A DNA stretch of 56,294 nt from an uncultured Flavobacteriales bacterium (GTDB lineage Bacteria; Bacteroidota; Bacteroidia; Flavobacteriales; BACL11): NCBI GenBank assembly GCA_905478185.1, contig CAJQHO010000039.1, positions 1 through 56,294 on the forward strand, given 5' to 3'. Of the stretch, positions 1 to 56,294 are shown in pieces. The first letter of the stretch is position 1; every line of letters begins with the position of its first letter. The notes beneath the pieces are model-generated. The model ran no database searches. It was not told the DNA's origin and saw nothing but the letters and a program-made list of their open reading frames with translations. The position numbers and the translations under genes were made by a program.

Positions 1-137
1 CAGAATCGGATGCCGGTACTTTAGAAGAAATCATTGAAGAAGTTGCATCAACAAGAGTTACTGAAAGAGGTGGCAGAGCAGATGACAAAAGATCGGAAGC
101 AGCCATGGAAGACAGAAAAAAAGAAGGGTACTTTTAA
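1..137 (+). CDS. cysD: CysD, sulfate adenylyltransferase subunit 2 (C-terminal end only)
   Basis: Only the last 44 codons are present, read from base 3 to a TAA at 135-137. The tail runs GGRADDKRSEAAMEDRKKEGYF-like, and CysD proteins characteristically end with a basic stretch and GYF. CysD is the adenylyl-transfer subunit of ATP sulfurylase and, with the GTPase CysN, makes adenosine 5'-phosphosulfate from ATP and sulfate in the cytoplasm. The gene is cut by the window edge. It lies 11 bp before cysN in the same direction, so the two almost certainly share a transcript. The identification rests on the short tail plus the neighbour. Confidence 0.85.
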   Translation, partial: ESDAGTLEEIIEEVASTRVTERGGRADDKRSEAAMEDRKKEGYF

Positions 138-148
138 AAAACAAAATT

Positions 149-1417
149 ATGAGCGAAACGAAAGGATATTTAGATATGGAGCTTTTACGCTTCACAACTG
201 CAGGGAGTGTAGATGATGGTAAAAGCACTTTGATTGGAAGGTTACTTTACGATAGTAAAGCAATCTTTGAAGATCAAATGGAATTATTAGAAGAAACAAG
301 TAAACAAAGAGGTGAAGAAGGTGTAAACCTTGCGCTATTAACTGATGGATTAAGATCAGAAAGAGAGCAAGGGATTACAATTGATGTTGCCTACAGATAC
401 TTTGCAACTCCAAAAAGAAAATTTATTATTGCAGATACTCCAGGACATATTCAATACACAAGAAATATGGTTACAGGAGCATCAACAGCAAACTTAGCAT
501 TACTTTTAGTAGATGCAAGACATGGTGTAATTGAACAAACTAAAAGACATGCATTTATTGCATCCCTTTTACAATTACCACATATTGCAGTTTGTATTAA
601 TAAAATGGATTTAGTTGAACATAGTCAAGAAGCATATGACAAAATTAAAGCTGATTTTGAGAATTTCTCTTCAAAATTAGAAATTAAAGATGTGCACTTT
701 ATTCCAATTTCTGCACTTAACGGGGATAATGTTGTTGATCGATCTGAAAATATGAATTGGTATGAAGGTTCTACTTTAATGCATCTTTTAGAAAATATTC
801 ATATTGGTTCGGACCAAAATCATGTTGACTGCAGATTTCCTGTGCAATATGTTGTTAGACCACAATCTACTGAACATCCAGATTACAGAGGATATGCTGG
901 GAGAATTGAAGGTGGGGTTTTTAAACCTGGAGATAATGTAACTGTACTTCCTTCAGGGTTTACTTCAAAAATTAAATCAATTGATACTTTTGATGGAGAG
1001 GTTGAAGAAGCTTTTTCTCCTATGTCAGTTTGCATGACTTTAGAGGATGATATTGACATCAGTAGAGGCGATATGTTAGTGAGAGAAAACAATAAACCAA
1101 CTATTGAACAAGATATTGATGTTATGATTTGCTGGATGAATGACAAGAAAATGATTCCAAGGGGAAAATATACTATCAGACATACAAGCCAAACTGCAAG
1201 ATGTATTATTAAAGAGGTAAAATACAAAATGGACATCAATACTTTACACAGAAATGAAGATGATTTAGAAATTGGATTAAATGATATCGGTAGAATTACA
1301 ATCCGTACTACTAAACCTTTATTCTTTGATAGCTATAGAAGAAATAGAAATACTGGAAGTATTATCTTGGTAGATGAAGCATCAAACGAAACAGTTGCTG
1401 CTGGAATGATAATCTAG
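149..1417 (+). CDS. cysN: CysN, sulfate adenylyltransferase subunit 1 (GTPase)
   Basis: A 422-residue translation-factor-like GTPase that couples GTP hydrolysis to APS synthesis by CysD. The P-loop is GSVDDGKST (19-27), G3 is DTPGH (96-100), G4 is NKMD (151-154) and G5 is SAL (188-190), followed by EF-Tu-like beta-barrel domains. The AGSVDDGKST P-loop is typical of CysN/NodQ rather than EF-Tu. The protein is shorter than the E. coli enzyme (about 475 aa) and has no C-terminal APS-kinase (CysC) fusion. The ATG at 149 gives a sensible start 11 bp after cysD, and a strong palindromic terminator follows the stop. Confidence 0.95.
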   Translation: MSETKGYLDMELLRFTTAGSVDDGKSTLIGRLLYDSKAIFEDQMELLEETSKQRGEEGVNLALLTDGLRSEREQGITIDVAYRYFATPKRKFIIADTPGHIQYTRNMVTGASTANLALLLVDARHGVIEQTKRHAFIASLLQLPHIAVCINKMDLVEHSQEAYDKIKADFENFSSKLEIKDVHFIPISALNGDNVVDRSENMNWYEGSTLMHLLENIHIGSDQNHVDCRFPVQYVVRPQSTEHPDYRGYAGRIEGGVFKPGDNVTVLPSGFTSKIKSIDTFDGEVEEAFSPMSVCMTLEDDIDISRGDMLVRENNKPTIEQDIDVMICWMNDKKMIPRGKYTIRHTSQTARCIIKEVKYKMDINTLHRNEDDLEIGLNDIGRITIRTTKPLFFDSYRRNRNTGSIILVDEASNETVAAGMII

Positions 1418-1440
1418 TAAACTTAAATGTTGAAATATAT

Positions 1441-1468
1441 AAAAAGCCAGACAATTGTCTGGCTTTTT
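1441..1468. terminator. Bidirectional intrinsic terminator between cysN and the MFS gene
   Basis: A perfect palindrome: AAAAAGCCAGAC, AATT, GTCTGGCTTTTT. It ends in T runs on both strands, so it can stop cysDN coming from the left and the serS-to-MFS operon coming from the right. The 120 bp between it and the MFS stop codon hold nothing I recognise. Confidence 0.85.
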
Positions 1469-1588
1469 ATATTACAATGATTACATAATTAGTCATAACG
1501 CCTCCAGTAAATAAGGAGTACTATTCTGGTAGAGCTCTCTTTTTTACAAGGGATCTTAGGATTATGAGTAAAGACAAATAAAGGCCAA

Positions 1589-2803
1589 TTACTTCCTCCT
1601 TTCATAATCCAACACCAAGAGGTAGTACATAAACACCCCAAAACCATACAATCCAGCCGTGATATAAAAAATATAGGCATAAGGTAACCCCTCAGCTTTT
1701 AAGTACCTGAATATTTGAGAGCTAAAAAACCAACTTCCACTCCAGATTGCCGCCATAATTGCACTCAGCATTTCTTGGTTTTTCTTTCCTACATAATTCA
1801 TAGTAAGCTCAGATGTCATAGGTGCTGCCATATTCATAAGTGGAGTACGCACCCAAAAGCACAAAACAGCCACCGGCAAAGCCCACCAATAACTTGCAAA
1901 AAACTCAGTAGTAGCCAAAGCAATCAATGCAAGTACAGCAGTAGTTTGGGTATAAGTTATTCCCTTTTTAAAACCCAATTTATTCTTAACATTAGGAACA
2001 AGCAAAGCTAAAAACGCAACCAATATACTAGCCACACCACCAATTACTGCAAAGCCCTTAGAATCTATTTGAAAATTATGAAAGAAAAATAAATTAATAA
2101 ACGGAATTGTTAGTCCTGCCCCAATAGCAATAATAATAGTTGGGACAATTGCTTTGAGCAACAAGCCCCAGTCATAGGATGTCCATTGCAAGCCTTTTTT
2201 GACTGGGACTACCACATCCACTTTCATTTTTAACAGATAATACACCCCAAAAAAACCTAGTGTAGCAATGAATAATAGAATGACTCCTTCATCCATCTCT
2301 CGCATAAACTGCCCAAAACCAAAGATCATTATTCCACTTAAAATTGTACCAAAACTATGGGTAGCATAATTCAATGATATAGCATGGGATTGATTAGCAA
2401 CTGAAGTATTTCGCATTACATAAGGCAACGAGCTTACTTGAAACAAAGTAAAAACGACTCCCCACAAAATAAATAAGGCAGGCAAATAGTGATACAACCC
2501 ATAATGTATAGCCAAAACAAGTGCAATAGCAACCGTAGGCACACCTAAACTACCTAAAATAAAAAAGGGTTTCAATGGTTTTCCTTTTATATAAAAACCT
2601 AAAGGAAATGCCAACAACATAACTGCCAGAAAACGATAGGAAATAAAATTGGCTATCTCAGGATCAGAAAAACCCTGCTTTGCCAAATAGATATTTAAAA
2701 TCAAGAAGAAAGCGGCTCCAATTAACTGCACAAAAAACTCAGCCTTTATCATTAAAAGGACATGTTCTTCTAATTGTAAATATGCCTTAATTACTTTTTT
2801 CAA
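1589..2803 (-). CDS. Major facilitator superfamily (MFS) transporter
   Basis: A 404-residue integral membrane protein with about 12 hydrophobic segments in two blocks, separated by a short charged stretch near residue 200 (KMKVDVVVPVKKG). There is no signal peptide. The overall pattern is that of an MFS carrier. The substrate cannot be read from the sequence; a loop-2 motif is weakly present as YIKGKPLKPFF. It is the last gene of the serS / TPR / DUF4286 / MFS run and starts 8 bp after the DUF4286 stop. The palindrome at 1441-1468 probably ends the transcript. Confidence 0.8.
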   Translation of the reverse strand: MKKVIKAYLQLEEHVLLMIKAEFFVQLIGAAFFLILNIYLAKQGFSDPEIANFISYRFLAVMLLAFPLGFYIKGKPLKPFFILGSLGVPTVAIALVLAIHYGLYHYLPALFILWGVVFTLFQVSSLPYVMRNTSVANQSHAISLNYATHSFGTILSGIMIFGFGQFMREMDEGVILLFIATLGFFGVYYLLKMKVDVVVPVKKGLQWTSYDWGLLLKAIVPTIIIAIGAGLTIPFINLFFFHNFQIDSKGFAVIGGVASILVAFLALLVPNVKNKLGFKKGITYTQTTAVLALIALATTEFFASYWWALPVAVLCFWVRTPLMNMAAPMTSELTMNYVGKKNQEMLSAIMAAIWSGSWFFSSQIFRYLKAEGLPYAYIFYITAGLYGFGVFMYYLLVLDYERRK

Positions 2804-2811
2804 AACAGGAA

Positions 2812-3120
2812 TTAATACTCTTGAATAACCTCCATCAAAGTACGGAAAGCAACTGCTTTATCTCCATAACGAGCCACATGTTGTTGTTGTAATTCAGTAG
2901 CAAAATTTATTTGATATTGATGCAAATCCTTCATTGAAGGACAAGTATAAGCGATAGCAAAAGTACTTCCAGTATCATCCTGAGTAATTACTCTGTTAAT
3001 CTGTGATTTTAGAAAAATTCCAGTAGTCATTACTTCAGGAATATGGGTTTCTTGCATCCAACTTAACCATTCCTTAGCAATGGATTCATCAACATTTACA
3101 GTTACATTATAAATTATCAT
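2812..3120 (-). CDS. DUF4286 family protein
   Basis: A small soluble protein of 102 residues with the features of DUF4286: an N-terminal strand MIIYNVTVNV, a middle WLSWMQETHIPEV and a C-terminal helix. The family is common in Bacteroidetes and resembles ferredoxin-fold dimeric alpha/beta-barrel (antibiotic-monooxygenase-like) proteins, but its function is unknown. Its ATG overlaps the stop of the upstream TPR gene by 1 bp, so the two are translationally linked. I recognise the family but cannot assign a role. Confidence 0.8.
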   Translation of the reverse strand: MIIYNVTVNVDESIAKEWLSWMQETHIPEVMTTGIFLKSQINRVITQDDTGSTFAIAYTCPSMKDLHQYQINFATELQQQHVARYGDKAVAFRTLMEVIQEY

Positions 3121-4925
3121 TATTTTTCTGTATTTAAATTATCACCTCTCAATTCTCTAAACCTTTTTCTTGATTCAGCAACATATATACTACTATTATG
3201 TTCTAGTAAAATATGCTCATAAATTTTCATAGAATTCTCTTTGTCATCAAGAATATCATCATAGATTTTTGCTCTTTTATAAAGTGCGTCATCAGCTAAA
3301 ATATCATAAGCCCAATCTTTTTCAATCTTCTCGTACTCAAGTAAAGCAAGTTCATAATTAGCTTGATTAAAATAAATCTGTGCCTTTCTCATGTAAATTT
3401 CATCAGAAAGAGTATGACCAGAAAAAGCTGTAAGAACAGAATCATATTTTACAATTGCTTTATCATACTTCTGTTGATAAGAAAGTAAATCAGCTTTTGC
3501 AAAAGTTCGCATTGAAATCTCAGTAGTGTCTAAGTTGTAATTATCCATTATCAGTAGTGAAAGTTCCATAGCATCATTAGCAATTAGTTTAGATGTGGAT
3601 GCTTTTAAAGTTTCTAATTGCGCTTGTGCCCATTGAAAATCTCCTTGAAAATAAGAAATTTTAGCTCTTCTTAGTTTTGCTTCATGACCAATTGGGTGTT
3701 CTTTAAAATCTTTCTCAACCTGAGAAAAATACAATAATGATTCCCAAATATTTCCTTGCAACAAAAGAACATCAGCATACTCCATTTTACATTCAGCCAA
3801 ATCATAATTATCAATGCCTGAAATTTCCATTGCATCCAAAAGCAGAGTTTCAGCAGCTTCTAAATCATGTAAATAGAAGGCTTTAAAATGTGCATAGTTC
3901 GAAAGCAAAATAACTGTACTTCTATTATTCCCTAGCTCAGTAATTAATTGGTGATAAGCACCTTCCAAAATACTAATATCATTATTTGAACTTGACAAAC
4001 TTTTGGTAAGAGCATACAATTTATTAATGTTAGCATCAATATAAAGGTAGTTTTGTTTCCCTTTTTGTATAACATAGTCATAAGCTTCAATAGCTACATC
4101 ATAGTATTCTTTATCCAAAAAAGAATCAGCTAAATCATAAACTCCCTCACCATCAGAATTAGTTCGTTTATCAAGAGCTTTAGCTTGTAAAAAAGCCATT
4201 TTAAATTGATGATTTTGCATAAAAAGCCAAATCAACATTTCAGTAAAATCAGTTCTTACTTTTTCACTTCTTACTTTTTGCAATAACGCCTTTTTAACCA
4301 ATTGATAATTCTTGTCGCTTTTAATTCCGTCATTATCTAAAAACCTTTGAATTTTAGATGTAACCATTTGCTTTTGTCTTGGATTTTGTTCCATAACATC
4401 AAGGTACTGAGCAATCATTAACTCAACCTTCCCTAGTAAAGAAAAAAGTTGTGCTTTTTGTGTCCCAAAATTGTTTTGAGGGTTTAGTTTATAAGCAATA
4501 GCATATACATCCAAAGCTTTTTGATACATTTCATATCTACTAAAAGTATTTGCTAAATTTATAGCTTGTGATTGCCTTCCATCTATTTTTGCGAATAATT
4601 TTTTATACGATCTTTCAGCTTTTTTAGTATTTCCAGATTTCTCCTGAACTACAGCTGCTTCTAACTGATAGTTTAAACTTTTTGGATGTTTTTTGACTAG
4701 CTTTTTTGCTAAATATTCAGCTGATTTAAAATCCTCAATTTTTAAAAGTGAGGTGAAATAAGGATTATAATATGCAACTGAAAAGTGCTCATCCATTAAT
4801 TCTTCATAGATAGAAATTGCTTTATCATACTCCCCATTTATATAGTATTGATACGCTAATTGTTGTTCGCTTTTTTGTGCAAAAGCAAAAAACGAACTCA
4901 GCATTAATACTAATAGTAAACGCAT
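3120..4925 (-). CDS. Exported tetratricopeptide-repeat (TPR) protein
   Basis: 601 residues. A Sec signal peptide (residues 1-17, ending FFAFAQ) is followed by TPR-like helix pairs along most of the length, for example QQLAYQYYINGEYDKAISIY near 21-40, EKSGNTKKAERSYKKLF near 95-111, and QANYELALLEYEKIEKDWAY near the C-terminus. It is probably a periplasmic protein-interaction scaffold. It begins within the serS stop codon (1-bp overlap) and ends within the DUF4286 start, so it belongs to the serS operon. I know of no established function for this conserved serS neighbour. Confidence 0.8.
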   Translation of the reverse strand: MRLLLVLMLSSFFAFAQKSEQQLAYQYYINGEYDKAISIYEELMDEHFSVAYYNPYFTSLLKIEDFKSAEYLAKKLVKKHPKSLNYQLEAAVVQEKSGNTKKAERSYKKLFAKIDGRQSQAINLANTFSRYEMYQKALDVYAIAYKLNPQNNFGTQKAQLFSLLGKVELMIAQYLDVMEQNPRQKQMVTSKIQRFLDNDGIKSDKNYQLVKKALLQKVRSEKVRTDFTEMLIWLFMQNHQFKMAFLQAKALDKRTNSDGEGVYDLADSFLDKEYYDVAIEAYDYVIQKGKQNYLYIDANINKLYALTKSLSSSNNDISILEGAYHQLITELGNNRSTVILLSNYAHFKAFYLHDLEAAETLLLDAMEISGIDNYDLAECKMEYADVLLLQGNIWESLLYFSQVEKDFKEHPIGHEAKLRRAKISYFQGDFQWAQAQLETLKASTSKLIANDAMELSLLIMDNYNLDTTEISMRTFAKADLLSYQQKYDKAIVKYDSVLTAFSGHTLSDEIYMRKAQIYFNQANYELALLEYEKIEKDWAYDILADDALYKRAKIYDDILDDKENSMKIYEHILLEHNSSIYVAESRKRFRELRGDNLNTEK

Positions 4926-6190
4926 TATTTTATGATCTCAAATCCTGTGTAAGGCTGTAATGCTTTTGGAATTATAATTCCCTGAGCAGATTGATTATTT
5001 TCAATTAAAGCTGCATAGATTCTAGGAAGAGCTAACGCACTTCCATTAAGAGAATGACAAAGTTGAGTCTTTCCATTATCATCCTTGTATCTTAACTTTA
5101 ATCTATTTGCTTGGTAGCTTTCAAAATTAGAAACAGAACTTACTTCCAGCCATCTTTCTTGCCCAGCAGAATATACTTCAAAATCGAAAGTTAATGCAGC
5201 AGTGAAACTTAAATCACCCCCACATAATTTCAGTATTCTGTATGGCAATTCAAGTTCATCCAAAATACTTGCAACATGTTGTACCATAACATCTAAGGTT
5301 TCGTAAGACTTTTCTGGATGTTGAACTTGTACAATTTCTACTTTATCAAATTGATGTAATCTATTTAACCCTCTAACTTCTTTTCCATAAGACCCAGCTT
5401 CTCTCCTAAAACAAGGAGTGTAAGCTGTACATTTTATTGGAAATTCTTTTACAATAACATCACGAAAAAAATTAGTTACAGGAACTTCCGCAGTAGGGAT
5501 TAAATATAAATCATCCTCAATAGTATGATACATTTGGCCTTCTTTATCGGGCAATTGTCCCGTTCCAAATCCTGATGCTTCATTTACTAAATGTGGTGGT
5601 AAATATTCAATATAACCTGCCTCAGTATTTTTATCTAGAAAATAAGAAATTAACGCTCTTTGTAGTTTTGCTCCCTTGTTTACATAAACAGGAAATCCGG
5701 CCCCAGTAATTTTATTTCCTAATTCAAAATCAATAAGATTATAATCAGAAGTTAACTCCCAGTGCGGTTTAGCGCCCTCCATTAAAGTTGGAATAGCTCC
5801 TACTTCTTTAAGGGTAACATTATCAGCATCCGATTTCCCTTCAGGAACAGTAGGGTAAGGAATATTTGGGATCTGAACTAAGATGTCCTGAATTTCTTTT
5901 TCAAGTTCGCTTTGCTTAGTTTGCAAAGCTTTAGAGCTTTCTTTAATAGCTGAAGACTCTTCCTTTAACACATTAGCTTCAACAGCCTTACCTGTTTTGT
6001 ATAATTCACCAATTTGCTTTGCCAACTGATTTCCTTTGGACAATAACTCATCTGCTTTTTGCTGAGTCGCTTTACGCTCATCATCTTTAGATATAACGGC
6101 ATCTATTAAAGTGGAAGCATCAAAATTCTTAATCTTTAATAGTTCAATATAACTATCTCTATTTTCTCTTAGCTTATTTATATGTAACAT
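4925..6190 (-). CDS. serS: Seryl-tRNA synthetase
   Basis: A 421-residue class II aminoacyl-tRNA synthetase that charges tRNA-Ser. The N-terminal long coiled-coil arm spans about residues 25-105. The catalytic core has TAEVP (233-237), motif 2 around FRREAG (261-266) followed by GLNRLHQFDKVE, and a C-terminal motif 3 region with NGSALALPRI. The length is normal for the bacterial enzyme. It is the first gene of a minus-strand operon and has its own -7 element at 6214-6221, directly behind the rpmA terminator. Confidence 0.97.
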   Translation of the reverse strand: MLHINKLRENRDSYIELLKIKNFDASTLIDAVISKDDERKATQQKADELLSKGNQLAKQIGELYKTGKAVEANVLKEESSAIKESSKALQTKQSELEKEIQDILVQIPNIPYPTVPEGKSDADNVTLKEVGAIPTLMEGAKPHWELTSDYNLIDFELGNKITGAGFPVYVNKGAKLQRALISYFLDKNTEAGYIEYLPPHLVNEASGFGTGQLPDKEGQMYHTIEDDLYLIPTAEVPVTNFFRDVIVKEFPIKCTAYTPCFRREAGSYGKEVRGLNRLHQFDKVEIVQVQHPEKSYETLDVMVQHVASILDELELPYRILKLCGGDLSFTAALTFDFEVYSAGQERWLEVSSVSNFESYQANRLKLRYKDDNGKTQLCHSLNGSALALPRIYAALIENNQSAQGIIIPKALQPYTGFEIIK

Positions 6191-6213
6191 CTAATATATT
6201 TATAAATCAGGAA

Positions 6214-6221
6214 CAAATGTA
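6214..6221 (-). promoter_or_regulatory. Promoter -7 element of serS
   Basis: TACATTTG on the minus strand fits the Bacteroidetes TAnnTTTG -7 consensus and predicts a leader of about 20 nt. The matching -33 region falls inside the rpmA terminator hairpin. Confidence 0.55.
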
Positions 6222-6225
6222 AATA

Positions 6226-6256
6226 AAAAAAACTCTTGATTGCTCAAGAGTTTTTT
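6226..6256 (-). terminator. Intrinsic terminator of rplU-rpmA
   Basis: ACTCTTGA (6232-6239), loop TTGC, TCAAGAGT (6244-6251), flanked by A and T runs that extend the stem. It lies 25 bp after the rpmA stop and separates the ribosomal-protein unit from serS. Confidence 0.85.
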
Positions 6257-6280
6257 ATAAAATATAAATTACTGCAATCC

Positions 6281-6532
6281 TTAGTTTACTACTGAAACAT
6301 AGGATTTATTATTTCTCTTTTTAGTAAATTTCACTTTACCATCAGTTAATGCAAATAAAGTATGGTCTTTCCCCATTCCAACATTTTCTCCTGGATTGTG
6401 TACTGTACCTCTTTGACGAACAATAATATTCCCAGCAATTATTGCTTGGCCACCGAATATTTTTACACCTAATCGATTACTTTGCGAATCTCTACCATTC
6501 TTTGAACTACCTGCTCCTTTCTTATGTGCCAT
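6281..6532 (-). CDS. rpmA: 50S ribosomal protein L27
   Basis: 83 residues beginning [20 protein letters not shown], the L27 N-terminal arm that reaches the peptidyl-transferase centre, followed by [24 protein letters not shown]. It starts directly with AHKKG and lacks the cleaved N-terminal extension found in some Firmicutes. It is downstream of rplU in the usual rplU-rpmA pair, with a 31-bp gap and a terminator after it. Confidence 0.97.
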
Positions 6533-6563
6533 TGTATAAAGTTTTTATTCCTTCTTGTTCTTA

Positions 6564-7046
6564 TTATTCAGCTTTTTTAGCTGTAGTTTTTTTAGCTGTA
6601 GTTTTTTTAGCTGGTGCTTTTTTAGCAGCAGGCTTTTTAGCAGCAGGCTTTTTAGCGGCAGTTTTCTTTGCTGGTGCCTTTTTGGCTACTGGCTTAGCTT
6701 CCTTTTTTGGTGCCGCTTTTTTGGCAGCCGGAGCTTTAGCATCAATTTTAAGGATTTCTAATTTTGTTAAATACTGTCTGTGACCGTTTTTAACTTTGTA
6801 TCCTTTTCTTCTTTTCTTTTTAAAGACAATTACTTTATCGCCTTTCAAGTGCTCAAGTACTTTTGCAGTAACTTTAGCTCCTTTTATAACTGGGGCGCCA
6901 ACATTTATTTTACCAGCATCATCCATCAAAAGAACTTTATCAAAATCAATTTTTGATCCTTCCTCTGCTTCTAACCTGTGTACAAATATCTGCTGATCTT
7001 GTTCAACTTTGAATTGTTGCCCTGCTATCTCAACTATTGCGTACAT
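6564..7046 (-). CDS. rplU: 50S ribosomal protein L21 with histone-H1-like C-terminal tail
   Basis: 160 residues. Residues 1-103 are the L21 core ([14 protein letters not shown], then [20 protein letters not shown], the rRNA-contacting part). The remaining ~57 residues are almost only Ala, Lys, Pro and Thr in [19 protein letters not shown]-type repeats, like the tail of histone H1. The usual L21 is about 103 aa. I chose the ATG at 7046 because the family starts MYAIV; an upstream in-frame ATG would add 13 residues and place the start past the -7 promoter element at 7073-7080. Flavobacterial L21 proteins are known to carry basic tails. Confidence 0.95.
6566..6735 (-). repeat. Low-complexity repeat encoding the L21 Lys/Ala tail
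   Basis: Imperfect tandem units (on the plus strand, variants of TTTTTTAGCTGTAG and TTTTTAGCAGCAGGC) lie within the 3' end of rplU. They encode AKK-type repeats. They are coding repeats, not a CRISPR array or mobile element, but such tracts can change length by slippage. Confidence 0.7.
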
Positions 7047-7072
7047 TATTATTAATTTTTTAAAATGGTCTG

Positions 7073-7103
7073 CAAAAGTAAACAATCTCAGAAAATGAGC
7101 AAA
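7073..7103 (-). promoter_or_regulatory. Promoter of rplU-rpmA
   Basis: On the minus strand, TACTTTTG (7080-7073) fits the -7 consensus, and TTTG (7103-7100) sits about 19 bp upstream as the -33 element. The predicted leader is about 22 nt. Confidence 0.6.
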
Positions 7104-7172
7104 AATTTACCCTCTTTTTTTGACTAGCTAAGAAAGCATAAACATTAATACAGATTATTTCGTTAAATAACT

Positions 7173-7180
7173 TAAATTTG
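7173..7180 (+). promoter_or_regulatory. Promoter -7 element of the M43 metalloprotease gene
   Basis: TAAATTTG followed by C, 17 bp before the ATG at 7198, fits TAnnTTTG. No clear -33 TTTG is visible. Confidence 0.5.
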
Positions 7181-7197
7181 CATTCATAAAAAACAAA

Positions 7198-8316
7198 ATG
7201 AAAAAAATACTTACAATACTATTAACAGTAGCAACTTTATTTTTAACTGCTCAAGAAAGATGTGGAACAACTGCAATTACTGAAAAAATGATGTCAGATT
7301 ACCCAGAATACGCCAAAGCTAGAGCAGAAGTAAATAACCAAACTGAAAAATGGATAGAGAATCATCCAAACCATAGCGAAAAAACAATAATAACTATACC
7401 TGTAGTTGTGCATGTTGTTTGGAAGACAAATACACAAAATATTTCTGACGCTCAGATTCAGTCACAAATTGATGTACTGAATGAGGATTATAGACGAACA
7501 AATGTAGATCAAATAAATACGCCAAGCGTTTGGCAAAGTATTGCTGCTGATAGTGAGATTGAATTCTGCTTAGCAACAACTGATCCTAATGGAAATACAA
7601 CTACCGGAATTGATAGAGTACAAACTACACACGGACAGTTTGGAATGGATAGTGATATCCATACAGCATCAGCTGGAGGGGCTGACGATTGGCCAAATGA
7701 TGATTACCTTAATATTTGGGTTTGTAATATTCAAAATGGTCTATTAGGTTATGCGAGCCCACCAAGTAATTGGATTGGTGATGGAGATGGCCTTGTAATT
7801 GGCTACCAATATTTTGGAAGAACAGGTACTGTTCAGTCGCCTTACAACAAAGGAAGAACTGCAACTCATGAAATTGGCCACTGGCTAAACTTAGATCATG
7901 TATGGGGAGGATGGGGAAGCTGTGGTAACGACCAAGTTTCAGACACACCAAAGCAAGAATCAGAAAACTATTCCTGCCCTGCATTTCCTTTACACCCAAA
8001 TGCTTGTAGTACAACAAATGCAAATGGCGATATGTTTATGAATTACATGGACTACACCAATGATGCTTGTATGAACTTATTTACTAACGGACAGAAAACA
8101 AGAATGCTTGCTGCAATAAATCAATACAGACCAAATATGTTAAATCATGATTTATGTGCAGGGACAGTTGGAGTTTCAGAAACTCTAAATCAGAAAAGAG
8201 AACTTATTAAAATAGTAGATGTTTTAGGAAGAACAACAACTAATCAACCTACAAATACTCCTTTATTCTATATTTATAATGACGGAAGTGTAGAAAAGAA
8301 AATTATTGCTGAATAA
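7198..8316 (+). CDS. Secreted M43-family (pappalysin/cytophagalysin-like) zinc metalloprotease
   Basis: 372 residues. Signal peptide 1-18 (cleavage near LTAQ). The metzincin zinc site is HEIGHWLNLDH (224-234), giving His224, His228 and His234 as ligands and Glu225 as the catalytic base, with Asn at the position often held by Gly. The Met-turn is in MNYMDY (281-286), and several Cys pairs suggest disulfides. The last ~37 residues (VDVLGRTT ... PLFYIYNDGSVEKK) resemble the end of a T9SS sorting domain but lack the usual YPNP opening. It is probably exported and possibly surface-anchored. It is monocistronic, with its own promoter and terminator. Confidence 0.88.
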   Translation: MKKILTILLTVATLFLTAQERCGTTAITEKMMSDYPEYAKARAEVNNQTEKWIENHPNHSEKTIITIPVVVHVVWKTNTQNISDAQIQSQIDVLNEDYRRTNVDQINTPSVWQSIAADSEIEFCLATTDPNGNTTTGIDRVQTTHGQFGMDSDIHTASAGGADDWPNDDYLNIWVCNIQNGLLGYASPPSNWIGDGDGLVIGYQYFGRTGTVQSPYNKGRTATHEIGHWLNLDHVWGGWGSCGNDQVSDTPKQESENYSCPAFPLHPNACSTTNANGDMFMNYMDYTNDACMNLFTNGQKTRMLAAINQYRPNMLNHDLCAGTVGVSETLNQKRELIKIVDVLGRTTTNQPTNTPLFYIYNDGSVEKKIIAE

Positions 8317-8335
8317 TCTTATTTAAAATTAAAGG

Positions 8336-8365
8336 AAAGCTCAGCTATTTAGTTGGGCTTTTTTT
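8336..8365 (+). terminator. Intrinsic terminator of the metalloprotease gene
   Basis: AAAGCTCAGCT, loop ATTT, AGTTGGGCTTT (two G-U wobbles), then a T run. It overlaps the 3' end of the convergent EamA gene. Confidence 0.7.
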
Positions 8366-9223
8366 ATTTACAAGATAAACTCCACTCAATATAATAAACA
8401 TCCCTATCAAATGGTAAGCCGTAATCTTTTCCCCATCAAAAACCCCCCAGAAAATAGCAACAACAGGAATCAAATAAGTGACGGAAGAAGCAAAAATAGC
8501 TGACGACCTACTAATTAGTTTGTTAAATATAATAACTGCCAAAGAAGTTCCTAAAACTGATAGCAAAGCAATATAGCACAAAGCCATATAGCCATCTACA
8601 TGACTGCTTAATTGATTGGTAAAATCAGAAGTAAATAAATAAATTATTGCAAAGGGCCCGATAATCAGAAAAGCTAAAGCAGTAATGGAAGATGCATTTA
8701 AATCATGCAAATATTTTTTAATTACATTTACACTAATTGCATAAAAAACAGTTGCCAATACAACTAGTAAAACATAAATATTTAAAACTACACCTGAAGA
8801 AAGATTGTTTACGGTAAGAAAAACAGCCCCAAATAAACCAATCATTATTCCAATAATATTTGCTTTGGATGGTTTTGATTTGAAAAAATAGACTCCTAAA
8901 ATAAGTGTAAAAAGTGGAACTATTGCATTTAAGATGCCAACCAATGAGCTATCTAAATGAGTTTGTGCTTTTGTAAATAAAAAAGCTGGAATACCATTTC
9001 CTAAAATCGCCATAATTGTAATAGGCAAAAGGTGCTTCTTCTCTACATTACGAAAAGCTTTTGGTAAAAACGGAACTAATGAAAGGAATGCAATCACAAT
9101 TCTGAGACTTGCAACTTGCATAAAATCAAATACCTCAAGCCCTCTTTTCATCAAGATAAAAGAACTCCCCCAAATTATTGCTAAAAGCAAAAGTGTTAAG
9201 TAGTTTTTTAGTGATTCTTCCAT
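8345..9223 (-). CDS. EamA/DMT-family transporter
   Basis: 292 residues with about ten hydrophobic segments in two homologous EamA halves. It starts MEESLKNYLTLLLLAIIWGSSF, and the IIWGSSF motif in the first helix is typical of the family, as is an internal repeat of the pattern near residue 150. These are drug/metabolite exporters; the substrate cannot be inferred. Its start overlaps the end of gldD by 16 bp, so it is the last gene of the ssb-gldE-gldD unit. Confidence 0.88.
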   Translation of the reverse strand: MEESLKNYLTLLLLAIIWGSSFILMKRGLEVFDFMQVASLRIVIAFLSLVPFLPKAFRNVEKKHLLPITIMAILGNGIPAFLFTKAQTHLDSSLVGILNAIVPLFTLILGVYFFKSKPSKANIIGIMIGLFGAVFLTVNNLSSGVVLNIYVLLVVLATVFYAISVNVIKKYLHDLNASSITALAFLIIGPFAIIYLFTSDFTNQLSSHVDGYMALCYIALLSVLGTSLAVIIFNKLISRSSAIFASSVTYLIPVVAIFWGVFDGEKITAYHLIGMFIILSGVYLVNKKSPTK

Positions 9224-9765
9224 CTAAATGTTTCAATTAAATGTTTTACATCCTTCTTTAAAAAGTTATTTAAAGGCAGGATTGAATCTGACACTTCTGT
9301 ATTAAAATAAAGAGCTCCTCTAAAGAAATGATTTACACTATCAGTAAGGTAAAACTGAGCAGCTGTTGCGGTAACACCATCATAATCATATAAAATGCCA
9401 TAAACTTTTAGAGAATCATTAATAAAAACTTGCTCAGCAATAGCGTCTGCCATTACATCATGTTGGTAAGCTAAACTTCTACTTTCTTCAGTGTGTTCTT
9501 GAAGATTTTCTTCTAAAGGCAAATAAGTCAAATGTAAAATTGCATTTTGATGCGTAAACTCTAAATTATAAAAGCAATTTTCATTTACCTCAACTAAATC
9601 AGAATAACTTGGAGCATTAAACTCAAACGGGCAATCAAGCACTGTTTTCAGATAATCTTTTTGAGGCAAATCAATCTTAAAAAAAGCTCTTGGTTTAGGT
9701 GTGTAATCTTCACTACATCCAAGGAAGAAAATTGAGAACAATAGGAATATTTTAAACCTCATCAA
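9208..9765 (-). CDS. gldD: Gliding motility lipoprotein GldD
   Basis: 185 residues. A lipoprotein signal ends at Cys17 (FFLGC). The mature start SEDYTPKPRAFFKIDLPQKDY is diagnostic of GldD. GldD is an envelope lipoprotein needed for gliding and tied to T9SS function in Flavobacterium johnsoniae; its biochemical role is unresolved. It overlaps the end of gldE by about 14 bp, which reproduces the classic mutY-ssb-gldE-gldD order. A second Met directly follows the first, so the start could be one codon later. Confidence 0.92.
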   Translation of the reverse strand: MMRFKIFLLFSIFFLGCSEDYTPKPRAFFKIDLPQKDYLKTVLDCPFEFNAPSYSDLVEVNENCFYNLEFTHQNAILHLTYLPLEENLQEHTEESRSLAYQHDVMADAIAEQVFINDSLKVYGILYDYDGVTATAAQFYLTDSVNHFFRGALYFNTEVSDSILPLNNFLKKDVKHLIETFRWKNH

Positions 9766-11065
9766 CAGTAACTTTTAATCGTTTAATTCTTCTCAAATCT
9801 GCTGATTCAACTACCATAATATATGGAGGTATTTTACAAACCTCACCAATTTTTGGCATTTTACCCTTTACCTCTAAAACTAAGCCAGCTAAAGAGTCAG
9901 ACTCCCCTTTTAATTCGTCAAAAAAGTCAAGTTCACCTTTTACAATTTTTAAAAAATCAATTAATGATATTTTCCCCTCAAAAATAAAATTATTTGCATC
10001 TAATTTTGAATAAATATTATCATCCACATCAAACTCATCATTTATCTCGCCAACTATTTCTTCAAGAACATCTTCCAAAGTTACAATTCCTGATGTTCCT
10101 CCATATTCATCCACAACAATTGCCAAATGATTTTTCTTTACTTGAAACTCTTTAAGCAAATCATTTATCATCTTAGTTTCAGGAACAAAATAGGGAGTTC
10201 TACAAAGACTTTGCCAATCAAAATCATCCCCTTTATCTAAATGAGGAATTAAATCCTTGATATATAAAATCCCTAAAACGTTATCAAACTGTTCTTCATA
10301 CACAGGAATTCTTGAATATCCTGAGCTTACAATCATTTTTAAAACGCTTGAAAATTCTTCTTTCTTATCAATAGCCAAAACATCAACTCTTGATTTCATA
10401 ATTTCCTTAACATCCGTATTTCCAAACTCAACAATTGATCTTAAAATTCTTCTCTCCTCTTCCTTACTTTCATGCTCAGTAATATCTAAAGCTTTTGAAA
10501 TCTCTTCAATCGAAATCTCTTTTTGTTTAGCTTCAATTCTTTTATCAATAAAACTAGTTGTAGTTACTAAAATATAACTTAACGGATAAAATATTTTTTG
10601 TAATAAAACTAATGGCTTCATCATTCTCATTGCAAATGATTTTGGGTTATTATTTGCATAAACCTTTGGAGTGATCTCACCAAAAAGCACTAATAAAGAT
10701 GTGATAACAACTACTTGAAAAATAAATTCTAAATTAGATCCCTCAGGAAAAACAATAGCAATTGAGGTCAGAAAAGCTGAAATAACAACTATCCCAACGT
10801 TAATAAAATTATTTGCTATTAATATAGTAGCTAAAAGTTCATTTGGTTTTTTAAGAAGTTTTAAAACACCATCACCATCACTTTCTAATTCTTCTAACTC
10901 AGAAGAATCTAAAGAAAAATACGCAACTTCTGCACCTGAAATAAAGGCAGATGAAACAATAAGAAAAATAATTGCTAAAAAACTAAACAGAACATCTGCA
11001 CTAAACAGGTTAAATTCTATTCCACTAAATATTGATAATAATAAACTGACGGGAACTTCTTCCAA
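9752..11065 (-). CDS. gldE: GldE, CBS-domain membrane protein (CorC/HlyC type)
   Basis: 437 residues. An N-terminal DUF21/CNNM membrane domain (about 20-185, with FISGAEVAYFSLD) is followed by two CBS motifs (about 215-330; MKSRVDVLAIDK, GYSRIPVYEE, then HLAIVVDEYGGTSGIVTLEDVLEEIVGE) and a CorC_HlyC domain (about 345-430). GldE paralogues affect gliding together with GldD in Flavobacterium; the family is otherwise linked to divalent-cation transport. It sits between ssb (14-bp gap) and gldD (overlapping). Confidence 0.92.
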   Translation of the reverse strand: MEEVPVSLLLSIFSGIEFNLFSADVLFSFLAIIFLIVSSAFISGAEVAYFSLDSSELEELESDGDGVLKLLKKPNELLATILIANNFINVGIVVISAFLTSIAIVFPEGSNLEFIFQVVVITSLLVLFGEITPKVYANNNPKSFAMRMMKPLVLLQKIFYPLSYILVTTTSFIDKRIEAKQKEISIEEISKALDITEHESKEEERRILRSIVEFGNTDVKEIMKSRVDVLAIDKKEEFSSVLKMIVSSGYSRIPVYEEQFDNVLGILYIKDLIPHLDKGDDFDWQSLCRTPYFVPETKMINDLLKEFQVKKNHLAIVVDEYGGTSGIVTLEDVLEEIVGEINDEFDVDDNIYSKLDANNFIFEGKISLIDFLKIVKGELDFFDELKGESDSLAGLVLEVKGKMPKIGEVCKIPPYIMVVESADLRRIKRLKVTVDEV

Positions 11066-11079
11066 TTGCTAAATTTTAA

Positions 11080-11475
11080 TTAAAATGGTAAATCATCTTT
11101 TTTATCTGTAGCTGGAGCTACTTCTACAGGAGTTTCAGATGATGGCTTCCCTCCTAACATTGTCATATTGTCACCTAAAATTTCAGTAGAATATCTAGTA
11201 TTTCCATCTTTATCTTCCCATTTCCTTGTTCTGATTTTACCTTCAACATAAACTGATGATCCTTTCTTTAGCCACTTTTCTGCAACTTCAGCAAGCCCCC
11301 TCCAAAGCACAATATTATGCCACTCAGTCTGACTCACTCTTTCGCCTTCTTTATTCTTATAATTCTCAGTAGTTGCTAATGAAAAATTAGCAACAGCAAC
11401 TCCATTATCCAGATATCTAACCTCAGGGTCTTTCCCTAAATTTCCAATTAAAATCACTTTATTTACTCCAGCCAT
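11080..11475 (-). CDS. ssb: Single-stranded DNA-binding protein
   Basis: 131 residues. An OB fold begins [20 protein letters not shown] and carries the signature [22 protein letters not shown] short linker leads to the acidic C-terminal tip DDLPF, which recruits partner proteins. It is shorter than E. coli SSB (about 178 aa) because the linker is short. It has its own -7 element in the 42-bp gap after mutY. Confidence 0.95.
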
Positions 11476-11502
11476 GGTTTATGTTTTAAATTATAATTTC
11501 AA

Positions 11503-11510
11503 CAAATATA
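11503..11510 (-). promoter_or_regulatory. Promoter -7 element of ssb-gldE-gldD
   Basis: TATATTTG on the minus strand between the mutY stop and the ssb start, with a predicted leader of about 24 nt. Its upstream half would lie inside mutY. Confidence 0.5.
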
Positions 11511-11517
11511 TAAAATT

Positions 11518-12561
11518 CTAATCGTTAATCCTTGAGTTTAAATATTTTTCTATTAAAGAAGAAACAGGATACTTTTGCAATTCATTACATTTGACAATTT
11601 TAAAATCAGAAGATCGAAAAGAATTCACATCTATTTCCCAAAATTTTGCATGAATTTTTTGGTGTGATAACTTATGAATGTACTCCTCAGAAATGGAAGA
11701 AATTTGTTTTACAGAATCCTTAAAAAAATTAATCCATAAAGGTGATTTTAAAACAGATTTTTCATTGAGATTTTCATCAAACTCTAAAAAAGGAAATTCA
11801 TATAAACCTTGCCAAATACCGCTATTCCTCTTACCAATTAGCACCTCATTATTTTTATTAACAACCAGAAAATGCAAAAATCGGTTCTTTACTTTTAGCT
11901 TTTTTGATTTCACAGGTAATAAAGAAACGGTATTTGTATTAAAAGCAATACAATCATTTACAATTGGACAATCATTGCATTTTGGAGATTTTGGGACACA
12001 TTGTAATGCGCCAAATTCCATAATTGCCTGATTATATTCAGCTGGGTTTTTCTTGTCTAATAATTCTTGAGCTAATTTTTGAAATTGTTTCTTGCCTGCA
12101 GTAGTATCAAATGGAGTTTGGATACCAAAAACCCTACTCAAAACCCTAATTACATTACCATCCAACACAGCAAAAGGCAAGCCAAACGAAAAAGATGAAA
12201 TTGCTGCTGCAGTATAAGATCCTACACCTTTTAATTTAAGTATGTCAGCATGATTATCAGGAAAATTACCGCCAAATTCTGAAAGAATTAGTTTAGCTGA
12301 AAATTGCAAATTTCTAGCTCTTGAATAATATCCCAAACCTTGCCAAAGCTTTAAAACTAAATCCTCATCAGCATTAGCTAAATCTGCAACAGCAGGAAAG
12401 GCATCAATAAATTTTAAATAATAAGGCAAACCCTGATTTACTCTTGTTTGCTGTAAAATAATTTCAGAAAGCCAAATATAATAAGGATTTACCGTACTTC
12501 TCCAAGGCAAATCTCTTTTATTGATTGCATACCATTGCGATAAGATGTCTGAAAAATCCAT
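11518..12561 (-). CDS. mutY: A/G-specific adenine glycosylase MutY
   Basis: 347 residues. It removes adenine mispaired with 8-oxoguanine. The catalytic Glu33 lies in SEIILQQTRV, the HhH element is LKGVGSYTAAAI (110-121) and the catalytic Asp134 is in AVLDGNVIRV. The [4Fe-4S] cysteines are C188, C195, C198 and C204 (C-x6-C-x2-C-x5-C). The C-terminal NUDIX-like domain starts near residue 230. The length is normal. It heads the mutY-ssb-gldED block and is divergent from the HU gene. Confidence 0.96.
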   Translation of the reverse strand: MDFSDILSQWYAINKRDLPWRSTVNPYYIWLSEIILQQTRVNQGLPYYLKFIDAFPAVADLANADEDLVLKLWQGLGYYSRARNLQFSAKLILSEFGGNFPDNHADILKLKGVGSYTAAAISSFSFGLPFAVLDGNVIRVLSRVFGIQTPFDTTAGKKQFQKLAQELLDKKNPAEYNQAIMEFGALQCVPKSPKCNDCPIVNDCIAFNTNTVSLLPVKSKKLKVKNRFLHFLVVNKNNEVLIGKRNSGIWQGLYEFPFLEFDENLNEKSVLKSPLWINFFKDSVKQISSISEEYIHKLSHQKIHAKFWEIDVNSFRSSDFKIVKCNELQKYPVSSLIEKYLNSRIND

Positions 12562-12609
12562 AACTAACTGATAAATAAAGTTGTAAGCAAATTAAAAAAT
12601 CATAAGTCC

Positions 12610-12641
12610 TTGCTGTAGAGCAAATTATTTTAATATATTTG
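12610..12641 (+). promoter_or_regulatory. Promoter of the HU-rng cluster
   Basis: A -33 TTG (12610-12612) and a -7 TATATTTG (12634-12641) are separated by 21 bp. This is one of the best two-part matches to the Bacteroidetes promoter consensus in the window. The leader is about 41 nt. Confidence 0.65.
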
Positions 12642-12685
12642 CGGGCTCAAAAATAGTCAAGAAATTAAAAAATAAAGAAAAAGAA

Positions 12686-12970
12686 ATGACAAAAGCTGAA
12701 CTTGTTAGTAAAATTGCACAAAGTACGGGAGTTGAAAAATTAACTACCCTAGTAATAGTAGAATCAATGATGAATGAAATAAAAGAGTCAATATCATCTA
12801 ATGAAGCTGTATTCTTAAGAGGATTTGGAACTTTTAAGCCAAAGAAAAGAGCAGAAAAAACTGGTAGAAATATCAAGAAAAATACAACTATTATTATCCC
12901 AGCACACCATATTCCAGCTTTTAAGCCGGCAAAAGTATTTGTAGAGGAAGTAAAAAAGAATTTAAAATAA
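12686..12970 (+). CDS. HU-family DNA-binding protein
   Basis: 94 residues with the HU/IHF fold: an N-terminal helix pair (MTKAELVSKIAQSTGVEKL), the FLRGFGTFKPKKRAEKTGRN arm-base signature, and a C-terminal AFKPAKVFVEEV helix. The arm tip reads GRNIKKNT instead of the usual GRNPxTGE, so the DNA-intercalating proline is absent. It probably acts as a nucleoid protein. It is followed by a tiny basic ORF and rng in the same direction. Confidence 0.93.
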   Translation: MTKAELVSKIAQSTGVEKLTTLVIVESMMNEIKESISSNEAVFLRGFGTFKPKKRAEKTGRNIKKNTTIIIPAHHIPAFKPAKVFVEEVKKNLK

Positions 12971-12998
12971 ACTTTAAATAAAGTTAAAAACATAAAAT

Positions 12999-13088
12999 AT
13001 GTCAGGAGCAAAGAAAAAGAAAAGATTAAAAATCGCTACCCACAAACGCAAGAAGCGTTCAAGAAAAAATAGGCATAAAACTAAATAA
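12999..13088 (+). CDS. 29-residue highly basic protein, possibly a small ribosomal protein (bS22/mS38-like)
   Basis: ATG at 12999, TAA at 13086-13088, 28 bp after HU and 36 bp before rng. It begins MSGAKKKKRLKIATHKRKK; in total 19 of 29 residues are Lys, Arg or His. From memory, a near-identical small basic ORF is conserved between HU and rng in Bacteroidetes. Its KRxK...HKRKKRxRKxRHK pattern resembles the AURKAIP1/COX24 family, which includes mitochondrial mS38 and mycobacterial bS22 of the small subunit. I infer a ribosomal protein, but this is unproven from sequence alone. Confidence 0.75.
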   Translation: MSGAKKKKRLKIATHKRKKRSRKNRHKTK

Positions 13089-13124
13089 ATTTTAGTTTAA
13101 ACTAATTCTCTTAAACGAAACGCC

Positions 13125-14660
13125 ATGAAATACGATCTAATAATCGACTCAAGGCCTTCTGAAGTTGTGATTGCATTATTGCGTGATGGACTTCTTATTG
13201 AACTTCATAAAGAAAAGCACGATAACAATTTTTCAGTAGGTGATATTTACCTAGGAAAGGTCAGAAAGACAGTTCCTGGGTTAAATGCGTCATTCGTAAA
13301 TGTAGGATATGAGAAAGATGGATTTTTGCACTACCTTGATCTTGGACCTCAATTCAAATCTTTTAAGAAATTTACCAGAAGAGCAGTTGATAAAAAATTA
13401 AATACTGCATCTTTAAAAAACTTTAAAAAAGAAGTTAATCTTGAGAAAGATGGAAAAATAAATGATGCTCTAAAAGGAGGAGATTTAGTTTTAGCACAGA
13501 TTTCAAAAGAACCAATATCTACTAAAGGCCCTAGATTGTCAACTGAAATTTCATTAGCTGGAAGGTATATGGTTTTAATGCCATTTTCTGATAGAGTTTC
13601 AATTTCACAAAAAATTGATAGTGCTGAAGAAAAAAGCAGATTAAAGAAATTAATTAGAAGTATAAAGCCACATGGCTTTGGTGTGATTGTCAGGACAGTA
13701 GCGCAAGGAAAAAAAGTTGCGGAACTAGATAAGGATCTTAAAAATCTTTACAAAAAATGGCAAGGAATTAGTAAGAAATTAAAAGATGCTCAGCCTAATA
13801 CCAGAATTCATGGAGAACTCAATAAATCATCTGTTATACTAAGAGATTTGTTATCTGCAAAATTTAATAGTCTTCATGTAAACAATTCTGAACTTCAAAA
13901 TGAACTAAAAGAATATCTTTCTATAATTGCTCCAGATCAAGAAAAAATTGTAAAATTACATAAGAAAGAAACTCCAATCTTTCAAGAATTTAATGTCACT
14001 AAGCAAATAAAAGGTGCATTTGGAAAAAATGTAACTATGAAAAAAGGTGTATATCTAGTAATTGAACATACTGAGGCTCTGCATGTAATTGATGTAAATA
14101 GCGGAAAGAAAGTTGATTCTAAAAAGAACCAAGAAGACAATGCACTTGCCGTTAATTTAGAAGCTGCTGAAGAGGTCGCGAGACAATTACGCCTAAGAGA
14201 TATGGGTGGAATTATTGTTGTGGATTTCATTGACATGAAGCAAGAGAAAAACAGAAAACTCTTGACGGATAAGATGAAGGAATTCATGAGTACTGATAAG
14301 GCAAAACATCATGTATTACCTCCAACAAAATTTGGCTTAATACAAATTACAAGGCAAAGAGTAAAGCCTGAGATGAATATTGATACTCAAGAAAGTTGCC
14401 CAATGTGTTCAGGGAAAGGTAAAATTGATTCAAGCTTACTTTTAGTTGATCAAATTGAAACTAAATTGCACAATTTAAGTGAAACTACTAAGGGTAATAT
14501 TCATATTTCCACTCATCCTTTTGTAGCATCATATATTAATAAAAAAGAAGGATGGTTCTCTTCATCAATAAGTAAAGAATGGAGCAATAAATTTGACAGA
14601 AGAATTACAATTTCAGCTGATGAAAGACTGCATTTATTACAATATACTGTTGTAAAGTAA
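13125..14660 (+). CDS. rng: Ribonuclease G/E family protein
   Basis: 511 residues, RNase G-sized (no long C-terminal scaffold). The S1-like RNA-binding domain begins near 35 (VGDIYLGKVRKTVPGLNASFVNVG, with an insert around 80-115). The catalytic site has Asp323 in HVIDVNSGK and Asp367 in IIVVDFID. The zinc-link CPMC is at 425-428 and supports tetramer formation. It cleaves single-stranded RNA (rRNA maturation, mRNA decay). It is third in the HU / small basic protein / rng cluster. Confidence 0.95.
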   Translation: MKYDLIIDSRPSEVVIALLRDGLLIELHKEKHDNNFSVGDIYLGKVRKTVPGLNASFVNVGYEKDGFLHYLDLGPQFKSFKKFTRRAVDKKLNTASLKNFKKEVNLEKDGKINDALKGGDLVLAQISKEPISTKGPRLSTEISLAGRYMVLMPFSDRVSISQKIDSAEEKSRLKKLIRSIKPHGFGVIVRTVAQGKKVAELDKDLKNLYKKWQGISKKLKDAQPNTRIHGELNKSSVILRDLLSAKFNSLHVNNSELQNELKEYLSIIAPDQEKIVKLHKKETPIFQEFNVTKQIKGAFGKNVTMKKGVYLVIEHTEALHVIDVNSGKKVDSKKNQEDNALAVNLEAAEEVARQLRLRDMGGIIVVDFIDMKQEKNRKLLTDKMKEFMSTDKAKHHVLPPTKFGLIQITRQRVKPEMNIDTQESCPMCSGKGKIDSSLLLVDQIETKLHNLSETTKGNIHISTHPFVASYINKKEGWFSSSISKEWSNKFDRRITISADERLHLLQYTVVK

Positions 14661-14662
14661 AA

Positions 14663-15937
14663 CTAATTTCTTTCAACCGAAAGAATCCTTTTATACCAAA
14701 TAATTAACGGTATTACAGCTATAATCATCATGATTACTCCTACAAAATAACCGTAACGAATATTGTCTGATATCTGATAAAAAGGCAATGTAAATATTCC
14801 AATTAACAACATTCGAACAATAGTATTTAAAAAGCCAAATACTGAATTAGTTCTACCTATTAAGTTATTAGGAACATGATTAAATAGGTAAGTTGTTTTT
14901 AGAATTCTGACGCCTGCATTTGTGATTCCTAATATAAAATTTCCTAGGAAGAATACCCATAATATATTGTAAATTGCCATAGCATAGAAAGCAAACGACA
15001 CTACTATCATCAAAACAATTATGCCAAAAACGGTATTGAATTTCTTAAATATTCTTAGGATAAGCAAACCAGCCATAATAGCTCCAAATGAATAATAAAT
15101 TTCTGCAGAAGCATAAATATTTCCATCCATCATCAAAAATTTATCTACATAAGAAGGGAGTAACACATGAACTTCTACTAGAGTAAATGCAAAAAGAAAT
15201 GAAGAGAAAAACCCAAAAATAAATATTATTTGATGATTCTTAAGGAAAGAAAAACCTCCCTTTAGTCTATCAAAAATACCGGAAGTGTGTATTTTATCTT
15301 TTGAAATAGGAGTGTACTTCATTAGTAGAAAAATAAATATCACAACTAAATAAGTAATTGCATCCATTAAAAAAACCTCATAGATTTCCCACTGCTCAAT
15401 ATTAAATGGAAGATAAAAAGTGAGTCCTGCAATTTCTAAAACATTATTAGTTGTTCCTGTAAGCAAAAGAGCTGCAAAAGCACCAGCCAAAACAGAGGTA
15501 ACTTGACCCTGCACCTCAATGTAAGAATTTAATTTTCCATAATTTTTAGGCTCTGTAATTTCTTGCCCAAAAGCATACAAATTAGGATAATGAATATTAT
15601 AATTAAATATTGTAACACCAAAAACTAAAATCACTAATAGGTCTGATAAATAAGCAGTATGTATTCCAAAAACAGCTATACTGCCAATAAATAATCCGCA
15701 AATGATATTTATAATGATAAACAGATTTCTTCTAGAATATCTGTCAACAAGTGTTCCTGCATAAATACCCCAGAAAAGAGTAATAAATGTAATCAGAAAA
15801 TAAGCATTTGCAAAAACTTCTGGACGAGCAACTACTTTTACGAAATACCAAGGGATAGCAACCATGCTTATTCCTTGTGCTAGTCCAGAAATAATATTAG
15901 CTAAGAATAGTAATGTAATTGCTTGTTTATTTTTCAC
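14663..15937 (-). CDS. MFS transporter (drug-efflux-like)
   Basis: 424 residues with about 12 membrane segments. It carries the loop-2 motif GIYAGTLVDRYSRRNLF (near 57-73), close to the MFS G-x-x-x-D-R-x-(G/S)-R-R signature. The substrate is unknown. The only sensible start is GTG at 15937; the nearby ATG at 15941 is out of frame and stops at once. It is convergent with rng (2-bp gap) and divergent from recX. The -7 element at 15950-15943 predicts a leader of only about 2 nt. Confidence 0.85.
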   Translation of the reverse strand: MKNKQAITLLFLANIISGLAQGISMVAIPWYFVKVVARPEVFANAYFLITFITLFWGIYAGTLVDRYSRRNLFIIINIICGLFIGSIAVFGIHTAYLSDLLVILVFGVTIFNYNIHYPNLYAFGQEITEPKNYGKLNSYIEVQGQVTSVLAGAFAALLLTGTTNNVLEIAGLTFYLPFNIEQWEIYEVFLMDAITYLVVIFIFLLMKYTPISKDKIHTSGIFDRLKGGFSFLKNHQIIFIFGFFSSFLFAFTLVEVHVLLPSYVDKFLMMDGNIYASAEIYYSFGAIMAGLLILRIFKKFNTVFGIIVLMIVVSFAFYAMAIYNILWVFFLGNFILGITNAGVRILKTTYLFNHVPNNLIGRTNSVFGFLNTIVRMLLIGIFTLPFYQISDNIRYGYFVGVIMMIIAVIPLIIWYKRILSVERN

Positions 15938-15942
15938 GCATG

Positions 15943-15978
15943 CAAAAGTAGTATTTAATTTGATATTTACTACTTTTG
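15943..15978. promoter_or_regulatory. Symmetrical divergent promoter, MFS gene / recX
   Basis: A perfect 11-bp inverted repeat: CAAAAGTAGTA (15943-15953) and TACTACTTTTG (15968-15978), separated by 14 bp. Each arm contains a TACTTTTG -7 element reading outward, one for the MFS gene and one for recX. The -33 region of each promoter must overlap the -7 of the other, so the two promoters probably compete. The arms could also bind a dimeric regulator. Confidence 0.6.
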
Positions 15979-15982
15979 ATTG

Positions 15983-16459
15983 ATGCGCAATAAGAGAGTT
16001 TATGACATTAAAATAGCACTTGAGAGATTGAAAAACTTTTGCACTTTACAAGATAGATGCCAATTTGATGTGATTCAAAAAATGAAAGAATGGGGACTTT
16101 TAGAATTGACTCAAGATCATATTTTGGAAATACTAATCACTGATAAATACATTGATGAAGAACGCTATGCACAATCTTTCTGTAGAGGGAAATTCCGAAT
16201 TAAAAAGTGGGGGAGAATAAAAATTACCAATGAATTAAGAAAGAAGCAAATCTCAAACATCTGCATTAACAAAGGGCTTAAGGAAATAGAAGATGAAGAA
16301 TATGAAATTCTATTAAATAATCTTCTTGAGAAGAAAAATAATAGTTTAAAAGACAAAAATCATTTTGCAAGAAAAAAGAAAATTGCAAGTTTTTTAATCC
16401 AAAGAGGATTTGAAGGGAATTTGGTATGGGATAAAATCCGAGAGTTTAGTAATAAATAA
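15983..16459 (+). CDS. recX: Regulatory protein RecX
   Basis: 158 residues, all-helical, with the three-helix RecX repeats: RVYDIKIALERLKNFC, then DDRYIDEERYAQSFCRGK-like text (TDKYIDEERYAQSFCRGKF here) and a C-terminal IASFLIQRGFEGNLVWDKI. RecX modulates RecA filaments. I chose the ATG at 15983 over a TTG one codon upstream because it lies 5 nt after the -7 element TACTTTTG, so the mRNA would be nearly leaderless. prfB starts 13 bp downstream. Confidence 0.88.
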   Translation: MRNKRVYDIKIALERLKNFCTLQDRCQFDVIQKMKEWGLLELTQDHILEILITDKYIDEERYAQSFCRGKFRIKKWGRIKITNELRKKQISNICINKGLKEIEDEEYEILLNNLLEKKNNSLKDKNHFARKKKIASFLIQRGFEGNLVWDKIREFSNK

Positions 16460-16472
16460 GTATTTTTGTGCA

Positions 16473-17549
16473 ATGGCAAATCAAGAAAATATTAATTCCT
16501 TAAACAAAAGAAAAGTTGAGCTCCATAAGTTTATTGATATTTCTGCCAAAGAAAAGGAAGCAGGAAATCTCGAGAAAAAATCACAAGAAAATGGATTTTG
16601 GGACAACCCAAAAGATGCAGAATTACTCCTTAAGAAATTAAGTGGACTGAAAAGTTGGCTTAAATCTTATGATTTAATTGAATTAAATATTGAAGAACTA
16701 TGTGTACTATTAGAACTTGGAGCTTCAGAAGATGAATTAAAAGAACAATTTAAAATCACACAACTTTCAGTTGAAGATTTAGAGTTTAAAAACATGTTAA
16801 GTGCTGAAGAAGATAGCATGTCGGCAGTTTTGACAATAAACCCTGGAGCCGGGGGAACTGAAGGGCAAGATTGGGCAGAAATGCTAATGAGAATGTATGT
16901 AATGTGGGGAGAGAAAAATAATTGCAAAGTAAAAACTCTAGATATACAAAAGGCCGAACCAGTTGGAATAAAATCTGTAACTCTCGAACTTTCTGGTGAT
17001 TTTGCTTACGGACATTTAAAAGGAGAAAATGGAGTTCACAGGTTAGTAAGAATATCACCATATGACTCCAATGCAAAACGACATACTACTTTTGCTTCTG
17101 TTTTTGCATATCCATTAGCAGATGAGAGTATTGAGATAAATATTGATCCTTCAGAGCTAAGTTGGGATACTTTTAGAGCTAGTGGTGCTGGGGGGCAAGG
17201 AGTTAATAAAACTGAATCTGCAGTAAGATTGAAGCATGAACCAACAGGAATAATAATTGAAAACTCTGAATCTAGGTCACAATTAGAAAACAAAGCAAAA
17301 GCAACCCAACTTTTAAAATCACAGCTTTATGAGCTAGAGATCAGAAAAAAACAAGAAGAAAAAGACAAACTTGAAGGAAGTAAGAAAAAGATAGAATGGG
17401 GTTCACAAATAAGGAATTATGTTTTACACCCTTATAAAATGGTAAAAGATTTAAGAACAAATCATGAATCATCAAATCCTGATGCAGTATTAGATGGAGA
17501 TTTAAATTCATTCATAAAGGCTTATTTGATGGAGTTCGGGCAAAAATAA
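16473..17549 (+). CDS. prfB: Peptide chain release factor 2
   Basis: 358 residues. RF2 recognises UGA/UAA stop codons and releases the peptide. The PTH-loop motif GGQ is at 240-242 (SGAGGQGVNKTES). The codon-recognition tripeptide, normally SPF, reads SPY here (195-197, bases 17055-17063). The frame is continuous: the region aligned with the classic programmed frameshift (HKFIDISAK) has no in-frame stop. The ATG at 16473 is chosen because the family starts near there; an upstream in-frame ATG at 16410 lies within recX. Confidence 0.95.
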   Translation: MANQENINSLNKRKVELHKFIDISAKEKEAGNLEKKSQENGFWDNPKDAELLLKKLSGLKSWLKSYDLIELNIEELCVLLELGASEDELKEQFKITQLSVEDLEFKNMLSAEEDSMSAVLTINPGAGGTEGQDWAEMLMRMYVMWGEKNNCKVKTLDIQKAEPVGIKSVTLELSGDFAYGHLKGENGVHRLVRISPYDSNAKRHTTFASVFAYPLADESIEINIDPSELSWDTFRASGAGGQGVNKTESAVRLKHEPTGIIIENSESRSQLENKAKATQLLKSQLYELEIRKKQEEKDKLEGSKKKIEWGSQIRNYVLHPYKMVKDLRTNHESSNPDAVLDGDLNSFIKAYLMEFGQK

Positions 17550-17561
17550 AATATTAAACAA

Positions 17562-17903
17562 ATGAAGATATATCATAATCCTAGATGCAGTAAAAGCAGG
17601 CAAACACTTGATTTGATTAAACAGAAAACAAAAAATTATGAAATTATAGAGTACTTGAACGAGCCTCTAGAATTTGATGATTATAAACTTATTTTAGAGA
17701 AAATGGAGCTTAAACCTATTAACTTAGTAAGAATAAAAGAAACAATATGGAAAGAGAATTATAAAGAAAAAGAAATGAGTGATGATGATATCATCAAAGC
17801 GCTTGTTGATAATCCTAAGCTAATGGAAAGACCAATAGTTACTACAAATAAACAAGCAATAATAGGAAGGCCACCTGAGAATGTGCTAAATTTATTTAGC
17901 TAG
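17562..17903 (+). CDS. ArsC-family (Spx/arsenate reductase-like) protein
   Basis: 113 residues with a thioredoxin-like fold. The start MKIYHNPRCSKSRQTL carries the catalytic Cys9 of glutaredoxin-linked ArsC, and RPIV (near residue 90) is the conserved oxyanion-binding segment. Family members reduce arsenate with glutaredoxin, but many chromosomal copies without ars neighbours have no proven role in arsenate resistance. It follows prfB by 12 bp; I see no ars genes around it. Confidence 0.85.
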   Translation: MKIYHNPRCSKSRQTLDLIKQKTKNYEIIEYLNEPLEFDDYKLILEKMELKPINLVRIKETIWKENYKEKEMSDDDIIKALVDNPKLMERPIVTTNKQAIIGRPPENVLNLFS

Positions 17904-18039
17904 GGATTTGATCCTTTTCTAACTTACCTTCTTTTGCCCAAACAAAAATAAAATAAGGAATTACTCCAGCCAAAAATATTACTGCCCAGAAAGCCATTAA
18001 GAAAACAAAAACAAAGATTAAAAAGCCTAGAAATTTCAT
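17896..18039 (-). CDS. Putative 47-residue membrane protein
   Basis: ATG at 18039, TAA ending at 17896. It begins MKFLGFLIFVFVFLMAFWAV, one long or two short hydrophobic helices up to about residue 34, then a charged tail (AKEGKLEKDQIPS). The topology is typical of a small bacterial membrane protein, and it fills most of the arsC-fumC gap. It overlaps the 3' end of arsC by 8 bp tail to tail. I do not recognise a family. It could be a chance ORF. Confidence 0.4.
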   Translation of the reverse strand: MKFLGFLIFVFVFLMAFWAVIFLAGVIPYFIFVWAKEGKLEKDQIPS

Positions 18040-18045
18040 AATTAT

Positions 18046-18053
18046 TAATTTTG
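18046..18053 (+). promoter_or_regulatory. Promoter -7 element of fumC
   Basis: TAATTTTG followed by C matches TAnnTTTG and predicts a leader of about 40 nt before the ATG at 18097. Confidence 0.5.
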
Positions 18054-18096
18054 CACAAAGAAACAACAACAAATAAAACTATCAAAACATTTTAAG

Positions 18097-19482
18097 ATGA
18101 AATATAGAATAGAAAAAGATACAATGGGAGAGGTTAAAGTTCCTTCAGAAAAATACTGGGGGGCACAAACCGAAAGAAGTAGAAACAACTTTAAAATTGG
18201 AGCATCTTCAAGTATGCCTTTAGAGGTTATTTATGGATTTGCTTATCTAAAAAAAGCAGCTGCACATACTAATTGCAAATTAGGAATTTTGTCATCAGCC
18301 AAAAGAGATTTGATTTCAAATGTTTGTGATGAGATTCTAGAAGGGAAACATGATAATCAATTTCCTTTAGTTGTTTGGCAAACTGGCAGTGGAACACAAT
18401 CTAACATGAATACAAATGAGGTAATTGCAAACAGAGCTCATGTTATAAATGGGGGAAGTTTAGAGGATATGGAAAAAACAATTCACCCAAATGATGATGT
18501 AAATAAATCACAAAGTTCTAATGATACTTTCCCAACCGGGATGCATATTGCAGCTTACAAAATGATTATTGAAACTACAATTCCAGGAGTAGAGCAATTA
18601 AGAAATACGCTTTTGGCTAAATCAAAAGAATTTATGAATGTGGTGAAAATTGGAAGAACACACCTAATGGATGCTACTCCTCTTACACTAGGGCAAGAAT
18701 TTTCTGGTTATGTCTCTCAATTAAATCACGGATTAAAAGCTTTAAATAATACTTTATCTCATTTATCAGAATTAGCTTTAGGAGGAACTGCAGTTGGCAC
18801 AGGTATTAATACTCCTGACGGATATTCTGAAATTGTAGCTAAATATATTGCTGATTTTACTGAACTTCCTTTTATTACTGCTGATAATAAATTTGAGGCT
18901 CTTGCTGCTCATGATTCAATAGTTGAAAGTCATGGAGCATTAAAACAACTAGCAGTTTCTTTAAATAAAATTGCAAATGACATAAGGCTATTAGCTTCAG
19001 GGCCAAGAAGTGGAATTGGAGAAATTACTATTCCTGCAAACGAGCCTGGCTCATCAATTATGCCAGGGAAGGTAAACCCTACTCAAGCTGAAGCTTTAAC
19101 GATGGTTTGTGCTCAAGTAATAGGGAATGATGTAGCAATTTCAGTTGGTGGAATGCAAGGTCATTATGAACTGAATGTTTTTAAACCTTTAATGGCTGTT
19201 AATTTCTTACAATCTGCAAGATTAATTGGTGATGCTTGTGTTTCTTTTGATGAAAACTGTGCAGTAGGCATTGAACCAAATTACGAAAACCTAAAAAAGA
19301 ATTTAGATCATTCATTAATGTTAGTTACAGCACTAAACACTAAAATTGGTTATGAAAAGGCAGCAAAAATTGCTAAAACTGCTCATCAAAATGGGACAAC
19401 CTTAAAAGAAGAAAGCATTAATCTAGGATACTTAACTGCAGAAGAATTTGATGCTTGGGTAAAACCAGAAGATATGTGTTGA
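18097..19482 (+). CDS. fumC: Class II fumarate hydratase
   Basis: 461 residues. It interconverts fumarate and malate in the TCA cycle, without an iron-sulfur cluster. The start [28 protein letters not shown], the [19 protein letters not shown] substrate-site segment (near 104-122) and the superfamily signature [13 protein letters not shown] (near 320-332) are all present. The length is normal for a FumC tetramer subunit. A strong terminator follows. Confidence 0.96.
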
Positions 19483-19517
19483 TGTTTAAAATAAAACTAA
19501 ATTCAAAATTATAAAAG

Positions 19518-19545
19518 AAAAGCCGAGCAAATGCTCGGCTTTTTT
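19518..19545. terminator. Bidirectional terminator between fumC and tonB
   Basis: AAAAGCCGAGC, a short loop, GCTCGGCTTTT, with T-rich sequence on both outward strands. It serves fumC from the left and gcvH-tonB from the right. Confidence 0.85.
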
Positions 19546-19567
19546 ATTTTTATATATAAACTAAATG

Positions 19568-20221
19568 CTAGTTCAATGTAAAGTTAATAGGAATTGTAAA
19601 CATCACTCTTACTGACTTCCCTCTTTGTTTTCCTGGCTTGTATTTTGGCAAAGATTTTACGACTCTCATTGCCTCTGCATCTAAGTTCTTATCAACTCCT
19701 CTTACAATTTTTACATTTGTAACAGATCCTTTTTTATCAACAATAAAACTTACATAAACCTTACCTGTAATATTGTATTCTTTTGCAATTGCAGGGTACT
19801 TTACATTTTTCTGAATGTATTTCATAAGCCCTAAATCACCTCCAGGAAATTCGGGCATATTCTCAACAACCATAAAGAACTCCTCATCATCCTCTTCCTC
19901 AATCTCAATTTCTACATCTTCATCTGATTCTGTATCTTCAATTTCAATTTCATCTTCAATCTCTACATCATCCTCAACAATTTCAATTACCTCTGGTGGA
20001 GGTGGAGGTGGAGGTGGAGGTTTTACCTCTTGTTTGGTAATTGGGATAATTTCTTCTTCTAAATCATCAAGATTTAACTGCCCTAAATTATAAGCCAATT
20101 TGTCGTAACTCTTCCACTCAAAAGCACCTAATACAATAACAAGAGTAATAACTAAACCAATCTGAAAGAAAAGACCTTTCTTTTTCTCAAGACTAATATC
20201 TGGATTCTTTTTTGGTTCCAT
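19568..20221 (-). CDS. tonB: Energy transducer TonB
   Basis: 217 residues. Cytoplasmic N-terminus, one membrane helix (about 17-36), then a periplasmic linker with nine consecutive prolines (about 69-77) and a very acidic stretch of Glu/Asp/Ile repeats (about 80-115). The C-terminal TonB domain has EFPGGDLGLMKYIQKNVKYP, the YPAIAKEYNITGKVYVSFIVDKKG core and a closing IPINF. It transmits proton-motive force to outer-membrane TonB-dependent receptors. No exbBD genes are in the window. It lies 12 bp after gcvH and probably shares its transcript. Confidence 0.92.
   Translation of the reverse strand: MEPKKNPDISLEKKKGLFFQIGLVITLVIVLGAFEWKSYDKLAYNLGQLNLDDLEEEIIPITKQEVKPPPPPPPPPEVIEIVEDDVEIEDEIEIEDTESDEDVEIEIEEEDDEEFFMVVENMPEFPGGDLGLMKYIQKNVKYPAIAKEYNITGKVYVSFIVDKKGSVTNVKIVRGVDKNLDAEAMRVVKSLPKYKPGKQRGKSVRVMFTIPINFTLN
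19995..20021 (-). repeat. GGTGGA hexamer repeat encoding the TonB proline tract
   Basis: 4.5 tandem copies of GGTGGA on the plus strand encode Pro9 in TonB. The array is in frame, so slippage would only change the number of prolines. Confidence 0.8.
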
Positions 20222-20233
20222 AATTTTTATTTT

Positions 20234-20611
20234 TTAACCTACTAGTTTTTTATATGACTCAGCTGAAAGCAAACTATTTAATTCGCTCACATCTGATGCT
20301 GAAATTTTAATAATCCACCCTTCACCATATGGGTCAGAATTAATTAACTCCGGCTCATCTTCTAACTTTTCATTAAACGCTAAAACCTCCCCATTTATTG
20401 GCATAAATAAATCAGAAACAGTTTTAACTGCTTCAACTGAACCGAAAACTTCCTCTTTTTCTAGCTCTTCACCCTCAGTATCTACATCAACAAATACAAT
20501 ATCGCCAAGTTCACCTTGAGCAAAAGCAGTGATCCCAACATATACATTATCATCTTCAACTCTTAACCATTCATGGTCTTTTGTATATTTTAATTCTTCT
20601 GGAAAATTCAT
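20234..20611 (-). CDS. gcvH: Glycine cleavage system H protein
   Basis: 125 residues. The lipoyl-carrier protein shuttles the aminomethyl group between the P, T and L proteins. The lipoylation site is Lys63 in [13 protein letters not shown], and the family start is [11 protein letters not shown]. Other gcv genes are not in the window, as is common for a stand-alone gcvH next to sprA. Its promoter overlaps the end of sprA. Confidence 0.95.
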
Positions 20612-20626
20612 TTAATAATTTTTTTT

Positions 20627-20656
20627 CAAAAATACATTTTTTTATCAGTCGGCAAA
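20627..20656 (-). promoter_or_regulatory. Promoter of gcvH-tonB
   Basis: On the minus strand, a -7 TATTTTTG (20634-20627) has a TTTG -33 (20656-20653) 18 bp upstream. It sits just past the sprA stop, so gcvH-tonB can be expressed apart from sprA. Confidence 0.55.
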
Positions 20657-20657
20657 A

Positions 20658-23600
20658 TTATCCTGCCAAGGTAAATCTTAAACTAAATCCTACATTTGTA
20701 ATTGAGCTTGGGAAAGTTGTAGAAATAAAAGGATTTGTAATAACTCTATCATAAAATGCCTTAATATTTAGCCTCTGATTTACTACATAATCAGCTGAAA
20801 ATTTAATCTTAAACACTTGTTGCCCCATAGTTATTTGCTCTACATCCTCTATTACTTTTCTTATAATTGTCTTATTATTCATTATATTAAAGTCTAATTT
20901 TAAGTCCAAATCACTTGAAACCTTCTTTCCTTTTCCGCCAGAAAACATCTTAAACTCAACATCTTTAATTCGATAACCAACAGCAAAAATATATTCTTGT
21001 GAGCCAGTTTCTGTAAGTTGGTTATTCGCTAATGATAATGCTAAAACTCTTGATCTTTTAAATTCGACTTTAGTTAAAAGACTACTTTTCCATGTCATAT
21101 CAACTTTAAAAAGAGGACTGAATTGCTCATTAATTGTAACCTGAGAAATTTCACGAGAAACATGATAACTCATATTATTGTAATTTACCTCATCACCTTT
21201 TCCGTAATCCAAATTAGTTTGATAAGAACCAACAGAATAAGTAGAACGGTAAGAATGGCCTAAACTAAATTGCTTGAATCTCTTTTTAATAAAAGGAATT
21301 TTAATCAAACCGTCATAGGTAATTCTCCAGTTGGGCAAAGGTATTGCTGGAAATTCAGTCAACTTTGAATTAGAAGGGTCTTTACCTCTGTATGCAGCTA
21401 AAAATGCAGGAATCATAACTTCCTGAGATGTCGCTCCATATCCACCTGTAAGGATAGTATCATTATTATCATACTCAACAGGATATCCTGTTACAGGATC
21501 AATATATCCATTAAAATTAGGATTCTGTTCTGCTAATTGATTTGCAATTATTGTTCTATAGTTTCTGAAGTTATTAAAAGTTTTTGATTCATAATCATCA
21601 TTATCTTTTCTAAAAGCTGTCCAACTGGAAATAAAAGAAATACTATATCTCCCTGATTCATTTGGGCTAAATGAATTAAAATTATTTATATCATCATCCC
21701 ATCTGAAATACTCTGTATGATCGTTTGAAGTAGTTTTATTTGCCGTTAATTCAATTCTGAATTGTTTTATAGGCTCAACTGTACTTCTTAATGTTAAATT
21801 TTGTGTGCTATTTCTTTTATAAAGCGTATTTAAATCAGAGCTTTTAGTAATCCAACCTTGGCTTCCAGCATGCCCTCTAATATCTTTTTGGCTACCAAAA
21901 GCAAAAGGTAACCCTGGAGAAATATGCGACCAATCCTGCCCTAATAATTGAGGTTTTTTTAAGTAACCTGGCAACAAAACACCTTTATTTTCGGAATAAT
22001 TTACTGATATATTTTTAACCCCTAAAGCAAAACGAGTCATATGCTTTAATATCTCAAATTTCTTCTTTACTTCTCCATCATTTTCTTCTTGTTCCTTTTT
22101 ATTTCTTACAGTATTCCTACCTCTTCTTCCTCTTCCACTACCTTGATTTAACTTCTTAAAGTAGGGCACTTTATTGTAAAGAGTAGTTAAGTTTACTTGT
22201 CCGTTATACTGAACAGAATTGGAGTTTTGTATAGTATTACCAAGATGCTTAACAGCCAATGGGGCAGCCGTCCAGTTATAACCTCCATTATAACGAGTAT
22301 TTAATGAGATAAAGTTTAAAATTGGAATCTTATTTAATGGAACTTGATAATTCATTCCAAATGTTTGATTGTAAGTTTTCATCCTTCCAAAATCCCAAAC
22401 ATTGCTCCAAATAGTATCCATTTTATCTCTATAAAAAGGGTCAGATTTATCAAGCTTTCCTGCTGGCTCATCAATATTTGCTTGCTGATTAACTGCAAAA
22501 TCTAACTTTAAAGTTCGCATTAAATCATACTTTAATTCATAAGAACGATTCCAAGTAAAATACTTATTGTAAGTTGGATAAATTATCATATTTGAGTTAC
22601 TCAAATTCCTCAATTTTGTTTCATTATAATTTCTGTCAATATCCGTTCTAAAAGAGAAAGATTTTGGCATAGTATTAAAATTAAAGTCTTTAATTAACCT
22701 AAAATATGCTGATTTTGGAAACTTAATTTTTGAAAACGGTTTTATATTTTTTGGCTGAGTATTGAAATTATAAGTAAGAGCGCCTCTGTAATTTGTAGTG
22801 CGATTATACTCTGTATTTATATTTCTGATTAAAGTCTCATTTTTAGAATACGAAACCGTAAAATTCTCAACATCATATATTTTTGCTTTTTCAGCTTTAG
22901 CTCCTTTTTTCTGAACTTTTGTTTTTCTTATATTTGTAAAGTTGATGCTTTTCCTTTGCACATAATCTTGTACAATCTCCTTTAAATCATCTTTTTCAGC
23001 TTTACTATCTAATGCAGATAATGATTTTGTAAGTAAAATATCTGGATCAAGAGGGTTGTACTGAGGATTCTTAATGGCCTCTGACCTTCCGATATACATA
23101 GGAACTTTAATTCCAAAATCATCTGGGAAGAATTTACCTAAATTAAAAGTTGAAGAAAAATCATATTGATAAGCATTATACTTTTGTCTTTCATTAACTT
23201 TTTTCTCAATACTCCCAAAGCCAATAGTACTCATGTTACCTGAAAGAGTAACGTTTCCAAAATCAGCTAAGCGAGCTGTAAACCTACTATTTGCAGCCCA
23301 ACCACCATACTCATCAAAACCAACCAATCGCAATTCATTCACCCATATTTGCCCACATTTAGAAAGTCCATCATCAGCATCCTCCATAGATTTCTTTTTA
23401 GGATTTCTTATCCCAATCATTATGGTTTTAACATGAGCTAAATTTGGATTACCAACAACAGTAACTTTTCCTCCGCTTATATACTTGATATATGGGGAGC
23501 TCACATCTGAACTATTTGAATTTCTATCTTGTTTTGCTTCTTTTAATATCTCAAAAGCAATATCAATTTCATTTTGTGTTGGCCAGATTGCAGCAGGTGA

Positions 23601-26600
23601 TGTAACATCATGAGCAGTTGGGTTTAACGAAATTTCATACTCGTAATAGTTGGAAATGAAATCTGTTCCTAAACGAATGAAACAAGATAAATCTCCATCT
23701 TTTAGATTATCTTCTTCTCCTTCAGCATGTACAAACATTTTAATCCTTTTGTAAGTACGCACATCAATATCAGTAGTTTTATAAGCGGCTCTTGAGTCTC
23801 CATCTTGTAAATCACAAACTTTTAATACTAATGACTGTTCGTTCTGTTGTCTGAAAGTAGTTGTAGTATTATCAACTTCTTGCTCAATACCTGGAGGTAA
23901 CACATAATTAATTGGTTCTCTATTTCCATTCTCCTCAATATTTACTGCTGACACATCAAAAGTTGTAGTACCATCTTCATCATTAGGGATATACTCTCCA
24001 GCTTCAGATAGGTCAAAATTATATCTTCTCCACTCTCCCCTCACTAAATCAAAAGTTGCAAACCTACAGACAATAGGATCATTAAAATTAGTTAAAGCTA
24101 GTCTCATAAATCTAATAGATTTAAAATCTCTAATACCTCCAATTACATCATCAGGCTGATAAATTGGAACTCTAAATTGGTACCAATTAATACTCCTTGT
24201 ATCTCCATTTTCTGTTTTTACTGATGTTTCAAGTATATCAGAAATATAATTACTTCCAACTATCATTTCATCAGGATCTAATCTAACTTTATACTGATAA
24301 TAACTTTCAGTTTCTGAAAGCGTATGATCCCTATTCAAGTCCTCTGTATTTGGTTGAGAGGTAGCTGCTGTGGGATAACTTTCAGGAGAATTTTCTGTTG
24401 TTTTAGAATTCCCATCAGGATTATTAAAGTTCTTGTATCTATCTAAAATTAAAGTAGATTTACTATCATAATCACTTCCTCTAAAATAATGAAAATCATC
24501 TGCAGAAGGATCATTAGTTGCATTACCATAAACTGTAGATGTGGTACCGTAAACATCTCCTATTTTTTGAATATAAGTCTCGCTAAAGAACAGTTTTTCA
24601 TCTGAATTCTTTAACCCATCAAAACCAACATCTTGAAATAAACGAGAAGTTGGATCATTATCAAAAGCTTCAACAATTGAAAAATTTGTTGGCACCCTAC
24701 CCCAAACAGTAGTATCTACATCTTCAACTGTAGCTGATGTTGGTAAGCCATTCTCAAAACTTTTATACCCATCTTTTAACACATCCTCTGAAATATTTCC
24801 TAAATGTAAATACATATCCCCTCCAGAATGAGAAATATCTCCATCATCAGAATTAAAAGGATCCATCATCCAGAACTCAATAAACTCAATATTTGAAGCT
24901 TGAAAGTCAGTAGTAGTTAAAGTACGCATCATCCCTCCCCAACTTTCTGTAGGGTTAATCAACTTGCCATCAGCACCTATTCCGTTAATGGTATAATTAT
25001 AAGGACCCCTTTCCTTAGGATAATATGCAATGTCTAAAAGAGAAAGATTTGTAATTTGACTACCCATATTAGGATCTTTATTCGGAAATACTTCAGTTTC
25101 CAAAACCTCACGAGAATAATGATAGGACTGCTGACCGATTGTATTCCCATTTGGAAGGGTAATCGTTTTATTTACATTCGGTGGAGTAATAGAAGTATTT
25201 CTGAAAAATAAAGGATCGATAGTGTACCAAGCTAGCTTTGCTCTATTAAATCCAATAATTAATGAATCGCTCAAGTTAGAATTTTCAAAAAGTTCAAGTT
25301 GTTTTTCTGGGATACTCGCTAACTTCCAAGCACCCATATTTTTTATATCAATTGATGTTCTGCTTGATTCAAAATCATCAATATAAGAAACTCCTTCATC
25401 ACCAACTGCTTTATGATGACCTGGTATTAAATATGCAAATTCAGCTGTTGCAATTAATCTTGATTTTGCTTTTGTTTCAATTAATGGGAGCCAATCCACT
25501 ACTTTAGTTAACCATGGAGCTTCAGTTTGATAATTTGCATCTAAACCCCAAATTGTATTAGAAATAGGCTCTTCACCAGTATTAATTTTCTGAGTGTATG
25601 GTCTTTCAGTCAACCTCAACATAGTTGCACCAAGCATAAAATCTTTATTGATTTCATAATCAGCATGTATACCAATTAGCGTTTTATTCTGAATTCCAAA
25701 CATGGAATTATTTTCTAATGAAATTTTAATTGGCACCCCAGAATTTAAAATTCCTTCATTGATAATTGTAACTCTACCAAGCATATAGTCCACTGTATAA
25801 TCTTGGTTTTCTACTAATTTTTGCGAACCTGCAGTTACTGTAACTGATCCTTCTGGAACATTCATTGCATTCAATCTTATCTCTGCTCCAGAAGATGATT
25901 GATAAGTCCCTTTTAATCGGTACTTATTTTTTTCGGGATATTGCTGAGCAACTGTTAAAGTAGAATCATAGAGCGCCTGATAAGTATACTTTTCACCTAA
26001 CGTTGGGTTTGAAAACTGATCTTTTAGATAAGACCCAAATGGCTCTCTAACAGGAAAAATTACTCTTCCGTTTGATGATCTTGCTGTGATTCCCTCAACA
26101 AAATCAAAAAGCCCATCAGATTGCACGTCAGACTGTTGATTTAATCTATCAAGATTTAATAGTTTAATTAATGGCTTACCATGGACACCCTCCTCAGTAG
26201 TTACGCTTAAATAATTTGTTATTGCACCTGACTCTTCAGTATTTTCATAAACAACATCAAGTACAAATCCGTCTCTACTCATTTGATACGCCCCAAGAGC
26301 ATAAATATTTTTCATCATTAAATGCCAATTTGGTAATGATGGTGAGAAGTTAGTCCCTTTTAAAAGTTTTACAATTAAAGCATCTGGAGCAGTTGGGCCT
26401 GTTGAACTTAACTCACCAACTTGATAGGTTTTACTTCCTACTGTATATTGAAATGCAACCGCTAAAACCTCATCATTATTCAAAGCAGAATTTAAAGAAA
26501 TATAACCCAGTTGAGAATTGATTGTAAATTCTGATTCAGAGAGTTTTCTTGAGCGCTCTAACTTTTCGTAATCTTCTCCATTTGTTAATTGCGTACTACC

Positions 26601-27782
26601 TAAAACGCTATTCACTTCATTAATATTTCTGACTCCTGAATAAGTAGAGCTTAATGCGTTAAATAAATTATTGGCTTCAATATTATCAGGAAAACTACCG
26701 CCACTTGAAGTTGAAAAGCCATTATAAATATTTGAACCCGTTTCCCCTAAATCCAAAAAGGCAACAATGTTTCTTGTATCATTAGTTGTTCCTGTTTTAT
26801 TGGTTACCCAAATTTCAACTTTTGTAATATTTACGCCTGAATTTATAAAAGGTAAATTCTCAAGGGCTTTGTCATAATTATCCTTAAAGTAATGTGCTAA
26901 AAAATAATGTTTGTTTGCTTCATATTGGTCGGCATAAACATCAAACTCTGAAGTTTGAGCACCTCCACTAACTTCAATTTCTGATTTAGTGCTTTTTTGC
27001 TGAGATAAGATTCCTGTTAAAGTCAACCTTCCAAATTGCATTTGAGTTTTAAAACCAAACAATGATTGACTACCAGTAATTAGAGTCCCATTTAAGGGTA
27101 AACTCACATTGCCAATTTCAATTTTCTTTATAATTTCATCCTCATGCCCAGTGTATTCTACTTTCATTTGATTTTCAAAATCAAAAGTAGTTTCAGTATT
27201 AAAATTTGCAGTAACTTTTAATTTATCGCCAATTTTTCCAATTACATTCATCTGAATTTTCTCTTGAAAATCAAAAGAAGTCGTTTTCCTTTGCTCTTCA
27301 GGAAGTGATGGATTATCAATTCTATTAATTTTTAAACCAAAAATAAGTTCGGCTGAACCCTGAGGACGAATATCCACAGCATTTCCTCCAAAAACTCTAT
27401 CAAAAGCCTTTCCTGGAATAAATAACTTTGGCAGCCCTAAGGCAGATGTTTGATTCCCTCCTCTTTCTTTTGATCGCAAATTCCAATAATCTTTTACTGA
27501 TTTTTGCTGAGCATAATCTTGATATTCTGAAAAGCTCATTATTTTAGGATTTCCAAAATCCAAACCGCCTATTTTTTCCTGAACAATATATTTATTTGTT
27601 TCAAGATTAAAAATAACTGTTGCATTAAAGTTAGGTGGAGTATTCATAAACAAACCGCCAGATTGCGCTCCTGAAAATGGATATGATAAAGTTGTATCAG
27701 CAACAGATTGTGCCGATAAGTTTACGCTAAAAAATAGCGTAAAAACTAAAAATGATATTTTATAAATTATTGCTTTTCTCAA
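20658..27782 (-). CDS. sprA: SprA/Sov, T9SS outer-membrane translocon
   Basis: 2374 residues, in the usual 2300-2500 range. A signal peptide (1-25, ending LSAQ) precedes a giant beta-barrel protein. Family-typical stretches are visible: LSYPF near the mature start, IDDFESSRTSIDIKNMGAWKLASIPE (near 800-825), and KERGPYNYTINGIGADG (near 920). SprA forms the 36-strand pore through which T9SS substrates with C-terminal sorting domains cross the outer membrane, so it is the exit for the cargo proteins in this window. It follows ruvA by 13 bp in the maeB-ruvA-sprA order seen in flavobacteria. Confidence 0.96.
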   Translation of the reverse strand: MRKAIIYKISFLVFTLFFSVNLSAQSVADTTLSYPFSGAQSGGLFMNTPPNFNATVIFNLETNKYIVQEKIGGLDFGNPKIMSFSEYQDYAQQKSVKDYWNLRSKERGGNQTSALGLPKLFIPGKAFDRVFGGNAVDIRPQGSAELIFGLKINRIDNPSLPEEQRKTTSFDFQEKIQMNVIGKIGDKLKVTANFNTETTFDFENQMKVEYTGHEDEIIKKIEIGNVSLPLNGTLITGSQSLFGFKTQMQFGRLTLTGILSQQKSTKSEIEVSGGAQTSEFDVYADQYEANKHYFLAHYFKDNYDKALENLPFINSGVNITKVEIWVTNKTGTTNDTRNIVAFLDLGETGSNIYNGFSTSSGGSFPDNIEANNLFNALSSTYSGVRNINEVNSVLGSTQLTNGEDYEKLERSRKLSESEFTINSQLGYISLNSALNNDEVLAVAFQYTVGSKTYQVGELSSTGPTAPDALIVKLLKGTNFSPSLPNWHLMMKNIYALGAYQMSRDGFVLDVVYENTEESGAITNYLSVTTEEGVHGKPLIKLLNLDRLNQQSDVQSDGLFDFVEGITARSSNGRVIFPVREPFGSYLKDQFSNPTLGEKYTYQALYDSTLTVAQQYPEKNKYRLKGTYQSSSGAEIRLNAMNVPEGSVTVTAGSQKLVENQDYTVDYMLGRVTIINEGILNSGVPIKISLENNSMFGIQNKTLIGIHADYEINKDFMLGATMLRLTERPYTQKINTGEEPISNTIWGLDANYQTEAPWLTKVVDWLPLIETKAKSRLIATAEFAYLIPGHHKAVGDEGVSYIDDFESSRTSIDIKNMGAWKLASIPEKQLELFENSNLSDSLIIGFNRAKLAWYTIDPLFFRNTSITPPNVNKTITLPNGNTIGQQSYHYSREVLETEVFPNKDPNMGSQITNLSLLDIAYYPKERGPYNYTINGIGADGKLINPTESWGGMMRTLTTTDFQASNIEFIEFWMMDPFNSDDGDISHSGGDMYLHLGNISEDVLKDGYKSFENGLPTSATVEDVDTTVWGRVPTNFSIVEAFDNDPTSRLFQDVGFDGLKNSDEKLFFSETYIQKIGDVYGTTSTVYGNATNDPSADDFHYFRGSDYDSKSTLILDRYKNFNNPDGNSKTTENSPESYPTAATSQPNTEDLNRDHTLSETESYYQYKVRLDPDEMIVGSNYISDILETSVKTENGDTRSINWYQFRVPIYQPDDVIGGIRDFKSIRFMRLALTNFNDPIVCRFATFDLVRGEWRRYNFDLSEAGEYIPNDEDGTTTFDVSAVNIEENGNREPINYVLPPGIEQEVDNTTTTFRQQNEQSLVLKVCDLQDGDSRAAYKTTDIDVRTYKRIKMFVHAEGEEDNLKDGDLSCFIRLGTDFISNYYEYEISLNPTAHDVTSPAAIWPTQNEIDIAFEILKEAKQDRNSNSSDVSSPYIKYISGGKVTVVGNPNLAHVKTIMIGIRNPKKKSMEDADDGLSKCGQIWVNELRLVGFDEYGGWAANSRFTARLADFGNVTLSGNMSTIGFGSIEKKVNERQKYNAYQYDFSSTFNLGKFFPDDFGIKVPMYIGRSEAIKNPQYNPLDPDILLTKSLSALDSKAEKDDLKEIVQDYVQRKSINFTNIRKTKVQKKGAKAEKAKIYDVENFTVSYSKNETLIRNINTEYNRTTNYRGALTYNFNTQPKNIKPFSKIKFPKSAYFRLIKDFNFNTMPKSFSFRTDIDRNYNETKLRNLSNSNMIIYPTYNKYFTWNRSYELKYDLMRTLKLDFAVNQQANIDEPAGKLDKSDPFYRDKMDTIWSNVWDFGRMKTYNQTFGMNYQVPLNKIPILNFISLNTRYNGGYNWTAAPLAVKHLGNTIQNSNSVQYNGQVNLTTLYNKVPYFKKLNQGSGRGRRGRNTVRNKKEQEENDGEVKKKFEILKHMTRFALGVKNISVNYSENKGVLLPGYLKKPQLLGQDWSHISPGLPFAFGSQKDIRGHAGSQGWITKSSDLNTLYKRNSTQNLTLRSTVEPIKQFRIELTANKTTSNDHTEYFRWDDDINNFNSFSPNESGRYSISFISSWTAFRKDNDDYESKTFNNFRNYRTIIANQLAEQNPNFNGYIDPVTGYPVEYDNNDTILTGGYGATSQEVMIPAFLAAYRGKDPSNSKLTEFPAIPLPNWRITYDGLIKIPFIKKRFKQFSLGHSYRSTYSVGSYQTNLDYGKGDEVNYNNMSYHVSREISQVTINEQFSPLFKVDMTWKSSLLTKVEFKRSRVLALSLANNQLTETGSQEYIFAVGYRIKDVEFKMFSGGKGKKVSSDLDLKLDFNIMNNKTIIRKVIEDVEQITMGQQVFKIKFSADYVVNQRLNIKAFYDRVITNPFISTTFPSSITNVGFSLRFTLAG

Positions 27783-27795
27783 TTTCTACAAATAG

Positions 27796-28380
27796 TTACA
27801 TCTGACTTAATGCAGTTTTAACTAATTCCTCAACACTAGCAATTTCTGGGTTTGATTGGAGCACTTTCTCTATTTTACTTTCAGCACCTTTTTTAGCAAA
27901 TCCTAACGCTAGTAGTGCAGATAACGCTTCTTCTTTAATAGTATTGTCTATTTTATCAAACAATAAATCAGAGGTAGGCATGCCTTTTGCAACCTTATCT
28001 TTCAAATCAATAATTATTCTTTGTGCTGTTTTAGCACCAATACCTTTTACACTTTGCACCATTTTTACATCAGCAGTAGTAATATGATGAACAATTTCTT
28101 CAGGAGAAAAAGTAGATAAAATAACTTGTGCAGTACTAGGCCCTACTCCAGAAACTGAAATTAAATTCCTGAATAAATGGCGTTCACTTTCCTCAAAAAA
28201 ACCGAATAAAGTATGAGAATCTTCTTTTACTGAGAGATGAGTAAATAATTTGCATAATTCACCATCAATTGCTGAAAAAGTCTGTAATGAAATCTTTATT
28301 TTATAACCAATTCCATTTACATCAACTACAACATAAGTTGGAGTTTTTTCGATAAGTTTTCCGTGTATGTGTGTTATCAT
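27796..28380 (-). CDS. ruvA: Holliday junction DNA helicase subunit RuvA
   Basis: 194 residues. OB-fold N-terminal domain ([28 protein letters not shown]), paired helix-hairpin-helix motifs (LISVSGVGPSTAQVIL and VQSVKGIGAKTAQRIIIDLKDK) and a C-terminal RuvB-contacting helix domain. RuvA tetramers hold Holliday junctions for RuvB, which is encoded separately at 38698-39717. It overlaps the end of maeB by 4 bp, so it is translationally coupled. Confidence 0.95.
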   Translation of the reverse strand: MITHIHGKLIEKTPTYVVVDVNGIGYKIKISLQTFSAIDGELCKLFTHLSVKEDSHTLFGFFEESERHLFRNLISVSGVGPSTAQVILSTFSPEEIVHHITTADVKMVQSVKGIGAKTAQRIIIDLKDKVAKGMPTSDLLFDKIDNTIKEEALSALLALGFAKKGAESKIEKVLQSNPEIASVEELVKTALSQM

Positions 28381-30647
28381 CTTTTTATTTGAGCATCAAC
28401 AACCGATAAGGTTACCATATTAATAATTTCACGAACTGTGCATCCTAATTGTAGAATATGAACTGGCTTTTTCATGCCAACCAAAACAGGGCCAATAGAA
28501 TCTACCTCAGCAATTTCTTGTATTAATTTATAAGCCATATTTCCGGAACTTAAGTTTGGAAAAATAAGTGTGTTTGCACTTTCTTCTGCTAGAGGAGAGA
28601 ACGGGAATATTCTTTGCATTTTTTCAGCATCAAGAGCAAAATCTCCTTGTATTTCTCCATCAACTACTAAATTAGGATTTTCTTCTTTTAATATTGCGGC
28701 AGCTTTTGCCATTTTTTCAGAATCTTTTGTTCTAGTTGAACCAAAATTAGAATAAGAAAGTAGGGCAATTCTTGGTTTAATTCTAAATTGTTTTACCTTT
28801 TTGGCAATCAAAATACTCATGTCTGCAATTTCTTCTGCTGTTGGGTCTAAGTTTATTGTAGTATCAGCTAAAAATAAAGTTCCTTTTTTAGTACGCATAA
28901 TATACATCCCTACTACATTATTTACTCCTTCTTCTTTTCCAATTACTTCCAATGCAGGCTTAACTGTAGCTCTGTAATTTCTAGTAATTCCTGAAATTAA
29001 GGCATCAGCATCACCCATTTCTACCATCATTGAACCATAATAATTTCTCTCACGCATCAATTTTCTGGCCTCAAATTGTGTAATTCCTTTTCTCTTTCTC
29101 TTCTGCCAGAAAATATCACCATATTCATGCCTTTTATCTTCTTGTTTTATTTCTTTAGGATCAATAATACATACATCATCCATTTCAAGAGCAAATTCTT
29201 CAATCAAGTCTAAAATTTTCTGTCTTCTTCCAAGTAAAATTGGCTCAGCAATTTCATCTTCTTTTACTTGTTGAGCTGCTTTTAGGATTTTATAATGTTC
29301 TGCCTCTGCAAATACTACTTTCTTTGGGTTCCTTTTTGCTCTTGCAGTAAGTGTTCTTATTAACTCATTATCTAAACCTAATCGCTTTTTCAAGCTTTCT
29401 CTATATTTATTCCAATCTGAAATTTCTTCTTTTGCTACTCCAGTTCGCACTGCTGACATTGCAACAGCTGGAGCAACAGCAGTTATCAATCTTGGGTCTA
29501 ATGGTTTTGGAATAATATATTCAGGCCCAAAAGCCAAAGTATTATCTTCATAAGCTAAACTCACTTCATCAAGTACAGTTTCTTTAGCTAAATTAGCAAT
29601 TGCCTTTACAGCAGCTAACTTCATGTTTTCATTAATCTCTGTAGCCCTTACATCCATTGCGCCTCTAAAAATATAAGGAAATCCTAGTACATTATTAACC
29701 TGATTAGGATGATCAGAACGACCAGTTGCCATAATAATATCATCACGACTATTCATTGCATCTTTATATGAAATTTCAGGATAAGGATTAGCAAGTGCAA
29801 AAACAATTGGGTGTTTCGCCATAGATTGCACCATCTCAGTAGAAACAATATTTGCTACTGATAACCCTAAGAATACATCAGCATTTTTCATTGCATCTTC
29901 TAAAGTTTCGCACCTTCTGTTTGTTGCAAAGAATTCTTTATTCCCTTCAAGCCCTTCTCTATTATTTCTGATAACACCTTTACTATCCAGCATTACTAAA
30001 TTTTCTTTCTTTACTCCAAGAGCTAAGTACAATTTAGAACAGGATATAGCTGCTGCACCCGCACCATTTACTACAACTTTAATTTTTGAAATGTCTTTTT
30101 TCGCAATTTCCAAAGCATTTAATAATGCTGCTGATGAAATAATTGCTGTCCCATGCTGATCATCATGCATTATAGGAATATCCAATTCTGCTTTTAATCT
30201 TTCTTCAATCTCAAAACATTCTGGTGCTTTGATATCTTCCAAGTTAATACCTCCAAATGTTGGCGATATTGCTTTTACAGTTTCTACAAATTTATCCACA
30301 TCAGTTGCATCAACTTCAATATCAAAAACATCAATATCAGCAAATATTTTAAAAAGCAAACCCTTTCCTTCCATTACAGGTTTAGAGGCCTCTGGACCAA
30401 TATTTCCTAACCCTAAAACTGCAGTACCATTAGAAATTACTGCAACCAAATTTCCTTTTGCAGTATATTTATATACATCATCTTTCTTTTTATCAATTTG
30501 TATGCATGGCTCAGCAACTCCTGGGGAGTATGCTAATGACAGCTCTCTTTGTGAACTGTGTTTTTTTGTCGGAATTACTTCAATTTTGCCTGGCCTCCCC
30601 TCAGCATGATAAGCTAATGCTTCCTTTTTACTCACTTTCTTTGCCAT
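28377..30647 (-). CDS. maeB: NADP-dependent malic enzyme with C-terminal phosphotransacetylase-like domain
   Basis: 756 residues, the typical two-domain MaeB. The malic enzyme part (about 1-430) includes [15 protein letters not shown]-like text ([15 protein letters not shown] here) and the metal site [19 protein letters not shown], then a Rossmann segment [16 protein letters not shown]. The remainder (about 430-756) resembles phosphate acetyltransferase and is thought to be regulatory (acetyl-CoA binding). It decarboxylates malate to pyruvate, giving NADPH. It is first in the maeB-ruvA-sprA unit, with its own -7 element. Confidence 0.95.
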
Positions 30648-30670
30648 AAATAATTTCTGTTATAAGTAGG

Positions 30671-30678
30671 CAAACTTA
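30671..30678 (-). promoter_or_regulatory. Promoter -7 element of maeB-ruvA-sprA
   Basis: TAAGTTTG on the minus strand, with a predicted leader of about 20 nt before the maeB ATG. No clear -33 is visible. Confidence 0.5.
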
Positions 30679-30712
30679 AGCAATTGAAACTATTTTGAAC
30701 GTATAAAAAAAG

Positions 30713-30737
30713 AAAAGCCTACAAAATTGCAGGCTTT
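30713..30737 (-). terminator. Intrinsic terminator of the T9SS cargo gene at 30761-31492
   Basis: AAAGCCT and AGGCTTT arms with a short imperfect inner stem. On the minus strand the hairpin is followed by TTTTCTTTTTTTAT. Confidence 0.75.
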
Positions 30738-30760
30738 AAAAATTTAAGTGAGATTAAAGT

Positions 30761-31492
30761 TTACTTAACTATTAGCTTTTTAATAGCAACAACTTCATTA
30801 TTTGATATAAGATTTCCAAAGTAAACTCCTTTAGTCAAATCAGAAATATTAATACTTTTTATTCCTTTTTCAGTAAAGTAAATACTCTTAACTTTGTTTC
30901 CAAGAATATCCATAATTACCATCTCAGAATTATTATTAAGATAATAATTCACATTCGTAAATTCTTTTGCAGGATTCGGATAAAAATTGCTCATATTTAA
31001 ATCAAGTATTTTATGAGACGTTATTCCTATTACAACATCATTATTATAAGTAATCGTAATACAAGATCTGTCACCTGGATCTCCATCAGGATAAAAACAA
31101 TACTCTACAACTCCATAACCATCATTACAATATGCATCAAAAACACCATCAAATTCTATATCATCTGCTTGTCCAGATTGTATATTTGTTGTTGCAGTTG
31201 ATACGATAGTTGAGCTTCCATAACAAGTCCCCCCCCAACAGAAGTGATCGTCCGTCCCAGGAGCTGATATAAGTACATTTTTTTCACACAAAACATCATG
31301 ATCCTTATTTGAAACATTTTTTATAGTTAAACTTGCATGCGTAGGTAAGCATGGGTCTAAACTGTCTACTGGACCATTAAGAACAGTTGCGAAATTTAGA
31401 TTTACTAACGCATCACCAGTAACAGTTAAGCTTTGCCCATTCAGATATAATCCCTGAATAATTATCAAAATTAATAATCCTAGTCTCTTCAT
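30761..31492 (-). CDS. Secreted protein with T9SS type A sorting domain
   Basis: 243 residues. Signal peptide 1-19 (ending LNGQ). The middle (about 20-160) is Cys-rich and Asp-rich with no family I recognise (CWGGTCYGSSTIVS, CNDGYGVVEYCFYPDGDPGD); it looks like a small extracellular beta-domain with two or three disulfides. The C-terminal ~75 residues are a T9SS type A sorting domain (NFYPNPAKEF ... VIMDILGNKV ... LTKGVYFGNL ... KKLIVK). It is predicted to leave through SprA and be anchored or released at the surface. It is a monocistronic unit with its own promoter and terminator. Confidence 0.85.
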   Translation of the reverse strand: MKRLGLLILIIIQGLYLNGQSLTVTGDALVNLNFATVLNGPVDSLDPCLPTHASLTIKNVSNKDHDVLCEKNVLISAPGTDDHFCWGGTCYGSSTIVSTATTNIQSGQADDIEFDGVFDAYCNDGYGVVEYCFYPDGDPGDRSCITITYNNDVVIGITSHKILDLNMSNFYPNPAKEFTNVNYYLNNNSEMVIMDILGNKVKSIYFTEKGIKSINISDLTKGVYFGNLISNNEVVAIKKLIVK

Positions 31493-31506
31493 AATAATTG
31501 TTTTTG

Positions 31507-31514
31507 CAAATATA
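31507..31514 (-). promoter_or_regulatory. Promoter -7 element of the T9SS cargo gene
   Basis: TATATTTG then C on the minus strand, 14 bp before the ATG at 31492; matches TAnnTTTG exactly. Confidence 0.55.
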
Positions 31515-31623
31515 TAAAAAATTTATCTAGAAATCTTAAAACTGATTTATTTGAATGCATAAGATAAAAAGTATAAATTATGCAAACAAATAATAAAACA
31601 TTAATTAAAAGCAATAATTTTAC

Positions 31624-31631
31624 TATATTTG
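31624..31631 (+). promoter_or_regulatory. Promoter -7 element of the secreted thioredoxin-fold gene
   Basis: TATATTTG then C, 26 bp before the ATG at 31658; matches TAnnTTTG exactly. Confidence 0.55.
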
Positions 31632-31657
31632 CTGACTAATTAATACAAAAATAAAAA

Positions 31658-33112
31658 ATGAAAAAAAAATTACTAATTGCTATTGTTGCTTTATTCACAT
31701 TCAACAATGCTCAGGCACAACTTCCTAATGGATCAATCGCGCCTGATTTTACCTTAACTGATCTTGATTCAGTTACTCACAACTTATATAGCTACCTTGA
31801 TAATGGTTATACTGTATTTCTTGATTTCTCTGCTGTATGGTGCGGACCATGTTGGGGCTACCATACATCAGGTGCTTTGGAGGATTTATACATGAATCAT
31901 GGTCCTGCTGGAATGCCAAATGTAATCCCAAATACAACTGATGATGTAATGGTGTTTTTCATTGAAGGTGACGGAGGAACTTTATCAGAACTACAAGGAG
32001 GAGGGAATTCTCAAGGCGATTGGATAACTGGTACTCCTTATCCAATATTACCTACATATTCTGGATCAAATCCTGCACAAGTTACTCAAGATTATCAGAT
32101 TGGTTACTGGCCTACGGTATACATGATCTGTCCTGATAGAATTGTTACTGAAGCAGGACAAAGTTCTAGCCCATACAGTTTAGTTAATTGCCCTCCTCCT
32201 GCATCTTCAGATAATGATGCAAGAACATTTGATTATGCTGGTGAAACTCTAACTTGTGAAGGAGACTTAATTCCAGAAATTATGATTCAAAATTATGGCT
32301 TAGCTAATCTTACTTCATTGAATATTGAAGTTTCAGTTAATGGAAACATAATGTCTACTACGCCATGGACGGGGAACCTAGCAACTTACGCTACAGACAA
32401 CATTACACTTCCTGCATTAACTGCATTAGCTAGTAATGATGCTGTAACCATTAATACATCTTATCCTAATGGCGTGATGGATGCAGACCCATCAAATAAT
32501 GTAGCAGCTTCATTTAATGTTCAAACTGCAACACAGAATACACATACTGATGTAACAGTACAGATTGTAACTGATGCTTATGGATCTGAAACAACATGGG
32601 ATATTACTGATGCAAATGGTGCTGTTGTTTTATCAGGAGGACCTTATTCTAATTTAAGTGCGGCAGGAACAACTACTGAAACTCCTGTCTCTGGAACTTT
32701 AAATGCTCAAACTTGTCATACTTTTACTATTTATGATTCTTATGGTGATGGTATTGATGCTGGATATGGCGCTGGTTCATTTAATGTAACTGATGGAAAC
32801 GGTACAATTCTAGCTTCAGGAGGTCAATTTACAGATGTAGATGGTGATGCTTTCAAAACTGGAGACGCAACAACTGTTGGCGTAAATGACTTTACATCAA
32901 ACTTATCAGTTTACCCTAACCCTGTAAAAGATGTATTAACTATTGAAGGAAATTACACTTCAGTTGACATCATTGATGTTTCTGGAAAATTAGTTTTATC
33001 ATCTGAGTCAACTAAAAATATTAATGTTAAGTCATTAGCTGATGGTGTTTATATGCTAAACATTAAAACAGAAAATGGTATTGCTGTAAAGAAAATTACA
33101 ATTACAAAGTAG
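31658..33112 (+). CDS. Secreted thioredoxin-fold protein with T9SS type A sorting domain
   Basis: 484 residues. Signal peptide 1-20 (ending AQA). A peroxiredoxin/TlpA-like thioredoxin domain follows (about 25-180) with the active site WCGPC (61-65). Next come a CARDB-like beta domain (about 195-290), a module with TIYDSYGDGIDAGYGAGSF (near 355-375) of a type common in Bacteroidetes surface proteins, and a T9SS type A sorting domain (about 410-484, from VYPNPVKDV to KKITITK). It should act outside the outer membrane. A redox-active CxxC on the cell surface is unusual. It has its own promoter and terminator, upstream of the tlpA-barrel operon. Confidence 0.87.
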   Translation: MKKKLLIAIVALFTFNNAQAQLPNGSIAPDFTLTDLDSVTHNLYSYLDNGYTVFLDFSAVWCGPCWGYHTSGALEDLYMNHGPAGMPNVIPNTTDDVMVFFIEGDGGTLSELQGGGNSQGDWITGTPYPILPTYSGSNPAQVTQDYQIGYWPTVYMICPDRIVTEAGQSSSPYSLVNCPPPASSDNDARTFDYAGETLTCEGDLIPEIMIQNYGLANLTSLNIEVSVNGNIMSTTPWTGNLATYATDNITLPALTALASNDAVTINTSYPNGVMDADPSNNVAASFNVQTATQNTHTDVTVQIVTDAYGSETTWDITDANGAVVLSGGPYSNLSAAGTTTETPVSGTLNAQTCHTFTIYDSYGDGIDAGYGAGSFNVTDGNGTILASGGQFTDVDGDAFKTGDATTVGVNDFTSNLSVYPNPVKDVLTIEGNYTSVDIIDVSGKLVLSSESTKNINVKSLADGVYMLNIKTENGIAVKKITITK

Positions 33113-33133
33113 TTAGCTCTTAATTTATAATCT

Positions 33134-33166
33134 AAACCCTGAATGTTTCTCATTCAGGGTTTTTTA
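33134..33166 (+). terminator. Intrinsic terminator after the secreted thioredoxin-fold gene
   Basis: AAACCCTGAATG, loop TTTCT, CATTCAGGGTTT, then a T run. A 12-bp perfect stem. Confidence 0.9.
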
Positions 33167-33218
33167 TTTCATTAAAATTCTTACCTATTTCAATTAAGGA
33201 ATTTTTATAAAATAACCA

Positions 33219-33226
33219 TATATTTG
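33219..33226 (+). promoter_or_regulatory. Promoter -7 element of the tlpA-omp28-ubiX operon
   Basis: TATATTTG, 20 bp before the ATG at 33247. It rules out an in-frame GTG at 33226, which would lie within the promoter. Confidence 0.6.
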
Positions 33227-33246
33227 TGCAATTAAAAAAATCAAAA

Positions 33247-33744
33247 ATGAACAAAAAAACACTATTTAGCTTTTTAGCTATTGCACTATTTACAACTTTT
33301 AGCTTTGCTCAAAACAGAGCATTACCTAACAAAGATGTAAAGACTTTAGATGGAAGTAATTTCAATATTACAAATTTAGAAAATAATGGAAACCCAATTG
33401 TAATTTCATTTTGGGCTACATGGTGTAAGCCCTGTAAAAAAGAATTAAATAATATAGCTGAAGTATATGAGGATTGGCAAGATGAAACAGGAGTTGAACT
33501 TGTAGCAATTTCTATTGATGACACAAGATCAATGATGAGAGTAGCTCCTTATGTGAATGCATCTGATTGGGATTATGAAGTTTATTTAGACGCTAATAGT
33601 GAACTTAAAAGAGCTATGGGAGTGCAAACTGTTCCTCACACATTTTTACTTAACGGAAAAAATGAAATTGTTTGGCAGCATAAAGGTTATGTTGATGGGG
33701 ATGAAGATGAACTTTTAGAACAAATCAAAAAAATTGCAAAATAA
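33247..33744 (+). CDS. TlpA-like periplasmic thioredoxin
   Basis: 165 residues. Signal peptide 1-21 (ending SFAQ), then a single thioredoxin domain with the active site WCKPC (Cys60, Cys63) and the cis-Pro segment VQTVPHTFLL. Such proteins reduce or shuffle disulfides outside the cytoplasm, often for cytochrome c or envelope proteins. The start at 33247 is chosen because the promoter -7 element ends at 33226. It is the first gene of a run with gaps of 3, 3, 12, 1 and -1 bp through to ubiX. Confidence 0.9.
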   Translation: MNKKTLFSFLAIALFTTFSFAQNRALPNKDVKTLDGSNFNITNLENNGNPIVISFWATWCKPCKKELNNIAEVYEDWQDETGVELVAISIDDTRSMMRVAPYVNASDWDYEVYLDANSELKRAMGVQTVPHTFLLNGKNEIVWQHKGYVDGDEDELLEQIKKIAK

Positions 33745-33747
33745 TTT

Positions 33748-35439
33748 ATGAAGAAAATTGTATCTCTTTTGATGGTTTTTGGAGTTTCTTTTTTAGGATT
33801 CTCTCAGGAAGTAAATACCGGAGAAATCCATGGAAACTTTGACCTTAATTTACAAACCTACCAAGAAGATGAACTAATTGGCGCAACTGCAGCTGATGAG
33901 GTAATATTAAATAACGCCTATTTAAATCTTAACTATACTAAAGGGAATTTTGCGACTGGATTACGTTATGAAAGTTACTTAAACGCTTTAGCTGATTACG
34001 ACCCTGAATTTAAAGGAAACGGAATTCCGTATAGATATGCAACTTACAGCATTGATGGCTTAGAAGTTACAGTAGGAAATTATTATGAACAATTAGGGAG
34101 CGGATTAATCTTTAGAAGTTATGAGGAAAAAGGGCTAGGAATTGACAATGCAATGGATGGGGTTAGATTAAAATATAGACCATTGAAAGGGATCTATTTA
34201 AAAAGCTTTATTGGGAAAAGCAGAACTCATTTCGCTTATTCTGATGCAATCTTTAGAGGGGCTGATGGGGAAATTAATATCAATGAATTATTATCTTCTG
34301 AAAGCAAAATAAAAACAATTTTAGGTGGTAGTTTTATAAGTAGATATCAAGAAAGAAGTAATCTTATTTTTAAAATCCCTCAGAATGTTAGTGCGTATGC
34401 TGGTAGATTGAATTTAATGTATGGCGGCTGGAATTATTATGGAGAATATGCATATAAAATTAACGACCCAGCAAATGTACTTTCTGCTAGTAAAATGAAT
34501 TACGCAAGCGGAAATGCTTTTACGCAAAATATTACTTTTTCAAAAAGAGGTTTTGGAGTATCAGCAGAAATTCACCGAACAGATAATATGACATTTAAAT
34601 CTGACAGAGATAAAGACGGCAAGGCATATCTAATTAATTATATCCCGACTCTTAGTAAGCCTCACGCTTACTCACTCTTAGCACTTTACCCTTGCGCCAC
34701 ACAAGCTGACGGAGAATTCGGGATGCAATTTGATGTCTTTTATAAAATGAAAAAGGGAACACTGTTAGGCGGTAAATACGGAACAAAACTAGCTCTTAAT
34801 TACTCCAGGATTAATGGATTAAATGGAGGAAACTCGTTCTTAAATGATAACTCTGAACACACTCCAATGTTAATTAGCATAAAAAATGAAGAATTATATT
34901 TCCAAGATATTAATCTTGAAATAAATAAAAAAATAACTAAAAAAATAAAAGCTAATTTTGTAATTGCGAACCAAACTTATAATAAAGACTTTTTAGAAGG
35001 TCATGTTCCAGGAGATTATGGAGTGCTTAACTCAACAATCTTAATTACAGATGTAAGCTATAAAATTAAGAAAGGGCATTCTTTAAGAATAGAATTACAA
35101 ATGCTAAACGCCAAACAGCTAGAGGATTATTCTGCACATGGAGGGGCTTATGAAAATGGACTGGAAGAGCCAGCTGAAGGAGATTGGAGTATGGGGCTTT
35201 TAGAATATACGATTTCACCTCATTGGTTTTTTACAGTTCAAGATATGTACAATTATGGCAATGAGATATCAGAAAAACAATTGCACTATTTAAATTTAAC
35301 TGCTGGTTTTATTAAAGGAGCTAACCGTTTTGAGATTGGTTACGGAAAGAAAAGAGAAGGAATCTTTTGTGTTGGAGGGGTCTGCAAACTCGTACCTTCA
35401 TCAAACGGATTTAATTTAAGTATATCATCAAGTTTTTAA
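33748..35439 (+). CDS. DUF6029-like outer-membrane beta-barrel protein
   Basis: 563 residues. Signal peptide 1-19 (ending GFSQ). The mature protein has alternating beta strands with aromatic ends (for example GEIHGNFDLNLQTYQ, ITFSKRGFGVSAEIHR) and finishes in GFNLSISSSF, a barrel-type C-terminus. I recall this as the DUF6029 family of Bacteroidetes, usually next to a TlpA-like protein and an Omp28-like protein. The function is unknown. A short Cys pair (FCVGGVCKL, near 545-553) lies close to the C-terminus and could be a substrate of the neighbouring thioredoxin. Confidence 0.8.
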   Translation: MKKIVSLLMVFGVSFLGFSQEVNTGEIHGNFDLNLQTYQEDELIGATAADEVILNNAYLNLNYTKGNFATGLRYESYLNALADYDPEFKGNGIPYRYATYSIDGLEVTVGNYYEQLGSGLIFRSYEEKGLGIDNAMDGVRLKYRPLKGIYLKSFIGKSRTHFAYSDAIFRGADGEININELLSSESKIKTILGGSFISRYQERSNLIFKIPQNVSAYAGRLNLMYGGWNYYGEYAYKINDPANVLSASKMNYASGNAFTQNITFSKRGFGVSAEIHRTDNMTFKSDRDKDGKAYLINYIPTLSKPHAYSLLALYPCATQADGEFGMQFDVFYKMKKGTLLGGKYGTKLALNYSRINGLNGGNSFLNDNSEHTPMLISIKNEELYFQDINLEINKKITKKIKANFVIANQTYNKDFLEGHVPGDYGVLNSTILITDVSYKIKKGHSLRIELQMLNAKQLEDYSAHGGAYENGLEEPAEGDWSMGLLEYTISPHWFFTVQDMYNYGNEISEKQLHYLNLTAGFIKGANRFEIGYGKKREGIFCVGGVCKLVPSSNGFNLSISSSF

Positions 35440-35442
35440 AAA

Positions 35443-36312
35443 ATGAAAAAATATTTAGCAATACTTAGTTCAATATTAATAATCACTTCTTGTGATATTG
35501 AAGATGGTCCTTTTATCACTGATTATGATTCTTATGTAAATCCTGAAAAGAAAGTACTAATTGAGGATTTTACAGGACATTTATGTCCTAACTGCCCAGA
35601 TGCCGCAAGAGAAATAGATGCAATCCATGATATTTATGGAGATCAAATAATTGGTATGGCAATACATGTAAGCAAATCTTTTGCAAGGCCATATCCTGCT
35701 AGTCAGGCTCCAAGCTTTCAATATGATTTTAGAACAAATTGGGGTGATGAGTTAGATAGTTATTATGGAATTTCAGCAATGGGACTTCCAAGAGGAATGG
35801 TGAATAGAATTGGATTCCCAGATAATCATAAACTTGGAAAGGATGAATGGGCAAGTACAGTTGCTTTAGAACTAAAAAAAGATGTTGATTTTACAATACA
35901 TATATCTTCTGATGAAAATTCTATTTCTATAACATCAGAAGTAAAAAATAATATAAGCTCGGAGTACAATTTAGTTGTATGTTTAACAGAAAGTAATATT
36001 ATTAATTGGCAAAAAGATGGACAAGACAATATTGAAGATTACCAACATAATCATGTGCTAAGAACAGTCCTGATAGATGAGAGTCTATCAAGCTCATCTA
36101 ATTATGTAGCTGGACAGCAAATTGAAAGGGTAATTAATTATGATCTTGCTGCTTTAGAGCAATACAATATTGATTACTCTACAAATACTGCTGAATTAGG
36201 GAATGGGAATGCGGGTGACTGGGATGCGTCTAATATGAGTATTATTGCATATATATACAATACAACTACCAAAGAAATTGTGCAAGTTGAAGAATCACAT
36301 CTAAATAATTAA
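35443..36312 (+). CDS. Omp28-related lipoprotein with thioredoxin-like CPNC motif
   Basis: 289 residues. A lipoprotein signal ends at Cys17 (IITSC). Residues 37-150 have a thioredoxin-like layout (KVLIEDFTGHLCPNCPDAAREI) with CPNC at 48-51, then the GLPRGMVNRIGF segment in the cis-Pro position; the rest is a beta-rich domain. It matches the Omp28-related family. It is the second CxxC thioredoxin-fold protein of this operon, this one membrane-anchored. The gap to the upstream barrel gene is 3 bp. Confidence 0.85.
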   Translation: MKKYLAILSSILIITSCDIEDGPFITDYDSYVNPEKKVLIEDFTGHLCPNCPDAAREIDAIHDIYGDQIIGMAIHVSKSFARPYPASQAPSFQYDFRTNWGDELDSYYGISAMGLPRGMVNRIGFPDNHKLGKDEWASTVALELKKDVDFTIHISSDENSISITSEVKNNISSEYNLVVCLTESNIINWQKDGQDNIEDYQHNHVLRTVLIDESLSSSSNYVAGQQIERVINYDLAALEQYNIDYSTNTAELGNGNAGDWDASNMSIIAYIYNTTTKEIVQVEESHLNN

Positions 36313-36324
36313 AAAACTACAATT

Positions 36325-37275
36325 ATGAAAAAATATTTATTTACACTTTTAGCTAGCTTTATTGGATTTAGCTCCTATAGTCAAACAGTACAAAGTATCT
36401 TAGGGCAAGATATAAAGCAAGGGGAAAAACTTATTGAAGCATATTTCACTCCAATGGCAGAAAGTTTTGGAGCAGGTTTAAATAGCGGGTGGTACAATAC
36501 TGCTAAACCTCATAGCTTAGGTGGCTTTGATTTAACATTTACTTTAAATACCGTAATTATTCCAAATTCAGCAAAAACTTTTAATATTTCAGATGGTGGA
36601 GGGACTACATATACCTCTACTGAAGATGAAGCTGCTACTATATTTGGAAATTCTAACACAACTGAAATGACTTATGACATTGGAGCTGGAATTAACAACC
36701 CTAAATTTGACATGCCAGGAGGATTTGAGACTCCAGCTATGCCATTACCAATGTTGCAAGCAGGAATAGGGTTAATAAAAAATACAGCTGTTGACATTCG
36801 ATACATGCCAATGTTAAATGTTGGTGATAACATCAATGTAAACCTTTTTGGAATTGGATTAAAACATGATTTATTACAATGGATACCTGTAGCTGGAGAT
36901 GCTATCCCTATGAGTCTTTCATTACAATGGGGCTATACGAATCTGAATACAGAACTAAAAATAGATGTACATGAAGTTTCACTAAACACCAAGGCTAATA
37001 CAATTAATTTAGTTGCTTCAAAAAGATTATTAATGGTTACTGGATATGCTGGAGTTGGTTACAATTCCTCAACTACTAGTTTTTCTGCAGATGCTGATTT
37101 TGAATTAAGTGGGATTAAATTTGAAGAAAAAGTACAAATGGACTTTGAATCAAAAAATAATTTGAGAGCAAATGTTGGATTTAGATTTAATATTACTCTT
37201 GTTACAATCCAGGCAGATTATACTTTCTCTGAATACCCAACAGCAACACTTGGCTTAGGAGTTAGCTTAAGATAA
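36325..37275 (+). CDS. DUF6588-like outer-membrane protein
   Basis: 316 residues. Signal peptide 1-19 (ending SYSQ). The sequence (IKQGEKLIEAYFTPMAESFGAGLNSGWYNTAKPHSLGGFDL, followed by strands with a central GIGLKHDLLQWIP) fits the DUF6588 family, predicted outer-membrane barrels related to FadL/OmpP1-size proteins. It ends in ATLGLGVSLR rather than an aromatic residue. The function is unknown. It is the fourth gene of the operon. Confidence 0.75.
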   Translation: MKKYLFTLLASFIGFSSYSQTVQSILGQDIKQGEKLIEAYFTPMAESFGAGLNSGWYNTAKPHSLGGFDLTFTLNTVIIPNSAKTFNISDGGGTTYTSTEDEAATIFGNSNTTEMTYDIGAGINNPKFDMPGGFETPAMPLPMLQAGIGLIKNTAVDIRYMPMLNVGDNINVNLFGIGLKHDLLQWIPVAGDAIPMSLSLQWGYTNLNTELKIDVHEVSLNTKANTINLVASKRLLMVTGYAGVGYNSSTTSFSADADFELSGIKFEEKVQMDFESKNNLRANVGFRFNITLVTIQADYTFSEYPTATLGLGVSLR

Positions 37276-37276
37276 A

Positions 37277-37900
37277 ATGAAAAAGAAATTGGCACTTTTT
37301 ATTTTATGTGGATTTCTCATTTCAAATTTACAAGCGCAAAACTTTGGTGGTGGAATAATTTTAGGACTAAGTACCTCACAAGTTGGAGGTGATGATTTGG
37401 GAGGATTTAATAAAGCTGGTTTAATAGCTGGAGTTTTTGCAAATAAATCAATATCACCTTTATTTAGCTTTCAAATGGAAATGACTTTTATACAAAAAGG
37501 AAGTAACAATCCAAAAATGAATGATTACAAAAGTAAGAATGTTGGAACCCCTGATATTTCTCTTTCATATATTGAAGTTCCATTGTTGTTACAGTACAAG
37601 CAAAGTAAGGTGTTAGAAATAGAGGGAGGATTGCAATTTGCAAATTTAATTACTGGTTATTATAATGATACTTATGGAAAAATTTCAACTACAACTATTG
37701 ATCCGTTTATAGATTATGATATTGGATTATTGATAGGTATGGATTACAAATTTTCAGAAAATTTAAGTCTTAATACAAGAATTAGCAACTCGATATTACC
37801 AATTGGTGAAGAGGATTACAACCATCCTACAACATATAATTCTACAAGAAAAGGAAAGTACAATTCAGTTTTAAGTTTTGCAATACATTACAATTTCTAA
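37277..37900 (+). CDS. PorT-family outer-membrane beta-barrel protein
   Basis: 207 residues. Signal peptide 1-20 (ending LQAQ), then an eight-stranded-type barrel (OMP_b-brl_2 fold): GGGIILGLSTSQVGGDDLGGFNK opening, PLFSFQMEMTFIQKGS, SYIEVPLLLQYK, and a final FAIHYNF with aromatic end. The family includes the T9SS assembly factor PorT, but many paralogues exist and I do not claim this is PorT itself. It starts 1 bp after the DUF6588 gene, and its stop overlaps the ubiX start. Confidence 0.8.
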   Translation: MKKKLALFILCGFLISNLQAQNFGGGIILGLSTSQVGGDDLGGFNKAGLIAGVFANKSISPLFSFQMEMTFIQKGSNNPKMNDYKSKNVGTPDISLSYIEVPLLLQYKQSKVLEIEGGLQFANLITGYYNDTYGKISTTTIDPFIDYDIGLLIGMDYKFSENLSLNTRISNSILPIGEEDYNHPTTYNSTRKGKYNSVLSFAIHYNF

Positions 37901-38472
37901 TGAATAAAAAATACAAAATAATAGTAGCAGTAACAGGTGCAAGCGGAGCAATTTATGCAAAAGTGCTTTTTGAAAAACTAGTTCAGTTACAGGTGCAAAT
38001 AGAAGATGTTGGTGTACTTATGAGTGATAATGCAAAGTATGTTTGGGAAACTGAATTAGAGAATACCGATTATAATAATTACCCATTTACTTTTTATGAT
38101 AAAATGGATTTTATGGCTCCTTTTGCCAGTGGTTCGGCAAACTTTTGTACTATGATAATTTGTCCATCTTCAATGGGTACAATGGGCAGGATTGCAGCAG
38201 GAATATCTAATGACTTAACAACAAGAGCTGCTGATGTTATCCTTAAAGAAAGGCGTAAATTAATAATAGTTGCTAGAGAAACTCCACTGAGCTTAATTCA
38301 CATCACTAACATGAAGACAATAACGGAAGCTGGTGGGATTATTTGCCCAGCAACTCCATCATATTACAGCAAACCACAAACTTTTGAGGAATTAGCCGCT
38401 ACTGTTATTGACAGAGTAATAACATTGGCTGGTTTAGAGAATGAATCATATAGTTGGGGGGGAAAGCAATAA
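37900..38472 (+). CDS. ubiX: UbiX family flavin prenyltransferase
   Basis: 190 residues. It begins KYKIIVAVTGASGAIYAKVL, the FMN-binding start of UbiX/Pad1, with ICPSSMGTMGRIAAGISNDLTTRAADVILKERR (near 87-120) and ARETPLSLIHITNM. It makes prenylated FMN, the cofactor of UbiD-type decarboxylases; no ubiD gene is in the window. Its ATG overlaps the stop of the upstream barrel gene (TAATG), so it is translated from the envelope operon. Confidence 0.93.
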   Translation: MNKKYKIIVAVTGASGAIYAKVLFEKLVQLQVQIEDVGVLMSDNAKYVWETELENTDYNNYPFTFYDKMDFMAPFASGSANFCTMIICPSSMGTMGRIAAGISNDLTTRAADVILKERRKLIIVARETPLSLIHITNMKTITEAGGIICPATPSYYSKPQTFEELAATVIDRVITLAGLENESYSWGGKQ

Positions 38473-38515
38473 ATTCCAGACTATTGTGTTATTGTATTTG
38501 TAAACTTTAAAAACT

Positions 38516-38701
38516 ATGTTAGAATTCACAAAAAAAATACTCAGTAAAGTTAGTTTTGATAAAAATCTTTTTAAGAAGGAGCTTTCAAAAAGTGCAAGAT
38601 GGCTCAGCAAACAAGAAGTTCTAACATTAAAAATTTGGGCATTAACAACTTTTTCCCAATATAAAAATACCATCTTAGAAGTTTTTGATCAGATTTCTTA
38701 A
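38516..38701 (+). CDS. Conserved small protein, 61 residues
   Basis: A helical, lysine-rich protein beginning [20 protein letters not shown] and containing [20 protein letters not shown] recall similar ~60-residue proteins in many Bacteroidetes, which supports a real gene, but no function is known. It lies 43 bp after ubiX. A weak -7-like TGTATTTG (38493-38500) precedes it. It is convergent with ruvB, overlapping by 4 bp tail to tail. Confidence 0.7.
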
Positions 38702-39717
38702 AACAGATTCCCTTGATCAGCAGGTTTTACTTTTCCAAGATGTTTAAACGCAAGCTCAGTTGCTTGCCTTCCTCTAGGAGTTCGCATCAAATACCCTTCC
38801 TGAATTAAATAAGGCTCATATACTTCCTCAATAGTACCAGCTTGCTCACCAACTGCAGTAGCAATAGTTGTAAGCCCAACAGGACCACCTTTAAATTTAT
38901 CAATAATAGTAGATAAAATTCTGTTATCCATTTCATCCAAACCGTGCTCATCAACATTTAAGGCATCCAAAGAATATTGAGTAATTCTCTTATCAATATC
39001 TCCATCTCCTTTTATTTGAGCAAAATCTCTAACTCTTCTTAAAAGTGCATTTGCAATCCTAGGAGTACCTCTACTTCTTCCAGCAATTTCAATAGCTGCA
39101 TCCTTAGCAATACTAACATCTAAAATAGAGGAAGATCGATTTACAATTTTAGAAAGTAAATCCAATTTATAATATTCCAATCTAGAGTTAATTCCAAATC
39201 TAGCTCTCAATGGTGATGTTAGTAAGCCTGAACGAGTTGTAGCTCCAATTAATGTAAATTGATTAAGTTTAATTTGAACAGACCTGGCATTTGGTCCTGA
39301 CTCTATCATAATATCAATTTGATAATCCTCCATTGCAGAATATAAATACTCCTCTACGATTGGATTTAATCTATGGATTTCATCAATAAAAAGAACATCT
39401 CTATCCTCTAAATTAGTAAGTAAACCAGCTAAATCTCCAGGCTTATCTAATACAGGACCAGAAGTAGTTTTAATACTTACCCCTAACTCAATAGCAATAA
39501 TATTAGCTAAAGTAGTTTTCCCAAGTCCTGGAGGGCCGTGCAACAAAACATGATCCAAAGCATCTTCCCTTTGAATTGCTGCTTCAATAAAAACCTTAAG
39601 ATTATTGACAATTTTATCCTGACCTTCAAAATCTTCAAAAAGTTTAGGACGCAAAACTTGCTCCATTTCAAACTCCTCATTCAAGCCTTCTTCTTCCATC
39701 TCGTAATCTTCATTCAT
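38698..39717 (-). CDS. ruvB: Holliday junction DNA helicase RuvB
   Basis: 339 residues of AAA+ motor. Walker A is GPPGLGKTT (61-69), Walker B is FIDEIHR (Asp112, Glu113), sensor 1 is in GATTRSGLL and the arginine-finger region is PLRARFG. A C-terminal winged helix starts near 260. It drives branch migration with RuvA (27796-28380). The -7 element at 39732-39725 predicts a leader of only about 4 nt. Confidence 0.96.
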
Positions 39718-39724
39718 GTAGTAG

Positions 39725-39732
39725 CAAAAGTA
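39725..39732 (-). promoter_or_regulatory. Promoter -7 element of ruvB
   Basis: TACTTTTG then C-side context on the minus strand, ending 8 bp before the ATG. It lies right behind the act-operon terminator. If correct, the mRNA is nearly leaderless. Confidence 0.5.
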
Positions 39733-39738
39733 AGCATA

Positions 39739-39767
39739 AAAAAAGGGTCAGAATTATCTGACCCTTT
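39739..39767 (-). terminator. Intrinsic terminator of the actABCDEF operon
   Basis: AAAGGGTCAGA, loop, TCTGACCCTTT; on the minus strand it is followed by TTTTTTT. It lies 22 bp after the actF stop and before ruvB. Confidence 0.9.
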
Positions 39768-39789
39768 AAAATATATTAACAATACAATT

Positions 39790-40974
39790 TTATGTATGTA
39801 AATGTTTAGACTCATCAAGCATTGGATGGTTTTTAGCTTCCATTGGTTCCTTTGCAAGTGTTTTAAAAGTTAAATGAAGTAACAATCCTGCAAATCCAAG
39901 ACCAATTCCGATTTCAGTAAACCCAATATGACCATGAGTATTTAAAGTACCAGGTGCAACCAACAAATATGAGTTTAACCAATGACCAATAAGTATAATA
40001 ACACTCACAAAAATCAATCTACTATTATGCCTTTTAGCATCTCTACTCATTAACAAAATTACTGGTAACACAAAATTAATAATCATAGAAAACCAGAAAA
40101 GGAATTTATAATTCTCAACTTCTAATCTTGCTGTAAAATATGCTACTTCCTCAGGAATATTGGCATACCAAATTAACATAAATTGAGAGAACCACATATA
40201 AGTCCAAACTAAAGAGAAAGCAAAAATCCACTTTCCTAAATCATGAATATGGCTTTCATTTACATCTTTTAAATAACCTTGTCTTTGCAAGTAAAGAGTA
40301 AATAATAAAATAGTTGTAAAACCAATTGCAGCCCACTCCGCAAATACATACCATCCAAATAGAGTAGAAAACCAATGGGCATCAATTGACATGATCCAAT
40401 CCCAAGATGCCATAGCAGAAGTTACCGCAAAGAATACCATAAACCAAGCAGAAGTACTTACACTTTTAAAATGAATTGCAGTCCCCCCTTCTCTATCTTC
40501 AAGTAATGATAATGATCTTAATTTCTTAGCGAAATAATTCCAGCCTAATAAATATATTATTGTTCTGATAATAAAAAATGTAGCATTCAAATATGGCTCT
40601 TTACCAGCTATAATGTAATCATACTCTTCATGCCCAACTGTCATAATTCCTTCATGCAACCAGTGATAAATATGGTTAAAGTGCATAATGGAGGCAACCA
40701 TAATTAATAACATAATAGCACTAAATGCAGGCAGTGCACCCATAATTGCTTCAGGAACTCTTTTAATGACTATTGACCAGCCTGCTTCAGAAACATATTG
40801 CATAGCAACAAAGAACACTGCAAATACTGATATTCCTAAATAGAAATATGTATTGAATAAAAGTGCAGGCCAAGCTCCATGAGGATTTGATACAAAACCA
40901 AAAATTAATGCAATAAGTCCAATAGTCATAAGTACCATTGTAAGATTTTTTGCTTTTTTATTTATTGTAAACAT
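39790..40974 (-). CDS. actF: Alternative complex III subunit ActF
   Basis: 394 residues with about ten membrane helices. It has the ACIII subunit F pattern: FGFVSNPHGAWPALLFNTYFYLGISVFA near the start, WDWIMSIDAHWFSTLFGWYVFAEW (near 190-213) and a His-rich end. With ActC it forms the membrane arms of the quinol:electron acceptor oxidoreductase. It is the last gene of the operon. In many flavobacteria the cytochrome oxidase genes follow here, but in this window a terminator and ruvB do. Confidence 0.93.
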   Translation of the reverse strand: MFTINKKAKNLTMVLMTIGLIALIFGFVSNPHGAWPALLFNTYFYLGISVFAVFFVAMQYVSEAGWSIVIKRVPEAIMGALPAFSAIMLLIMVASIMHFNHIYHWLHEGIMTVGHEEYDYIIAGKEPYLNATFFIIRTIIYLLGWNYFAKKLRSLSLLEDREGGTAIHFKSVSTSAWFMVFFAVTSAMASWDWIMSIDAHWFSTLFGWYVFAEWAAIGFTTILLFTLYLQRQGYLKDVNESHIHDLGKWIFAFSLVWTYMWFSQFMLIWYANIPEEVAYFTARLEVENYKFLFWFSMIINFVLPVILLMSRDAKRHNSRLIFVSVIILIGHWLNSYLLVAPGTLNTHGHIGFTEIGIGLGFAGLLLHLTFKTLAKEPMEAKNHPMLDESKHLHT

Positions 40975-40988
40975 TGTATATTTATTTT

Positions 40989-41558
40989 TTATTTACCTAG
41001 ATTTTGTAATTCTTCTTGCACATAAAGAGTGATTTTCCACCTTTCATCCTCAGAGATTTGACTTGCGTGAGGTCCCATAGCATTTAAACCATAAGTAATA
41101 GCATGAAAAATATGACCAGCTTTTAATTCACACATTGGCACATCACATCTTCTCTTTAATTTATCATCATTATAATGAGGTACTGCTGAATAAATAGGAT
41201 GTGTCACAGTTCCATCCCCTGAGCCAGTTGCCCCATGACAATGCTCACAGAACATTCCATAAAGTGCTTTTCCATCTGCTAAGTTTTCTGTATTATTTTC
41301 TAAAGGATTAACTGCATTTTTACCAGCCAACAAGTAGTCTTCTAAAGTACCATCATAATTAAAAGTAGATAAGTAGCCCCTTGCAATAGTCCCCTCTACA
41401 GGAATACCATCATAACCAGAAATAGTATGCTCAGCATAAGTTTCAATACTAGGTGAGCGGTACATATTAGGCATAAACTCATATCCAGTATCAGATGTGC
41501 ATGAAGATAAGAATACAATACCTGAAATAAGTGCTAATTTTAAAATTAATTTATTCAT
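40989..41558 (-). CDS. actE: Alternative complex III subunit ActE, monoheme cytochrome c lipoprotein
   Basis: 189 residues. A lipoprotein signal ends at Cys20 (FLSSC). A single c-type heme site CEHCH is near 108-112, followed by GATGSGDG, with a probable Met ligand in GLNAMGPHASQ. The N-terminal DTGYEFMPNMYRSPSIETY is typical of ActE. It passes electrons out of the complex. It starts 2 bp after actD and ends 14 bp before actF. Confidence 0.93.
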   Translation of the reverse strand: MNKLILKLALISGIVFLSSCTSDTGYEFMPNMYRSPSIETYAEHTISGYDGIPVEGTIARGYLSTFNYDGTLEDYLLAGKNAVNPLENNTENLADGKALYGMFCEHCHGATGSGDGTVTHPIYSAVPHYNDDKLKRRCDVPMCELKAGHIFHAITYGLNAMGPHASQISEDERWKITLYVQEELQNLGK

Positions 41559-41560
41559 AA

Positions 41561-42082
41561 TTACGCGTCTTTTTCGTTAATTTCAGTAGCCCCAGTTTTA
41601 GTAAGCATGTCTTTAAGAGCAGCTAAATCTCCTTCCACTTCAATTTCCATTAAAAATTTATCATCTGTTGTTCTAGCATCAGGACTATCAGAAACTCCTC
41701 CTGGATATAATCCATTTCTTATCAAATAAGTAATCGACATCAGATGAGCGGCAAACAATACTGTACATTCAAACATAATAGGAATAAATGCTGGCATATT
41801 ATGATAGAAAGTAAAGTTTGGCTTACCACCAATATTCTGTGGCCAATCAATAATCATTATATTATAAATCATTAAAGCAGCTAATGAAAGGCCAATACAT
41901 CCATAAATGAATGCAGTGATTGCCATTCTTGTTTCTTTCAATCCTAAAGCTTTGTCTAAACCATGTATAGGAAAAGGAGAGTAAACCTCCTTAATCTCAA
42001 TTTTATTAGCTCGAATTTCTTTTACTGCTGCTAATAAAACCAGCTCACAATCAAAAATTCCGTATAGTGTATTTTTACTCAT
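41561..42082 (-). CDS. actD: Alternative complex III subunit ActD (DUF3341)
   Basis: 173 residues with two membrane helices (about 60-82 and 100-122). DUF3341 features are IKEVYSPFPIHGLDKALG and GGKPNFTFYHNMPAFIPIMFECTVLFA. It is a structural membrane subunit of ACIII. Its ATG overlaps the actC stop by 1 bp. Confidence 0.92.
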   Translation of the reverse strand: MSKNTLYGIFDCELVLLAAVKEIRANKIEIKEVYSPFPIHGLDKALGLKETRMAITAFIYGCIGLSLAALMIYNIMIIDWPQNIGGKPNFTFYHNMPAFIPIMFECTVLFAAHLMSITYLIRNGLYPGGVSDSPDARTTDDKFLMEIEVEGDLAALKDMLTKTGATEINEKDA

Positions 42083-43461
42083 TATTTCTTGTTTTTATAT
42101 TCAGATCCTGAAGATTTAACAATTGATTTTAATTCTGCTTGTGCAATTACTGGGAAAGTTCTTGCATATAAAAGGAACAATACAAAGAAGAATCCAATTG
42201 TACCTAAATAAATACCTATATCAATAAATGTAGGCGAGAACATGGTCCATGCTGAAGGCAAGTAATCTCTATGTAAAGAAGTAACAATAATTACAAAACG
42301 CTCAAACCACATGCCAATATTTACAAATATTGATAAAATAAATGTTGCAATAAAACTCTTTCTTATAGAACTAAACCAATACAATTGAGGAGTAAGAACA
42401 TTACAAGTCATCATAATGGCATAGGCCCACCAGTAAGGACCAGTTGCTCTGTTCAAGAAAGCGTATTGCTCGAATTCAACACCTGAATACCATGACATAA
42501 ATAACTCAGTTATATAGGCAGTACCTACTAAAGAACCAGTAAGCAAGATAATTATATTCATGTATTCAATATGCTTAATAGTGATGTAAGCTTCCATATT
42601 CACAACTTTCCTCATTATAATAAGTAAAGTCTCTACCATTGCAAACCCAGAAAATAATGCCCCTAATACAAAATAAGGAGGAAAGATTGTTGTGTGCCAA
42701 CCTGGGATAATTGAAGTTGCAAAATCCATAGATACAATAGAGTGAACCGAGAACACTAAAGGTGTAGCTAAACCAGCTAATACTAAAGAAACTTCTTCAA
42801 ATCTTTGCCAATGTTTTGCTTTACCACTCCAACCGAATGAAAGAAAAGAGTAGAGTTGTTTTTTCATTGGAGATACTTTAGCGTCAAATCTATCTCTTAA
42901 CATTGCGAAATCAGGAATCAACCCAATGTACCAGAAAACAACTGATACTGAGAAATAAGTTGAAATTGCAAATACATCCCATAATAATGGAGAATTAAAA
43001 TTTACCCAAAGTGAACCAAACTGATTAGGAATAGGCAATACATAGTAAGCTAACCAAGGTCTTCCCATATGAATTAAAGGGAATAATGCAGCTTGAGCAA
43101 CACCAAAAATTGTCATTGCTTCTGCTGAACGGTTAATTGACATTCTCCACTTTTGACGGAATAATAAAAGTACTGCTGAGATTAATGTTCCCGCATGTCC
43201 AATTCCAATCCACCAAACAAAGTTAGTAATATCCCATGCCCAGTTTACTGTTTTATTCAACCCCCAAGCGCCAATTCCTGTTCCAATAGTGTATGCCATT
43301 GAGACAACACCCCATAAGAAAAGAACTAATGAAAGTGAAAATAAAATCCACCAATATTTATTAGCCTTGCCTTCAACAGGAAATGCAATATCTTTTGTAA
43401 TATCATGGTAGGACTTACTACCAAGAATTAATGGCTCTCTAATTTCTGATTCTTTATGCAT
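42082..43461 (-). CDS. actC: Alternative complex III subunit ActC (NrfD-like)
   Basis: About 459 residues, 10 predicted membrane helices, of the NrfD/PsrC family that forms the quinol-binding membrane subunit. Typical stretches are WWIGIGHAGTLISAVLLLFRQKWR and HSIVSMDFATSIIPGWHTTIFPPYFV. I chose the ATG at 43461 (MHKESEIREPLILG); a longer frame begins inside actB, and the family starts near this Met. It lies 7 bp after the actB stop. Confidence 0.94.
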   Translation of the reverse strand: MHKESEIREPLILGSKSYHDITKDIAFPVEGKANKYWWILFSLSLVLFLWGVVSMAYTIGTGIGAWGLNKTVNWAWDITNFVWWIGIGHAGTLISAVLLLFRQKWRMSINRSAEAMTIFGVAQAALFPLIHMGRPWLAYYVLPIPNQFGSLWVNFNSPLLWDVFAISTYFSVSVVFWYIGLIPDFAMLRDRFDAKVSPMKKQLYSFLSFGWSGKAKHWQRFEEVSLVLAGLATPLVFSVHSIVSMDFATSIIPGWHTTIFPPYFVLGALFSGFAMVETLLIIMRKVVNMEAYITIKHIEYMNIIILLTGSLVGTAYITELFMSWYSGVEFEQYAFLNRATGPYWWAYAIMMTCNVLTPQLYWFSSIRKSFIATFILSIFVNIGMWFERFVIIVTSLHRDYLPSAWTMFSPTFIDIGIYLGTIGFFFVLFLLYARTFPVIAQAELKSIVKSSGSEYKNKK

Positions 43462-43468
43462 AATATAA

Positions 43469-46423
43469 TTAAGCTTTATTTCTAATTTTAGTTTGATAGA
43501 ATACTGAAGGATCAACATTTAAATGATCTAGCAACTGATATGATCTAGAGTCTTTCTTTAATCCTTGAATCTGATGAGAATCATCATTTACATCTCCAAA
43601 TACAATTGCATTTGTAGAGCAAGCAGAAGAACAAGCTGTTTGAGCATCTTCATCTCTAACTGTTCTTCCAGCTTTTTTAGCATCAAGTTTAATTGATTGA
43701 ATTTGTTGTATACACATACTACACTTCTCAATAACTCCTCTTGAACGAACAACTACATCAGGGTTCAATACCATTTTACCATAGTCATCATTCATGTTGA
43801 AATCAAACTTATCGTTATCAGAATATTGGAACCAGTTAAATCTTCTTACTTTATAAGGACAGTTATTCGCACAATACCTTGTGCCCACACATCTATTATA
43901 AGCCATGTGATTTTGACCTTCTGCACCATGAGATGTGGCAGCAACAGGACAAACAGTTTCACAAGGAGCATGATTACAATGCTGGCACATTACTGGTTGG
44001 TAAACCGTTTCAGGATTTCCTGAAGGATCCTCCATTTCAGCATACATATCAATTGTAGATATTTTTTCTTCAGCAGATAATTCTTTTGTCATATCAGAAG
44101 AAAAGTAACGGTCAATACGCAACCAGTGCATATCTCTCGATTTTCTAATTTCTTCTTTACCAACAACAGGAACATTATTTTCAGCATGACAAGAAATAAC
44201 ACAAGCAGCACATCCTGTACAAAGTGTTAAGTCAATTGACATATTCCAAAAATGACCTGTTGAATGATCAAACTCGTCCCAAAGAGAAACTTTATCCCCA
44301 GTTTTAGGCCCATCATGAGTAGCATATAATGTTTTATGATTTCCTGAAGTAGGATCGACAATAAAATCAGCAAGTGTAGTTTCTTTTACAATATCTCTTC
44401 CCATCATTGTATGATGTAATTGAACAGCTGCAAATTCGTACTCACCACCAATTACTTCAATAGTAGCATCTCCATTTCCTAAAGAAAAAGCGTTATACCC
44501 TATATCATTACCACATTTCCCTGCTGCAGTTCTACCATATCCAACTGCCAATGCAACGGTACCATTAGCTTGACCTGGTTGAATCATAACTGGAACATTA
44601 TTTAAAGTAGTTTCATTAACAGTAATGTTAACCATACTGCCATTTAAAGCCCCATTAGAAATATTCCAATTTGTAATTCCTAAATCACCAGCTGTAGAAG
44701 CTGACATTGTTAAATAATTATCCCAACAAGCTCTTGATAATGGATCAGGTAATTCTTGTAACCAAGGATTATTAGATTGAGAACCATCTCCCATTGAGAT
44801 TTTTTCAGTCATCTCAAACTCTATAGCCTCAGATTTTGATAAATCAAAAGAAGGAATAGTAGCTGCAAAAGATGCAGGATTTACTTTTCCATCATTTGAA
44901 GTAAAGTAACCATCATGTACAGATTGATTCCAATCAGCAAATGAATAATAGTTTTGTAAATAAGTATGATAATCTGATTCACCCATCCACTTCATTATAC
45001 TTTCTTGAAACTGTCTCCCATTAAACAATGGAGAGATAGTTGGTTGCATAAAAGTATATTCACCATGAGTTGGCATAGCATCACCCCATGATTCTAAGTA
45101 ATGATTATCAGGACAAGCATACATCATTTTTGAAGCAGACTCATCATTATAAAGTGAAGTAGAAATAGTTAAAGATACTTTTTCTAAGCCTGAATTATAT
45201 CCTGCTGCATTCTGTAAGGAATAAGAAGGATTTATATTATAAGTAATTAATGCTGCAATATTACCAGCATTCATATCAGTAATTAATTGAGCAACATCAG
45301 TATCATTTCCTTGGTTTAAATAAGAAGGAGCTGATAAAGTAATTGTATTTTCATAATTTCCTAATTTATCATTTATTGCATTAACTAAAATCTGAATTTT
45401 AGTATCATTACTACCACATACAACAATTGAGTTTCCTGCATTTTTAGATAAATCAGCAGCCATTTTAGCAATTCTACTATCAGCAGTACCACCATTTAAA
45501 GCATTTAATAAATTAGATAATAAACCAGCTTGTTCAGAAGGTTTAATTTGAATTCTTTCATCAGCATTAGAACCTGTTAATGATAAAGTAGATTCAACTT
45601 GATAGTGCTTAGACATTTTTCCATCATTAGGATTTCTACCTAAAGCATAATCTTTTTCATTGTTTGGGTGCCCCCAATTACCAATAAAATCAGCACCAAA
45701 TGAAACAATAACAGCAGCTTTATCAAAACGAAACATAGGTAAAGCTCTTACTCCAAATGAAGTCTTATTTGCTTCTAATGTGCCATGAGAAGAAACAGCA
45801 TCCATTTGTACATGTCTTACATTTTTATATTTAGATGAAAAATCAGCAATTAATTGTTTAGTAGTTGGGCTTAATATAGTAGAAGTTAGAAATGCAATAT
45901 TTCCTCCATCAGCAGAAATCTTTTCTAATTCAGCAGTAATATCAGCATCTACATTGTTCCAATCAGATTTAACACCAGATTTCATAGGATTTTTTAATCT
46001 TGCAGAATCATATAATGACAGAACAGAAGCTTGAACTCTTGCATTAGTTCCTGTTTTGTTTGGCTCAATCTTAATAGGTCTTCCCTCTCTAGTTTTAACT
46101 AAAACAGAAGCATAGTCATGCCCATCATACATTGTAGTGGCATAGAAATTAGCAACTCCAGGAGTTACTTCTTCAGGCTTAATTACGTAAGGAATAGCTT
46201 TGTTAACAGGAGTCTCACAAGCTGCTAAAGTTGCTGCTGCTGTACTGAATCCTAAAAACTTTAAGAAATCTCTTCTTGATGTAGATGTAGATGAAATATC
46301 ACTATCTCCTAAAAACTTATCTACTGGAATTTCTTCAACAAATTCATTTTGTTTTAACTTGTCTATAATCGGATCATTATTTAGCTCTGCTAAACCTTTC
46401 CAATATTTTTTTGCTTTTGTCAT
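43469..46423 (-). CDS. actB: Alternative complex III subunit ActB (iron-sulfur / molybdopterin-like)
   Basis: 984 residues. A twin-arginine region RRDFLKFLGFSTAAATLAAC (50-69) suggests Tat export and lipid attachment at Cys69. A molybdopterin-oxidoreductase-like domain without a visible Mo site (about 75-720) precedes a ferredoxin-like domain carrying four cluster-binding Cys groups: CTGCAACVISC (near 735), CQHCNHAPCETVC (near 811), CVGTRYCANNC (near 843) and CSMC ... CSSAC (near 899). This is the periplasmic electron wire of ACIII. It lies 29 bp after actA. Confidence 0.95.
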   Translation of the reverse strand: MTKAKKYWKGLAELNNDPIIDKLKQNEFVEEIPVDKFLGDSDISSTSTSRRDFLKFLGFSTAAATLAACETPVNKAIPYVIKPEEVTPGVANFYATTMYDGHDYASVLVKTREGRPIKIEPNKTGTNARVQASVLSLYDSARLKNPMKSGVKSDWNNVDADITAELEKISADGGNIAFLTSTILSPTTKQLIADFSSKYKNVRHVQMDAVSSHGTLEANKTSFGVRALPMFRFDKAAVIVSFGADFIGNWGHPNNEKDYALGRNPNDGKMSKHYQVESTLSLTGSNADERIQIKPSEQAGLLSNLLNALNGGTADSRIAKMAADLSKNAGNSIVVCGSNDTKIQILVNAINDKLGNYENTITLSAPSYLNQGNDTDVAQLITDMNAGNIAALITYNINPSYSLQNAAGYNSGLEKVSLTISTSLYNDESASKMMYACPDNHYLESWGDAMPTHGEYTFMQPTISPLFNGRQFQESIMKWMGESDYHTYLQNYYSFADWNQSVHDGYFTSNDGKVNPASFAATIPSFDLSKSEAIEFEMTEKISMGDGSQSNNPWLQELPDPLSRACWDNYLTMSASTAGDLGITNWNISNGALNGSMVNITVNETTLNNVPVMIQPGQANGTVALAVGYGRTAAGKCGNDIGYNAFSLGNGDATIEVIGGEYEFAAVQLHHTMMGRDIVKETTLADFIVDPTSGNHKTLYATHDGPKTGDKVSLWDEFDHSTGHFWNMSIDLTLCTGCAACVISCHAENNVPVVGKEEIRKSRDMHWLRIDRYFSSDMTKELSAEEKISTIDMYAEMEDPSGNPETVYQPVMCQHCNHAPCETVCPVAATSHGAEGQNHMAYNRCVGTRYCANNCPYKVRRFNWFQYSDNDKFDFNMNDDYGKMVLNPDVVVRSRGVIEKCSMCIQQIQSIKLDAKKAGRTVRDEDAQTACSSACSTNAIVFGDVNDDSHQIQGLKKDSRSYQLLDHLNVDPSVFYQTKIRNKA

Positions 46424-46452
46424 ATTATATAGAACTTAAATCTAAATACTTA

Positions 46453-47667
46453 TTAATAATGGCACTTACCACACTCTAAACCACCTATCTTGTCTACAGT
46501 AATTTTTTCACCTGAATATTGCTCTTTCATTTTTTCATGAAGACTAGTATAGTAATCGTTTCCTTCCATCTTCACTTCAGTTTCTCTATGACACTCAATA
46601 CACCAGCCCATAGTTAAATCATTTTCTTGTTTTACAACATCCATCTCCTCAATAGCTCCATGACATTCTTGACACTCGATTTTACCTACATTAACATGTT
46701 GCGAGTGATTGAAATAAGCTAAATCAGGTAGATTATGAATCCTTACCCATTCAATAGGCTTTTGCTCGTAACCTTCAATATATTGTCGCTTATCAGGATC
46801 ATAGCCAACTGCATCATATATTTTTTGTAATTCTGTAGCGCCTGCGATAGAGCCCTCTACAATACTTGCATGACAATTCATGCAAACATTAGCAGATGGT
46901 ATACTAGAATGCTTAGACTTTCTTGCAGAAACATGACAATAATTACAGTCAATCCCATTATCACCTGCATGAATTTTGTGCGAGAAAGCGATTGGCTGTT
47001 CAGGTTGATAATTAGTAGTAACACCTACGCCCATCATTGCATCATATACAAACTTTAAAATTACAATTGCAAAAAATAAGCCAACAAATAATTTATTGAT
47101 AGTATTAGAGAAAAACAAAGTAAAATTAGATTGTACCGTTGCAGTGACTGACTCAGAATCTTGCCCTAAACTTTCTTTAAGACTGTTTTTTACAGATGTC
47201 AATATATATATCAGAGTTAATAAAACCAAAGCAATCAACATCATTTGAGTAGAAGCAGACAGCCCTTCTTCTTCAGCAACAACAGTATTTTTGATAGCAA
47301 CAGGAGCCTCCTCTACTGGAGGATTTTCTAAATAACCAAATAAAGCTTCAAATTCTTCATCAGAAAAATAAAAATTTGTCATTACAACTTTATTATACTC
47401 CTCAAAAATTGCAATTGCATCTGCATCGCCAGAAGCAATTAATTCAGATGAATTATTAATCCATTTTTTCAACCATTCTTTATCTCTTTTTTCTGTTATG
47501 CCTTTTAAACCTGGACCAATAAGCTTAGTCTCTCCTAAAACATGACATGCTGTACAGTTTTGTTTAAAGATTTGAGCGCCATCTACTTCAGCTAACGATT
47601 GAAATGAAAATGTAAACGATACTACAAGAAGTAAAAAGTAGTTTTTAATATTATAAATTCTAATCAT
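46453..47667 (-). CDS. actA: Alternative complex III subunit ActA, cytochrome c fused to pentaheme domain
   Basis: About 404 residues. Signal/anchor 1-29 (ending QSLAE). Six CxxCH heme sites are visible: CTACH in an N-terminal monoheme cytochrome c domain, then CNYCH, CMNCH, CQECH, CIECH and CGKCH in the pentaheme domain, with membrane helices between (LIALVLLTLIYIL; LFVGLFFAIVILKFV). I chose the ATG at 47667 because the -7 element lies at 47702-47695; longer frames start upstream of the promoter. ActA takes electrons from the Fe-S subunit. The N-terminal fusion is common in Bacteroidetes. Confidence 0.94.
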   Translation of the reverse strand: MIRIYNIKNYFLLLVVSFTFSFQSLAEVDGAQIFKQNCTACHVLGETKLIGPGLKGITEKRDKEWLKKWINNSSELIASGDADAIAIFEEYNKVVMTNFYFSDEEFEALFGYLENPPVEEAPVAIKNTVVAEEEGLSASTQMMLIALVLLTLIYILTSVKNSLKESLGQDSESVTATVQSNFTLFFSNTINKLFVGLFFAIVILKFVYDAMMGVGVTTNYQPEQPIAFSHKIHAGDNGIDCNYCHVSARKSKHSSIPSANVCMNCHASIVEGSIAGATELQKIYDAVGYDPDKRQYIEGYEQKPIEWVRIHNLPDLAYFNHSQHVNVGKIECQECHGAIEEMDVVKQENDLTMGWCIECHRETEVKMEGNDYYTSLHEKMKEQYSGEKITVDKIGGLECGKCHY

Positions 47668-47694
47668 GTTAAATATATCTTCAATTTTAGGCTG

Positions 47695-47702
47695 CAAATT
47701 TA
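47695..47702 (-). promoter_or_regulatory. Promoter -7 element of the actABCDEF operon
   Basis: TAAATTTG on the minus strand, giving a leader of about 24 nt before the actA ATG at 47667. The rest of the 145-bp gap to the nfu gene is AT-rich with nothing else recognisable. Confidence 0.55.
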
Positions 47703-47812
47703 TATTTTTCAAATTAAAAAAATAGATATAAAATAACTGTATAATGTAATTTATAGCAATTCTAAATAGAAAATGCTCTACTAGATATAACATCAAGAAA
47801 AATAATTGACTT

Positions 47813-48067
47813 TTAGAGAGCAGAAATTTCAATAACCTCTTTCACTTCAGGAACAGCACGCTTAACAACAACCTCAACACCATTTTTTAAAGTTGATAAA
47901 CTAATACTGCAATTACTGCAAGCTCCAATCAATTTTACTTTCACCACCCATTCATCAGTAAGTTCAATAAAATTAATATCACCACCATCATCCTCTAAAA
48001 AAGGTCTTATCTCAGCTAAAGCACCCTCAATTTTAGCAATAATAGTTTTGTCAGTAATAATTCCCAT
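47813..48067 (-). CDS. NifU C-terminal domain (Nfu-type) Fe-S carrier
   Basis: 84 residues consisting only of the NifU C-terminal domain: IRPFLEDDGGDINFIEL and the cluster-binding CSNC (Cys50, Cys53) in GACSNCSISLSTLKNGVE. It carries and delivers [4Fe-4S] clusters. It lies 6 bp after the Mrp gene, which has a related role, and upstream of the Fe-S-rich act operon. Confidence 0.9.
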   Translation of the reverse strand: MGIITDKTIIAKIEGALAEIRPFLEDDGGDINFIELTDEWVVKVKLIGACSNCSISLSTLKNGVEVVVKRAVPEVKEVIEISAL

Positions 48068-48073
48068 AATATT

Positions 48074-49198
48074 TTATTTAGTTGAGCAACCAGCCTCATT
48101 TGTAGTTTCAACTGCTGATGTTGGCGGCAAATTTACATTTCTTTTTTCAATTGCGGTTACTACATTCTTGGCCAAATTTAAAAGCTCTAATGCAACAGGA
48201 GTAGCTCCTTGTAACACTGCAGGCCTTCCTGCATCAGCAGCTTCACGAACTGATTGAACAAGAGGAATTTCAGCCAACAAATCAATACCCATTTGTTCAG
48301 CTAACCCTTTAGCTCCACCTTCACCAAAAATGTAATGCTTATTATCAGGCAATTCCTCAGGTGTGAAATAAGACATGTTCTCAACCATACCTAAAACAGG
48401 AACGGCAATACTGTCCATCTGGAACATATTCACTCCTTTTTTAGCATCAGCCAAAGCAATATTTTGAGGAGTACTCACTACCACAGCACCCGTTAAAGGA
48501 ATTGATTGCACCAATGATAAATGTATATCACCAGTACCAGGGGGTAAATCAACAATAAGGTATTCTAACTCCCCCCAATGCGTATCCCAAAGTAACTGGT
48601 TCAATGCTTTTGAAGCCATAGGCCCTCTCCAAACAACTGCCTGTTGACTTTGAGCAAAAAACCCAATAGATAATAGCTTTACACCATAACTTTCCAAAGG
48701 TTTAATTTTTGATTTTCCATCAATTTGAATTGCTTCAGGAGTTGCTCCCTCCAATCCAAACATAATATGCATAGAAGGGCCATAAATATCAGCATCAATT
48801 ACACCAACTTTATATCCTAAGTCAGCTAAACCAACAGCTAAATTTGCTGCAATAGTTGATTTTCCGACACCTCCTTTACCAGATGAAACCGCAACAATAT
48901 TTTTAACTCCAGGAATCTCATTACCTTTAATAATATTTGATTTTTCTGGAGCATTAATTATAAGATTTATCTTTACTTTAGATTTTTCATAAGCATGCTC
49001 ATGAATTGCTTTTAAGCAATCTACCTCAACACGCTTTTTATATTGTAATGTAGGGTTTTTTATCTCTACATCTAACTCAACATCAGTACCGAAAATCTGT
49101 AAATTTTTTATCGCTCCACATTCTACAATATTCTGACCCTCATTAGGCAAAGTAATATTAGATAGTGCCGCTAAAACAACTTCTTTGGTAAGTTTCAT
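48074..49198 (-). CDS. Mrp/ApbC-type P-loop ATPase (Fe-S cluster carrier)
   Basis: 374 residues. An N-terminal MIP18-like domain (about 1-85) precedes the ATPase with the deviant Walker A SSGKGGVGKST (105-115), DADIYGPSMH and LPPGTGDIHL. Family members bind and transfer iron-sulfur clusters through a CxxC; here the matching region reads MSYFTPEELPDNKHYIFG with no Cys pair, as I recall in other Bacteroidetes homologues. It is paired with the nfu gene 6 bp downstream. Confidence 0.9.
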   Translation of the reverse strand: MKLTKEVVLAALSNITLPNEGQNIVECGAIKNLQIFGTDVELDVEIKNPTLQYKKRVEVDCLKAIHEHAYEKSKVKINLIINAPEKSNIIKGNEIPGVKNIVAVSSGKGGVGKSTIAANLAVGLADLGYKVGVIDADIYGPSMHIMFGLEGATPEAIQIDGKSKIKPLESYGVKLLSIGFFAQSQQAVVWRGPMASKALNQLLWDTHWGELEYLIVDLPPGTGDIHLSLVQSIPLTGAVVVSTPQNIALADAKKGVNMFQMDSIAVPVLGMVENMSYFTPEELPDNKHYIFGEGGAKGLAEQMGIDLLAEIPLVQSVREAADAGRPAVLQGATPVALELLNLAKNVVTAIEKRNVNLPPTSAVETTNEAGCSTK

Positions 49199-49218
49199 TT
49201 TTTTTAAATTTTGGGATG

Positions 49219-49226
49219 CAAAGATA
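49219..49226 (-). promoter_or_regulatory. Promoter -7 element of mrp-nfu
   Basis: TATCTTTG then C on the minus strand, with a leader of about 17 nt before the mrp ATG. Confidence 0.5.
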
Positions 49227-49238
49227 GGAAGTTAGATT

Positions 49239-49550
49239 TTAGATTTTAGGCTCCCACAAATATTTTTCTAAATCAATTATTTGGTTGTCTTTAATTTCAA
49301 CTCCTTCATTTTCTAATAAATCTTGCATTAAAGTAATGCCGTCAAAATGCATTTTTCCCGTAAGTAAACCTTGCTTATTAACCACCCTATGAGCAGGCAC
49401 ATCACTTGGGCATTTATTCAAAGCCCAACCTACCATTCTAGCAGATTTTGCACTGCCCAAATATTTTCCAATAGATCCATAAGTACAAACTTTTCCCTCA
49501 GGAATCTGTAGAACAATCGCATACACTTTATGAAAGAAATTATCTTGCAA
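49239..49550 (-). CDS. Alkyltransferase-like (ATL) DNA-binding protein
   Basis: 103 residues, only the DNA-binding domain of the O6-alkylguanine transferase family: GKVCTYGSIGKYLGSAKSARMVGWALN, then VPAHRVVNKQG. The active-site motif PCHRV is PAHRV here, so the alkyl-acceptor cysteine is missing. ATL proteins bind O6-alkylguanine and flag it for nucleotide excision repair. The start is TTG at 49550; no nearby ATG keeps the conserved NFFHKVYAIV start. It overlaps the end of trmB by 11 bp. Confidence 0.88.
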   Translation of the reverse strand: MQDNFFHKVYAIVLQIPEGKVCTYGSIGKYLGSAKSARMVGWALNKCPSDVPAHRVVNKQGLLTGKMHFDGITLMQDLLENEGVEIKDNQIIDLEKYLWEPKI

Positions 49551-50208
49551 GTTTGAACCTTAAATAAGTAATTGGCATCCCTTTATCTAAATAGATTTGC
49601 TCGTAATGGGTTTTGATTTCCATGTGTTCCCTTACCATTGGTGAACCATATAAATCATGAGTACTATCCTCCAATTTATGACCTTTACCAGTGATAACTC
49701 CTAAAGTAAAACCATGTAAAAATTGACTATCCGTTTTTAAATGAATAGGAGCATCTTCTTTCAATATGTACTTATATCTTTTTAAAAATCCTGGATGTGT
49801 TAAACGCTTAGTCCCTCTTCTTTTTTTCATTTGAGGATCAGGAAAAGTAATCCATATCTCGTCAACCTCCCCTTCTTCAAAACAACTTTCAATCCAATCA
49901 ATCCTGATTCTTAAAAAACCGACATTCTTCATGTCTTTTTCTAAGGACTCAGTAGCTCCTTGCCAAATTCTAGCGCCCTTTATATCAACACCCAAAAAGT
50001 TTTTATCTGGGCATTTATCAGCTAAACCTACACTATACTCACCCATACCACAACCAAGTTCCAACACCAAAGGATTGTCATTTTTGAAAAACTCTTTTTT
50101 CCATTTTCCTTTTAAATGAAATCCTTCTTTCATCTCCTCCAAAGTAGGCTCCTCAACATGAGGGTAATTCTTCATCTGTCCGAATTTTCTTAACTTATTT
50201 TTTGCCAA
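49540..50208 (-). CDS. trmB: tRNA (guanine-N7-)-methyltransferase TrmB
   Basis: 222 residues. SAM-binding motif VLELGCGMGEYSVGLA (near 48-63), then FLGVDIKGARIWQGA and WITFPDPQMKKRRGTKRLTHPGFL (near 119-142), the TrmB signature. It methylates G46 of tRNA. It is promoted from 50232-50225 with a 13-nt leader and divergent from the glycosyltransferase gene. Confidence 0.95.
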   Translation of the reverse strand: MAKNKLRKFGQMKNYPHVEEPTLEEMKEGFHLKGKWKKEFFKNDNPLVLELGCGMGEYSVGLADKCPDKNFLGVDIKGARIWQGATESLEKDMKNVGFLRIRIDWIESCFEEGEVDEIWITFPDPQMKKRRGTKRLTHPGFLKRYKYILKEDAPIHLKTDSQFLHGFTLGVITGKGHKLEDSTHDLYGSPMVREHMEIKTHYEQIYLDKGMPITYLRFKLAR

Positions 50209-50224
50209 AACTTATATTTTTATG

Positions 50225-50252
50225 CAAAACTACTTTGTTTTAAGTATTTTTG
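50225..50252. promoter_or_regulatory. Divergent promoters, trmB (-) and glycosyltransferase (+)
   Basis: TAGTTTTG on the minus strand (50232-50225) for trmB and TATTTTTG on the plus strand (50245-50252) for the glycosyltransferase. The second ends only 4 bp before the GTG start. Confidence 0.5.
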
Positions 50253-50256
50253 GCCT

Positions 50257-51306
50257 GTGAAATCAAAAAAACGAATATTAGTTGCTCCACTAGATTGGGG
50301 AATTGGGCATGCTACAAGATGCATACCAATAATAAAACAACTAATTTCACATAATTATGAAGTAATTATTGCAGCTGATGGCAGGCCTATGCATCTACTA
50401 AGTACAGAGCTTCCTGACTTAGAAATGATTCGTTTTTCAGGATACAACATTAAATACCCTAAGTATTTGCCAATGAGTATTAGTATGCTTTTGCAACTCC
50501 CCAAATTAATTATAGGGATTAAAAAAGAACATTCAATGTTAAAACAAATTATTGAAGATTATAATATCGATGGGGTAATATCTGACAACAGGTATGGGCT
50601 GTATTCCAATAAAGTGCCAACTGCTTTTATCACTCATCAACTTAAAATACAAAGTCCTTATTTTTCTAAAAGTATTCAAAATTTTAATTACAAATACATT
50701 AATAAATTTGATGCATGTTGGGTAATGGATGATGATGAAAATAGTTTGGCTGGGGAATTATCAAAACCTGATTATCTTCCCAACAACACCTCATATATAG
50801 GAGTTCAATCTCGTTTTGAGAAAATAGATGAAAAGAATAAATATGACTTCTTAGCAATTGTTTCTGGGCCAGAACCCCAAAGAACAATACTTGAAAAAGG
50901 TTTGATAAAAGCTTTAAAAGACAGAAAAGAAAAATCATTAATTGTACTTGGGAAACCTGAGATAGATACCCATGAAACCGTGGGGAATTTAAGTGTTCAT
51001 TCTCATATGAACGCAACTGAATTAAATACAGCCATTACACAGTCTGAACTTATTATTTGCAGACCTGGGTATTCTACAGTTATGGATTTAGCGAAACTTG
51101 AGAAAAAGGCATTTTTCATTCCAACACCAGGACAAACCGAGCAAGAGTATCTAGCCGCTAATTTTAAGCAGAATGGAATTTGTTACTCACAAAAACAAGC
51201 TGATTTTGATTTTGAAAAAGCAATAACCCAAAGTAAAAAATACTCAGGATTTGTTGCCATAAAACTTACTTCAACAAATTGGGAAGAATTATTTAGCCTT
51301 TTTTAG
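50257..51306 (+). CDS. MurG-like (GT28-type) glycosyltransferase
   Basis: 349 residues, GT-B fold. N-terminal KRILVAPLDWGIGHATRCIPI carries the glycine-rich GxGHxxR motif; the C-terminal half has SELIICRPGYSTVMDLAKLEKKAFFIPTPGQTEQEYLA, the donor-sugar site of the GT28 family. Donor and acceptor are unknown; a role in envelope polysaccharide or glycolipid synthesis is possible. It starts with GTG at 50257, since no ATG precedes the conserved N-terminus. Its 3' end overlaps convergent phoR by 18 bp. Confidence 0.85.
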   Translation: MKSKKRILVAPLDWGIGHATRCIPIIKQLISHNYEVIIAADGRPMHLLSTELPDLEMIRFSGYNIKYPKYLPMSISMLLQLPKLIIGIKKEHSMLKQIIEDYNIDGVISDNRYGLYSNKVPTAFITHQLKIQSPYFSKSIQNFNYKYINKFDACWVMDDDENSLAGELSKPDYLPNNTSYIGVQSRFEKIDEKNKYDFLAIVSGPEPQRTILEKGLIKALKDRKEKSLIVLGKPEIDTHETVGNLSVHSHMNATELNTAITQSELIICRPGYSTVMDLAKLEKKAFFIPTPGQTEQEYLAANFKQNGICYSQKQADFDFEKAITQSKKYSGFVAIKLTSTNWEELFSLF

Positions 51307-52293
51307 AATAAAAGAAAAAGTAGACCCAACATCAATAGTACTTCTAACATTAATTGTCTGATTATGTGCTTCAATAATATGCTTTACAATTGCTAACCCT
51401 AATCCTGTGCCGCCAATTTTTCTAGATCTATTTTTATCAACTCGATAAAACCTTTCAAAAAGCCTAGGCAGATCCATCTCACTAATACCAATACCATCGT
51501 CAGCAATCTCTATTAAAATATTCTCATTCATGTCAAAAAATCTTACTTCAGTACGACCACCCTCTTTCCCATATTTAATAGAGTTACTTATTAGATTTGC
51601 AAAAACTTGCTGAATTTTATCAATATCTCCTACAACAAACTCTGTAAGTATTTCTTTTTGAATCGACAGTTCAATTTTTGACTCATTTGCTTTTAATTCT
51701 AACTGATCAAGCACATCTTTTACTAACTCAACAATATTAAATTCCCCAATTTCTAATTGTGATTCTTCTGTTTCCAATCTAGTAATAACCTCTAAATCAT
51801 CTACAATATTAATCATTCTATCAACACTCTTACTAGTTCTTTTCAAGTATTTCATGTTTACCTCTTCATCATATAAACCTCCATCTAAAAGTGTAAGAAT
51901 ATATCCTTGTATATTAAAAATTGGTGTTTTTAGCTCATGTGAAACATTACCAATAAATTCTCTTCTATAAGTTTCTGATGCTTTCATTTGCAGAATTTCA
52001 TTTTCTTTCTGTATTGCCCAGTCTTCCACTTCTTTTTCTACTGAATCAATATCTACATCCACAAACCTTGTAACGCCTTTGTGCGTATAGATATTTTTAT
52101 ATATAACACTAATCTTACTATGTATATATAGTTTTACAACTTTATAAATTAATACAACTGAAAACCAAAAGAATAAAACTAAACTTAAAAGAAAATACTC
52201 AGTTCCTGATGCTGCATAAAATAAACTTCCTGCTAAAACAAAAAGTACCGCACTTAAGAATAATGATATTTTTATTGGTGTGTTAAACCGCAT
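51289..52293 (-). CDS. phoR: PhoR-like sensor histidine kinase
   Basis: 334 residues. Two membrane helices (about 8-27 and 33-50) with almost no periplasmic loop, so no external sensor domain; no PAS domain is evident. The H-box is FIGNVSHELKTP with His119, the N-box is ANLISNSIKYG, and the ATP-lid motifs are DDGIGI and GGTGLGLAI. PhoR assignment rests on the partner phoB, the kinase type and the phosphate-related genes across the divergent promoter. It overlaps phoB by 1 bp. Confidence 0.85.
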   Translation of the reverse strand: MRFNTPIKISLFLSAVLFVLAGSLFYAASGTEYFLLSLVLFFWFSVVLIYKVVKLYIHSKISVIYKNIYTHKGVTRFVDVDIDSVEKEVEDWAIQKENEILQMKASETYRREFIGNVSHELKTPIFNIQGYILTLLDGGLYDEEVNMKYLKRTSKSVDRMINIVDDLEVITRLETEESQLEIGEFNIVELVKDVLDQLELKANESKIELSIQKEILTEFVVGDIDKIQQVFANLISNSIKYGKEGGRTEVRFFDMNENILIEIADDGIGISEMDLPRLFERFYRVDKNRSRKIGGTGLGLAIVKHIIEAHNQTINVRSTIDVGSTFSFILKKAK

Positions 52294-52961
52294 TATATAT
52301 CAAATTTATATCCTACTCCTTTTACTGTTTTAATATGATTATCTCCAATCTTCTCCCTTATTTTTCTAATATGAACATCAATAGTTCTATCTCCAACTAT
52401 TGCATCCTTCCAAACCTCATTAATTATTTCTTTTCTAGTGAAAACCTTAGCAGGTATAGTCATTAAGTAAAATAATAACTTAAATTCTTTTCTAGCCAAA
52501 GAAATAAATTCACCATTACAAGAAATAGTGTGCTTTTCTTGATCAATTTCAATTCCTCCAACTTCTATTTTATTTACAGCTTTATCTCTACTTTTTCTTC
52601 TTAAAATAGCGTTAACCCTACTAATTAGTAATTTAGGTTTTATTGGCTTAGTAATATAATCATCAGCGCCTGCACTAAAGCCTGCTAGCTGAGAATAATC
52701 CTCAGCCCTTGCAGATAAAAATAATACAAGTGTTTCATCTAACTCAGGTAATTCTCTTAACCTTTGACATACATCAACACCATCCATCTCTGGCATCATT
52801 ACATCTAGAATAACTAAATCTGGCTTATGCTTTTTTGCTAATGCTAATCCTTTTGCACCATTATTTGCAGTAAGTATTTCAAATCCATCTTTTATTAGGT
52901 TATAAGATAAAAACTCTAAAATATCCTCCTCATCGTCTACTAATAAAATTTTTTGGCTCAT
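52293..52961 (-). CDS. phoB: PhoB-like OmpR-family response regulator
   Basis: 222 residues. The receiver domain has DDEED near the start, phospho-acceptor Asp53 (LVILDVMMPEMDG) and the conserved Lys in DDYITKPIKP. A winged-helix OmpR-type output domain follows (LARKEFKLLFYLMTIPAKVFTRKEII ... RTIDVHIRKIREKIG). PhoB-like regulators bind tandem 11-bp repeats, and such repeats stand upstream of the divergent genes. The -7 element is at 52982-52975. Confidence 0.85.
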   Translation of the reverse strand: MSQKILLVDDEEDILEFLSYNLIKDGFEILTANNGAKGLALAKKHKPDLVILDVMMPEMDGVDVCQRLRELPELDETLVLFLSARAEDYSQLAGFSAGADDYITKPIKPKLLISRVNAILRRKSRDKAVNKIEVGGIEIDQEKHTISCNGEFISLARKEFKLLFYLMTIPAKVFTRKEIINEVWKDAIVGDRTIDVHIRKIREKIGDNHIKTVKGVGYKFDI

Positions 52962-52974
52962 GTTTGCTTTTTTA

Positions 52975-52982
52975 CAAAAGTA
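52975..52982 (-). promoter_or_regulatory. Promoter -7 element of phoB-phoR
   Basis: TACTTTTG on the minus strand, 13 bp before the phoB ATG. Just upstream is a short A-rich tandem repeat (AAAAAAGAT-like units, 52985-53006). Confidence 0.5.
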
Positions 52983-53040
52983 TAAAAGATAAAAAAGATA
53001 AAAAAGCTTTATTTAATATTTAACTCCAAATGATAAATAA

Positions 53041-53058
53041 ATTAACAATTACATAACA
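53041..53058. promoter_or_regulatory. Possible PhoB box in the phoB upstream region
   Basis: ATTAACA, 4 bp, CATAACA: two 7-bp units at 11-bp spacing. It is weaker than the boxes at 53153 and 54514, and may be chance in AT-rich DNA. Confidence 0.3.
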
Positions 53059-53152
53059 TATATTTTCTATTAGAATAGCTGTTATAATACATATTTGCAA
53101 AATTAAAAATAAAACATCATATAACTAATTGAATATAATACTAATAAAAAAT

Positions 53153-53192
53153 CTTAACAATTCCTTAACATTAGGATAATGTTTAAATAACT
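53153..53192 (+). promoter_or_regulatory. Candidate PhoB box upstream of the microprotein-PiT operon
   Basis: Two identical CTTAACA units at 53153 and 53164 are separated by 4 bp, the 7+4 layout of classical Pho boxes. Two further units in the same 11-bp register (53175, 53186) keep the central TAA. A -7-like CATGTTTG follows at 53213-53220, 19 nt before the microprotein-ATG leader. The rest of the 280-bp phoB-to-microprotein gap is AT-rich without other features. Confidence 0.5.
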
Positions 53193-53212
53193 TATAAACT
53201 AAATTCTATTGT

Positions 53213-53220
53213 CATGTTTG
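53213..53220 (+). promoter_or_regulatory. Possible -7 element of the microprotein-PiT operon
   Basis: CATGTTTG, one mismatch to TAnnTTTG, placing transcription start about 19 nt before the ATG at 53243. A degenerate -7 box would fit an activator-dependent promoter. Confidence 0.35.
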
Positions 53221-53242
53221 CACTAAACAATAACAAATTAAA

Positions 53243-53332
53243 ATGAACAACACAACAAACACACAACCACTAGATTTATCAGCAGTAATTTACTTAGTAA
53301 TTATGATAACTGTTTTTTTCGCAGCTGTTTAA
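53243..53332 (+). CDS. Putative 29-residue membrane microprotein next to the PiT-like gene
   Basis: ATG at 53243, TAA at 53330-53332. A polar N-terminus (MNNTTNTQPLDLSA) is followed by one hydrophobic helix of about 15-17 residues (VIYLVIMITVFFAAV) that ends the protein. It lies 24 bp before the PiT-like gene and after the candidate PhoB box, so it would be the first gene of that transcript. One-helix microproteins often bind transporters; E. coli MgtS (31 aa), for example, acts on MgtA and PitA. There is no homology claim here. Confidence 0.5.
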   Translation: MNNTTNTQPLDLSAVIYLVIMITVFFAAV

Positions 53333-53356
53333 AAAAATCTACATAAAAAGCGCACG

Positions 53357-54499
53357 ATGAAAAAACTTATTAAAGCTTTTAGTTTTCCAGCAACAGTTTG
53401 GTTTCCTAAAACTGAGCATAATTTTCTATTATTTATAATTTGCTCATTTTTACTTGCAATGTTTGCCACACCCTATCCTCAGTATGCAATGTGGGTTGGT
53501 TTTATTTTTGCAGCATATGCTGCAATTGCAAACGATAGCATACAAACTATTGGAACTTTTATCGCATCAAACCAAGATAAGAAATGGTGGGTGCTTTGGA
53601 TTTTCATTGGAGGAATATTTTTCTTTACTATGCTTTTTAGTTGGGTAACTCTTGGTGGAGATGTTTCACACGGAAGATTAACATCTAAAGGATTTGAAAT
53701 AGCTCCTACGGAATTTCATTTCCTGCAAATTGCCGCACCAATATTCTTACTAATTCTTACGCGTTTAAGAATGCCAGTATCCACTACATTTATTTTACTT
53801 ACTTCATTTGCCGCTACACCTGCAGCCGTAGGAGGTGTGCTTGCAAAAAGCATGAGTGGATATATCCTTTCCCTAATAATGGGACTTATCTTTTTTATGA
53901 TAGTTGCTAAGGCATCTAAAAAGTACTTTACAGGAGAAGCTAAATTTGGATGGACAATTGCACAATGGATTACTTCAGGTACACTTTGGTCAGTTTGGCT
54001 AATGCAAGATGCTGCTAATATTGCAGTATACTTACCGAGAAGCCTAAACACTGCAGAGTTTATTGGGTTTACATCAATTGTTGTAATAGGATTAGGGCTA
54101 TTACTTTACTATAAAGGTGGCAGAATACAAAAGATTGTTACTGAAAAATCAGTAGTTACGGATGTAAGATTTGCTACTTTAATTGACTTAATTTATTGTG
54201 TTATATTATTTTACTTTAAGCTATACTCTAATGTCCCTATGAGTACTACATGGGTGTTTATTGGATTACTTGCAGGTAGAGAAATAGGAATGTCAATTAT
54301 GAGAACCTCTGATAATACACTATGGGCCTCTATAAGACTTGGATTAAAAGATGCTAGTTATGCAATTCTAGGTCTTGTTATTTCTATTGCAATTGCAATT
54401 GGTGTTAACGACCAATTAACAGTAGACTTAATGTTAACAGAGATGCCTGAACAATTTGTTCAAGGTATTGTAAAATTCTTTAGTAGACTAGGCCTTTAA
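53357..54499 (+). CDS. PiT-like inorganic phosphate transporter-related membrane protein
   Basis: 380 residues with about ten membrane segments. Two features recall the PiT (PF01384) phosphate:cation symporters: AIANDSIQTIGTFIAS (near 57-72), like the GANDxxNxxGT motif, and MPVSTTFILL (near 140-149), like PxSTTH. A second ND-like motif, MQDAANIAVYLPRS (near 216-229), suggests the internal duplication of the family. It is divergent from standard PiT proteins, with Asn-Asp kept but the His of STTH replaced. The phosphate role is inferred from motifs and neighbours. Confidence 0.65.
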   Translation: MKKLIKAFSFPATVWFPKTEHNFLLFIICSFLLAMFATPYPQYAMWVGFIFAAYAAIANDSIQTIGTFIASNQDKKWWVLWIFIGGIFFFTMLFSWVTLGGDVSHGRLTSKGFEIAPTEFHFLQIAAPIFLLILTRLRMPVSTTFILLTSFAATPAAVGGVLAKSMSGYILSLIMGLIFFMIVAKASKKYFTGEAKFGWTIAQWITSGTLWSVWLMQDAANIAVYLPRSLNTAEFIGFTSIVVIGLGLLLYYKGGRIQKIVTEKSVVTDVRFATLIDLIYCVILFYFKLYSNVPMSTTWVFIGLLAGREIGMSIMRTSDNTLWASIRLGLKDASYAILGLVISIAIAIGVNDQLTVDLMLTEMPEQFVQGIVKFFSRLGL

Positions 54500-54513
54500 C
54501 ACTAATACGATTT

Positions 54514-54546
54514 CTTAACTTTAACTTAAATTTTACTTAATAAAAA
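54514..54546 (+). promoter_or_regulatory. Candidate PhoB box (three 11-bp repeats) upstream of the porin gene
   Basis: CTTAA occurs at 54514, 54525 and 54536, exactly 11 bp apart: units CTTAACTTTAA, CTTAAATTTTA, CTTAATAAAAA. This is the spacing of tandem PhoB sites. A -7-like TACCTTAG lies at 54560-54567, about 17 bp after the last unit core. Confidence 0.55.
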
Positions 54547-54559
54547 AATATTAAGCGTG

Positions 54560-54567
54560 TACCTTAG
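54560..54567 (+). promoter_or_regulatory. Possible -7 element of the porin gene
   Basis: TACCTTAG, one mismatch to TAnnTTTG, predicts a leader of about 24 nt before the ATG at 54595. Confidence 0.35.
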
Positions 54568-54594
54568 GCGAAATTAAATAAAATATTACAAAAA

Positions 54595-55557
54595 ATGAAA
54601 AAAACAATCTTATTACTAATTAGCGCAGTACTTATTACATATAATTCAAATGCGCAAAACGGCACCCCTTCAGTTAAAGTTTTCTCTAACTTTAATTATG
54701 ACATGTCTTCTGAGGAAAATGAAACTGCATTTAAAGAGTTTAAAATTAAACGATCATATCTAGGTTATTCATATCAAATAGATGATAATTTTTCAACAAA
54801 AATTACCTTTGATGTAGGCAATAATAATGGGGGAAGTTCATATACAGCATTTTTAAAAATAGCTTCATTAAAATGGAAGACTTCTGATAAATTAACTCTT
54901 AATATTGGAATGGTAGGCACAAAGAATTTTAAATTTATGGAAAAAGCTTGGGGGAAAAGGTATATCGAAAAATCTGCGCAAGACAAGTACAAATGGGCAA
55001 ACTCTGCTGATGTAGGTATCACAGCTGATTATAAAATTGGTAATAAGCTAGCTATTGACGCTCAAATATTAAATGGGGAAGGATATAAAAAAGTGCAAGA
55101 TGATTTAGGGTTATTTAGAGGCGGACTAGGTATTACCTATAGAATAAGCACTAGCTTAGCTTTAAGATTGCATCAGGATATAACACCGAGAAGCTCTTAT
55201 ACTGATTCAACTGATTCTCAATATATTTCTGCTGCAAGTCTTGCCTATTCAGGAACAAATTTTTCACTAGGATATGAAGCAAGTTTAATGCAAAATTCAG
55301 GCAATATTATAGCTGATGAAGAGAAAAATTTAATGTCGATTTATGGGTCCTATAAATTAAATGAAGATTACACTCTATTCGCTAGATATGACGATGCTAC
55401 AGAAACCGCTAATGAAGGTTCATATACAATTTATGGTATAGAAAGACAAATGACGAAAGGAGTAACTGTTGCAATAAACATGCAATCATGGACAGGTGCT
55501 GCAGATGGATCTGAAGCTGAAAATACTTTATACATAAATTTAGAATACAAATTCTAG
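54595..55557 (+). CDS. Phosphate-selective porin (OprP/OprO)-like protein
   Basis: 320 residues. Signal peptide 1-21 (ending SNAQ), then many beta strands with aromatic girdles: FKEFKIKRSYLGYSYQIDDNFSTKITFD at the start resembles OprP/OprO family N-termini, and the end NTLYINLEYKF has the C-terminal Phe of outer-membrane barrels. It is somewhat shorter than OprP (about 400 aa). With PhoBR and the PiT-like protein it suggests phosphate uptake across both membranes. It has its own candidate PhoB box and terminator. Confidence 0.75.
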   Translation: MKKTILLLISAVLITYNSNAQNGTPSVKVFSNFNYDMSSEENETAFKEFKIKRSYLGYSYQIDDNFSTKITFDVGNNNGGSSYTAFLKIASLKWKTSDKLTLNIGMVGTKNFKFMEKAWGKRYIEKSAQDKYKWANSADVGITADYKIGNKLAIDAQILNGEGYKKVQDDLGLFRGGLGITYRISTSLALRLHQDITPRSSYTDSTDSQYISAASLAYSGTNFSLGYEASLMQNSGNIIADEEKNLMSIYGSYKLNEDYTLFARYDDATETANEGSYTIYGIERQMTKGVTVAINMQSWTGAADGSEAENTLYINLEYKF

Positions 55558-55577
55558 AGACTAATCATAACTAATAG

Positions 55578-55609
55578 AAAAGGCGACTCCATTCAGAATC
55601 GCCTTTTTT
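55578..55609. terminator. Terminator between the porin and DUF4399 genes
   Basis: AAAAGGCGA, 12-nt loop, TCGCCTTTT, then T run. On the minus strand it also ends in TTTT, so it can serve both convergent genes. Confidence 0.8.
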
Positions 55610-55633
55610 AATTATTTTACTACTTAGTTCTTT

Positions 55634-56068
55634 TTACTTACGAACCGTTACATTGATGGTTTTGCTCATGTCTTTACCATAAGACTGATGCATTCCATCA
55701 GCAAATTGTAGCGTTAAAGAATAATTTCCTTCATCTAAATCCAAGGTAGTTTCAATTTGACCTAATCCGAAATGTATGTGTTGAGCATTAGCAGGCACAA
55801 TATCACCATCAGTAATAAAATCAGAATTTATAATGATATGATGATGCCCTTTTAAAGCATTAATTTCACCTGCAGCTTCAACCTCCATCCCCTCTACCCC
55901 CATTTCTACTAAAAAAGGAGAAGATAGAATAGCCCCATCTTGAATGTTTTTAAAAAATACTGATGGCTCATTTACTGTTTTACTTTCAGTAGAAGTATTA
56001 GATTGACAAGCGCTCATTACAATAGTAAAAAGCAAGATTATTAGTGTTGTTTTATTTAATGTTTTCAT
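55634..56068 (-). CDS. DUF4399 lipoprotein
   Basis: 144 residues. A lipoprotein signal ends at Cys21 (IVMSAC). The mature domain, SVFFKNIQDGAILSSPFLVEMGVEGMEVEAAGEI, GHHHIIINSD, AQHIHFGLGQIETTLDLDEGNYSLTLQFADGMHQSYG, is DUF4399, a small His-rich beta domain of unknown function. The GHHH and QHIHFG stretches could bind metal. It is convergent with the porin gene. Confidence 0.85.
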   Translation of the reverse strand: MKTLNKTTLIILLFTIVMSACQSNTSTESKTVNEPSVFFKNIQDGAILSSPFLVEMGVEGMEVEAAGEINALKGHHHIIINSDFITDGDIVPANAQHIHFGLGQIETTLDLDEGNYSLTLQFADGMHQSYGKDMSKTINVTVRK

Positions 56069-56092
56069 AATTTTAATTTAACGTAAAAATAG

Positions 56093-56100
56093 TACTTTTG
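56093..56100 (+). promoter_or_regulatory. Promoter -7 element of the LuxE-like gene
   Basis: TACTTTTG, 20 bp before the TTG at 56121; matches TAnnTTTG exactly. Confidence 0.5.
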
Positions 56101-56120
56101 AATTTTAAGCAACTAATAAA

Positions 56121-56294
56121 TTGAATACATTTATAAATAAAATATTTAATTGCACAAATGATGCAACTTTTGAAAAGTTAGCATTAGAAATATTTGACTT
56201 TCAAATGGAGAACAACCTAACTTATGCTGCTTATGCTGCACTTATATTAAGGGGGAAAAACCCTGAAAATATAAATGAAATTCCATTTTTACCT
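56121..56294 (+). CDS. LuxE/PaaK-like acyl-protein synthetase (5' end only)
   Basis: 58 codons are present before the window ends. The frame runs NTFINKIFNCTNDATFEKLA, then LEIFDFQMENNLTYAAYAAL, then a run ending in NEIPFLP. That is the N-terminal pattern of the acyl-protein synthetase (LuxE) / adenylate-forming family in Bacteroidetes, where IPFLPI precedes the active part. The start is most likely TTG at 56121, as no in-frame ATG precedes the conserved segment. It is partial, so the function is tentative. Confidence 0.6.
   Translation, partial: MNTFINKIFNCTNDATFEKLALEIFDFQMENNLTYAAYAALILRGKNPENINEIPFLP

Follow-up and report, generated by a model that had tools for sequence, protein, structure and literature searches.

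The window, as the whole stretch of 56,294 nucleotides analysed here is called, carries a small open reading frame (ORF) of 29 codons. It begins with ATG, ends with TAA and encodes the peptide MNNTTNTQPLDLSAVIYLVIMITVFFAAV. A gap of 24 bp separates it from the ATG of a 380-aa ORF, whose product resembles phosphate transporters of the PiT type. Genes for a PhoB-like response regulator and a PhoR-like histidine kinase diverge from this pair; both names are those of the best model, and both scores are below the curated cut-offs. The other features of the cluster are listed in Table 1. Elsewhere in the window lie a gene for a 2374-aa SprA-type gliding or secretion protein (SprA_N; 20658-27782, minus strand) and, at 43469-47832 on the minus strand, a multihaem cytochrome c gene adjoining one for a 984-aa Fer4 protein. 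The latter arrangement is that of alternative complex III clusters. The glycosyltransferase of Table 1 is a candidate for lipid remodelling in phosphate starvation. The same glycosyltransferase family, pf04101, is part of the PhoBR operon of F. johnsoniae, according to the accessible part of one report (PMC8115612).

Table 1. Features of the gene cluster, with positions in the window.
Feature	Position	Strand	Basis
Glycosyltransferase (Glyco_tran_28_C), end to end with phoR	50257..51306	+	Domain match
PhoR/PnpS-like histidine kinase, divergent	51289..52293	-	HisKA + HATPase_c; PnpS 254 bits, cut-off 400
PhoB-like response regulator, divergent	52293..52961	-	Response_reg + Trans_reg_C; PhoB best NCBIfam model, 219 bits, cut-off 296
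Pho-box-like direct repeat CTTAACA-N4-CTTAACA, 11-bp period	53153..53170	+	14/14 positions
TTTGC just before the ATG, candidate part of a Bacteroidota-type -7 element	53217..53221	+	Weak in the window itself
Gene for 29-aa single-helix membrane protein (predicted)	53243..53332	+	Homologues, codon pattern, helix periodicity, hydropathy
380-aa PiT-fold phosphate transporter-like protein	53357..54499	+	AF2 model m40015ec9e96d against TmPiT 6l85_A
Putative outer-membrane beta-barrel protein, next in the cluster after the transporter	54595..55557	+	DUF5777 E 3e-4, below its cut-off

A preliminary description of this DNA had proposed a one-helix peptide of 29 residues encoded 24 bp before the transporter gene, and the ORF is exactly as placed there. 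Frameshifts or stops in close relatives, which it had named as the contrary sign, are not seen: the ORF is intact in the two closest relatives (loci L022 and L023) and in all other carriers of the gene. Homologues are 25-33 aa long, with one helix and the consensus K.IDLS...YL.IM..VF.IA. An alignment of 35 distinct sequences (A1), which leaves out three carrier peptides containing X (L030, L051 and L055), has Y17 throughout and S13 at a weighted frequency of 94%; D/E, M, V, F/Y and A are also conserved. Codon change is mostly synonymous, with pN below pS in 581 of 595 pairs and in 44 of 47 close pairs. For instance, the pair L037 and L039 has a pS of 0.53 and a pN of 0.04. The closest trio (the window, L022 and L023) has zero synonymous changes and is uninformative on selection.

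The small ORF is a true conserved protein-coding gene, selected on its amino acids. A chance ORF or an annotation artefact, for which nothing speaks except the small size, is contradicted by the conservation across 35 distinct sequences and can be dismissed with near certainty. No Pfam or NCBIfam model matches any of the 35 members better than E 0.09, and Pfam models give no PF01865 match in the peptide. A search of PDB sequences with the peptide profile returned one match, at E 0.12, which was taken as chance.

The gene finder Prodigal has a minimum gene length of 90 nt. The claim that standard gene callers would miss such an ORF probably holds for the family, in which 19 of the 35 members have 25-28 aa (78-87 nt with the stop codon), but the window ORF, at 90 nt, is borderline.

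The window peptide has a single hydrophobic stretch, which runs for 17 residues from S13 to the C-terminus, has no charge and reaches a mean Kyte-Doolittle value of 2.60. By the same hydropathy calculation this segment spans 17-20 residues in 35/35 members, with means of 1.67-2.66. The peptide is predicted to be a single-pass inner-membrane protein, which would insert into the membrane through this segment. Its conserved residues fall on one face of the helix: their Fourier power at 100 degrees is reached by 0.9% of 10,000 permutations, and the peak lies at 90-95 degrees. Because of this helix-turn periodicity, one face probably contacts a partner.

The neighbouring protein was placed by its predicted structure. 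A fold search with its AlphaFold2 model (pLDDT 81.9, pTM 0.80) matched TmPiT (6l85_A) with Z 20.7 and an rmsd of 3.9 over 290 residues, and the next unrelated fold had Z 6.5. The model supports a PiT fold, in line with the PiT-like neighbour of the preliminary description. At the sequence level, Pfam PHO4 (PF01384) has no match in the window protein at E 0.1 and matches 24 of 62 aligned relatives, the best at 7.6e-8. The profile of the transporter found no PDB sequence at E 10. Its alignments, A2 (62 rows) and A3 (52 rows), include the window and were drawn from 80 named-genome loci in addition to it; they omit near-duplicates, sequences with large insertions or disrupted frames, and some further rows. 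Four PiT-like proteins (L056, L057, L060 and L064) are longer, at 501-545 aa, and have an insert of ~100-160 residues between positions corresponding to residues 99 and 102 of the window protein.

Residue 1 of TmPiT aligns to residue 39 of the 380-aa protein, which consequently has an extra N-terminal helix, and also a C-terminal helix beyond the match. The idea that the peptide is a helix missing from the PiT core was ruled out, since the 380-aa protein alone matches TmPiT from residue 1 onwards. An AF2 model of an in-frame read-through of peptide and transporter shows the peptide part as a helix at a pLDDT of only about 65, gives no inter-residue error and does not prove contact. It matches TmPiT in the same way (model 77..391 covers chain 1..395). 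Fold searches with it are uninformative on the peptide helix itself, for which a missing match says nothing.

The distribution of the peptide was followed in loci fetched with the 380-aa protein (21 loci from 60 relatives and 80 from named genomes), in which the upstream DNA was read. Of the 101 loci, 56 have a homologous peptide immediately before this PiT-like gene, a frequency well above chance; the seed profile, built from these loci themselves, gives E values of 1e-15 to 6e-5. Among the named-genome loci, 37/80 have it and 43/80 do not. Of those without it, 39 are distant PiT-like genes with at most 62% identity, and the other four (L029, L050, L052 and L054) belong to the close clade and have an upstream region unlike that of carriers. 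Weak profile hits in L079 (E 0.22) and at a second place in L045 (E 0.65) were judged chance.

The peptide alignment was also searched alone, free to match anywhere in 395 genomes of the order. This search gave 38 matches at E 0.001 or better, and 37 of them lie 4-197 bp upstream of a PiT-like gene on the same strand; the gap is 4-58 bp in 31 of these 37 genomes. The other match, in G326 (E 5e-4), covers 19/27 positions within a frame of 260 aa, has no PiT with it and was taken as chance. Samples of the class and of the phylum, 395 genomes each and overlapping the order sample, gave the window's own genome as the sole match. The carriers of the gene belong to a clade of marine Flavobacteriales with small genomes.

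The transporter, with its N-terminus, is found in 40 genomes, three of which have no peptide: G078 and G119 (loci L050, L052 and L054) and G247 (L029), which is only 61% complete. Given these three, the peptide is not strictly required for the transporter. The clade of L050, L052 and L054 has the residue swaps G86S, A195P, A202I, A345V/I and G349Q, of which all except A195P put larger residues at otherwise constant small positions of the transporter. The swaps are suggestive of a filled groove; they come from one lineage and are not taken as proof. G119 has two copies of the PiT-like gene. In another genome (G099; L101 and L137) the peptide ORF is intact and the PiT-like gene is broken by several frame changes, which may be a sequencing error.

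A phoB- or phoR-like gene is close by in 36 of the 37 carrier loci, some of which are cut by contig ends. In 21 loci these genes lie upstream and diverge from the pair (for L045 only phoB was found); 11 loci have them downstream (two of these with only phoB found), four have them upstream and co-oriented (two with only phoR found), and in one neither was found. A homologue of the barrel gene is near the pair in 21/37 loci, downstream in 14 and upstream in seven, and was not found in 16. The gene order in G044 is barrel-pstS-pstC-pstA-pstB-phoU-peptide-PiT, where ORFs other than PstC and PhoU were named by eye. The positions of phoBR, barrel and pst genes thus shift from locus to locus, whereas peptide and PiT-like gene remain together as a constant unit with near-obligate pairing. 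The peptide gene comes first, as the preliminary description had it.

Single loci show further arrangements. In L132 (G044:C10) a single cluster runs through phoBR, the barrel gene, a complete pst-phoU set and the peptide-PiT pair. The pair is preceded in G057 by a 944-aa ORF that resembles, by eye, a TonB receptor. Two PhoB-like genes, at 334-978 and 8083-8751, flank the peptide-PiT region of L135 (G082).

Pho boxes have a 7-4-7 layout. The candidate regulatory box noticed earlier before the small ORF is a perfect repeat of this layout, CTTAACA-ATTC-CTTAACA, as good in 0/200 shuffles. Of 38 loci, 37 have a repeat matching at least 11/14 positions in the 150 bp before the small ORF; the mean is 12.9 vs 8.9 in shuffles, and the exception, L045, reaches 10/14. 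The Pho-type box suggests that the pair belongs to the Pho regulon, with PhoB as the probable binding and controlling protein. Bacteroidota-type -7 elements have the consensus TAnnTTTG; this motif or TTTGC is present in the zone before the ATG in part of the loci.

A short ORF only 4-58 bp before the transporter in most genomes could also be a cis-acting leader peptide or upstream ORF that governs the transporter gene through its own translation. Five loci with gaps of 142-197 bp bear on this reading. A second Pho-box-like repeat of 11-13/14 positions stands before the transporter in 5/5 of them (as good in 0 to 14 of 500 shuffles), and a terminator-like hairpin with a T-run follows the peptide gene in 3/5. 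In these loci each of the two genes seems to be started on its own, so a leader peptide does not fit. The strong selection on amino acids, including the one-sided helix, also argues against it, and a leader is very improbable.

The shared promoter region bears on another proposal, in which the peptide, in the manner of MgtS, would inhibit or quench the transporter and so limit the flux of phosphate, or of metal-phosphate. Size and single helix agree with it, and for the 31-aa MgtS both inhibition of PitA and stabilisation of MgtA are reported (review PMC10710835). The 35 members have no convincing family-model match, however, and an inhibitor and an importer under one Pho-type box would rise together in starvation. 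An uptake inhibitor made together with the importer would be self-defeating, which makes this role improbable. The earlier analogy with MgtS, which left open whether the peptide stabilises or inhibits, thus keeps the transporter as the likeliest partner and loses most of its inhibitory half.

Other known routes of phosphate uptake were seldom found in carriers. Models for PstC, PhoU, NptA, PHO4 and PhoU_div found nothing in the window's own genome (G000), which is 98% complete. By its gene content, the PiT-like protein would be the only recognised phosphate importer of this genome, and its PhoBR system seems to work without a PhoU-type protein. Among 60 relatives, at least one of the five models is over its cut-off in 2/17 carriers vs 34/43 non-carriers, leaving 15/17 carriers with none; the carrier genomes in this comparison include incomplete ones. 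PF01865 is absent from G000 and from 17/17 of these carriers. In the family to which the window's genome belongs, none of Pst, NptA, PHO4, PhoU and PhoU_div is over its cut-off in 13/13 carriers vs at least one in 17/24 non-carriers. Because no other importer model is found in these carriers, the PiT-like protein may be their main phosphate importer.

The same comparison raises the question of how such cells report phosphate to PhoR, and the peptide might be a connector that binds both the transporter and PhoR. Besides the lack of PhoU-type proteins in most carriers, a phoB- or phoR-like gene accompanies nearly every pair. In six genomes of the order, canonical PHO4 genes have a PhoU_div frame of 222-255 codons about 70-100 bp upstream, the slot that the peptide occupies here. 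Pairings of PitR with PitA, of PhoU with Pst, and with NptA are described in the available part of one paper (PMC13170248). Sequence distances of the peptide, compared over 31 loci, track PhoB no less closely than PiT (partial values 0.42 and 0.23), and PhoR as well as PiT; co-evolution therefore does not single out PiT. Yet two carriers, G044 and G050, additionally have pst-phoU, so the peptide is not simply a replacement. The orientation and distance of phoBR vary among carriers, and the clade of L050, L052 and L054 has a PiT-like and a phoB-like gene without the peptide. A connector is a minor possibility.

On balance, the best explanation is that the peptide is probably a starvation-induced, dedicated accessory subunit of the PiT-like transporter. 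The Pho-type promoter would have the two proteins made together when phosphate is scarce. The peptide would form a single helix in the inner membrane and place its conserved face (S13, Y17, I20/M21, V24/F25 and A28) against a protein partner. This partner would most likely be the PiT-like transporter encoded directly behind it, because of the gene linkage, and physical contact would help the transporter to assemble, stay stable or gate. A positive rather than an inhibiting effect is the most likely one because peptide and transporter alike seem geared to starvation. Against a subunit count that TmPiT has no need of such a helix and that the 39 more distant PiT-like loci and three genomes of the clade lack the peptide.

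These results add a conserved family of ~27 residues, below the usual limits of gene finders, to phosphate uptake in marine Flavobacteriales, in genomes where no other known phosphate importer was found. A search of the open-access literature, limited in scope, found no report of this peptide. Were it a transporter subunit, a PiT-family protein would have a small subunit built in, an arrangement of which the searches turned up no earlier case. Should it signal to PhoR instead, phosphate sensing by PhoBR in bacteria without PhoU-type proteins becomes directly testable.

Several known systems resemble parts of this arrangement. PitR, the Pit accessory protein (DUF47, PhoU_div, PF01865), is encoded directly upstream of a Pit-family gene, as far as the accessible text states (PMC13170248). 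The peptide gene has the same slot, of which the order holds the six examples given above. PitR is PhoU-like and far longer, whereas the peptide is a membrane helix of 25-33 aa.

In E. coli, MgtS is part of the Mg/PhoPQ response, and its gene is not known to lie with pitA. It is of near length, has one helix and acts on PitA and MgtA (in the part available of PMC10710835), and a PiT-family protein is the likely partner in both cases. Family models, the means by which homology to MgtS was examined, gave no convincing match for the peptide, and its gene, unlike that of MgtS, adjoins that of the transporter behind a Pho-type box.

One-helix partners of many-helix symporters are also known. MetS is a small single-helix subunit of MetPS, encoded in the same operon. 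MAP17 of SGLT2 is described as another partner of this design. Both serve other transporter families and have no sequence match with the peptide, for which contact with the transporter is a prediction. The gene acrZ is not known to lie beside acrB. AcrZ and similar one-helix modulators place a small helix along the membrane domain of a transporter, according to the available part of a review (PMC10710835), but AcrZ acts on a different class (RND). Finally, small DUF1127 proteins that act on PhoR are another case of small proteins in phosphate control; in the accessible part of their description they are arginine-rich and positively charged (PMC12501420), unlike the hydrophobic helix found here.
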